DNA of 38,576 nucleotides from Bullifex porci (GCF_009695635.1 NZ_VUNN01000022.1:1-38576), one strand, 5' to 3'. Shown: positions 1-38,576, numbered from the stretch's first letter. Made by a program: numbers and translations. The notes: a model not told the origin generated them from the letters alone.

Positions 1-133
1 AAGATAATCTGACGATATGCTCTACAAGAATAATATTACCCTTAGCCATTGTTCGAAATAAGGTGTCATCAATTGGCCTTAATTCCTGCACAATTTCCCT
101 TTCTTCTTTTGTATATTTTGTTCTTATTATCAA
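1..133 (-). CDS. Rpn-family (PD-(D/E)XK) nuclease/transposase-like protein, N-terminal fragment
   Basis: The leftmost bases of the minus strand stay open to the window edge and encode about 44 residues. They include the stretch KEEREIVQELRPIDDTLF followed by a hydrophobic helix (NIILVEHIVRL). The LRPIDDTLF block near the N-terminus is typical of the large Rpn / PD-(D/E)XK family of putative transposases or recombination-promoting nucleases, whose members normally run to about 250-350 residues. The start I favour is a TTG at 133, preceded by an AAGGAT ribosome-binding site 7-8 nt upstream; the catalytic domain lies outside the window. These proteins are abundant, often degraded, in gut anaerobes and spirochaetes. 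The family call rests on the motif only, and the gene could be intact or broken further left. Confidence 0.55.
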   Translation of the reverse strand, partial: MIIRTKYTKEEREIVQELRPIDDTLFRTMAKGNIILVEHIVRLS

Positions 134-175
134 AATTGTTATCCTTTTTGAAAATGTAGTATTTGGCGAGAAAGT

Positions 176-300
176 ATAACGAGAATTTACTCTCTCTTTT
201 TTTATTACCTCCTACTAGTAATACAAAAAAACTTTTAAATTTTCGTAAATTTAAGTTTTTGGTATTAGAAGTTCCAAAAAAGAGTGAAAATAAATACAAT
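176..300. repeat. Long imperfect palindrome between divergent genes
   Basis: The strongest arms are 213-243 and 247-272, separated by only three bases (CGT). Each reads roughly ACT..TAATAC, an A-run, then CTT.AAATTT. Weaker complementarity continues outward to about 176 and 300, through matching CTCTTTTTTT and AAAAAAGAG tracts. As a result both strands encode near-identical shadow peptides across the element. It sits 5' of both flanking genes, so it is not positioned as an ordinary terminator. It could be a small non-autonomous palindromic element or a structured leader of the HD gene. Confidence 0.6.
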
Positions 301-318
301 GTATTTAGGAGGATTTTC

Positions 319-867
319 ATGATTTCAAGAGAAGAGGCCTTAGAGGTCTTTAAAAAATATAATAAGAGTGAAAGCTTACTTCATCATGCATATTGTGTTG
401 AAGCGACAATGAGAGAGTTCGCTGTTAAAAAAGGCGAGGATCCTGAATATTGGGGTATTGTTGGTCTATTACATGATATTGACTGGGAAATGTATCCTGA
501 GGAGCACTGCAAGAAGGCTCCAGAGCTATTAGCTCCTTATTTTGATAGTGATTTCATCCACTCTGTTTGCTCTCATGGCTGGGGAATTTGTGTAGATGTA
601 GAGCCAGTAAAAGAGATGGAAAAGATCTTATATACAATCGATGAATTAACAGGACTTGTATATGCTACTGCATTAATGAGACCAGAGAAAATGGTTGGAA
701 TGAGTGTTAAGTCTGTAAAGAAGAAGTGGTCAAGCAAGGGCTTTGCTGCTGGTGTAAATAGAGATTTAATTCTTAAGGGCTCTGAGCTCTGTGGTATTGA
801 GCTTCCTGAATTAATTCAAACAACTATAGATGCGTTAACAAAGGTTTCAGATGCTATCGGATTATAA
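319..867 (+). CDS. HD-superfamily hydrolase (small cytosolic HD-domain protein)
   Basis: This is a 182-residue protein. The HD core is visible as an early His (SLLHHAYCVEATMREFA) followed by the metal-binding pair in GLLHDIDWEMYPEEH. A later acidic pair in YTIDELTGLVYA fits the fourth ligand region of the fold. There is no signal peptide or membrane segment. Such stand-alone HD proteins are predicted phosphohydrolases, often on nucleotides, and the exact substrate is not evident. I start it at the ATG at 319 because an AGGAGG box lies 6-7 nt upstream. An in-frame extension to 163 would run through the palindrome and gives low-complexity sequence. The gene is divergent from the Rpn fragment, and its 3' end overlaps a small ORF. 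Confidence 0.85.
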   Translation: MISREEALEVFKKYNKSESLLHHAYCVEATMREFAVKKGEDPEYWGIVGLLHDIDWEMYPEEHCKKAPELLAPYFDSDFIHSVCSHGWGICVDVEPVKEMEKILYTIDELTGLVYATALMRPEKMVGMSVKSVKKKWSSKGFAAGVNRDLILKGSELCGIELPELIQTTIDALTKVSDAIGL

Positions 868-979
868 GGACGATTGTGCTTGGGAAATTGATGATCCTAT
901 GATTGAGTGGACTGGTCGTGCTGAGGGTATGGACGACCAGCAATTTGCTTTTTCTGATATCCCTAACCAAGAAGAATAG
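851..979 (+). CDS. Small acidic ORF (42 aa) overlapping the HD gene
   Basis: An ATG at 851 inside the last codons of the HD gene opens a 42-codon frame ending in TAG at 979. AAAGG lies 6 nt upstream, so it could be translated by coupling with the HD gene. The product is strongly acidic with three tryptophan/methionine-rich patches (DDCAWEIDDPMIEWTGRAEG) and ends ..FSDIPNQEE. The composition looks protein-like rather than like random AT-rich sequence. It overlaps the 3' end of the opposite-strand flavoprotein by 17 bases. I do not recognise a family. It may be a genuine small protein, or a decayed C-terminal tail of an older longer gene. Confidence 0.38.
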   Translation: MLSDYKDDCAWEIDDPMIEWTGRAEGMDDQQFAFSDIPNQEE

Positions 980-2105
980 CTTTATATGCACAGTATGCAC
1001 TTGCAAGAGCGTAGGTAAGATTATATCCTCCACACTCTCCATCGACATCTGTGCATTCTCCTATAATATATAGGTTATCAACTATTTTAGATGAGAAGGT
1101 TTTCTTATCTAGTTCTGCTGTATCAACACCGCCCTTAGTTACTGTTGCTAGAGATAGCTTATCGAGCTTAACAATAAGCTTTAGTGCTGAAATAGCTTCC
1201 ATGATTCCTTGAATATCCTTCTTTGAAAGCTCTGCTATTGTTTTATCTGGGCAAGGAACTATTGCCTCTAAAAAGGCCTTAGGTAAAGCTGTCATTTCAT
1301 GAAGTACATTGATACATTTTGCCTTACCATTTTGCTTTTTAATTTCATCTCTATCTATCTGAGCTGAAATAAGCGTTAGCTCATCATTATTTTCAATTGA
1401 TCTTGATAGGTTCATTGCTAATGGACCTGAAATTCCTCTCTTTGTAAATACTATTGATCCACTATATCTCTTACCTTTATGAAGTAAGGTAACATTATTA
1501 AGTGTAACACCCTCTATTTTATGTGTATCGATGCTTTGAGTTGTGAGCGCAGATAGAGCAGGGCGGAGAGGAATTATTTTATGTCCTAAAGCTTTAATTG
1601 CGGGGAAGAAGGTTCCATCTGAGCCTGTTAAAGGGTATGAGGCTCCTCCTGTTGCAATTACAACTATCTTTGACTTGTACTCAGCTTTAGTTGTAGTAAC
1701 GATAAAGTAGCTATCAAGCTTTTCTATTTTCTTGACTTCTTCATTTAGATGAATGTTTTTTATATCTTCAGTTAGAGCCGCTTTTATTGTCTCTGCTCTA
1801 TTAGAGGTAGGAAATACTTTACCATCCTCTCTACTATAGGTATCAACACCCTTTGATTTTAAGTACTCTTTAATTTTTTCAGGTCCAAAGCTATAGATTG
1901 CTGGTGATATAAAATTCTTTTTATCGTAGTAGTGTGAAATAAAATCTCTTATCTCTTCATCGTGAGTAATATTGCATGCTCCATTACCTGTCAATAATAG
2001 CTTTGAGCATAGCCTATTTGTCTTTTCAAAAAGATGAGAGTTAGGAAGTAGAGAAGCAAGGAAGGAGCCTGAAGCTCCTCCCCCGATAATAATTATATCT
2101 ATCAC
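963..2105 (-). CDS. NAD(P)/FAD-dependent oxidoreductase, HI0933/BaiN (YhiN) family
   Basis: This 380-residue flavoprotein opens with a dinucleotide-binding loop (IIIIGGGASGSFLASLL). It carries the family hallmark TGNGACNITH near residue 40, the mid-protein GGASYPLTGSDGTFFPA block and FTKRGISGPLAMNLSR. It ends with the FAD-contacting IGECTDVDGECGGYNL segment. The length is about normal (380-420). The family is annotated as aminoacetone oxidase-like or BaiN-like; most members have no proven substrate and I make no specific claim. Its ATG overlaps the aspS stop by four bases (ATGA), so the two are probably translationally coupled. The 3' end converges on the small ORF after the HD gene, with no obvious terminator between. 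Confidence 0.9.
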   Translation of the reverse strand: MIDIIIIGGGASGSFLASLLPNSHLFEKTNRLCSKLLLTGNGACNITHDEEIRDFISHYYDKKNFISPAIYSFGPEKIKEYLKSKGVDTYSREDGKVFPTSNRAETIKAALTEDIKNIHLNEEVKKIEKLDSYFIVTTTKAEYKSKIVVIATGGASYPLTGSDGTFFPAIKALGHKIIPLRPALSALTTQSIDTHKIEGVTLNNVTLLHKGKRYSGSIVFTKRGISGPLAMNLSRSIENNDELTLISAQIDRDEIKKQNGKAKCINVLHEMTALPKAFLEAIVPCPDKTIAELSKKDIQGIMEAISALKLIVKLDKLSLATVTKGGVDTAELDKKTFSSKIVDNLYIIGECTDVDGECGGYNLTYALASAYCAYKAILLG

Positions 2106-3892
2106 TTTTCTTCCTGTACGATTTGAAGCTTTAGATCGTTAAGCTGTGAAGGCTCAACAACTGCAGGACAGTCATCCATTGGAGACATTGCAGCAGTATT
2201 TTTAGGGAATGCGATAACCTCTCTAATTGTATTAACCTTACTAATAATCATACAAAGTCTATCGATTCCAGGAGCAATTCCTCCATGTGGTGGTGGAGAG
2301 AACTTAAATGCCTCAAGTAGGAAGCCGAAGCGCTCCTGTGCTACATCATCTGGGAAGTTACAGATTCTAAAGATTCTCTTCTGTAATTCGATATCGTGTA
2401 TTCTTATTGAACCTGAAGCAAGCTCATATCCATTGAGTACTAGGTCATAGAGATCGCCCTTAACGGCACCTGGATCCTGCTCTAGAGTATCGATATATTC
2501 AGCTTGAGGCATACTGAACATATGGTGAGCAGCCTCCCAATGTCCCTCATCCTCATTAAACTCGAATAATGGGAAGTCGATAATCCAGCAGAATGCAAAC
2601 TCATCTTCATTAATAAGCTTTAGATCAGCACCAAGCTTACTTCTTACTGCACCTAAGCTGTTACAGCACTTCTTCCAGTTGTCGTGTGCAACTAGGAGGA
2701 TTAAATCACCATCCTTAGCACCTGTTGTTGCTAATACCTCTTCCTCAAGACCTGCAAAGTACTTTGTAACACCACCGGAAAGCTTTCCTTCCTGAACCTT
2801 CATCCAAGCTAGGCCCTTTGCTCCATATACTTTAGCGGCATCTTCAAGCTCAGTAATGTACTTTCTTGTGTAATCGAAGCCATCCTTATGAGGTGCAACT
2901 AGGTATTTAACTGCGCCCTTACCCTTGAGAGGCTCTAAGAATGCGTTAAATGTTGATTTAGCTGCAAATGATGAAGCATCATGCATCTCAAGACCAAATC
3001 TTAAATCTGGCTTATCACAGCCATATGTGTTTAATGCATCGTTGTAGGCAATTCTCTTGAAGCTCTTTGGTAGATCAATATTTAAGACCTTCTTAAATAC
3101 ATCGTTAAAGAGATCTTCCATCATAGCAAGTACATCATCTCTAGTAACATAGCTCATCTCAATATCGAGCTGTGTAAACTCAAGCTGTCTATCGCCTCTT
3201 GGGTCTTCATCTCTATAGCAACGAGCAATTTGGAAATACTTATCCATACCACTAACCATTAAAAGCTGCTTATAGAGCTGAGGTGACTGTGGAAGTGCAA
3301 AGAATTTTCCTGGATAAATTCTAGAAGGAACTAAGAAGTCTCTTGCTCCCTCTGGAGTACTTCTGATTAAAGTAGGAGTTTCGATTTCTAGGAAATCGGT
3401 TTTATAGAAATACTCTCTGATAGCCTTTACGATCTTATGTCTAAGAACGATTCTATCTGTCATTCCCTTACTTCTTAAATCAAGGAAACGATACTTTAAT
3501 CTTAAATCTTCTTTTGCATTACATTCATCGTCGATCATGAATGGAAGTACTGCACATTGTGATAATACTTCAATCTTTTCTGCCTTAACCTCAATCTCGC
3601 CTGTAGCCATATCTGGGTTAATCATGGAGTCTGGACGACGACGAACGATACCCTTTACTGCGATACAATATTCAAGCTTAAGAGATGCTGCTACCTCTTG
3701 AAGCTCAGCTGATGCATCATCATCAACAACAACCTGAGTGAGGCCATAACGGTCTCTGAGATTTATGAAATGAAGGGCGCCATGGTTTCTATCCCTATGC
3801 ACCCAACCGTTTAGGATTACGCTTTTACCTTCATCTGTGGCTCTTAAGCTTCCACAGGTGACAGTTCTCTGCATAAAAGCTTCTTCTGACAT
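2102..3892 (-). CDS. aspS: Aspartyl-tRNA synthetase, bacterial type
   Basis: This 596-residue class II synthetase charges tRNA-Asp (or tRNA-Asp and tRNA-Asn if non-discriminating). The order is an N-terminal OB-fold anticodon domain (RTVTCGSLRATDEGKSVILNG), the catalytic core and the bacterial-type GAD insertion around residues 290-420 that contains GAKGLAWMKVQEG. Motif 2 and the flanking signature are seen in FQIARCYRDEDPRGDRQLEF and motif 3 in GGIAPGIDRLCMII, where bacterial enzymes usually have GGIAFGLDR. Length and architecture are complete. The ATG at 3892 has AGGAGA 5 nt upstream. A sigma-70-like promoter with an overlapping inverted repeat lies just upstream, and the downstream flavoprotein overlaps by four bases. 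Confidence 0.97.
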   Translation of the reverse strand: MSEEAFMQRTVTCGSLRATDEGKSVILNGWVHRDRNHGALHFINLRDRYGLTQVVVDDDASAELQEVAASLKLEYCIAVKGIVRRRPDSMINPDMATGEIEVKAEKIEVLSQCAVLPFMIDDECNAKEDLRLKYRFLDLRSKGMTDRIVLRHKIVKAIREYFYKTDFLEIETPTLIRSTPEGARDFLVPSRIYPGKFFALPQSPQLYKQLLMVSGMDKYFQIARCYRDEDPRGDRQLEFTQLDIEMSYVTRDDVLAMMEDLFNDVFKKVLNIDLPKSFKRIAYNDALNTYGCDKPDLRFGLEMHDASSFAAKSTFNAFLEPLKGKGAVKYLVAPHKDGFDYTRKYITELEDAAKVYGAKGLAWMKVQEGKLSGGVTKYFAGLEEEVLATTGAKDGDLILLVAHDNWKKCCNSLGAVRSKLGADLKLINEDEFAFCWIIDFPLFEFNEDEGHWEAAHHMFSMPQAEYIDTLEQDPGAVKGDLYDLVLNGYELASGSIRIHDIELQKRIFRICNFPDDVAQERFGFLLEAFKFSPPPHGGIAPGIDRLCMIISKVNTIREVIAFPKNTAAMSPMDDCPAVVEPSQLNDLKLQIVQEEK

Positions 3893-3907
3893 GTTCTTCT
3901 CCTGTCT

Positions 3908-3946
3908 GAAATAGGATTTGAGACAATATTATCATCATCCTATTTC
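3908..3946. repeat. 10-bp perfect inverted repeat bracketing the aspS -10 box
   Basis: GAAATAGGAT at 3908-3917 is the exact reverse complement of ATCCTATTTC at 3937-3946, with a 19-nt centre. One arm lies in the promoter spacer and the other just after the expected start site, so the -10 hexamer sits in the loop. It could be a repressor operator, a leader hairpin, or a weak terminator of the AAA gene; no T-run follows. Confidence 0.55.
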
Positions 3947-3954
3947 CTTGACAA
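3926..3954 (-). promoter_or_regulatory. Sigma-70-like promoter of aspS
   Basis: On the minus strand TTGTCA (3949-3954) and TAATAT (3926-3931) are separated by exactly 17 bases. This places transcription start near 3919, about 27 nt upstream of the aspS ATG. It implies aspS-flavoprotein can be transcribed independently of the AAA ATPase gene upstream. Confidence 0.6.
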
Positions 3955-3957
3955 TTA

Positions 3958-5136
3958 TTACGTTGCATCAGTAAGGCGCTTAGTGTATTCGCCTTTGAGA
4001 TATTTCTTACTGTATACATCACTCTTTCTCACATTTTTCCTATCTGAAAGGCGATAAAGTGAGCTCCTACCTTGGTTATCACGGCTAACTAAATATATTT
4101 GGTCTCTTCGTAAATCCTCATCCATCAGCATACTTACAGAGGAGGTTGCTATCATTTGAGCGCCATTAGGGTTAATTCTGTTATCAGAGAAGAAATTCTG
4201 AAGGTAGCCAGCAGTATGAACACTTAAGGTTGAGCCTAGATCATTCATCAATACAGTACCGCCTGTATCAAGTGCCTTTAATAGTACAGGAAGAATGCAT
4301 ACAATACTCATTATTCCTCTTCCTAATAAATTTTGATCCTGGAATAATCTTACCTTCTTCTTGTTTGTTATATCTCCATTATCTGAGTAAACATCCTGAG
4401 TTAGCTCTGCATCGATATAGGAGCCCATCTTTATAAGCTTTAAATCAGAGAAGCCTAAATTTGATTGCTTTAAAATAGAAGCTGCCATTCTAATCCTATC
4501 TTCATTTTCTAGATATAGATTTAAATACTCTCTCTTTGGGCTTGATATAAATTCTAAGCTTTGGAAAAAGGACTTAACATCATATATTGCACTTGCAATA
4601 GGAAGATTGAGCTTATCAGCAATCGAGATAAACAATGTACTCTTTGATGGTATTAGTAGAGTTGCTTCATTTTTGCTTAGTCCTGTAATTTGTAGCTCAT
4701 CAAGATTTCTTTTAAAAATTGGTGTTAATCTTTCACTTCTTCTAAAAAGCCATTCCTTTACAATTTTATTTGAGTTGATTACAAAGCCATATTTATAGAA
4801 GCCTCCATTTTGTATTATTTCGACCTCAAGATGTGTATCAAGTAAAGATGCTCCTTCATGTAAAGCAAATGGCTCGTTTTGTGTGCAAATATTCATTGAA
4901 GAAGAGAGAAATACCATTTTCTTCATGAAATCTAGTGTCTTCAACAAATTAGTTTTTCCAGCCTCATTATCTCCAAAGACTGTAATATTTCTGAGGACTC
5001 CTAAATTACCAGGAATAAGATCTGTACTAATCGAGATGATATTCTCTTCTAATGCCTTATCGTGACCTGCTAATAGAGAGAGATTTTGTTCATCAAAAAA
5101 GGAACGAAAGTTTTTAAAATTAAAGTTAACTAGCAT
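3958..5136 (-). CDS. AAA-family ATP-binding protein with degenerate Walker B (SMC/ABC-like fold)
   Basis: This 392-residue protein belongs to the stand-alone AAA15-like ATP/GTP-binding group. The N-terminus MLVNFNFKNFRSFFDEQNLS is the usual F..FRSF strand, and Walker A is intact (GDNEAGKT, residues 55-62). Homologues typically carry a Walker B of the form DELDSSLHP and an HD switch in FTTHDTSLL. Here the equivalent stretches read NDLGSTLSV (near residue 298) and IATSSVSML (near 330), so the catalytic Glu and switch His appear absent. The C-terminal block DQIYLVSRDNQGRSSLYRLS and the final KKYLKGEY match the family. No TOPRIM or nuclease domain is attached. I start at the ATG at 5136, preceded by AGAGGA. 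It lies between carB and aspS and probably has a separate promoter. Confidence 0.8.
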   Translation of the reverse strand: MLVNFNFKNFRSFFDEQNLSLLAGHDKALEENIISISTDLIPGNLGVLRNITVFGDNEAGKTNLLKTLDFMKKMVFLSSSMNICTQNEPFALHEGASLLDTHLEVEIIQNGGFYKYGFVINSNKIVKEWLFRRSERLTPIFKRNLDELQITGLSKNEATLLIPSKSTLFISIADKLNLPIASAIYDVKSFFQSLEFISSPKREYLNLYLENEDRIRMAASILKQSNLGFSDLKLIKMGSYIDAELTQDVYSDNGDITNKKKVRLFQDQNLLGRGIMSIVCILPVLLKALDTGGTVLMNDLGSTLSVHTAGYLQNFFSDNRINPNGAQMIATSSVSMLMDEDLRRDQIYLVSRDNQGRSSLYRLSDRKNVRKSDVYSKKYLKGEYTKRLTDAT

Positions 5137-5290
5137 TTTATAATATCCTCTTGTAAGAATATTAGACCTTAATAGGTGATTTTGCAATAAAAATGCAAAA
5201 ATAGTAGGTAAGCTAGTAAAATTGATAATAAATATTAAGAAAAAATACTATTAGTAACAGTTCCTAATAATAAAAATGCTAATTCAAAAG

Positions 5291-5367
5291 ACAAAAAAAT
5301 AAAGGTGCTGCTGACCGCCATCAATAGGTGTGTTGAGGGAAATTGTGACAGACAGTTAGCTAGCACC
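5291..5367 (-). terminator. Long-loop stem with T-tract, terminator or structured RNA
   Basis: On the minus strand GGTGCTAGCTAAC (5367-5355) pairs with GTCAGCAGCACC (5315-5304), leaving one bulged base and one G-T pair. A T-rich tract (TTTATTTTTTTGT, 5303-5291) follows at once. The enclosed 39 nt are markedly less AT-rich than the surrounding gap. It lies about 80 bases after the carB stop, so a terminator is the simplest reading, but the loop is too long for an ordinary one. The rest of this gap (5137-5444) also holds an AT-only hairpin with 10-bp perfect arms (5413-5422 and 5432-5441) beside the carB stop. Confidence 0.55.
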
Positions 5368-5444
5368 AATCATCTATAACATACAAGCTTTCAAAAAAAG
5401 AGTAAACACATTTTTAATAAAAAGATTTTAGTTTTATTAAACAT

Positions 5445-8400
5445 TTATTTGTTTGCTCTTAGTTCTCGTACAATATACTCCTTCTTTTTCAAGAATTCGA
5501 TAGCTAATGTCGCTGCATGAGCGGCACTAGTCGTAGTGGTATATGGGATTTTATTTCTCATTGCTTCTGTTCTGATGTCATCATCACTCTTTCTTGAATG
5601 GAAACCCATTGGAGTATTGATAACAAGATCGATTTTATGAGCTCTTATCATATCAACAATATTAGGGTGTCCTTCATTAACCTTTAAAGCAACGTTTGCT
5701 AAAATACCCTCATTAAATAGATCTCTTGCAGTTCCCTTTGTTGCATATAGCTCAAAGCCAAGCTCCTCAAGCTTTTTAGCAATTGGAAGAATTGTGTTTC
5801 TATCCTTTTTATTAACAGATATAACAACTCTACCTTGTCGTGGAAGTAGGTTTCCACTCGCAGCCTGGCTCTTTGCATATGCCTCACCAAAGGTAGTTCC
5901 AATACCAACAACCTCACCAGTTGATCGCATCTCAGGTCCTAGCTGAGGGTCAACATTGACGAATCTATCAAAAGAGAATACAGCCTCCTTAATTGCCCAG
6001 CCTACAGTACATCTTCCTGTTGCGATGTTATCACCAGGCTTAACAAGTCCTTGAGCTACTAAATCCTCGCCCTCCCAAACTCTTACGGCAGCCTCTACTA
6101 GGTTTACTGAGCTGGATTTTGAGATAAATGGTACTGTTCTAGATGCACGTGGATTAACCTCAATGATGTAAAGCTTTCCATCCTTTTCTGCGAATTGGAT
6201 ATTCATTAAGCCTCTTACATTTAGCTTAGTCGCAAGCTTTAATGTCCAGCTTTTCATCTCCTCAATTATCTCAGGCTTACTTTTATATGGAGGGAAAACA
6301 GCAGCGCTATCACCTGAGTGGATACCAGCAGCTTCGATGTGCTGTAATATTCCTCCGATATATATGTGCTTACCATCTGAGATCGCATCAAGGTCATACT
6401 CAAATGCATCCTCTAAGAATTGATCTACTAGCACTGGACTCTTTTGAGAAATTTCAAGTCCTGAAACTTGGAAGAACTCCTCTAAGCCCGCTGTGTCATA
6501 TGCGATAAACATACATCTACCGCCAAGAACAAAGGATGGACGTAGTAGAACAGGGAAGCCTATTTCCTCTGCCTTCTTAATTACATCCTCTTTGCTTACA
6601 CCCATTCTGTTTTCAGGTTGTCTTAATCCAAGCTCCTTTACTAGAGCAGAGAATTCACCTCTATCCTCAGTTCTGTCTATGCTTTCGAGTGAGGTACCTA
6701 CAATTTGAGCTCCTGCAGCCTCAAGCTCTGCGGCCATGTTAAGTGGTGTTTGTCCTCCAAGCTGAACTACAACTCTGTTACAATGCTCCTTTCTCATAAT
6801 CTCAATTACCTCTTCACTAGTTAAAGGAGAGATATAGAGTCTATCAGATGTATTAAAGTCTGTAGAAACAGTCTCTGGATTACTGTTAATCATTATTGTC
6901 TTACGACCTTTTTTTCTGTAAGCAAGAGAGGATAGGGTACAGCAGGTATCAAATTCTAGACCCTGTCCAATTCTATTTGGACCTGATGCAAGGATAATTA
7001 CAGCATCCTCTCCAAGAGGCTCTCCTTCATCTGCTTCACCATAGGTTGTATAGCAATATGGGGTTAATGCCTTAGCTTCACCAGCACAGGTATCGACAAA
7101 GTGAGTTGATATATGGAGGTTTTCCTCCTCTCTTAGCTTCTTTACTTCCTCTACGCTGAGTTTTGCAAGTGTAGCTATTCGCTTATCAGACATACCATTT
7201 TCTTTCGCTTTAATTAAAAGCTCCTTAGTTAGTCCCTTTTCAATTTCCTTATCAAGCTCAGATTGTTCTAAAAGAACATATAAGAAATATGGGTCAAAGC
7301 CAGTAATTCTATTAACCTCAGGAATTGCAGCTTCTCCCTTTTGTTTAATTACTGTATAAGCTGCTTCTAATCTTAATGGGTGAGCTGCATGTAGAATAGT
7401 ATCTACATCCTTATTTAATTCTTGAAGACCCTCAATCTTTCTCTCTGCGCTTCTTAATGCCTTATTTAAGGCTTCTGCGCATGTTCTTCCTAAAGCAAGA
7501 GCCTCACCAACGCTTCTCATTTGAGTGCCCAGGGCAGAGACAGGTAGAGGGAATTTCTCAAGCTCAAAGCGAGGAACCTTTACTGCAACATAGTCTAATG
7601 CAGGCTCAAAGCATGATACTGATTGTCCAGTAATTTCATTTACTACCTCATCTAGGGTGTATCCTACAGCTAGCTTTGCAGAGCATCTTGCAATAGGGAA
7701 GCCTGTTGCCTTACTTGCAAGGGCAGAGGAACGTGATACACGAGGATTCATCTCGATGACAATCATTCTCCCATCCTTAGGATTTAATGCAAACTGTACA
7801 TTTGAACCACCGCAATCAACACCAACAGCTCTTAGGATATTTATTGATGCATCTCTCATTCTCTGAAGGTCTCTATCTGAGAGTGTTTGGCTTGGAGCAA
7901 TTGTAATACTATCGCCAGTATGAACACCCATAGGATCGATATTTTCAATGGAGCATACTATGATAGCATTATCCTTACTATCTCTCATAACCTCCATTTC
8001 AAATTCCTTCCAGCCAATTAATGATTCTTCAATTAATACTTCATGTACAGGACTAATCTCTAAGGCTCTTTCAACGAGTGGAAGATAATCCTCCTTGCTT
8101 TCTGCAATAGAGCCACCCATGCCTCCAAGAGTAAAGGATGGTCTAATAATTAGTGGTAGAGGAATCTCATTTAAAACCTTTTTTGCCTCATCGAGTGTGT
8201 GTACTATTCTTGATGCAGCACTTTCCAGACCTAAGCTTGAGACTATCTTCTTAAATTCACCTCTATCCTCAGCCTTATTAATTGCATCAGCAGAGGCTCC
8301 AATAACCTTAACATTGTATTTATCTAATATTCCTTTTTCTTGAAGCTCCATTGTGAGGTTTAAAGCACTCTGACCACCCATAGTAGATAAAATTGCATCT

Positions 8401-8648
8401 GGAGCAACCTGCTGGAATATCTTCTCAATGTACTCAACCTTTAAAGGCTCAAGAAAGATATGATCAGCAATTCCTGGAGTAGTCATTACTGTTGCAGGAT
8501 TTGGGTTTATTAAAGAAACCTCATAGCCTTCTTCTTTAAGGGCCTTAACAGCTTGGTTTCCTGAGTAGTCAAACTCACAAGCCTGACCAATAACTATAGG
8601 ACCTGAACCTATTACTAGAATGTGGTGTATATCATCTCTTCTTGGCAT
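5445..8648 (-). CDS. carB: Carbamoyl phosphate synthase, large subunit
   Basis: This 1067-residue protein is of normal length for the large subunit that makes carbamoyl phosphate from bicarbonate, ammonia and two ATP, for pyrimidine and arginine synthesis. It starts with the synthetase opening IGSGPIVIGQACEFDYSG. It contains two homologous ATP-grasp halves: the first has the metal-binding end VIEMNPRVSRSSALASKAT, the second begins near residue 550 with ASGPNRIGQGLEFD and ends IIEVNPRASRTVPF. An MGS-like allosteric domain of about 130 residues closes the protein (ISVNKKDRNTILPIAKKLEE onward, with TTTSAAHAATLA). The ATG lies one base after the carA stop, so the subunits are co-translated. Confidence 0.98.
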   Translation of the reverse strand: MPRRDDIHHILVIGSGPIVIGQACEFDYSGNQAVKALKEEGYEVSLINPNPATVMTTPGIADHIFLEPLKVEYIEKIFQQVAPDAILSTMGGQSALNLTMELQEKGILDKYNVKVIGASADAINKAEDRGEFKKIVSSLGLESAASRIVHTLDEAKKVLNEIPLPLIIRPSFTLGGMGGSIAESKEDYLPLVERALEISPVHEVLIEESLIGWKEFEMEVMRDSKDNAIIVCSIENIDPMGVHTGDSITIAPSQTLSDRDLQRMRDASINILRAVGVDCGGSNVQFALNPKDGRMIVIEMNPRVSRSSALASKATGFPIARCSAKLAVGYTLDEVVNEITGQSVSCFEPALDYVAVKVPRFELEKFPLPVSALGTQMRSVGEALALGRTCAEALNKALRSAERKIEGLQELNKDVDTILHAAHPLRLEAAYTVIKQKGEAAIPEVNRITGFDPYFLYVLLEQSELDKEIEKGLTKELLIKAKENGMSDKRIATLAKLSVEEVKKLREEENLHISTHFVDTCAGEAKALTPYCYTTYGEADEGEPLGEDAVIILASGPNRIGQGLEFDTCCTLSSLAYRKKGRKTIMINSNPETVSTDFNTSDRLYISPLTSEEVIEIMRKEHCNRVVVQLGGQTPLNMAAELEAAGAQIVGTSLESIDRTEDRGEFSALVKELGLRQPENRMGVSKEDVIKKAEEIGFPVLLRPSFVLGGRCMFIAYDTAGLEEFFQVSGLEISQKSPVLVDQFLEDAFEYDLDAISDGKHIYIGGILQHIEAAGIHSGDSAAVFPPYKSKPEIIEEMKSWTLKLATKLNVRGLMNIQFAEKDGKLYIIEVNPRASRTVPFISKSSSVNLVEAAVRVWEGEDLVAQGLVKPGDNIATGRCTVGWAIKEAVFSFDRFVNVDPQLGPEMRSTGEVVGIGTTFGEAYAKSQAASGNLLPRQGRVVISVNKKDRNTILPIAKKLEELGFELYATKGTARDLFNEGILANVALKVNEGHPNIVDMIRAHKIDLVINTPMGFHSRKSDDDIRTEAMRNKIPYTTTTSAAHAATLAIEFLKKKEYIVRELRANK

Positions 8649-8649
8649 A

Positions 8650-9738
8650 TCAAAGCTCCTTTAAGAATTCATCAAAGATATCGTTTTTGTCATGTGGGCC
8701 AGGGGATGCCTCAGGGTGGAATTGAACTGATTTAACATTGTTTTCTTTCGAAATAATTCCTTCAACTGAGTTATCATTTGCATTTCTCATCCAAACTAAA
8801 ACTTCACTTGGAAGAGTTTTTTCATCACTCATAAATCCATGATTTTGGCTTGTTACGAAGGTCTTTCCTGTAATCATATCTTTAACTGGCTGGTTTCCTC
8901 CATGGTGGCCAAAGTCCATCTTCACAGTTTTACCACCAAGAGCTAGTGTTAGTAGCTGGTGACCAAGACAAATACCTCTAATTGGTATTTTCTTTAAGCA
9001 CTTCTTTATTTCCTCAACGCTCTGAGTAAGAAGTGCAGGGTCTCCTGGGCCATTTGATAAGAACAATAAATCATATCCCTTATCGAGTACATCCTCAGCC
9101 TTGAAGGTAGGAGGAAATAGTGTTACAGCACAATTTCTTTGATATAAATCATCGATTATTGAGTATTTAATACCATAATCTACTACAGCAGCCTTTAGAG
9201 TTGGATTTGTAGGAGGAGCAACAAAGCCTTCACTTAGCTCAGGTGATTGTGTAACCTTATCAACAGCTACCTCACTAATTAGGTCTCTTTCTGTAATTTT
9301 AGGGAAGGTGGAAAGAATTTTATCTGCTTCTGCCTCCATACCTTCAAGATAAATTACTCCATTTTGGCTTCCATTATCTCTTAGATGAAGTGTTAAGGCT
9401 CTTGTATCTATACCTTCTAATATAGGCTTATCGCCCTTACTCATATACTCTTCTAATGAGGTTTTTCCTTCAGGAAGTGGGCCTCTATATAGCTTTTTTA
9501 CAATAAGAGCAGTAGCTTTAATACTACTGCTCTCCTTTTCATATATATCAACACCATAATTGCCGATTAATGGATAAGTCATTACAACTATTTGTCCATT
9601 ATATGAAGGGTCAGTTAGTATTTCAGGATATCCTGTCATTGATGTGTTGAAAACAACTTCTCCACATACATTAGCTTTTCCATGTAATATGCCGGAAAAA
9701 ATAGTTCCATCTTTTAATTTTAGATATGCCTTTTGCAC
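8650..9738 (-). CDS. carA: Carbamoyl phosphate synthase, small (glutaminase) subunit
   Basis: This is a 362-residue class I glutamine amidotransferase that feeds ammonia to CarB. The N-terminal CPSase domain starts KAYLKLKDGTIFSG and holds NTSMTGYPEILTDPSY. The C-terminal domain has the nucleophile elbow GICLGHQLL (Cys near residue 257) and the His-Glu pair in VQFHPEASPGP. I place the start at GTG 9738, with GAGG 7 nt upstream. An in-frame TTG at 9759 would put the ribosome-binding site inside the coding region. It is the first gene of carAB. Three phased copies of GTTGCA lie 50-115 bases upstream and are the best candidate for regulation. Confidence 0.96.
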   Translation of the reverse strand: MQKAYLKLKDGTIFSGILHGKANVCGEVVFNTSMTGYPEILTDPSYNGQIVVMTYPLIGNYGVDIYEKESSSIKATALIVKKLYRGPLPEGKTSLEEYMSKGDKPILEGIDTRALTLHLRDNGSQNGVIYLEGMEAEADKILSTFPKITERDLISEVAVDKVTQSPELSEGFVAPPTNPTLKAAVVDYGIKYSIIDDLYQRNCAVTLFPPTFKAEDVLDKGYDLLFLSNGPGDPALLTQSVEEIKKCLKKIPIRGICLGHQLLTLALGGKTVKMDFGHHGGNQPVKDMITGKTFVTSQNHGFMSDEKTLPSEVLVWMRNANDNSVEGIISKENNVKSVQFHPEASPGPHDKNDIFDEFLKEL

Positions 9739-9793
9739 GTTAATTCCTCGTAAGTCCAAATTGACAGAAGGATATCAAAAATATGATGTTTTC

Positions 9794-9850
9794 TGCAACA
9801 TAATTTATAAAAATTCAGCAAAATGCAACAAATATGTAAAAATATGCAAC
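9794..9850 (-). promoter_or_regulatory. Three direct repeats of GTTGCA upstream of carA
   Basis: Read on the minus strand, GTTGCA occurs at 9850-9845, 9829-9824 and 9799-9794, that is with offsets of 21 and 30 bases, close to whole turns of the helix. The copies lie in the carAB promoter region of otherwise very AT-rich DNA. This arrangement suits cooperative binding of a transcription factor on one face. No factor can be named. Confidence 0.4.
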
Positions 9851-9893
9851 TTTATACCATTAAAATACGATATTTTTGTATTATTACTTTGAT

Positions 9894-9918
9894 AAAAAAG
9901 GAGCATCAAATGATGCTC
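9894..9918 (-). terminator. Intrinsic terminator of the psp-DUF4097 operon
   Basis: On the minus strand GAGCATC (9918-9912) and GATGCTC (9907-9901) form a perfect 7-bp stem around ATTT, followed by C and six T residues. It begins 8 bases after the stop of the last DUF4097 gene. A shorter T-tract on the other side could give weak activity on the plus strand. Confidence 0.85.
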
Positions 9919-9925
9919 TCTTTTA

Positions 9926-10645
9926 TTAATAGACCTTTACGCTTCCCGAGACTGTTTCTGCATGTATCATTTTTTCAGAGCTATTGCTTATTTCAATTTC
10001 CCCTAAACCATTTTGGTTATCATATTGCCAGGAGCCAGATACTGTTGTGAACTTAAAGCTACTATCACTATCCTCATTATCTAAAGCTAAGGAGCCTGAA
10101 ACAGATTTTATTTTAATATCCTCTGCATGTGATTTAACATTAACACTTCCTGAAATAGTTTGTGCAGTAAAATCACTATCGGTTGAGCTTGTATATTCAA
10201 TTGCACCGGATACAGAGTTTAGTAATACATCATCTGGCTTATTTGAGTCGGAACCAAATATTGAGCCCGATACACTATTTATTTCAATATCCTTTGCAGA
10301 TAATTCATATGCAGATATAAACCCAGATACACTTTCAATCTTTATGCTATCTAAATTACGAGGAACTGTAATAAATGCCTTGTTTTTAGTTTTTATTGTA
10401 TATTCTTCTCCCTTTGCTAGCTCCTTTGTGTTTCCATCAATTTTTATAAGTACCTTATTTATATCGTCCTCTACTATATTAATAGAGGAAACAGTTGATT
10501 TTATCTCAACGTCATCAAAGTCAAATGAAACATGTACTCTTGATGCTCTTGAATTAATAGAGCAGAAGGTTATGTTAAATGTCATCCAACAAATTGCTAA
10601 TACAATTATTATAAAAATTATTCTTCTTTTAGAAAAAGCTATCAT
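9926..10645 (-). CDS. DUF4097 beta-repeat membrane protein, paralogue 1
   Basis: This 239-residue protein has one N-terminal membrane segment (RRIIFIIIVLAICWMTFNI) and then an all-beta domain of the DUF4097 (putative adhesin-like) type. The repeated short motif SVSGS, SVSGA, TISGS, TVSGS recurs seven times at about 20-25 residue spacing, as in a parallel beta-solenoid. The domain probably faces the periplasm or cell exterior. The ATG has a strong AGGAGG overlapping the previous gene's end, and the two genes are three bases apart. It is the last gene of the psp operon and a strong terminator follows. Proteins of this family often accompany PspC-type membrane stress genes, but their molecular role is unknown. 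Confidence 0.82.
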   Translation of the reverse strand: MIAFSKRRIIFIIIVLAICWMTFNITFCSINSRASRVHVSFDFDDVEIKSTVSSINIVEDDINKVLIKIDGNTKELAKGEEYTIKTKNKAFITVPRNLDSIKIESVSGFISAYELSAKDIEINSVSGSIFGSDSNKPDDVLLNSVSGAIEYTSSTDSDFTAQTISGSVNVKSHAEDIKIKSVSGSLALDNEDSDSSFKFTTVSGSWQYDNQNGLGEIEISNSSEKMIHAETVSGSVKVY

Positions 10646-10648
10646 TTA

Positions 10649-11509
10649 TTACCTCCTAATTACATTAATTGAGCCTGAAAGTGAGGATGCTTTAATAGAA
10701 TACCCCTCTCTTCCATCCTCCTTATATTGTCCTTTACCGCTTCTACCAAATACTGTCCAATCACCTGTGGTTGATTGTAGTGTAAGAGAAAAGCCCTTAT
10801 CCTCGGTAGTTATATCTATATCTCCACTAGTTGTTGATAGATCACAGGAGTTAAAATCTGATAAAAGCTCTATATCTCCACTAATTGATCCAGCCTTTAT
10901 ACTTTGAGCTTTACTTCTCTTTATTTCACAATCTCCGCTTGTTGAGTATGCTGTTAGCTTATCGCAGCTTGCATTATAAAGAGATACATCTCCACTAACA
11001 CTTTTTGTAGTTATTTCATTTGCAGCAATATCTAATAGCTTAACATTGCCACTTACACTTTGAGCTTCGATAAGCCTTGCGCTAGCAAGTGATAGATCTA
11101 GATTACCTGCAACAAGTGATAGCTTAATTTTATCCAGCTCTCTTGGAAGGTAGAGTGTAATATATTTTAAATTCTTTGAATCACGCTCAATAGAAATATC
11201 CTCTGTTAGAGGGATTTCTTCTCCATCTAAAAGAGCAAATGGTTCATCTGTTGCTCTCTTAACTATAACATCTGCAGTAGGGGTTGATATCTCAAAGGTA
11301 TTATTATTTAGAGTAAGAGTTGTCTTAGTAAAGTTTTTAAAGACCTTATTTGAAAAGCCAGGATATTTCTTTTCTGCAATTAACCAAATTGCTATTATAG
11401 CTAATAGTAGAGCTGCTAATATTGAAATAGGCTTAAAAGGAACAAAGTAGCAAAGTAGAGCTAAAACTATTATTAATAAGAAAATTAAAGGTCTTGAAAA
11501 TTTAATCAT
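10649..11509 (-). CDS. DUF4097 beta-repeat membrane protein, paralogue 2
   Basis: This 286-residue paralogue has two closely spaced N-terminal hydrophobic segments (PLIFLLIIVLALLCYFVPF and SILAALLLAIIAIWLIAEKK), which make a membrane hairpin before the beta domain. The repeat core contains SVSGN, SVSGD, STSGD, SISGD, TTSGD, STTGD and SLSGS, eight turns counting the first VAGN. The ATG has AGGAGA upstream and overlaps the preceding gene by eight bases. The two-segment anchor distinguishes it from its neighbours, so the three copies are not simple recent duplicates. It may act with PspC in sensing or stabilising the membrane; that is inference from the operon. Confidence 0.82.
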   Translation of the reverse strand: MIKFSRPLIFLLIIVLALLCYFVPFKPISILAALLLAIIAIWLIAEKKYPGFSNKVFKNFTKTTLTLNNNTFEISTPTADVIVKRATDEPFALLDGEEIPLTEDISIERDSKNLKYITLYLPRELDKIKLSLVAGNLDLSLASARLIEAQSVSGNVKLLDIAANEITTKSVSGDVSLYNASCDKLTAYSTSGDCEIKRSKAQSIKAGSISGDIELLSDFNSCDLSTTSGDIDITTEDKGFSLTLQSTTGDWTVFGRSGKGQYKEDGREGYSIKASSLSGSINVIRR

Positions 11510-12254
11510 CGTTATCTCCTGAGATTCGAATGTTCCCGCTATTTGTTTTAATTAATACTGTATTTTTGCTATCGATTTTATCTAAACCATCATCAATTTC
11601 TATAATTCCATTTTCACTTGAAGCTACTATATGGCTATCTTGGTTGAGAGTTAAATCGATATTACCACTATCTGATTTAGCTTCTATAAAAGCAGCAGTG
11701 GAATCAATTGTGATATCACCTGAAATAGTTTCAGTCATAATGCTTTTAGCACTACTATTTATTATAGTAATGGGCTTGCTACTGCCTTTAACATATAGCG
11801 TTGAAAAGCTAGATGAGGAAATTGTGCTTTCCTTAGCGCTTAAAGACGCTTTATCGATATTAGCATCATCAAGCTCAAGGTTTGCTGCAGATAATACAAG
11901 CTGCTCAGCAGCTATATTATTTATGTAAACATTACCACTACCATTTACGACTACAGTTTTAGCATTTTGTGGCAATGAAAGGATTACAGAGCTTTTAGCT
12001 TTAACAGTAATTGTTTTTATAATATTTTCATTTAAATCTATACAATCCTCACCAAAACGCAATATTGCATAAGGAATATCCTCTCCCTTTATATATAAAT
12101 CGTTTGATGAGAAATTAATCTCTATATTATTGTTTGTAACCTCAGTTGTAATATCGTATGAAGGCGTGTTAGCTGGTGCTATAAATCTTCTTACAAATAA
12201 AAGTATGCATACTACTATTAGAAGTAGTGTAAAGAACAGTTTTTTCTTATCCAT
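11502..12254 (-). CDS. DUF4097-like beta-repeat membrane protein, paralogue 3
   Basis: This 250-residue protein has one N-terminal membrane segment (KLFFTLLLIVVCILLFVRRF) and a more diverged beta domain. Only about five turns with the SGN/SGD motif remain (GSGNVYIN, TISGDITI, SDSGNIDL, SENGIIEI, TNSGNIRI), mostly in the second half. It is the first of the three paralogues in transcription order and is separated from pspC by a 9-bp hairpin without T-run. It ends in an acidic tail (GDNDD). The membership of DUF4097 is less certain than for the other two and rests on repeat pattern and position. Confidence 0.75.
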   Translation of the reverse strand: MDKKKLFFTLLLIVVCILLFVRRFIAPANTPSYDITTEVTNNNIEINFSSNDLYIKGEDIPYAILRFGEDCIDLNENIIKTITVKAKSSVILSLPQNAKTVVVNGSGNVYINNIAAEQLVLSAANLELDDANIDKASLSAKESTISSSSFSTLYVKGSSKPITIINSSAKSIMTETISGDITIDSTAAFIEAKSDSGNIDLTLNQDSHIVASSENGIIEIDDGLDKIDSKNTVLIKTNSGNIRISGDNDD

Positions 12255-12265
12255 TAGTTTTTCAC

Positions 12266-12289
12266 TTGGAGCTGCTTAAACAGCTCCAA
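12266..12289 (-). other. 9-bp perfect hairpin between pspC and the DUF4097 genes
   Basis: TTGGAGCTG and CAGCTCCAA form a perfect stem around a six-base loop. No T-run follows on the minus strand, so it is more likely a transcript-stabilising or processing hairpin than a terminator. It divides the psp core from the three DUF4097 genes. Confidence 0.6.
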
Positions 12290-12297
12290 ATCCTTAT

Positions 12298-12696
12298 TTA
12301 TTTTGTAGAATTAAAACGAGCATCCCAATCCTTTTCCTTATCAAACATCTCGTTTTCCATCTCTTCAACCTTCTTCTTTAGGTTTTCATACTCAGCTCTA
12401 AGGTCGTCATTACTCTTTTCTTCCTTAGCCTCGTAATAGTTAGCATCCTCGGCATCCTTGTAGATATGACCCTTATCGTAGTATTTCTTAAAGTTTGTCT
12501 GGTAGTCCTCTTCATTAGCTGGAAGACAAAGTGCTACGATTAAATATATGATTGCTCCAGGGAAAAATCCTGTACAAATAATTGCTAGAAAGACAATTAA
12601 TCTAACTGGATCTGCTGGAAGATCTCTCCACTCTGCAAGTCCTGTTGCTACTCCTAAAATCTTACCTCTTGGGCTTCTATACCATCTCTTAGTCAT
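12298..12696 (-). CDS. pspC: PspC-domain membrane stress protein
   Basis: This 132-residue protein has the PspC domain at its N-terminus: KRWYRSPRGKILGVATGLAE, then DPVRLIVFLAIICTGFFPG and a membrane segment ending IIYLIVALCLPANEED. The second half is a charged region (YEAKEEKSNDDLRAEYENLK and onward) that should form a coiled coil, longer than in plain PspC. I choose the ATG at 12696 because GGAGG lies about 8 bases upstream; two earlier in-frame starts overlap that ribosome-binding site. The start overlaps the PspB-like gene by eight bases. PspC in enterobacteria binds PspA at the inner membrane. Confidence 0.88.
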   Translation of the reverse strand: MTKRWYRSPRGKILGVATGLAEWRDLPADPVRLIVFLAIICTGFFPGAIIYLIVALCLPANEEDYQTNFKKYYDKGHIYKDAEDANYYEAKEEKSNDDLRAEYENLKKKVEEMENEMFDKEKDWDARFNSTK

Positions 12697-13033
12697 TTTT
12701 TTCATCCTCCGCACTTTGTTTTCTACTAGCCATTATGGTATCTATATTATCAATTCGCTCTTTTAAATCTGCGATTCCTCTTAAAAGCTCTTCTCTTTCC
12801 TCTGCCTCTGTGTTCTGGTGCACACCTAAGTCCTCATTAGCTTTTTCCTTTCTTGCATTCTTCTTTAGATCCTTTTTACTGATTCTTGAGTAAGTACCAG
12901 GTGCAACACCTGCTCTTAGCTCCTGCATTCTGATCTCAGCCTCGAGCTTTCTCTTTTTTAGGTCAAAGGCTTTTTCGATTGCTGTAATAGCGATTAAGCT
13001 TCCAAATACTATTGCTACAATTATAACTGCCAT
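12689..13033 (-). CDS. PspB-like membrane-anchored coiled-coil protein
   Basis: This 114-residue protein starts with a single membrane segment (MAVIIVAIVFGSLIAITAIE), followed by a basic stretch, a spacer (APGTYSRISKKDLKK) and a C-terminal coiled coil (AEEREELLRGIADLKERID). That layout, and a position between pspA and pspC, matches PspB, which is about 75 residues with one helix and a short coiled coil. The sequence similarity is too low for a firm assignment. Its ATG shares one base with the pspA stop (TAATG), so expression is tightly coupled. Confidence 0.65.
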   Translation of the reverse strand: MAVIIVAIVFGSLIAITAIEKAFDLKKRKLEAEIRMQELRAGVAPGTYSRISKKDLKKNARKEKANEDLGVHQNTEAEEREELLRGIADLKERIDNIDTIMASRKQSAEDEKND

Positions 13034-13671
13034 TATTCTCTGCCCTTCTTAAGAGCCTCAAGCTCCTTCTCAATTTCATCCTGCTCCTCAAGCTCTCTAA
13101 ACATATCAGCAGTTGTTTTAGCTGGCTTTGAAAGCTCATTCTCTGCTTTCATCTTATCGATGATGGATTCAAAGTCCTCAAAGTGTGCCTCTGTACTTCT
13201 TTTAAGGCGCTCATTTGCAAGGGCCTCAGCCTCAGCAGCTCTAGCCTTTTCCTGTAGGCTCTTAAGCTTAAGCTTTGCTTGGTTAAGCTTATCCTCTATT
13301 TGATTAATCTCAGTTTTTGATTGCTCAATAATCTCTGAGTAGTTATCTACATCCTTTAATAGAGTATTAAGTGTCTCAGTTTCCTTCTTCTTCTCAATCA
13401 GTGCATCTCTTGCTAAATCATCACGACCCTTATCAACTGCAAGCTCTGCTCTTGTCTGCCAACGAGAAATTAAAGCCTTCTGCTCTGCAATCTTTCTTTC
13501 AAGTCTGATCTTAGATGCCATCCTTGCTGCACAATTACTCTTTAGCTCAATGAGGGTATCTTCCATCTCCTGCATCATGAGCTTTAGCATCTTCTCTGGA
13601 TCCTCTGCCTTATCTAATAGAGCATTTATGTTTGCATTAACAATATCTTTAAATCTTGAAAAAACTCCCAT
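13033..13671 (-). CDS. pspA: Phage shock protein A (PspA/IM30 family)
   Basis: This 212-residue protein is helical and coiled-coil almost throughout. It begins with the classic amphipathic helix and signature MGVFSRFKDIVNANINALLD followed by KAEDPEKMLKLMMQEME. PspA assembles on stressed inner membranes and, in enterobacteria, restrains the PspF activator. The start at 13671 follows GGAGG with a 5-base gap; an upstream in-frame ATG (13683) overlaps that box. A near-perfect sigma-54 promoter lies about 45 bases upstream. The C-terminus (AKTTADMFRELEEQDEIEKE) is typical, and length is about 10 residues shorter than in Escherichia coli. Confidence 0.95.
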   Translation of the reverse strand: MGVFSRFKDIVNANINALLDKAEDPEKMLKLMMQEMEDTLIELKSNCAARMASKIRLERKIAEQKALISRWQTRAELAVDKGRDDLARDALIEKKKETETLNTLLKDVDNYSEIIEQSKTEINQIEDKLNQAKLKLKSLQEKARAAEAEALANERLKRSTEAHFEDFESIIDKMKAENELSKPAKTTADMFRELEEQDEIEKELEALKKGRE

Positions 13672-13713
13672 AGTTTCCTCCAAAATAAATTTACTTTTAC
13701 GCTTTTTATATAA

Positions 13714-13728
13714 GCAAGAAGTGTGCCA
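13714..13728 (-). promoter_or_regulatory. Sigma-54 (-24/-12) promoter of pspA
   Basis: TGGCAC (13728-13723) and TTGC (13717-13714) are separated by exactly five bases on the minus strand, matching the sigma-54 consensus TGGCAC-N5-TTGC. Transcription would start near 13702, giving a leader of about 30 nt before pspA. This fits PspF-type control of psp operons. Confidence 0.88.
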
Positions 13729-13732
13729 ACTT

Positions 13733-13749
13733 ATATTATTGAATAATAT
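13733..13749. promoter_or_regulatory. 8-bp perfect palindrome next to the sigma-54 promoter
   Basis: ATATTATT and AATAATAT flank a single G, five bases upstream of the -24 element and between the divergent psp genes. It could bind a dimeric regulator. Activator sites for PspF are normally much further upstream, so a repressor or host-factor site, or chance in AT-rich DNA, are alternatives. Confidence 0.35.
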
Positions 13750-13861
13750 CTTATTGTATTACAAGAAGATGGATTTTTACATTTTAAAATTTTTGTAAAA
13801 ATAAATGGTTATTTTATTATTTTCCTTGGTGAAAAATCCCACGTGTGGTAAAATCTCCCAC

Positions 13862-14845
13862 ATGGATAATATGCGGGATAGCCTTCAGAAGGGAATAGGT
13901 GAAAGTGATGTTTACTTGGAGTTTCAGGATAAACTATCAAAGGTTGCAAAGGTTGATAGAGCTGTCCTTATTATAGGAGAGCGTGGATCTGGTAAGGAGC
14001 TAGCAGTTCAGAGAATTCACTATCTCTCTCCAAGATGGCAGAAGAACTTAGTTGCTGTAAACTGTGCAGCGCTTCCTTCATCACTAATTGAGTCTGAGCT
14101 ATTTGGCTATGAGCAGGGTGCGTTTACTGGAGCAACAAAGACTCGTAAGGGCCGCTTTGAGGAGGCTGAGGGCGGAACACTTTTTCTAGATGAAATTGGG
14201 CTTATACCACTTGAGGTCCAGGAAAAGATTTTGCGTGTTGTTGAGTATGGAACCTATGAAAGAGTTGGCTCCTCTGTAACTCATGAGTGTAATGTTCGAA
14301 TAGTTGGTGCAACTAATGCTGATTTATTAGAGCTATGTAAGCAGGGTAAGTTCAAAGAGGATTTATTAGATAGGTTAAGCTTTGAGGTACTCTTTATCCC
14401 ACCTCTAAGAGAACGAGGTGATGATATTCTACTGCTTGCACAATACTTTGCTTCTAAGATGGCTTTAGAGTGTGGACATGATGGCCTTCCTGTTTTATCA
14501 GATGAGGTAGTAGAGGCTTTAATGAATTACTCTTGGCCGGGAAATGTTAGAGAGCTAAAGAATGTTATTGAGCGTGCAGTATATAGAAATGACTCATCAT
14601 TAATTACAGAGGTAGACTTTAATCCTTTTAATAATCCATTTAAGAAAAAGGCAGTAGCTGTAGAGAAGAGTGAAGCGGTAGCTCCTAAAATAAAGGAAGA
14701 GCCTAAGAAGGCTTTGGGGTTAGAGGCAATGCCTCTTAAGGACTTTGCAGTAGCACAAAGCCAGCTTGATGTAATCTTTTTATCACGTGCATTAAATGAA
14801 GCTGGAGGAAACCAAAAGAGTGCAGCAGAGCTACGATTTACCTAA
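13862..14845 (+). CDS. pspF: PspF-like sigma-54 activator, C-terminally truncated
   Basis: This 327-residue bacterial enhancer-binding protein has no receiver or sensory domain, as in PspF. The AAA+ domain shows Walker A GERGSGKE, the sigma-54 contact loop GAFTGA (in [15 protein letters not shown]), Walker [11 protein letters not shown] and the [16 protein letters not shown] helix. The C-terminal Fis-type helix-turn-helix begins ([17 protein letters not shown]) but the frame then ends RFT and stop, so the recognition helix is missing. The sequence immediately downstream belongs to another gene (azlD remnant). The ATG at 13862 is chosen by comparison with family N-termini; the ribosome-binding site is poor. 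Enterobacterial PspF without its DNA-binding domain can still activate at high level, so residual function is possible. Confidence 0.85.
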
Positions 14846-14969
14846 AACAATTTCAACAATAGTCGCATCACTAGTTACAGCTGGTCTATATCTTTACAGA
14901 AGATCAATGCTAATACCAATTGCAGGTGGGACAATAGTTTACATGCTAATGGTACAGTTTGTTTTCTAA
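14835..14969 (+). pseudogene. azlD: 3' remnant of azlD (branched-chain amino acid transport subunit)
   Basis: From 14835, in the frame +1 relative to pspF, 44 codons read [20 protein letters not shown], then YRRSMLIPIAGGTIVYMLMV and QFVF before TAA. This matches the C-terminal end of AzlD proteins, where a final helix and the GGT..YM..VQ ending are characteristic. No start codon or upstream azlC/azlD sequence is present. The fragment abuts the point where pspF loses homology, so one deletion removed the pspF tail and nearly all of azlD. Confidence 0.7.
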
Positions 14970-15092
14970 AGCCTTAAGCTATGAAAATATTTTATGATAA
15001 TTTTAATTTAGGAATAAAAATCACATAGAAATAGAATGCTCATTTTTGAATATGGTAAAAATTTACAGTGTAAGCTATTAAGCTTAATTGAT

Positions 15093-16913
15093 TTACCAAT
15101 AAAGAGCTGTTGGATATTTATCACTCTCATTTTTGATAATTACCCTTCCATAGCCTTCAATTAATCCTGCTTTTAATATATCAACCTGGTTAACTATTTC
15201 TTTTGGCCTTGAAATAAGTGTGAAATGATCAAATGAATATGCAATACCTTCTGAACGAGTAAGTACTCTGTTTGAGTCAATTATCCTTATTTCTTCTTCC
15301 TTTATTTCTAGGCTCTTAGTAGAAATAAAAGTAATAATTGCTTCATTAGGATTGAGCCTTTGATCAAGCTTAATTACCTTGCTTTCAAGCTCCTCATTAT
15401 AATGCAAGGAAATAAAACAAGGCTCAACACTAATTCTTGCAGATGAATATATGTATAATTTCTCTTCTCCATTTTCAATTACATTGTTTTTTATTTTACA
15501 GCTAGGATGAAGATGAAATAGAATCTGAGCATCATTTGGCTTATTAGAGAGATATTCATCTACTAGCACAATAATTTCATCTGAAGCTTTAATAATTTTC
15601 CTTCGAATAATTAAGTCTTGATAAGAATAGTTTTCAGCTTGCATTAACTCATAATTGTTTTTTTGTATAAAAATACCTCTAGAGGTTTCACTAATAGCTG
15701 TGTAACTCCATGAACCTTTAGGTAATACAGGGTATCCTTGTTTTAGCATAGGTATGTTGTGAGCTTCAGCACTTTTATAATATAGTCTTTTTTCATTATC
15801 GACATATGTGAATCGACCCGAATCGATGAAGAACGAATTATTTTTACCAGATACATCTATATGAAGTGGAGAAATATGACCATGACCTGAGCCTAGATTG
15901 CCTGTAAACATATGAACCTCAAGCTGAGGTGTTCGAATAATATGGTTGCCACTAGAAATATCTGAATATGAAATAGTGTTACTTTTAATGAGTGTATTAT
16001 TAGGAAGTCCATCAAAGATATTCTCTTCGTTTAAGCCCCTATAGAGTTCTTCATCATTAAATAAGTAAGAAGCAAGTGTTAATAAATCATCTACATTTAT
16101 TTCATCACTATCTCCTAGCAAATAAATGTTTGAATTTCTACTTACCATTTGACTAATAGCTTTAGCCATAGCGTGCGATATATTTAATAAATCCTTTGAA
16201 ACCTTTATATCTGCCTTTCGTGCTTGAAATATTGTATCTAATAGTGCGTGTAGCACCTCTGCTTGGTACATTGGACTTTGCTCCCAATGCATTCCATTTG
16301 CTTCAGTTTGAAAAATAGCTTCCTCTGTTAATCTAGTAAGGGCTAATTGGGCGCATTTTAAATCATCAAAATATAAAGCAATGATAAATAATCCATGATC
16401 CTGTAATACACCCCAATTTGATAGCCTATGAAAGCCTTTATGAGTATTAATTAGTATCTCTTTATGCTCTACAAGTGATTTTTTCATTATCTCTTCTAGT
16501 TGAGAATCTTTTAATAAACCAATACTTCTAAGCCAATTTTCAGGCCTAATTCCAACCTCTAGGCTTCTCCAAGATTCTCCTTTTCTATCAGAATAATTAA
16601 TAAATGAGGAAAAAATAGATTTAAATGTATTTAGATATTTTTGCTCTTTAGTAAGTGCATAGGCCTTAGCAAGATTAAATAAGATACTGTGTCTTGCATA
16701 AGCATAAATCCATTCTGGATCATCTGTTTCTTCAGGAAGCTTATTCCAAAGAGAATGAGAAAATGCTATTGGCGTTATACACCTTTCCATCTCATAGTGT
16801 GCTTTGTGTGTAATATAGCCATGAGTACATTCATCTGCCCATGAAATGATTTCTCGTTTGTCTTTGTCTGATAATAATGAAAGATTTAAATTATTATTTA
16901 TATAAGGGTTCAT
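15093..16913 (-). CDS. Heparinase II/III-family polysaccharide lyase, cytoplasmic
   Basis: This 606-residue protein has an alpha-toroid N-terminal half, with GIRPENWLRSIGLL near residue 125, LSNWGVLQDHGLF near 170 and ANGMHWEQSPMYQAEVLHAL near 215. A C-terminal beta-sandwich half contains GSGHGHISPLHIDVSG followed by FIDSGRFTY and YYKSAEAHNIPML. These are the catalytic and metal-site blocks of PL12/PL21/PL33-like lyases, which cleave uronate-containing glycosaminoglycans by beta-elimination. No signal peptide is visible, unlike secreted heparinases, so it should act on imported oligosaccharides. The exact PL family and substrate (heparan, chondroitin, hyaluronan) cannot be decided here. Its ATG overlaps the regulator stop by four bases, so it is co-expressed with it. 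Confidence 0.85.
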   Translation of the reverse strand: MNPYINNNLNLSLLSDKDKREIISWADECTHGYITHKAHYEMERCITPIAFSHSLWNKLPEETDDPEWIYAYARHSILFNLAKAYALTKEQKYLNTFKSIFSSFINYSDRKGESWRSLEVGIRPENWLRSIGLLKDSQLEEIMKKSLVEHKEILINTHKGFHRLSNWGVLQDHGLFIIALYFDDLKCAQLALTRLTEEAIFQTEANGMHWEQSPMYQAEVLHALLDTIFQARKADIKVSKDLLNISHAMAKAISQMVSRNSNIYLLGDSDEINVDDLLTLASYLFNDEELYRGLNEENIFDGLPNNTLIKSNTISYSDISSGNHIIRTPQLEVHMFTGNLGSGHGHISPLHIDVSGKNNSFFIDSGRFTYVDNEKRLYYKSAEAHNIPMLKQGYPVLPKGSWSYTAISETSRGIFIQKNNYELMQAENYSYQDLIIRRKIIKASDEIIVLVDEYLSNKPNDAQILFHLHPSCKIKNNVIENGEEKLYIYSSARISVEPCFISLHYNEELESKVIKLDQRLNPNEAIITFISTKSLEIKEEEIRIIDSNRVLTRSEGIAYSFDHFTLISRPKEIVNQVDILKAGLIEGYGRVIIKNESDKYPTALYW

Positions 16914-19012
16914 TTACTATCCTTTATAATTTTTTCAGCATATAGCTTTGGTGTTATCCCCACGTATTTAGAAAATACTCGAATAAATGTATTCGCAGAA
17001 GTAAAGCCTAGCTGGAGACTTAAGGCTGAAATCTTTATTTCAGGATCGTCTTCAATAGCTTTACATGCCTTTGAGATTTTTAATCTATTCAAATAGCTTT
17101 TAAAGTTTTCATTTGATAGCTGGCTAAAAAGCTGTGAACAATATTTTGGGGTTAAGTTGAATTCGTTTGCAAGGTCAATTAGCATTATGTTTTCTGTACA
17201 GTGCTCATTAATGTAATCCTTCATTTGCTTTAATGTATCAGATTCCTCAAGTACCTCTTTTTCTCTATTTGATTGCATTGCTTTTGCTAATATTGATCTA
17301 ACTCGCTTGAGTGTCTTATCTGGGTCTGAGTTTGAATATAGCTCTGACCAATCAATAGATTCCCCAAATAGCTCCTCAGGGGTAGTTCTTAGCTCTTGGA
17401 AATAACGAATTACTATTCCAATCATTGTAAAGGTAAAACGTTTATATTCTTCAAAAGAAATATTGGTATTTCTTTCAACTACATTATCAAATATTGATAG
17501 TGCTTCAGGAGAGGATGCAAGTAGGGCTGTAATAAGCTTATTGAACTCTGAAAGTGGGAAAACAATGTGTTTTTCCTCTCCCTTAACGTCATCCTCTGTT
17601 AATATTGTTTTGTTTCTAAATCGATAACGGTAAGAGAGAATATCACTAGCTCTCTTATAGCTCTTTGATATTGTTTGATAACCCTTATTAGTTGATGAAA
17701 GAGCGCATCTAAGCTCTATTTTTTCATTTAATGAGAATGAGAAGCTTTTTAAGGTTTCTGTTAGGTTATTCTTTGAGCTTTCACTATTATCTGCTTTTGC
17801 AACTATTGCAGATTCAATAAAGTTCATTCGAACAAAATGAACATGAGGAAATTGCTTAGAAAAGTTATCAAGCTTAGCAAATAGTAGGTTTAATTCTTCT
17901 TCACTACATTCAAACATAACTGCAGCAACTGTAAAGTATGAGCTTTCATCGTTATCAGCTGTAATGTAAGGAACACCTCTTAAAAAGGCTCTGTACTTCT
18001 GCTGCTCTGAAAGCATTTTCTGTTCTTTTAAAGCATCCTCTAGCTCTAAAGATAATGTTTCAATTTGCTTACAATGCTCTGTTATTAATTCAAATTCATC
18101 CTTAACATCTTCACCCTCAGTTACCTTTGAAATAGTCTCTCCAACAGGCTTATATAGCTTTTGAGCTAATAGATATGAAGTTACAATTGATATAAACACA
18201 AATACTATTGCACAGAAAATAATAAGAATATTTATAGAAGTAATAGTAGGCTCTTTATATGCAAATATAACAGAAAAACCCAAATCAGAGAAAGAGTCAA
18301 CAACACAATGATAGCCTGAAATTGAGGATTCTGTACCATCGGGTGTCCATTTTAATTCATTTATACTATTTTCAAACTTTTCAGAACTAGAGATTGTAAT
18401 ATCTCTAGTTTGATCATGGATGCAATATTCATAGTCTTTATTATTTACCATTTCGTCTGGAAGTCGAAATGTTGATAAGAATGTCAAAGTGGCATCATTA
18501 ACTCGTCTATTAGTAACAAGAAGTAGTGAATTATTCTTATGAGATCTATAAATACCAGGAATAAATACTCCGTCTTTTAGAATTTCATCATCGGGTGAGA
18601 AGGAAGAAGAGTTTTTCTGTATTGTTCCATCAGATGAGATTACAAAGGACTTCGGATCTTGGTTAGTAATGCTTATTGTATAATCTAAATAATCTTGGAA
18701 TGTAGTTTCTTCTCTAGTTGCATGATAAAGCTTTAATGAGTAGAAATAATAGTTTGGGTCACCCCATTCACTATCAGCCCACTGGGATACATTTTCATTT
18801 GCTACTAGTCGATTAATTGAATCCTTAATATATGAAAGAGTTCCTCTTAATAGCTCTCTTTGGGTCATAAGAGCAGAGCTCATTATTTGCTCTTCTCTAG
18901 CATTAAAATTTTTAATAGTAAGTATTGCAACAATTATTAATACAAGTGAAAGGACTACTGCAATGATGCTAAATATTTTTACTATTCTTAAATAATATGT
19001 CCCCTTTTTCAT
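16910..19012 (-). CDS. Membrane-spanning AraC-family transcriptional regulator
   Basis: This 700-residue regulator has a membrane segment at residues ~10-32 (IVKIFSIIAVVLSLVLIIVA), an extracytoplasmic sensor domain of about 220 residues and a second membrane segment near 257-282 (ILIIFCAIVFVFISIVTSYLL). A cytoplasmic linker region follows, then a C-terminal AraC double helix-turn-helix (MLIDLANEFNLTPKYCSQLF and ISALSLQLGFTSANTFIRVF). One-protein sensors of this layout are common beside Lpl-type ABC transporters and polysaccharide genes in Firmicutes and spirochaetes. It probably senses an oligosaccharide outside and controls the divergent transporter operon. It precedes the lyase in one transcript. 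A 180-bp region separates it from the transporter genes. Confidence 0.88.
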   Translation of the reverse strand: MKKGTYYLRIVKIFSIIAVVLSLVLIIVAILTIKNFNAREEQIMSSALMTQRELLRGTLSYIKDSINRLVANENVSQWADSEWGDPNYYFYSLKLYHATREETTFQDYLDYTISITNQDPKSFVISSDGTIQKNSSSFSPDDEILKDGVFIPGIYRSHKNNSLLLVTNRRVNDATLTFLSTFRLPDEMVNNKDYEYCIHDQTRDITISSSEKFENSINELKWTPDGTESSISGYHCVVDSFSDLGFSVIFAYKEPTITSINILIIFCAIVFVFISIVTSYLLAQKLYKPVGETISKVTEGEDVKDEFELITEHCKQIETLSLELEDALKEQKMLSEQQKYRAFLRGVPYITADNDESSYFTVAAVMFECSEEELNLLFAKLDNFSKQFPHVHFVRMNFIESAIVAKADNSESSKNNLTETLKSFSFSLNEKIELRCALSSTNKGYQTISKSYKRASDILSYRYRFRNKTILTEDDVKGEEKHIVFPLSEFNKLITALLASSPEALSIFDNVVERNTNISFEEYKRFTFTMIGIVIRYFQELRTTPEELFGESIDWSELYSNSDPDKTLKRVRSILAKAMQSNREKEVLEESDTLKQMKDYINEHCTENIMLIDLANEFNLTPKYCSQLFSQLSNENFKSYLNRLKISKACKAIEDDPEIKISALSLQLGFTSANTFIRVFSKYVGITPKLYAEKIIKDSK

Positions 19013-19085
19013 ATTCTTAATAATTTTCAGCCATTTTTTTTCATATGTCGAGAAAAACTTGTCACCTTTTTTCCTTTTTCATCTT

Positions 19086-19110
19086 CATTTTTCCTGTTTT
19101 CGGAAAATTG
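19086..19110. promoter_or_regulatory. Candidate operator in the divergent promoter region
   Basis: CATTTTTCC (19086-19094) and GGAAAATTG (19102-19110) are inverted copies (8 of 9 positions) around a 7-base centre. They lie in the middle of the 180-bp gap between the regulator and the transporter operon. It is the most symmetric element there and a plausible site for the AraC-type regulator, although those usually prefer direct repeats. Confidence 0.3.
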
Positions 19111-19192
19111 GATATTACTTGAGAAAAAGAACGATATACAGAATTTAAAAACGCACTTTAGACTGTCTTTGACAATTTGAGGAGGAAGTGAA

Positions 19193-20131
19193 ATGAAAAA
19201 AAAGGATGAGCTCATTGTTCGCCGTGATGTTTCATTAGCAAAAAGGCTTTATAAGTGTTGGCCTTTGTATGTGTTCTTACTCCCAGGATTAATATGGTAC
19301 ATCATGTTCTGCTACAAGCCAATGATTGGTCTTAGAATGGCTTTTTATGATTACAACATATTTAGAGGATTTTCTGGAAGTAAATTTGTTGGGTTAGAAA
19401 ATTTCAAAATCTATATGTCTAGTCCAGACTTTGGAAGAACTTTAAAAAACACTCTTATGATAGCAGTATGGCAGATGGTAATATGTTTCCCAGTTCCTGT
19501 TATATTAGCAATCTTAATTACTGAGATGAAGAGTAAGATTGTCTCAAAGATGGTACAAACAATTTCATTCTTACCACACTTTATTTCAACAGTAGTAGTT
19601 TGTGGTATGGTTGTTAACTTCCTATCTCCAAGTACAGGTATTATCAATATGATTCTTGGAAAATTTGGAATTGAAGCAAAGTATTTCATGGTTTACCCTC
19701 AGTACTTTAGACCAATTTATACAATTATGACTCTTTGGCAGACTGCAGGCTTTAATGCAATTGTTTATATTGCTGCATTAATGGGAATTGACCCTCAGCT
19801 ATATGAAGCTGCAATCGTTGATGGTGCTGGAAGATGGAGAAGAATTATTAATATCACTATTCCAGGTATCATTCCTACTGTAGTAACAATGTTTATTATG
19901 AATATTGGTAAGATGGTTAAGGTTGGATATGAATCAATCCTTCTACTCTACGAACCATCAACATACGCAACAGCCGATGTAATTTCAACATACTCCTTCC
20001 GAATGGGTATTCAGAATGGTGACTATGGTGTTGCTACAGCAGCGGGTCTTTTTGAAGCAGTTATCGCACTTATCTTAGTTGTCGCAGCTAACAAGGTTAG
20101 TAAGCGTCTTACTGAGACAGCACTTTGGTAA
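19193..20131 (+). CDS. ABC transporter permease, LplB type (oligosaccharide uptake)
   Basis: This 312-residue integral membrane protein has about six hydrophobic helices, starting with PLYVFLLPGLIWYIMFCY. The permease signature that docks the ATPase is at about residues 205-225 (YEAAIVDGAGRWRRIINIT). LplB-type permeases pair with LplC-type ones and use large solute-binding proteins for complex glycan oligosaccharides. The ATG has GAGGAGG 6-7 bases upstream and is the first gene of the rightward operon. The next permease starts 12 bases after its stop. Confidence 0.92.
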   Translation: MKKKDELIVRRDVSLAKRLYKCWPLYVFLLPGLIWYIMFCYKPMIGLRMAFYDYNIFRGFSGSKFVGLENFKIYMSSPDFGRTLKNTLMIAVWQMVICFPVPVILAILITEMKSKIVSKMVQTISFLPHFISTVVVCGMVVNFLSPSTGIINMILGKFGIEAKYFMVYPQYFRPIYTIMTLWQTAGFNAIVYIAALMGIDPQLYEAAIVDGAGRWRRIINITIPGIIPTVVTMFIMNIGKMVKVGYESILLLYEPSTYATADVISTYSFRMGIQNGDYGVATAAGLFEAVIALILVVAANKVSKRLTETALW

Positions 20132-20143
20132 GGGGGAATAGAG

Positions 20144-21064
20144 ATGAAAAAAGCAACTGCAATAAGACAAAATGGGAAAAATGCAGGTATTAAAATCCAA
20201 AGTAAAAGTGAAAAGATATTTGATGCAGCATTAAATGTTTTTGGTGTAATACTTGTAGCTATCATTCTGTATCCTATCTACTATGTATTTATCGCTTCTA
20301 TATCAAGACCTCTCCCTGTAGAAAATGGTTCTGTTATCTTAGCACCTGTTGGAGTTACTCTTGAGTCTTATAGACAGGCATTAAAGACTCCATATTTAGG
20401 TACAGCATTGCTTAATAGCCTTTACTATACCTTTGGTGGTGTATTAGTTAATATGGTTTTCTCAACTACAATGGCTTATGCACTTTCAAAAAAGCGCTTA
20501 GTAGGAAGAAAGATTTTTACATTATTTACAGTTTTCACAATGTGGTTTAGCGCAGGTATCATTCCTCTCTATATGACATTCCGTGATTTCCATATGCTCA
20601 ATACACGCTCTGCAATTTTGTTTGGCTTTGCAATGAATACTTACAATATGATTATTCTCAAGAGCTTCTTTGAACAGGTTCCAGAGTCACTTGAAGAGGC
20701 GGCATTTATTGATGGTGCTAGTGATTTTAGAATTTTCTCACAAATATATTTGCCACTATCAAAGCCTGCTTTAGCAACTGTTGGTTTGTTCTATGCTGTA
20801 AATAGATGGAATGGTTACTTCTGGCCAATGAACCTTTTAACAGATGACTCTAAAGTTCCACTACAGGTACTTTTAAAGAAGCTTCTTGTTGATAAGGTAA
20901 AGAATGAAATGGAAAGTGCAATCATTACTTCTGCATCCCTTTCAAGCCAGACAACTACAATTTATGCGCTTATTATTATCGCAATTATTCCGATGGCAAT
21001 CGTCTATCCGTTTGTACAAAAGTACTTCAAGACTGGTTTAACTATCGGAGCAAATAAAGGTTAA
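20144..21064 (+). CDS. ABC transporter permease, LplC/YtcP type
   Basis: This 306-residue permease has a first membrane helix at AALNVFGVILVAIILYPIYY and about five further ones. The docking loop reads LEEAAFIDGASDFRIFSQIY, followed by LPLSKPALATVGLFYAVNRW, which is typical of the CUT1 family LplC/YtcP group. It forms the heterodimeric channel with the preceding LplB-type protein. GGGGGA lies upstream of the ATG. No nucleotide-binding subunit is encoded in the window, so a shared ATPase such as MsmX/UgpC must be supplied from elsewhere; that is family knowledge. Confidence 0.92.
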   Translation: MKKATAIRQNGKNAGIKIQSKSEKIFDAALNVFGVILVAIILYPIYYVFIASISRPLPVENGSVILAPVGVTLESYRQALKTPYLGTALLNSLYYTFGGVLVNMVFSTTMAYALSKKRLVGRKIFTLFTVFTMWFSAGIIPLYMTFRDFHMLNTRSAILFGFAMNTYNMIILKSFFEQVPESLEEAAFIDGASDFRIFSQIYLPLSKPALATVGLFYAVNRWNGYFWPMNLLTDDSKVPLQVLLKKLLVDKVKNEMESAIITSASLSSQTTTIYALIIIAIIPMAIVYPFVQKYFKTGLTIGANKG

Positions 21065-21084
21065 TATCAAAGGAGGATATTATT

Positions 21085-22692
21085 ATGAAAAAGACAATTA
21101 TCATTATGCTCGCACTCCTCGCTCTATGTACTCCTATTTTTGCAGGTGGTCAGAGTGAGAATACAGCAGCAAAACCAACTGCTAGTATCGCACCAACTTT
21201 AAATGCAGATGGTTCCTTCCATCTTCCTATTGTTGATTCTCCAAAAGAATTCACAATTTTCTTAAACTTCAACAATATGCCATTTGATAGCAATTGGAAG
21301 GTTTGGAAGAAGCTTGCTGCTGATACAAATGTTAGCTTCAAGAGTGTAATTAGCCAATCAAACTCAAACGAGACTGAAGCTTATAACCTTATGCTTTCAT
21401 CAGGTAATCTTGCAGATGTTATCGGTTATGTTTCAACTGCTGATCTTGAAAGCCTTGGTCGTGATGGTGGTCTTATCCCACTTAATGATTTAATTGATGA
21501 ATATGCACCAAATATCAAGAAGATGATGGAAGATGATCCTAAGTTCGCACAATATGCAACATCTACAGATGGTAACATCTACTTCATTCCTAAGAACCAG
21601 GGTCTTAAGGCTGCTGAATATTGGTGGATTAGAAATGACTGGCTCCAGAAGCTTGGTCTTGAGGTTCCAACAACAATAGATGAGTTTGAGGCTGTTATGT
21701 ATGCTTTCAGAAACAATGACCCAAACGGTAATGGTGTAAAGGATGAAATTCCTCTCTTCGATAGAGCTGGATGGAAGATGCCTGAAGAATACCTTTACCT
21801 CTTTGATAGCTCAACAGGCTTCTACACAAGAAATGGTGTTGTAGAATTCGAGCCTCTTGAAGAAAACTTCAGATATGGTGTTAGAAAGCTTATCCAGTGG
21901 TATAAGGATGGTATCTTAGATCCAGAAATCTTTACTCGTGGTAATAAGAGCCGTGACGTACTCCTTGCAGCAAACATCGGTGGTTGTACACATGACTGGG
22001 TATCTACAAGTGAATACAATGTAAAGCTTGCAAAGGAAATTCCTGGTCTTGAGATGATTGCTATTGCACCTCCTGCTGACCAGAATGGTGTTGTAAAAGA
22101 AAGAACAGAAAGATTCCCAGGTGTAGGTTGGGGTATTTCTTCAGCATGTAAGGATCCTGTAACAGTAATTAAGTTCTTCGATTATCTCTTCTCAGAGGCA
22201 GGTTCTGCTCTCATGAACTGGGGTATTGAAGGTGAAGAATACTATGTTGATGAAAATGGTAATAAGAAATTCTATGATTCAGTTCTCCATGGTTCACAGT
22301 CTGTAGTTGGTTACCTCAGATCAATTGGTGCTCTCTATCGTGTAGGTTTCAACCAGGATGGTGGTTATGAGCTTGCAAGTATGAACAAGTGGGGCTTCGC
22401 AGCAAGTGAACTCTATGAAGGTCATCCAGAGTGGTTCCTTTCTGATCAGCCACCTTACTCAGATGGTGAGCTTGATATGAAGTATCAGCCAGATGATGAA
22501 GCTCGCTATAAGAGAATTATGAATAACATCAAGCCATATGTTGAAGAGAAGTTCCAGTCATGGATTATCGGTACAGCTGATTTTGAAGCTGATTACGATA
22601 AGTTTATTAGTGAACTCCACTCAAGAGGTATTGATGAAGCAATTGCTATCAACCAGAAAGCTTATGACTACTACATGAGCGCAGGTAAATAA
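21085..22692 (+). CDS. Extracellular solute-binding protein of the LplA type
   Basis: This 535-residue protein has a signal peptide (MKKTIIIMLALLALCTPIFA) and a mature N-terminus starting GGQSENTAAK. The length and the blocks LGLEVPTTIDEFEAVMYAFR and NDPNGNGVKDEIPLF mark the large LplA-type binding proteins that capture oligosaccharides for LplBC permeases. The cysteine in the signal region lacks a good lipobox, so signal peptidase I cleavage after IFA looks more likely, as in many spirochaete relatives. It has AGGAGG upstream. A strong hairpin immediately after the stop may protect its message and raise its level relative to the enzymes downstream. Confidence 0.92.
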   Translation: MKKTIIIMLALLALCTPIFAGGQSENTAAKPTASIAPTLNADGSFHLPIVDSPKEFTIFLNFNNMPFDSNWKVWKKLAADTNVSFKSVISQSNSNETEAYNLMLSSGNLADVIGYVSTADLESLGRDGGLIPLNDLIDEYAPNIKKMMEDDPKFAQYATSTDGNIYFIPKNQGLKAAEYWWIRNDWLQKLGLEVPTTIDEFEAVMYAFRNNDPNGNGVKDEIPLFDRAGWKMPEEYLYLFDSSTGFYTRNGVVEFEPLEENFRYGVRKLIQWYKDGILDPEIFTRGNKSRDVLLAANIGGCTHDWVSTSEYNVKLAKEIPGLEMIAIAPPADQNGVVKERTERFPGVGWGISSACKDPVTVIKFFDYLFSEAGSALMNWGIEGEEYYVDENGNKKFYDSVLHGSQSVVGYLRSIGALYRVGFNQDGGYELASMNKWGFAASELYEGHPEWFLSDQPPYSDGELDMKYQPDDEARYKRIMNNIKPYVEEKFQSWIIGTADFEADYDKFISELHSRGIDEAIAINQKAYDYYMSAGK

Positions 22693-22701
22693 TAAAATAA
22701 T

Positions 22702-22725
22702 GATGTGGGGATTTTTCCCCACATC
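22702..22725 (+). other. 10-bp perfect hairpin after the solute-binding protein gene
   Basis: GATGTGGGGA and TCCCCACATC pair perfectly around TTTT. No T-run follows and the next gene's ribosome-binding site comes 6 bases later. It is most likely a 3'-stabilising or partial-termination element that lets the binding protein be made in excess over the downstream enzymes. Confidence 0.75.
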
Positions 22726-22743
22726 CCTGAAAGGAGAAAAGGA

Positions 22744-24117
22744 ATGAAGAATTTACTTTATGTCTTTGCAGATCAATGGCGATATCATGCATTTGGCTTT
22801 TCTAAGGAGGATAGTGTAGCTACCCCTAATATGGATGCTTTTGCCTCATCATCCCTTTTCTGCTCTCAGGCTGTAAGCACATATCCATTGTGTTCGCCTC
22901 ATAGGGCAGCTTTAATCACAGGAAAGCACCCTTTAAATTTGGGTTTCTGGACAAACTGTAAAATTGGATTACGTGACCACATACATTTAGAGAGCAATGA
23001 AATAACAATTAGTGATGTTCTTCATGATAATGGTTACTTTAATGGCTATATTGGTAAGTGGCACCTTGATTCATCAGAGATGAACTATTCTCAAAGCCCT
23101 AAATCAGGAGCTGCTAATTGGGATGCCTTTACTCCAAAGGGAGAGAGAAGACACAATATAGATTATTGGTACTCATATGGTGCTTATGATAACCATACAA
23201 AGCCACACTATTGGCAGGATAGTGATGATATGGTTGTTGTTGATAAGTGGTCACCTGAGCATGAAACAGATAAAGCAATAGAGTTCTTTGAAGCAAGACC
23301 AAAGGATAAGCCTTTTTCTCTGTTTATCTCTTGGAACCCTCCTCATCCTCCATATGATAAGGTCCCTCAAAGACTATTAGATATGTATCCTGAAGAAAGT
23401 ATTGTCTTTAGAAAAAACGTTCCTCAGGAGATGAGAGAGAACAGTGATTACACCTTAAAGTGGAGAGAATACTATGCCGCTATTACAGGACTTGATGAGC
23501 AGTTTAAAAGATTAATTGATTATTTAAAGGAAAATAATCTATATGATAACACGATTGTAGTGCTATCTGCTGATCATGGTGATTGCATGGGCTCTCATGG
23601 TCTTTATGGAAAGAATATCTACTATGAAGAGTCTGTTAGGATTCCTCTAGTTATTCATGATCCTGATACAAAATGTGGTATCTACGATGGCATATTAACG
23701 AGTGAAGACCATATGCCAACTATTTTAGATATGCTAGGTATAGCAATTCCTGAAAGTGTAGAGGGTAAAAGCCATTTAGCTGCAATAAATGGTGGCGAAA
23801 GAGTTAGGTTATACTCAGAGCATTTAATGATTCCTGGTATGCCTGAGCTTGTTAATCCTTTCCTTGAGAAGGGCCTTGATAATAGAGCCTTTGGTTGGCG
23901 TGCTATTCGAGATGAAAGGTATACATATGTAGTTGATAATGGAGTAATTCCTGGTGAGGAGCAGAAGAGATTTATCTTTGATAATCAAGAGGACCCATAT
24001 CAAATGCATAAAGAGAAATTAGATAAGTGTGATAAGAGAGCTATTAAATATGACTTAATGCTAAAAAACGAGTTTAAAAAGAGTCATGATAACTTTCTTT
24101 TGGGGAGGCAAATATGA
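22744..24117 (+). CDS. Cytoplasmic type I sulfatase (Cys-type), first copy
   Basis: This 457-residue S1-family sulfatase hydrolyses sulfate esters, here probably on glycan sugars. The N-terminus LLYVFADQWRYHAFGF carries the metal-binding Asp, and the formylglycine site is CSPHR at Cys50 (YPLCSPHRAALITG). Further blocks are YIGKWHLDSS, WNPPHPPYDKVP and the metal site SADHGDCMGSHGLYGK. The cysteine form needs an anaerobic radical-SAM maturase, which is encoded at the end of the same operon. There is no signal peptide, so the substrate must be imported first. I start at 22744 because AAAGGAG lies just upstream; an ORF extension runs into the preceding hairpin. The positional specificity (2-, 4- or 6-sulfate) cannot be read from sequence alone. 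Confidence 0.92.
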   Translation: MKNLLYVFADQWRYHAFGFSKEDSVATPNMDAFASSSLFCSQAVSTYPLCSPHRAALITGKHPLNLGFWTNCKIGLRDHIHLESNEITISDVLHDNGYFNGYIGKWHLDSSEMNYSQSPKSGAANWDAFTPKGERRHNIDYWYSYGAYDNHTKPHYWQDSDDMVVVDKWSPEHETDKAIEFFEARPKDKPFSLFISWNPPHPPYDKVPQRLLDMYPEESIVFRKNVPQEMRENSDYTLKWREYYAAITGLDEQFKRLIDYLKENNLYDNTIVVLSADHGDCMGSHGLYGKNIYYEESVRIPLVIHDPDTKCGIYDGILTSEDHMPTILDMLGIAIPESVEGKSHLAAINGGERVRLYSEHLMIPGMPELVNPFLEKGLDNRAFGWRAIRDERYTYVVDNGVIPGEEQKRFIFDNQEDPYQMHKEKLDKCDKRAIKYDLMLKNEFKKSHDNFLLGRQI

Positions 24118-25280
24118 GTGTGTATGAAGGTGAAAAACCATTAGAAGGAAAGGATTTAGAAAGTGCTATTAGCTATGCAGTTAGACAAACTGAGAGCTCA
24201 TTAAGGGATTATACCTATAAGTTTAAGTATTCTCATAGTGTTAATGGCTTTTATCCTGCTACAGAGAATGTTGAGTGGACAACAGGCTTCTGGACTGGTG
24301 AAATTTGGCTTGCCTATGAGCTTTCGAATAATACTAGGTTTAAGGATTCTGCTTTAATCCAGGTTGATTCATTTTTAAATAGAATTATAAATAAAATTGA
24401 TGTTAACCACCATGATATGGGCTTTTTGTACTCTCCATCATGTGTTGCTGCTTATAAGCTAACAGGCTCTGAGAAGGGTAAGAGGGCTGCATTACTTGCT
24501 GCAGATAATCTTAAATCACGCTTCCAGGAGAAGGGCGGCTTTATCCAAGCTTGGGGTGATTACGGTGCTGCAGATAACTATCGTCTTATTATCGATTGCT
24601 TACTAAATATCCCTCTTTTGTATTGGGCTACAGAGGAAACAGGTGATGAAAGCTATAAGAGAGTTGCAGATAGTCACCTTGAAACAGCAATGAAGTGTGT
24701 AGTTAGACCTGATAACTCAACCTACCATACATATTTCTTTGATATAGACACAGGTAAGCCTTTAAAGGGTGTTACCTTCCAAGGCTATAGAGATGGCTCT
24801 GCTTGGGCTCGTGGTCAAGCTTGGGGTGTTTATGGTTCTGCACTTGCATATAAATATCTAAGAAAGGAGGAATACTTAGATATCTTTAGAAGGGTTACAG
24901 GCTTCTTCTTAGATAATCTTCCTTCTGATATAGTTCCATATTGGGACTTTGACTTTAAATATCCTTCAACAGAGCCTAAGGATACTTCTGCATTAGCTAT
25001 TGCTATTTGTGGAATGCTAGAGGCAGCAAAGTACACTCAGGAGAGTGAGAGTGTTAAGCTAATTGATGATGCAAAGCGCCTCTTAGGAGTACTTGCTAGA
25101 GATTATGCTGTTAAGGATCCTCATACCTCAAATGGACAGCTTTTGCATGGAACCTATGCGAGAAAGAGTCCTTATAATCCATGTAATAATAGAGGTGTTG
25201 ATGAGTGTAATATTTGGGGTGACTACTTCTATATGGAAGCTCTAACACGCCTTTATAAGGATTGGGAGCCTTATTGGTAA
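24114..25280 (+). CDS. ugl: Unsaturated glucuronyl hydrolase, GH88 family
   Basis: This 388-residue (alpha/alpha)6-barrel enzyme hydrates the unsaturated uronate left by polysaccharide lyases and so releases the adjoining amino sugar. The two catalytic Asp residues of the family are seen as D101 (NHHDMGFLYSPSC) and D161 (NYRLIIDCLLNIPLL). Substrate-side aromatic blocks are WTTGFWTGEIWLAYE and GSAWARGQAWGVYGSALAYK. There is no signal peptide. The ATG overlaps the sulfatase stop (ATGA) with GGGAGG upstream. Presence of GH88 rather than GH105 supports a glycosaminoglycan-like substrate (uronate linked to HexNAc). The start is the first ATG and alternatives lack a ribosome-binding site. Confidence 0.93.
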   Translation: MSVYEGEKPLEGKDLESAISYAVRQTESSLRDYTYKFKYSHSVNGFYPATENVEWTTGFWTGEIWLAYELSNNTRFKDSALIQVDSFLNRIINKIDVNHHDMGFLYSPSCVAAYKLTGSEKGKRAALLAADNLKSRFQEKGGFIQAWGDYGAADNYRLIIDCLLNIPLLYWATEETGDESYKRVADSHLETAMKCVVRPDNSTYHTYFFDIDTGKPLKGVTFQGYRDGSAWARGQAWGVYGSALAYKYLRKEEYLDIFRRVTGFFLDNLPSDIVPYWDFDFKYPSTEPKDTSALAIAICGMLEAAKYTQESESVKLIDDAKRLLGVLARDYAVKDPHTSNGQLLHGTYARKSPYNPCNNRGVDECNIWGDYFYMEALTRLYKDWEPYW

Positions 25281-25283
25281 GAT

Positions 25284-26708
25284 ATGAAAAACTTTGTCAT
25301 CTTTCAGCTTGATCAACTTGCATCTAGAGCATTAAGAGTATATGGAAATAATGATTCATATACTCCGAATATCGATAAACTTTGTGAAAGTGGAGTAGCG
25401 GCAGAGGCCGCTTACTCTCCATGTCCTCTTTGTCAGCCAGCTAGAGCTGCACTTTGGTCTGGTCAATATAGTCATAGAAATAGAGTGTGGTCAAATGGAA
25501 GAGCATGGCCAATAACTCCTCTTGATGATACCTTCCCAGCTCTTGGGGAGGAATTTAGAAAGGCGGGCTATAAGGCAGTACACTTTGGCAAAAAACATGA
25601 TGGTGGTGCTTTAAGGGGCTTTGAGTGCTCAGAGGAAAGAGAAACAAGAATTGCGGATGAGAATAAAAGATTTCCATTTAATATGGATAGCTATGCAGAT
25701 AAATATACTTTAGATGAAGCTATTAAATTTATCTCCTCCTATAGCTTTGATAAGCCACTTTGTATGGTTGTTGATTTTATTAATCCTCATAATATTTGTG
25801 GCTTTGTCGGAAAAAATAAAGGGCCACATGAGCCTTTTAGTGGACCTCTTCCTCAGCTTCCAGAGAACTATGAGTTTGATGATATTATAAATCGTCCCAC
25901 ACCTGTAAAATATCTTTGTTGCTCTCATGTTAGACAAGCACAAACAGTTGGATGGTGTGATGATAATTTTAGAGAGTATCTTGCTGCCTATTACTACTAT
26001 TTATCTGTTGCTGATAGATATATTGGAGAGATAATTAATAGGCTTGAGAACAGTAAAATTAAGGGTGATATTACATATATTCTTCTTTCTGACCATGGAG
26101 ATAGCATGGCAGCAAGAGGAAGTGTAACTAAGCAGGTTACGTTATATGAAGAGGTAACTAGAGTTCCTTTTATCTTTTCTGGTGCGCTTGTAAAGAGTAG
26201 GGGTATTGCTAAGGGAATCTGCTCAACATTAGATCTTTTCCCGACACTACTTTCTCTTGCAGGAATTGAAAGACCTAATGGCCTTGATGGTGTTGATATT
26301 TCTCAAATATTAACAGGAAATACTCTTCCTAAACGTGAATATGTTACTTCAGAGTGGTTTACAGAGTGGGGATACACTATTTCACCTGGAAGAATGATAA
26401 GAAAGGATAATGTTAAATATATCAGATATTTAGAGGATGATGGTGAAGAGCTATATCTTTTAGATAGAGACCCATTTGAAAAGCATAATGCTGCTAAGGA
26501 TGAGCCAGAACTGTTAGCTAATATGAGAGCTTTACTTGATAGCTACATAAAGGACAGTGAGGATCCATTCTATACTCTTCCTGTTAAGGCTGATAAAAGG
26601 TGGAGAAGTCACTCATGTGGATATCAAAACCATAGAGGTCCTACCGCACCTGAGGAATTAAGTGGTAATAATGCAAAAGTAAATGTATCATTAGTAAGGA
26701 ATCAATAA
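25284..26708 (+). CDS. Cytoplasmic type I sulfatase (Cys-type), second copy
   Basis: This 474-residue S1 sulfatase differs clearly from the first copy and so probably removes sulfate from another position. The N-terminal metal block is FVIFQLDQLASRALRVYG, and the formylglycine site is CQPAR at Cys50 (CPLCQPARAALWSG). Later blocks are AVHFGKKHDGG, DFINPHNICGF and the metal site LLSDHGDSMAARGSVTK. There is no signal peptide. The gene starts three bases after the GH88 stop. The C-terminus is long and ends with an HRGPTAPEELSG segment, which could reach over the active site. It needs the maturase encoded downstream. Confidence 0.92.
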   Translation: MKNFVIFQLDQLASRALRVYGNNDSYTPNIDKLCESGVAAEAAYSPCPLCQPARAALWSGQYSHRNRVWSNGRAWPITPLDDTFPALGEEFRKAGYKAVHFGKKHDGGALRGFECSEERETRIADENKRFPFNMDSYADKYTLDEAIKFISSYSFDKPLCMVVDFINPHNICGFVGKNKGPHEPFSGPLPQLPENYEFDDIINRPTPVKYLCCSHVRQAQTVGWCDDNFREYLAAYYYYLSVADRYIGEIINRLENSKIKGDITYILLSDHGDSMAARGSVTKQVTLYEEVTRVPFIFSGALVKSRGIAKGICSTLDLFPTLLSLAGIERPNGLDGVDISQILTGNTLPKREYVTSEWFTEWGYTISPGRMIRKDNVKYIRYLEDDGEELYLLDRDPFEKHNAAKDEPELLANMRALLDSYIKDSEDPFYTLPVKADKRWRSHSCGYQNHRGPTAPEELSGNNAKVNVSLVRNQ

Positions 26709-26726
26709 ATTATTAGAGGAACTTTT

Positions 26727-27503
26727 ATGGAAATTGCTATTAAAAGAGATGAAAATATAATTGCTTCAAAGAGTGGTGAAGTTGAAGCATATTTAGTATT
26801 TAACGAAGAGTTTATTCCTGGAGATGCAATTGTACTAAGGAACCTTGAAAAGGGACATTATCTTATAGACTTAGGACTTGGTAGAGCAATTGTATATTCA
26901 AATGGTAAGGACTTTGTATTCCCAATACCTTTCAATGAGAAGAAGGATTGCTACGACCAAAGAGTGTTTACAGGAAATATACACTATATGTATGCACGTA
27001 AGGCATATGACTTTGAATATCAATATAGAAATGTTGCTTACAACCCATATGATGGCCATAGTAATGATGCAATATTCCCACATTCAAAGGCAAATATTGA
27101 AACTAGAGGAGAGAGTGTATTTGCTTCTCGTAATGCATTTGATGGTGTTGTTGCTTCATCATCCCATGGAAGATGGCCTTTTGCTAGCTGGGGTATAAAT
27201 AGAGATCCAAATGCAGAGCTTTATCTTGAATTTGGAAATGCAATGATTATCGATAGAATAATAATGTATACACGTGCCGATTTCCCTCATGATGCATGGT
27301 GGGATCGTTGTACTGTTCGCTTCTCTGATGGCTCTGAGCTAACTCTTGAGCTAGAGAAGAAGGATGGAAGACAGGAATTCGTCTTCTCACCAAAAATAGT
27401 TTCATCACTTACAATTTGTAATCTTATTAAAAGTGACGATCCTTCTCCATTCCCTGCTTTAATCCAAGCAGAGGTATATGGAAAGGAACGTGTTTGGAAA
27501 TAA
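26727..27503 (+). CDS. Cytoplasmic discoidin (F5/8-C)-like protein of unknown function
   Basis: This 258-residue protein has an N-terminal beta domain (to about residue 85). A central segment follows with conserved-looking RNVAYNPYDGHSN, FPHSKANIETRGESVFASRN and ASSSHGRWPFASWGINRDPN. A C-terminal jelly-roll segment has the F5/8 type C look (LYLEFGNAMIIDRIIMYTRA). There is no signal peptide and no catalytic motif that I recognise. Its placement between a sulfatase and a sugar kinase suggests it binds or processes an intracellular oligosaccharide or sugar intermediate. A terminator-like GCGA hairpin follows. It could be a lectin-like chaperone for the imported glycan or an enzyme of unknown chemistry. 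Confidence 0.65.
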   Translation: MEIAIKRDENIIASKSGEVEAYLVFNEEFIPGDAIVLRNLEKGHYLIDLGLGRAIVYSNGKDFVFPIPFNEKKDCYDQRVFTGNIHYMYARKAYDFEYQYRNVAYNPYDGHSNDAIFPHSKANIETRGESVFASRNAFDGVVASSSHGRWPFASWGINRDPNAELYLEFGNAMIIDRIIMYTRADFPHDAWWDRCTVRFSDGSELTLELEKKDGRQEFVFSPKIVSSLTICNLIKSDDPSPFPALIQAEVYGKERVWK

Positions 27504-27513
27504 TTACGTCTTG

Positions 27514-27545
27514 CTTCAGCAGCGATGCTGGAGCATTTTATCTTT
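27514..27545 (+). terminator. GNRA-loop hairpin with T-rich tail (partial terminator)
   Basis: CTTCAGCA (27514-27521) and TGCTGGAG (27526-27533) pair over eight positions with one T-G pair and a GCGA tetraloop, followed by CATTTTATCTTT. It lies between the discoidin-like gene and the kinase and would reduce transcription of the kinase and maturase relative to the enzymes upstream. Confidence 0.6.
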
Positions 27546-27572
27546 AAATTAAGAGGGAGTAATAATCTACCT

Positions 27573-28646
27573 ATGGACGAAAAAGCATTAACTCAATTTC
27601 CTATCGCTCTTCCATTAAAGGAAGTAAAAGCGTTAACAAATGGTATTATCAACACAACTGATTTAATAACAGCTGCTGATGGCCAAAAATATATATTTCA
27701 GAAAATCAATACCAATATTTTTAAAAATACTGAAGGTATGATGAAGAATATTGATATTGTTACAACTCATATTAGAGAAAAGGCTGCAAAGAGTGGTAGA
27801 GACCCAGAGAGAGCAACTCTCCATTTTCTACCAGCTTCAAATAATACCTTATTATATAAGAATGAGAATGGTGCTTACAGAGTATCAAAATACATTGCAA
27901 ATACAGTTTCCTTTGAGGGTAAGGCCACTGAAAAATCTCTTGAGATGGCAGGTAGAAGCTTTGGAACCTTTATTAAGGATTTGTCAGATTTAGATGCTTC
28001 ATTACTCTCAGAAACTCTCCCTAACTTTCATAACACTCCTATGAGAATTGCACACTTTTTGGAGACAGTAAAAAGTAATCCTGCAAATAGATTAGATAGT
28101 GCAAGGGAAGATGTTGATTACCTTATTAGCTTAATCGATGAGGGCTCTAAGCTATCAAAGATAAAGCTACCTTTACGTGTTACTCACAATGATACTAAGA
28201 CAAGTAATGTGCTTGTTGATAAAACTACTCTTGAGCCTTTAGCTGTAATTGACCTCGATACAGTAATGCCGGGCTTACTTTGTCATGATTTTGCAGATTC
28301 AATTCGTTACTCAGCAAACTATGTAGCAGAGGATGAGAAGGAATATTATCGTGCTGGTCTTGATATCGATATGTATAAAGCCTATGCAAAGGGCTTTATC
28401 CCAGCTGTAAGCTCAATAATTACAAAAGAGGAAATAGATACATTAGTTCAAGGTGTTATTACAATTGTATATGAGCAGGCAATTAGATTCCTAGATGATT
28501 ATCTTGCAGGTGATGTTTATTACCATACTCAATATAGTGAGCATAATTTAGTAAGAACTAGAACTCAAATTGGTCTATTAAGAGATATGCTTAAAAGACG
28601 AAACGAAATGGAAGCAATTGCTAGAGATCCAAGCTTATATAAATAA
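27573..28646 (+). CDS. N-acetylhexosamine 1-kinase-like phosphotransferase (NahK-type, APH fold)
   Basis: This 357-residue kinase of the aminoglycoside-phosphotransferase fold phosphorylates sugars or small molecules. Family blocks are the N-terminal LTNGIINTTDLITAADG, YIFQKINTNIFKN and MMKNIDIVTTHI, the catalytic loop VTHNDTKTSNVLVD (HxDxxxxN) and the metal site AVIDLDTVMPG. These match the group that includes NahK, which makes GlcNAc-1-P or GalNAc-1-P. That product would follow naturally from GH88 plus sulfatase action on unsaturated glycosaminoglycan disaccharides. I start at ATG 27573; an in-frame ATG at 27525 lies inside the terminator-like hairpin. Substrate could instead be another hexosamine or a homoserine-like compound. 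Confidence 0.82.
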   Translation: MDEKALTQFPIALPLKEVKALTNGIINTTDLITAADGQKYIFQKINTNIFKNTEGMMKNIDIVTTHIREKAAKSGRDPERATLHFLPASNNTLLYKNENGAYRVSKYIANTVSFEGKATEKSLEMAGRSFGTFIKDLSDLDASLLSETLPNFHNTPMRIAHFLETVKSNPANRLDSAREDVDYLISLIDEGSKLSKIKLPLRVTHNDTKTSNVLVDKTTLEPLAVIDLDTVMPGLLCHDFADSIRYSANYVAEDEKEYYRAGLDIDMYKAYAKGFIPAVSSIITKEEIDTLVQGVITIVYEQAIRFLDDYLAGDVYYHTQYSEHNLVRTRTQIGLLRDMLKRRNEMEAIARDPSLYK

Positions 28647-28661
28647 TTTGGTGGGGATATT

Positions 28662-29771
28662 TTGAATAGAACCTTTTTAATAAAGCCATCATCGGGCAGC
28701 TGTAATATGCGCTGTACATACTGCTTTTATAAGGATGAAATAGATAATAGAAGCGTAAAGAACTATGGCTTTATGACAAATAGTATTGCCAAGTGCTTAA
28801 TAGATAAGGCCTTGGCAAATATTAATGATAATGTAAACTTTTCCTTCCAAGGAGGGGAGCCGACTCTCTCTGGCCTTGATTTCTTTAGAGAATTTACTTC
28901 ATATGCTAAGGAAAAGGGCGGTGAAAGAGTTACCTTCTCGCTCCAAACTAATGGGTATATCATAGACCGTGAATGGGCAGCCTTTTTCCATGATAATGGC
29001 TACCTAATTGGTCTATCTCTCGATGGAAATAAGAAGATTCATGATATCTACCGTATTGGACCAGATAATAAGGGAACCTTTGTTAAGGCCTTTAGAGCTG
29101 CATCCTTTTTTAATGCAGAGAAGGTTGAGTTTAATATATTAACTACCGTTAATAGAGTAGTTGCTCAAAATATTGGTGATATCTTTGATTTCTTTAAACG
29201 AAATGGGTTTAGATATTTACAGTTTATACCTTGTCTTGATGAAATAAGCGGTGTTAAAAATGACTATTCATTAACTCCAGAGCTATATGCAAAGGCCTTA
29301 AAGGTACTATTTGATAGATATTTTGATTCCTGGCGTAGGGATGAATATATATCAATTAGGTATTTCGATAACCTAGTAACTATGCTCCTTGGCTATCCTC
29401 CTGAGGCATGTGGAATGAGAGGAGTTTGTGGAAATTACTATGTAATTGAGGCCGATGGCTCTGTCTTCCCTTGTGACTTCTATGTCCTTGATGAGTATAA
29501 GCTGGGAAATATTACCTCCTCATCTCTTGATGAGCTTGATAAAAAGAGAGCTGAAATAGCTTTTATTGAGAAATCAACAAAGGTCGAGGAGGAGTGTAAG
29601 AAGTGTCGTTTCTTCTCTCTTTGTAGGGGAGGCTGCAGAAGAGATAGAGAGAACTTTAACACTAAGGAGCTCTCTCTAACTTATTTATGTCCTGCATATA
29701 AGGAATTCTTTAATTATTCACTTGAGCGTTTAATATATATGGCTGAAGCTGAAAAAAGAGCGAGGAGCTAA
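28662..29771 (+). CDS. Anaerobic sulfatase-maturating enzyme (radical SAM, anSME)
   Basis: This 369-residue radical SAM enzyme converts the active-site Cys of sulfatases to formylglycine in the cytoplasm without oxygen. The radical cluster motif is C14-C18-C21 (GSCNMRCTYCFY), followed by FSFQGGEPTLSG. The C-terminal SPASM-type auxiliary cluster cysteines are in YPPEACGMRGVCGNYYVIEA, GSVFPCDFY and ECKKCRFFSLCRGGC. The length is typical. It starts at TTG with GGGG 6 bases upstream. As the last gene of the operon it would mature both Cys-type sulfatases, and its cytosolic location fits their lack of signal peptides. It ends two bases from the convergent AAA gene. Confidence 0.95.
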   Translation: MNRTFLIKPSSGSCNMRCTYCFYKDEIDNRSVKNYGFMTNSIAKCLIDKALANINDNVNFSFQGGEPTLSGLDFFREFTSYAKEKGGERVTFSLQTNGYIIDREWAAFFHDNGYLIGLSLDGNKKIHDIYRIGPDNKGTFVKAFRAASFFNAEKVEFNILTTVNRVVAQNIGDIFDFFKRNGFRYLQFIPCLDEISGVKNDYSLTPELYAKALKVLFDRYFDSWRRDEYISIRYFDNLVTMLLGYPPEACGMRGVCGNYYVIEADGSVFPCDFYVLDEYKLGNITSSSLDELDKKRAEIAFIEKSTKVEEECKKCRFFSLCRGGCRRDRENFNTKELSLTYLCPAYKEFFNYSLERLIYMAEAEKRARS

Positions 29772-29784
29772 AGCTATTTTAGCT
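29766..29784. terminator. Hairpin spanning two convergent stop codons
   Basis: AGCTAAA (29766-29772) and TTTAGCT (29778-29784) form a 7-bp stem that overlaps both the maturase and the AAA gene stops, which are two bases apart. T-tracts are only weakly placed, so it may be a bidirectional terminator of modest strength. Confidence 0.45.
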
Positions 29785-30913
29785 TCTCTCTAATTCTAAT
29801 TGCAGCTTGGTTAATTAGCCTTGCATCTATAGCTTTTTGCTCAGTTTGAATCATTAATGAAATAGCTTCATTCAATATACTTTCAATAGCAGCACAGGAA
29901 AGTCCATTAAAAGCATTAACAAGCATATCTCTTGTAAGCTCTGGAGCAAGTGGCTTTCCTTTTGTGTATATATCGATTAGCTCTCCTCTTGTATCCTTAT
30001 CTGGGTTTGAAATAGTGTATTTTAAATCAAAGCGTCCAGGACGAACTAAAGCAGCATCTAATGATTGATATGAGTTAGTAGCTGCAATAACTACTACACC
30101 ATTTAATGAAGAGAACCCATCCATCTCATTTAGTAGTGTTGTAATTATTCTATTGTTTTCTTTATCAATGCCACTTCCTTGGTATGATCTCTTTTCACCG
30201 ATTGAATCAAATTCATCGATAAAGATTATACATGGCTTTTTCCTTCTTGCTTTTGAAAAGAGCATCTTAACCTTAAATGCTCCTAAGCCCATTAATGCAC
30301 CTTGAAAGTCAGCACCCTTAGTTGCAATAAAGTTTACTCCACATTCCTCTGCAAGAGCCTTTGCAAATAGTGTCTTACCATTTCCAGGAGGGCCCTCTAG
30401 GATGATGCCTCTACTATTTCTAATCTTCTCATTTTTATTCTTCATTAAATCAATTGTGAATTTAATTTCTTTCTTTAAATCCTTAAGTCCCGCAACTTCA
30501 TTAAAGGTAATTCCTGTGTGGTGAATTACTTTAAATGTATTTGTATACCAAGAAATTAGCTTGTAAAGTCCAAAGATTATTAATGCAAGGAAGAATATAT
30601 TAAATACCATATCTCCAATGGCATTAATATCTGTGTTATCACTCTTTACAGCTACATCGTTTAAAAGTAGCTCCTCTAATAGATTAGGAGAACAAGGGTT
30701 AATGACACTATAAAGCGTGCTATCATCCTTAAGAGTGTATTTAATTGTATTAGGATTTATTTGAGCACTTTCGATAGCACCACTATCGAGAGCTAATCTA
30801 AAATCCTTATAGCTTACACTTACAGATGAATCAAGAAGGTCAAAGCCAAATATCGCTATAACACTTGCAATGACGATAATAGAAAGTAGATAAAGTATTT
30901 TTCTTTTATTCAT
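29774..30913 (-). CDS. FtsH-like membrane AAA+ ATPase lacking the protease domain
   Basis: This 379-residue protein has the FtsH N-terminal plan: membrane segment at ~6-25, a ~75-residue extracytoplasmic domain with VSYKDFRLALDSGAIESAQI, and a second segment at ~103-121. An AAA+ module follows: Walker A GPPGNGKT (174-181), Walker B IIFIDEFD (229-236), sensor-1 Asn280 (AATNSYQSLD) and arginine fingers in LVRPGRFD. It ends after the helical lid (IREKLK), so the M41 zinc protease domain (HEXXH) is missing. The pore-loop aromatic of FtsH (FVG) is replaced by Leu (LMG). It may be an unfoldase, scaffold or pseudo-FtsH modulator. It is the last gene after the MtnA-like gene, eight bases downstream. 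Confidence 0.85.
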   Translation of the reverse strand: MNKRKILYLLSIIVIASVIAIFGFDLLDSSVSVSYKDFRLALDSGAIESAQINPNTIKYTLKDDSTLYSVINPCSPNLLEELLLNDVAVKSDNTDINAIGDMVFNIFFLALIIFGLYKLISWYTNTFKVIHHTGITFNEVAGLKDLKKEIKFTIDLMKNKNEKIRNSRGIILEGPPGNGKTLFAKALAEECGVNFIATKGADFQGALMGLGAFKVKMLFSKARRKKPCIIFIDEFDSIGEKRSYQGSGIDKENNRIITTLLNEMDGFSSLNGVVVIAATNSYQSLDAALVRPGRFDLKYTISNPDKDTRGELIDIYTKGKPLAPELTRDMLVNAFNGLSCAAIESILNEAISLMIQTEQKAIDARLINQAAIRIREKLK

Positions 30914-30921
30914 AATCTAAT

Positions 30922-31980
30922 TTAGACCGTTAGCTCATATGGCTGATTATCTTTAAAATAATCATTTAGCTTAGTTGGCTCGAAGATACCCTTATTTGTG
31001 ACAATTCCAGTAATTAGCTCTGGTGGAGTCATATCAAAAGCAGGGTAGTACCCCTTAATTCCCTCTATTGCTGTTCTAACTCCCATAGCCTGTAATGAAA
31101 AGCTTGGGTCTCTCATCTCAATTGTTACTGTATCAAAGGTAGGGTGACCGATATCAGGAGCACCTGAAACATATACTGGAATATTAAAGTGATTAGCACA
31201 AATAGCAATTTGACTAGTACCTACCTTATTAAATACATATCCATCACAGCTAATTGCATCGGCTGCACATGTGAAAACATCTATTTTTTCTTTAGTCATT
31301 ACAAAGGCTGGCATGTTGTCTGTAATCAGTGTTGTGTCAAAGCCCATTTGGTAGCAAACTGTAGATGTAAATCTTGCACCCTGGAAGTATGGTCTAGTTT
31401 CAGGACAAAATAGCTTAATATTGTTTCCCTGTTCTCTACACTCAAGTAGCATCATTCCGAGGATTGTCTCTGCATAGCATTGAGTCATTACCTTGCCATT
31501 CTTTGGGAATTTACTAACAAGATATTTAGCTGCCTGACGAACACGATTATATCTAGCATTATTCATTTCAACTACATGGTCTCTAATTGCTTCATCTGCT
31601 TTTTTACCCTCTGCTAGTGCCTTAGCTGCAACAGGAATACAGCTTTCTGTCAGCATTGCCATTCTTTTTGCTGTAGTTGGACGAGATGTAGAAATAATAA
31701 CTGAAGCCTGCTTTAGATATTCAATTTGCTCAGATTCACTCATTAATCTACATTCATAGGCAGCTAGTGCCATACCCATTGGAGCTAGTGTATATGGCCC
31801 AGTTGATTGTGTAACCATATCCTTTATTGCCTTTGCAACCTCTTGAGTACTTTCACAAATAACAAACTCAACCTTTGCAGGATAAACTCTTCTATCTAAT
31901 ACCCTTACCTTGCCATCCTCATACCATGCAACATTTTCATACTTCAGCATGAAAGCAAGATCCTTATCGGCTCTTTCCAT
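30922..31980 (-). CDS. MtnA/eIF-2B-like sugar-phosphate isomerase
   Basis: This 352-residue protein belongs to the superfamily of methylthioribose-1-phosphate isomerase, ribose-1,5-bisphosphate isomerase and the eIF-2B regulatory subunits. Family blocks are IISTSRPTTAKR, the catalytic Cys168 (KVMTQCYAETILG), FCPETRPYFQGARFTS and the catalytic Asp241 (CAADAISCDGYVFNKVGTSQ), so it should be an active aldose-1-phosphate isomerase. I start at ATG 31980 with AAAGGAGA upstream; an ORF extension of seven codons overlaps that box. It follows TauE by 13 bases. No other methionine-salvage gene is nearby, so a role on another sugar-1-phosphate is possible. Its adjacency to a sugar-1-phosphate producing island is suggestive only. 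Confidence 0.82.
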   Translation of the reverse strand: MERADKDLAFMLKYENVAWYEDGKVRVLDRRVYPAKVEFVICESTQEVAKAIKDMVTQSTGPYTLAPMGMALAAYECRLMSESEQIEYLKQASVIISTSRPTTAKRMAMLTESCIPVAAKALAEGKKADEAIRDHVVEMNNARYNRVRQAAKYLVSKFPKNGKVMTQCYAETILGMMLLECREQGNNIKLFCPETRPYFQGARFTSTVCYQMGFDTTLITDNMPAFVMTKEKIDVFTCAADAISCDGYVFNKVGTSQIAICANHFNIPVYVSGAPDIGHPTFDTVTIEMRDPSFSLQAMGVRTAIEGIKGYYPAFDMTPPELITGIVTNKGIFEPTKLNDYFKDNQPYELTV

Positions 31981-31993
31981 TAAATATTCTCCT

Positions 31994-32758
31994 TTATGCA
32001 AATCTAAAGCAATTATAAATTGAAATTAGAATAATAACTGCTAATAAGCCCATAAATAGCTTATCGACACCCTTATTTGATAGCTTCTTTGAAACTTTTC
32101 TACCAACTGTTGCACCAACTACAGCACAGACCATCATTGAAGGAAGGAGTATGTAATCGATTTGTGGAACACTCCTTGTAGCTACTGTACTAATAAATGA
32201 AACTGTTTGTGAGAAGAAAATAATATAAAGTGATGATAGGGCTGCTGTTTTAGTATCCATACTGAAAAAGTAAGATAAGAACATAAGGTTTATAGGACCA
32301 CCACCAATACCTAAGAAGGATGATGCAACTCCTAAGAATAATCCAATTCCTAAGCTGGCTAATGGGTTTTTGAAGTCCTTAGTCTTTATATTATCCTTCT
32401 TGAGTGTGTAGATAAGAACTAGGACAGTTAATATAACCATTATAATATTTTGTATTAATCCAACCTTACCAAGGCTCTTTAATGCAATGTCAAATACTTT
32501 CTTCCCTGCAAAGCCTCCAACAGCTCCTCCTATTGCAAGGTAAATCCCTCGTGGATCTAGCTTTTCTTTTCTACTTCTCAGCAATGATACTATTGTCATT
32601 GTTAAAACTGTTGTTCCTGAATAAAAGCTTATTTGAGAGCTAGTTCCCTCATATACAGCATCCATTACAGGCTTAATTAGAACTCCACCTCCGATTCCGG
32701 AGATTGAGCCTACAAATGTAGCAATTAGGCTTATAAGAATTATAAAGAATGTCATCAT
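31994..32758 (-). CDS. TauE/SafE-family anion exporter
   Basis: This 254-residue membrane protein has about eight hydrophobic segments and the two inverted family repeats: FVGSISGIGGGVLIKPVMDA at the N-terminus and GVASSFLGIGGGPINLMFLS in the middle. TauE/SafE proteins export sulfite, sulfoacetate and other sulfonates or sulfate-related anions. The gene is first in the leftward TauE-MtnA-FtsH-like group and lies near the sulfatases. Disposal of sulfur anions released in the cytoplasm would be a sensible role, but the family is broad and the link is inference. The terminator of the GH94 gene lies upstream. Confidence 0.9.
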   Translation of the reverse strand: MMTFFIILISLIATFVGSISGIGGGVLIKPVMDAVYEGTSSQISFYSGTTVLTMTIVSLLRSRKEKLDPRGIYLAIGGAVGGFAGKKVFDIALKSLGKVGLIQNIIMVILTVLVLIYTLKKDNIKTKDFKNPLASLGIGLFLGVASSFLGIGGGPINLMFLSYFFSMDTKTAALSSLYIIFFSQTVSFISTVATRSVPQIDYILLPSMMVCAVVGATVGRKVSKKLSNKGVDKLFMGLLAVIILISIYNCFRFA

Positions 32759-32803
32759 GAAAATTAATTATAGACTATTTAATATTTATTTTCCTTAGAA
32801 ATG

Positions 32804-32839
32804 GTAAAAAATAAGCCGATAGAGATAAATCTACCGGCT
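32804..32839 (-). terminator. Intrinsic terminator of the GH94 gene
   Basis: On the minus strand AGCCGGTAGA and TCTATCGGCT form a 10-bp stem with one G-U pair around a six-base loop, followed by TATTTTTTACC. It begins 9 bases after the phosphorylase stop codon and separates it from the TauE group. Confidence 0.88.
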
Positions 32840-32847
32840 AAATTTGG

Positions 32848-35238
32848 CTACATTATTACTTCAACCTTGCATTTAGAGCCTTTCTTTATTGGAGTTATTT
32901 TATCAACTTTTTCCCCATTAACAAAAATCTCACTTACTCCAGCTTGCTTATGGTTTGGATTTTTAACTTCGATTTCATATTTTCCACCTCTCCAAACACG
33001 AGTCATCTTAAAACCGTCCCAATCATGAGGAATAGCTGGAGAGATAATTAGTTCATCATAGTCAGGACGAACACCTAGCATATAACGTGTTGCTGAGTAA
33101 TAAGCCCAACCTGCAGAGCCTGTTAGCCATGGATGGCGGGCTCTTCCATATGCGCTATGGTCTCTTCCCATTATAAATTGACAATAGGAGTATGGCTCTG
33201 ATTCTCTGATCTCAATTTTATCATTTTGCTTAGCAGGACATAGTGCATTATAGTACTTCATTGCTCTATCACCCTGACCAAGGAGAGCAGCGGCTGCCCA
33301 AGCCCATGGATTTGGATGTGAGAAGATTGCACCATTTTCCTTAATTCCCTTATAAACTCTTGTTACAAAGCCTATTTCATCATTAGGTGTTCCAAATGAA
33401 GGTGCATTTAGGTGTATACCATATTCACTATAAAGATATGTATCGATAGCATCGATTGCTTTCTCTGCTCTCTCTCTTGATGCAGCTCCTGATAGAACTG
33501 CCCATGCATTTGATTCAAGATGTACCTTTCCCTCTATATCTTGGCTAGTACCAATTTTCTTACCACTTTTGGTAATACCTCTGATGTACCAATCCTTATC
33601 CCATAGAACTCTTTCGCAAGCTTCTTTGATTTTATCTCTAAGGTTTGTATATTTTTCTACATCATCAACTCTATTGAGCTTCTTTGCAGCTTCGATAAAA
33701 TATGAAGTAGCCCAATAGTGTAAAAAGCTAGTTAGTGCTGATTCTCCTCCACCTAAATTAAGGCAGTCATTCCAGTCTGCACGAAGTCCTTTACAAATTC
33801 CACTTTCACCAACTTGCTTAGCTGAGAAATCTAAAATTCTCTTTAAGTGGTCATATACGCTATCAACAGAACCCTCTGCATAGTTAATTTTTTTATCAAA
33901 GAATTTAAGGTCTCCAGTTTCTTTTACATACTCACAAACAGATGCAACTAACCAAAGTGCATCGTCTGAACATGTGTCCTTAAGCCCATGGATTAAACTA
34001 CCTTTTTCAGGTTCTGGTTTAACAGTAGGGGAAGGACGCTTCTCTTTTTTAGGTATATTAGGATTAAATAAATCTGGTTCAAAAAGGTGTAAGCCATATC
34101 CCTGTTCTGTTAATCCTCTAAGAAGCTCTTCTATTCTTTCTCTACATCTAACAGGTGCAGAATGAGGGATGCACATAGCATCCTGTGCTGTATCGCGGTA
34201 TCCAAGACCAGTTCTACCTCCAACCTCAATAAAGGATGAGAATCGAGAGAAATTAACATTTGTTTCACTTTGATAAAGATTCCAAGTATTTATCATAGTG
34301 TTCATCTCTTTATTAGGAGTATCAATTTGTAGCTTTGAATACTTTGCTTTCCAGAATTTTTTTATTTGCTTGAAATCTTCATCAACTTTATTAAAGTCTG
34401 AGTACTTAGCTTTAACTCTTTTTCCTTCCTCTAAAGAGCCAACACCAAGCATAACGATAAAACGCTTTTCTTCATTTGGCTTAAGTGTAAAGGCCTTCTT
34501 AAAAGCACCACAGTGGTTACCACCTAGCTCAACTGAGTTATGCATTATATTATCAATAACACCTTGAGGGTTAGTTTCAGTATTATAAACACCGATAAAT
34601 TTATCTCTTACAGAATCAAAGCCATCTGCATCAAAACTTGTTGTAATAAAATGGTACATATCTGGATCATAGAAGTTATCAATTTCTATTACTCCATCCT
34701 CCTCACGAGAGCCCTGAGAGTATAGTGACATTTGGAGATTTTGGTTATCAATTTCAATTAAGTTGAATGAAAATTCACAATATGGAAATAGCGAGATGCT
34801 TCTCTCCTTTTTAGAGTTATTTTTTACCTTGATATCCCAAAGCTCAACCTTTTCACCTATAGGTATAAATAGCTTCTGCTCTGCCTTGATACCCTTATAG
34901 GAGCACTTAAAGATAGAATATGAAAGGCCATGTCGAACCTCATATTTTGCTTTAGCTAAGCTTTTACCAACTGGTTGCCAAGAAATAGACCAATAATCCT
35001 TTAAATCATTATCTCTTAAATAAACGTAATGGCCTGGTCTATCGAGAGGAACACCATTAGCTCTAAAACGTGTAATTCTATGGTTCTCTGCACTATCATG
35101 GAACATATAGCCACCCGCATTGTGGCTTATTACAGTACCTGTTTTTTCACACCCTAAATAGTTTGTCCAGGATACAGGTATATCTGGTCTTGTTATTACA
35201 TATTCACGATTTTTATCATCAAAGTATCCATATTGCAT
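32848..35238 (-). CDS. GH94 disaccharide phosphorylase (chitobiose/cellobiose type)
   Basis: This 796-residue enzyme matches the GH94 length of about 800 and cleaves a beta-linked disaccharide with phosphate to give a sugar-1-phosphate and a free sugar. The N-terminus QYGYFDDKNREYVITRPDIP is the family start. Other blocks are YWSISWQPVGKSL, FIEVGGRTGLGYRDTAQDAM and the catalytic general acid region GLRADWNDCLNLGGGES. The C-terminal part holds ENGAIFSHPNPWAWAAAALL and FIMGRDHSAYGRARHPWLTG. Resemblance is greatest to N,N'-diacetylchitobiose phosphorylase, but cellobiose phosphorylase is not excluded. There is no signal peptide. I start at ATG 35238 after AAAGGAGA. It has its own promoter and terminator. 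If chitobiose-active, it would produce GlcNAc-1-P, as the kinase in the island may. Confidence 0.9.
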   Translation of the reverse strand: MQYGYFDDKNREYVITRPDIPVSWTNYLGCEKTGTVISHNAGGYMFHDSAENHRITRFRANGVPLDRPGHYVYLRDNDLKDYWSISWQPVGKSLAKAKYEVRHGLSYSIFKCSYKGIKAEQKLFIPIGEKVELWDIKVKNNSKKERSISLFPYCEFSFNLIEIDNQNLQMSLYSQGSREEDGVIEIDNFYDPDMYHFITTSFDADGFDSVRDKFIGVYNTETNPQGVIDNIMHNSVELGGNHCGAFKKAFTLKPNEEKRFIVMLGVGSLEEGKRVKAKYSDFNKVDEDFKQIKKFWKAKYSKLQIDTPNKEMNTMINTWNLYQSETNVNFSRFSSFIEVGGRTGLGYRDTAQDAMCIPHSAPVRCRERIEELLRGLTEQGYGLHLFEPDLFNPNIPKKEKRPSPTVKPEPEKGSLIHGLKDTCSDDALWLVASVCEYVKETGDLKFFDKKINYAEGSVDSVYDHLKRILDFSAKQVGESGICKGLRADWNDCLNLGGGESALTSFLHYWATSYFIEAAKKLNRVDDVEKYTNLRDKIKEACERVLWDKDWYIRGITKSGKKIGTSQDIEGKVHLESNAWAVLSGAASRERAEKAIDAIDTYLYSEYGIHLNAPSFGTPNDEIGFVTRVYKGIKENGAIFSHPNPWAWAAAALLGQGDRAMKYYNALCPAKQNDKIEIRESEPYSYCQFIMGRDHSAYGRARHPWLTGSAGWAYYSATRYMLGVRPDYDELIISPAIPHDWDGFKMTRVWRGGKYEIEVKNPNHKQAGVSEIFVNGEKVDKITPIKKGSKCKVEVIM

Positions 35239-35262
35239 AAAGTTTCTCCTTTTGTTCACTGC

Positions 35263-35303
35263 TTGTACAAACTATTATATCATGATAATTTTAATTCTAA
35301 CAA
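35263..35303 (-). promoter_or_regulatory. Promoter of the GH94 gene with an overlapping palindrome
   Basis: TTGTTA (35303-35298) and a perfect TATAAT (35279-35274) are 18 bases apart on the minus strand, giving a leader of about 29 nt. The perfect palindrome TTGTACAA (35263-35270) sits at the expected start of transcription, a place where a repressor could act. Confidence 0.6.
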
Positions 35304-35467
35304 GATAAAAATAATTTATAAGGTTGTACTATTAAGTCTCATTAAAAGGAATAAAAGAAAACAGAAATTAGAAAGTTCTTTTAGATGTTAATATGATTCT
35401 ATTTTAGATGAAAATTAATTTAAGATATAGATTGAATTTTGATGTGAGAAATAAGTAGATTTATTTT

Positions 35468-36352
35468 ATGAAAAAACTTTTAGTTATTATTCTTTTTGGA
35501 CTAAGTCTTGTATCTTGTGCTACTTCCCAAAATAACTATGAATGGACAAGGTTAACAGGAGAAACTGTTTCATATCTTGGGCCTGAAGGTACTTATACAG
35601 GACAGGCAGCAAAACTATTTTTCGGTGATGATGTAGCTTATTATGCGGAAAAAACAGTTAGTGATGCAGTAGCTTCAATGATTTCTGGGAAATATGATTT
35701 TGCTGTGATACCTCAAGAAAACACTGTAGGTGGTCCTGTTACAGCATATATTGATGAACTTCTTTCTCACGATGATATTTCAGTTGTTTGTGAAACAGAG
35801 CTTGTAATTGACCAGGCACTTCTTATGAAAAAGGAAGCAGAGTTAGTAGATATAACCTTGGTATGTTCTCATGAGCAAGGACTAATCCAAGGAAAAAAAT
35901 GGCTTGAAGAAAACCTTCCTTTTGCACACACTCAAATTGTTTCTAGTACTGCAGAGGGAGCAAGACTTGCTTCAATAAGTGATAAAAGTGTTGCTGCTGT
36001 TGCCTCCGCTGCCGCCGCAGATGTATATGACTTAAAAGTGTATGCACCACGAATTCAGGAAAGTGATGCAAATAGGACAAGGTTCTATGCACTTTCCACT
36101 GGAGAAAAAAGAAGAGAAAGAGCAGATAGGATGCTTTTTTCAGCAAAGGGAAATATTTCAGATTTCCCTAAACTTATAAAAGCTTTTGGTGCTTTAAAAC
36201 CAGCTGCCATAACAGCTCGCCCCTTAAAAACTAATCTTGGCGAATACATTTGGCTAATAGAACTAAAAGATTCGGGGTATGATGAATTTCTTAAGATTAG
36301 TAATGTTGATGGATTTGAGTTTAAGTATTATGGCTCATTTCCTTTGATATAA
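35468..36352 (+). CDS. Prephenate dehydratase-like lipoprotein
   Basis: This 294-residue protein has a lipoprotein signal (MKKLLVIILFGLSLVSC, lipobox LVSC, Cys17) joined to a prephenate dehydratase domain. The N-terminal dehydratase block is VSYLGPEGTYTGQAAKLFF. IPQENTVGGPVTAY replaces the usual IPIENS..G, and the catalytic TRF motif is kept in ESDANRTRFYALS. An ACT-like end follows, with TARPLKTNLGEYIWLIEL where cytosolic enzymes have ESRP. Cytosolic PheA makes phenylpyruvate; here the protein should be anchored outside the cytoplasm. The domain shares the type II periplasmic-binding fold, so a binding role is possible. It is alone between a divergent GH94 gene and a hairpin at 36368-36399. 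Confidence 0.85.
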   Translation: MKKLLVIILFGLSLVSCATSQNNYEWTRLTGETVSYLGPEGTYTGQAAKLFFGDDVAYYAEKTVSDAVASMISGKYDFAVIPQENTVGGPVTAYIDELLSHDDISVVCETELVIDQALLMKKEAELVDITLVCSHEQGLIQGKKWLEENLPFAHTQIVSSTAEGARLASISDKSVAAVASAAAADVYDLKVYAPRIQESDANRTRFYALSTGEKRRERADRMLFSAKGNISDFPKLIKAFGALKPAAITARPLKTNLGEYIWLIELKDSGYDEFLKISNVDGFEFKYYGSFPLI

Positions 36353-36367
36353 ATTTATATATCGATA

Positions 36368-36399
36368 ATATAGCACCAAATAAATAAATGGTGCTATAT
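36368..36399 (+). terminator. 11-bp hairpin after the prephenate dehydratase-like gene
   Basis: ATATAGCACCA and TGGTGCTATAT pair perfectly around AATAAATAAA, starting 16 bases after the stop codon. The downstream tract is AT-rich but not a clear T-run, so it is a terminator-like hairpin. Confidence 0.6.
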
Positions 36400-36747
36400 A
36401 ATTTAAATAGTAATTAAATAGTGCATATTTTATTGTTCACTTTTTAATCTTTTGTTCCCATTTATAAGAGAGAATATTCAATAGAGAGGAAAAAGATTGT
36501 TGCTTCGTATCAAAGTATACATTCGGTATTTATATGATACATATAATATTCCTATAAATATTTATGAATTATATTATGCTTTATACTCCTTGAACTTTTT
36601 TAGCTCCTATTTTTCTATATGGTTATCGTCTTTGTAGCAATAGGTTCTTTATCTATAAGCATTATGCAATTATTGAATAATAGTAAACTTTATAGATATT
36701 TTATTATCTTTCTTGTTTTTCGATAATAATTATTATTTACTAAGCGT
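36400..36747 (+). other. AT-rich gap with short decayed-looking ORFs
   Basis: The gap of about 440 bases before the metallopeptidase holds no clear gene. Two short plus-strand frames are notable. One runs from a TTG at 36497, with AGAGGA upstream, to 36637 (46 codons; LLRIKVYIRYLYDTYNIP start, ending YFSIWLSSL). The other overlaps it in another frame, from 36619 to 36726 (35 codons, MVIVFVAIGSLSISIMQLLN). Both are hydrophobic and aromatic-rich. A frameshifted remnant of one membrane protein would explain the overlap, but the AT-richness also makes chance likely. Confidence 0.25.
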
Positions 36748-36781
36748 AAAAAAAGAACACCCTGATAGTCGTCAGAGTGTT
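36748..36781 (-). terminator. Intrinsic terminator of the metallopeptidase gene
   Basis: On the minus strand AACACTCTGA and TCAGGGTGTT form a 10-bp stem with one G-U pair, followed by C and seven T residues. It starts 12 bases after the stop codon. Confidence 0.88.
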
Positions 36782-36793
36782 ATATCTTTCATA

Positions 36794-38576
36794 TCAATCT
36801 AAGTAAACTAGATAACACTTTGCATCAGCACTTTCACTTGCGAATGTAAGCTTATTTGGAAGTTTATTATAATATCTTATAATACTAAAACTCATTGGCC
36901 CAAGATTTACATTCATATCAGTTTTGTCTGCATCGTTATTGTATGTTATGGCCTCTTTATAGATACGATTTACTTCATAGAGCTCAGGGAACTTCATATC
37001 ACGCTTTATGCCATTAATCTCACTTACTCCTAGAGCTTCTGCAATTATTTCAAGCATGAAATCTTCATATACCTCATTAAATGGTTTCTTGAGTTCTCTT
37101 TCTACTGCTTCAAGGGTATCGGTATCTTGTCGAGTTAGATTGATGACAACGTCCATTCCACCGTAATCTTGATACTTTTCTTCAATGTATGACCAGAACA
37201 TACAACCGATACCATAGTTACATATTTGATCTTCTTGACACCTAGGATGATATGTTTTGCTGTTGTGGAACATCATGTTAATGTATCCTTGCTCCTCATT
37301 GTATACCCCATGCTCTCTTTCAAAGAGACCATTCTGCTTTAAACTTATGTAATCAGCAATACCTTCCTCTAAAAAGTGTGCTAAGTCTATCGTTTCCATG
37401 TAAGCTGTATTGTGCTTTCTATCAACTTGAAGATAATGGGTGTATTCATGGGCAAAGGTTTTGAGAAATGATTCTGCTGCTGCCTTAGCTCCTAATTCAT
37501 TATAATTTTTTCTTATCGATGAGAGGTTCATGTAGAATGCAGCATAAGCATTCCTTGATGATTGAGAATTGTATGGCACTGAAGAAAAATACCCAAGTGT
37601 GTCAATATCTTCTTCATTGAAATCATATATTGCAATAGTAAAAAGCTTGTGCTTATTTCCTTTTGAATCCTTCATAGGGAAAAGATATTTTTCAGAAGGC
37701 TTGGTTTTTAGCATTTCTTGTTCTTTTTCAAGATAGTTGTCTTCCATCAAGTAATCTTCATCATAATATAGACAATTGAGAATTTCATTGACCATCTTGA
37801 GGTCATTATCTGAAACATTTTTGTCGATAATGTATAGTAATCCATTATCATAGTCACGTCCTGTAATTTTATCTTCTGAATTTAGAATTTCCTTCATATC
37901 CTTCTGTTCAGGTCTGTCGTTGTCATATACATACATTCCGTCCCATGTAATATTCCCATATTCATCTTGGTAAGGTTTTGAAATATTAATTACAGAATAT
38001 GTGCTAGATAAATTCCTTGATCTAGACCAAGGAATATCATTTATAACGGTTGCTTCTACTTTAAAATCATCACCTTCATATTCTTTAGAAGTTGAATAAC
38101 CTGACATGAAGTTTGTTACGATGGAATATACTACACCATCTTCCTTACTTATCTTTACGGTTTCACCGTTCTCGATATTTGCAGGATTTACTCTTTGTTC
38201 AGCGTTATCGTTATTGAAGGTAAGAAGTGTCTCTATGTAACCAATTTCGCTGTATGCTGAAATTAAAATGCAAGTTTTAAGATTATCTGAAGATACATGG
38301 GCATCACTTTTTCCAAAAGGGAAAAGATTGATTTCTCCTTTTGATTTTATGTAAGAAATTTTACTTGTTCCATCAGGATAGATATAAATAACTCTATAAA
38401 TAAAATTGGTATCTTCATTTGTATCATTAAATTTGAGTATTAGAGAATTCTGACAATCACTATCTTTGTATTTAGTACTGACAACACTACCATCATATTG
38501 TATTGTCAATTCATTATCTCCAGCTGACCATTTACTCTTATCTTCATCTATTTTTAGATTTGGTTTTTCTACTTCT
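36794..38576 (-). CDS. Large zinc metallopeptidase (HEYTH gluzincin, M30/hyicolysin-like), 5' end outside window
   Basis: The minus-strand frame stays open to the right edge, so at least 594 residues are present and the N-terminus is missing. An internal TTG at 38509 is not a likely start. The first ~170 residues look like beta-rich Ig/BACON-type repeats (for example KPNLKIDEDKSKWSAGDNEL). The peptidase domain has the zinc motif HEYTHYLQ (codons at 37436-37450 for HEYTH) and the downstream glutamate FLEEGIADYIS. A conserved-looking helix contains YGIGCMFWSYIEEKYQ, and a small beta C-terminus follows. This layout recalls hyicolysin-type (M30) peptidases and surface proteases of host-associated treponemes. 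It is probably exported, but no signal is visible here. A strong terminator follows. Confidence 0.75.
   Translation of the reverse strand, partial: EVEKPNLKIDEDKSKWSAGDNELTIQYDGSVVSTKYKDSDCQNSLILKFNDTNEDTNFIYRVIYIYPDGTSKISYIKSKGEINLFPFGKSDAHVSSDNLKTCILISAYSEIGYIETLLTFNNDNAEQRVNPANIENGETVKISKEDGVVYSIVTNFMSGYSTSKEYEGDDFKVEATVINDIPWSRSRNLSSTYSVINISKPYQDEYGNITWDGMYVYDNDRPEQKDMKEILNSEDKITGRDYDNGLLYIIDKNVSDNDLKMVNEILNCLYYDEDYLMEDNYLEKEQEMLKTKPSEKYLFPMKDSKGNKHKLFTIAIYDFNEEDIDTLGYFSSVPYNSQSSRNAYAAFYMNLSSIRKNYNELGAKAAAESFLKTFAHEYTHYLQVDRKHNTAYMETIDLAHFLEEGIADYISLKQNGLFEREHGVYNEEQGYINMMFHNSKTYHPRCQEDQICNYGIGCMFWSYIEEKYQDYGGMDVVINLTRQDTDTLEAVERELKKPFNEVYEDFMLEIIAEALGVSEINGIKRDMKFPELYEVNRIYKEAITYNNDADKTDMNVNLGPMSFSIIRYYNKLPNKLTFASESADAKCYLVYLD

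Follow-up and report, generated by a model that had tools for sequence, protein, structure and literature searches.

The window, the whole 38,576-nucleotide stretch that was analysed, is one contig (C15) of a draft genome of 2.42 Mb in 67 contigs. Between positions 15093 and 29771 it carries an 11-gene island, made up of a nine-gene operon on the plus strand and a divergent regulator–lyase pair, in which the gene families were confirmed with Pfam and NCBIfam. On the minus strand lie the gene for a heparinase II/III-fold polysaccharide lyase of 606 residues (15093–16913; Hepar_II_III_N and Hepar_II_III_C), predicted to be cytosolic, and, overlapping it by 4 bp, that of a membrane-anchored AraC-type regulator (16910–19012; HTH_18/HTH_AraC). 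The plus strand encodes two ABC permeases (19193–20131 and 20144–21064; both BPD_transp_1) that recur in related islands, the first with 68–88% identity, followed by an exported solute-binding protein of the Smon0123/AlgQ class (21085–22692), a Cys-type sulfatase resembling the chondroitin/dermatan sulfate (CS/DS) 4-O-sulfatases (S1; 22744–24117), a GH88 unsaturated glucuronyl hydrolase (UGL; 24114–25280), a second Cys-type sulfatase that is a putative delta4,5-hexuronate-2-O-sulfatase (S2; 25284–26708; S1_9-like), a discoidin/CBM32-like protein without a signal peptide (26727–27503), a NahK-like N-acetylhexosamine 1-kinase (27525–28646) and an anaerobic sulfatase-maturating radical SAM enzyme (anSME; 28662–29771). 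The intergenic gaps along the operon (19193–29771) are 12, 20, 51, −4, 3, 18, 21 and 15 bp. The original prediction had named the regulator and lyase on one strand and the nine genes diverging from them on the other, and all are present in the order and on the strands that it gave.

The AraC-type regulator has hydrophobic segments near residues 10–35 and 257–285 and an AraC HTH at its C-terminus. It is predicted to possess two transmembrane segments that enclose an extracytoplasmic domain; this domain probably senses a ligand, and the protein would then regulate the island as a membrane sensor. A 10-bp inverted repeat (22702–22725) occupies the interval between the genes for the binding protein and S1. 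It coincides with a minus-strand terminator-like match and could possibly act as a stabilizer or processing element of the mRNA. A promoter scan gave matches no more numerous than in shuffled sequence.

We looked for export signals that a correction of the start sites might bring to light and found none on the lyase, GH88, S1 or S2, in keeping with the earlier claim that these enzymes have no signal peptide. In-frame stops lie immediately upstream of the lyase, GH88 and S2 starts, which therefore conceal no missed N-terminal extension. The start of S1 is the ATG at 22744, with AGGAG upstream; the GTG at 22705 given in the list of open reading frames falls within the inverted repeat. These stops, together with the ATG in the case of S1, rule out export following start correction. 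Location was assessed by a simple hydrophobicity scan together with the upstream stops. N-terminal hydrophobicity in the window is 0.6–1.3 for the enzymes, against 3.4 for the binding protein. Across some 18 related loci the binding proteins score about 2.4–3.6 and the lyases 0.4–1.4, with the S1-type sulfatases and most GH88 proteins also separate from the binding proteins, and the exported PL8 lyase of a sister island (G148) scores 2.6. All of the island enzymes are predicted to be cytosolic, a consistent prediction that is well supported.

Some relatives of S2 have an N-terminal hydrophobicity of 2–3 (up to 3.0). A signal peptide was considered for them and rejected, the stretch being the first core strand with the metal-binding catalytic Asp and having no cleavage site.

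The best PDB match of the binding protein is Smon0123 of Streptobacillus moniliformis (5xs8/5gub; E 6e-112), and the next solved relatives are AlgQ2 and AlgQ1 (E about 5e-90). Smon0123 takes up unsaturated chondroitin and hyaluronan disaccharides, with a preference for 1,3-linked over 1,4-linked delta-disaccharides, and its contacts with unsaturated chondroitin disaccharides were tabulated by Oiki et al. Nine of these 14 contact residues (R204, K210, W284, S287, R322, R393, Q405, Y409 and E410, which bind delta-GlcUA-GalNAc and its sulfates) are identical in the window protein, among them all that hydrogen-bond the uronate. The same nine are identical in the binding proteins of all islands of this type but one, L097, where the protein was read in the wrong frame. 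The uronate-side residues are shared by AlgQ2, which is without K210 and R393, the contacts to GalNAc and its sulfate. Not kept in the window are H36, Y146, L326, L389 and W413; H36 and Y146, which contact the N-acetyl group of GalNAc in Smon0123, are replaced by Phe and Gln and the sugar preference could therefore differ.

No ATPase gene is present in the island. Importers of this class usually draw on a shared ATPase, and five MalK OB domain matches occur elsewhere in the genome.

Both sulfatases carry C-x-P-x-R, the motif of anSME substrates (CSPHR in S1 and CQPAR in S2). The operon anSME scores 369.1 bits against TIGR03942 (cut-off 349.45) and is the only copy in the genome. A third sulfatase, on contig C34, is also of the Cys type and signal-less, and the single anSME is predicted to serve all three. 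Homology searches of the PDB place S2 nearest to the delta-uronate 2-O-sulfatase BT1596 (5g2t/3b5q; E 4e-121, 408 bits, with the next family at about 98 bits) and suggest CS/DS 4-O-sulfatases as the nearest group for S1. S2 retains the positions that are invariant in the signature of the delta-hexuronate-2-O-sulfatases (S1_9; PMC6460246), namely D10, YSPCPLCQPAR, NPHNIC, SDHGD and KY..Y....GEEL...DP.E..N. The matches of S1 are 2qzu (298 bits), 6j66 (286 bits), 8di0 and 6s21, all at 220–300 bits, and the next falls to 119 bits. The first of these, 2qzu, is uncharacterised, 6j66 is a chondroitin/dermatan 4-O-sulfatase and 6s21 is an endo-4-O-sulfatase. The active-site residues of endoVB4SF (6j66) are kept in S1, except that Glu57 is Gln, and the docking residue Tyr436 is not kept. 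With the 4-O group leading all other matches by about 100 bits, S1 appears closest to the chondroitin/dermatan 4-O-sulfatases and is best described as S1_27-like.

GH88 matches the streptococcal enzyme SagUGL (2zzr/3anj; E 1e-113), and its D101 and D161 align with D115 and D175 of SagUGL, which we take to be the catalytic residues. The S-x-S-x-K motif, presumably that for sulfate binding in the streptococcal UGL, is not kept. The GH88 enzyme of Bacteroides leaves 2-O- and 4-O-sulfated disaccharides unprocessed (PMC9067506), which would explain why the genes for S1 and S2 flank that for GH88. The kinase aligns with NahK over about 335 residues (4wh1/4ocj; E 1e-70) and by this similarity is predicted to be an N-acetylhexosamine 1-kinase. 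The discoidin-like protein is 46–76% identical in three relatives; its model matches the F5/8 C2 and CBM32 folds, matches that are only suggestive since the pLDDT is 62. Genes for KduI, KdgA and KdgK are present in the genome outside the island. A search for a UDPGP-type uridylyltransferase that would take HexNAc-1-P onward returned no match, but its control was silent too and the result is not evidence of absence.

The lyase has both Pfam domains, the full-length fold and the conserved Asn and Tyr of the heparinase II/III superfamily. Homology searches against the PDB, Pfam and NCBIfam bear out these domains and do not extend to the HepC equivalog (PL12 heparinase III), against which the score is 45.5 bits for a cut-off of 600. 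The nearest solved relative by sequence is the heparan lyase BT4657 HepIII (4fnv), at an E value of 7e-4. An AF2 model (pLDDT 89) superposes on HepIII/PL12, PL17, PL33 and GAGase-type lyases with Z of about 20–29, and Foldseek ranked the HepC fold first. This fold group covers many specificities, so that the fold does not reveal the substrate, and at this distance neither does the family of 4fnv. Asn166, Tyr216, His344, His346 and His385 are invariant across 23 relatives, and the first two align with Asn260 and Tyr314 of 4fnv. Catalysis in the heparinase superfamily proceeds by an Asn/His–Tyr mechanism, and the conservation of these five residues makes such a mechanism plausible for the predicted lyase. 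The relatives come from the same genus and family, one Treponema record, Romboutsia, Faecalimicrobium, Neobacillus and Paenibacillus, and a GH88 gene lies near some of them, for example in Neobacillus and Romboutsia. These lyases lack a signal peptide and may act on imported oligosaccharides.

A close binding protein was found in 17 of the 395 sampled genomes of the class. In nearly all 17 the divergent AraC gene, both permeases, the binding protein and S1 occur together with GH88 and/or S2; a further sulfatase, with weak closest solved relatives, is often present. The core is kept around the binding protein and the grouping is more than chance. The NahK gene is within the operon in the window, G019 and G509. 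An anSME is encoded in 16 of the 17 island genomes, against eight of 20 others (Fisher p 0.0007, with relatedness not corrected for). The island is real, biologically coherent and well conserved.

The lyase is found in about half of the islands. It is divergent beside the AraC gene in seven (the window, L031, L036, L088, L089, L094 and L095), and in L044 it is inside the operon, between the binding protein and S1. It is missing from four or more islands with good coverage (L091, L092, L097 and L098) and is therefore not part of the core; in some others the contig or the fetched stretch ends too early for the lyase to be scored. The islands without the lyase, and the fact that related lyases at other loci accompany other permeases, would suit an arrangement in which the transporter, S1, GH88 and S2 handle disaccharides only, while the lyase merely lies next to them and cleaves some other substrate. 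The position of the gene argues otherwise: it overlaps or adjoins that of the regulator, a place kept in all seven islands, and its slot in L044 is that of PL8 in G148. We regard a separate role for the lyase as rather unlikely, although a serious contender; it would be compatible with the rest of the reading that we favour.

In the sister island G148, from another family, the gene for the exported PL8 lyase is flanked by those for the binding protein and S1, and the stretch fetched showed no heparinase-fold (HepII/III) lyase. With G148 as positive control, PL8 (PF02278) was not found in six other genomes, this one included, and a PL8 of the organism's own was rejected on that search. We tentatively suggest that the cytosolic heparinase-fold lyases of spirochaetes and Firmicutes, which probably constitute a PL family or subfamily not yet described, might degrade imported sulfated glycosaminoglycan (GAG) oligosaccharides and replace secreted PL8, with no depolymerase released, in the manner of fragment scavengers.

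We consider it likely that the island is a chondroitin/dermatan-type GAG-fragment utilization locus in which the import of short sulfated pieces of animal chains is followed by cytosolic desulfation and cleavage. The original prediction spoke of a sulfated glycan, and a GAG-type substrate stands. The contacts of the binding protein, the 4-O-sulfatase homology of S1 and the exported PL8 of G148 narrow it to the chondroitin/dermatan type (beta-1,3-linked) and argue against heparan. The same cytosolic scheme could in principle serve oligosaccharides of heparin or heparan sulfate, the lyase then being specific for heparan, given that heparinase III is its best solved sequence relative, that HepC came first among the fold matches and that in Bacteroides a BT1596-type 2-O-sulfatase serves heparan too (PMC9067506). 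However, the operon has no recognisable N-sulfatase or S1_11-type 6-O-sulfatase, the lyase is far from the HepC cut-off in a fold group of many specificities, S1 appears nearest to CS/DS 4-O-sulfatases, PL8 is found in the sister island and the kept contacts are those of a protein that prefers 1,3-linked disaccharides. Heparan as the main substrate is disfavoured by the S1 homology, the kept contacts and the G148 PL8, and we judge it improbable. A shade less probable still is another sulfated uronic-acid glycan, of algal, microbial or plant-diet origin, with the GAG likeness limited to a common delta-uronate end: heparinase-fold lyases do include alginate, ulvan and other specificities and GH88 does adjoin this lyase family in Neobacillus and Romboutsia, but the NahK-like kinase, the two sulfatases of GAG type (2-O and 4-O) and K210 and R393, the binding-protein contacts on the GalNAc side, point to a HexNAc-containing GAG.

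For a chondroitin/dermatan-type substrate we propose the following order of steps. Outside the cell, GAG chains would be cut by the lyases of other organisms, a search of this genome for PL8 having found none. Short unsaturated sulfated di- and oligosaccharides would be caught by the Smon0123-like binding protein, as its contacts suggest, and imported through both permeases together with a shared ATPase whose gene lies elsewhere. Inside the cell, anSME would turn the Cys of each sulfatase into formylglycine, and the heparinase-fold lyase might cut the longer imported oligosaccharides to disaccharides, so widening the diet. S2 would take the 2-O-sulfate off the delta-uronate and S1 the 4-O-sulfate off GalNAc, leaving a desulfated disaccharide for GH88 to cleave. 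The uronate would pass to KduI, KdgK and KdgA, also encoded elsewhere, and the NahK-like kinase would convert the amino sugar to HexNAc-1-P. Oligosaccharides were originally thought to enter intact and to be cut within the cell. Desulfation, hydrolysis of the delta-uronyl bond and 1-phosphorylation of HexNAc, all in the cytosol, remain the best reading of the locus; several islands lack the lyase, and what is taken up is most likely a disaccharide or a short oligosaccharide. Longer oligosaccharides would have to enter intact only if the chondroitin/dermatan-type substrate is one that the cytosolic lyase cleaves.

The import of an oligo- or polysaccharide for intracellular lyases is a principle common to the window and to the alginate system of Sphingomonas A1. 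The AlgQ1/Q2–AlgM1M2S system has a binding protein of the same class (E about 5e-90), but it is directed at alginate, includes no sulfatases and, in AlgQ2, is without K210 and R393, the contacts on the GalNAc side.

A closer precedent is S. moniliformis, for which ABC import followed by cytosolic GAG catabolism was published in 2017; the cluster there includes a PL12-type gene and encodes a sulfatase and UGL predicted to be cytoplasmic (PMC5430744). Unsaturated GAG disaccharides are imported unmodified in that scheme, which is proposed and partly proven (PMC5430744). Cytosolic GAG breakdown after ABC import is therefore not new. The Smon0115–0128 cluster has in common with the window aldouronate-type permeases, the Smon0123-type binding protein, a PL12-type heparinase II/III gene and a sulfatase and GH88 UGL that are predicted to be cytoplasmic. 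The window island differs in having no PL8, ATPase or KduI/KduD/KdgK/KdgA genes and in the lack of a signal peptide on its lyase, and it adds an S1_9 2-O-sulfatase beside the 4-O type, anSME, the NahK-like kinase, the discoidin-like protein and the divergent membrane AraC regulator. As PF02278 was not found in this genome, the arrangement is a Smon-type variant without its own PL8. The island is most likely a recognisable variant of the Streptobacillus GAG cluster, its unusual part being the heparinase-fold lyase family.

The chondroitin sulfate locus of Bacteroides thetaiotaomicron (BT3324–3350 and BT1596; PMC9067506) works by the same enzymatic logic, with a lyase, an S1_27 4-O-sulfatase where the window has the S1_27-like S1, an S1_9 2-O-sulfatase and GH88. 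There the enzymes are at the surface or in the periplasm, with SusCD and monosaccharide import, whereas in the window ABC import comes first and the enzymes are predicted to be cytosolic; the contrast originally drawn with periplasmic GAG breakdown in Bacteroides was correct. Streptococcal and other Firmicute loci share with the window a UGL that is cytosolic and acts after import, but they use a PTS in place of an ABC importer. These PTS loci phosphorylate the substrate as it enters, for which reason 6-sulfated sugars are regarded as unsuitable (PMC5430744; PMC9067506).

We found no description of GAG utilization by spirochaetes in the open-access literature. With the island, the range of cytosolic sulfated-GAG catabolism that relies on ABC import widens to an apparent spirochaete lineage, as a homologue in a Treponema record suggests, with a desulfation set (2-O and 4-O type) fuller than that of the Streptobacillus locus. 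It also makes checkable a published assumption, the extracellular action of the PL12-type Smon0124. The exported PL8 and the cytosolic heparinase-fold lyase, as alternatives around one transporter–sulfatase core, offer a natural comparison. Our reading of the locus suggests that these bacteria compete for GAG fragments that others release.

The genome that holds the window (G000) encodes a third Cys-type sulfatase, also without a signal peptide, on another contig (C34; locus L047, positions 4144–5679). An ABC transporter and a LacI-like regulator adjoin it and a YhgA-like transposase gene lies nearby. In most of the related islands from the class of the window (L088, L089, L091, L092, L094–L096 and L098) an extra sulfatase is placed 3' of S2, the delta-hexuronate-2-O-sulfatase-like enzyme. 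The extra protein resembles sulfatases of solved structure (4upi, S1_30A) only weakly and possibly represents another sulfate-ester activity, absent from the window.

The discoidin/CBM32-like protein (26727–27503, forward strand), which carries no signal peptide, is strongly conserved in three further loci. A cytosolic location for such an F5/8-type protein is unexpected.

Outside the island, the window carries a PspA/IM30 gene and a divergent sigma-54 activator that looks like PspF (13033–14845); the pair is a psp-type envelope stress module. A 379-residue FtsH-like protein (29774–30913, reverse strand) combines the FtsH extracellular domain with an AAA ATPase, the domain search returned no M41 peptidase match in it, and the sequence is judged to be that of an FtsH without the protease part. 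Two DUF4097 (toastrack) proteins lie side by side at 9926–11509 and a 571-residue reading frame, with no Pfam match, at 36794–38509, all on the reverse strand.

We also observed a second recurrent layout, in which signal-less heparinase-fold relatives of the window lyase lie beside or near GH88 (L045, L048, L049, L038, L039, L027, L029 and L030). In these loci the S1/S2 sulfatase pair is not beside the lyase; where the locus comes from the window's own class, other permeases also adjoin the lyase or lie close to it. GH88 likewise adjoins a heparinase-fold lyase in Neobacillus. The genome of the window (G000) also holds an island on contig C12 (L046, 3166–15883), comprising a paralogous heparinase-fold lyase of 667 residues without a signal peptide, an AraC regulator, a binding protein, two permeases and several more metabolic genes. 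Its substrate is likely to differ.
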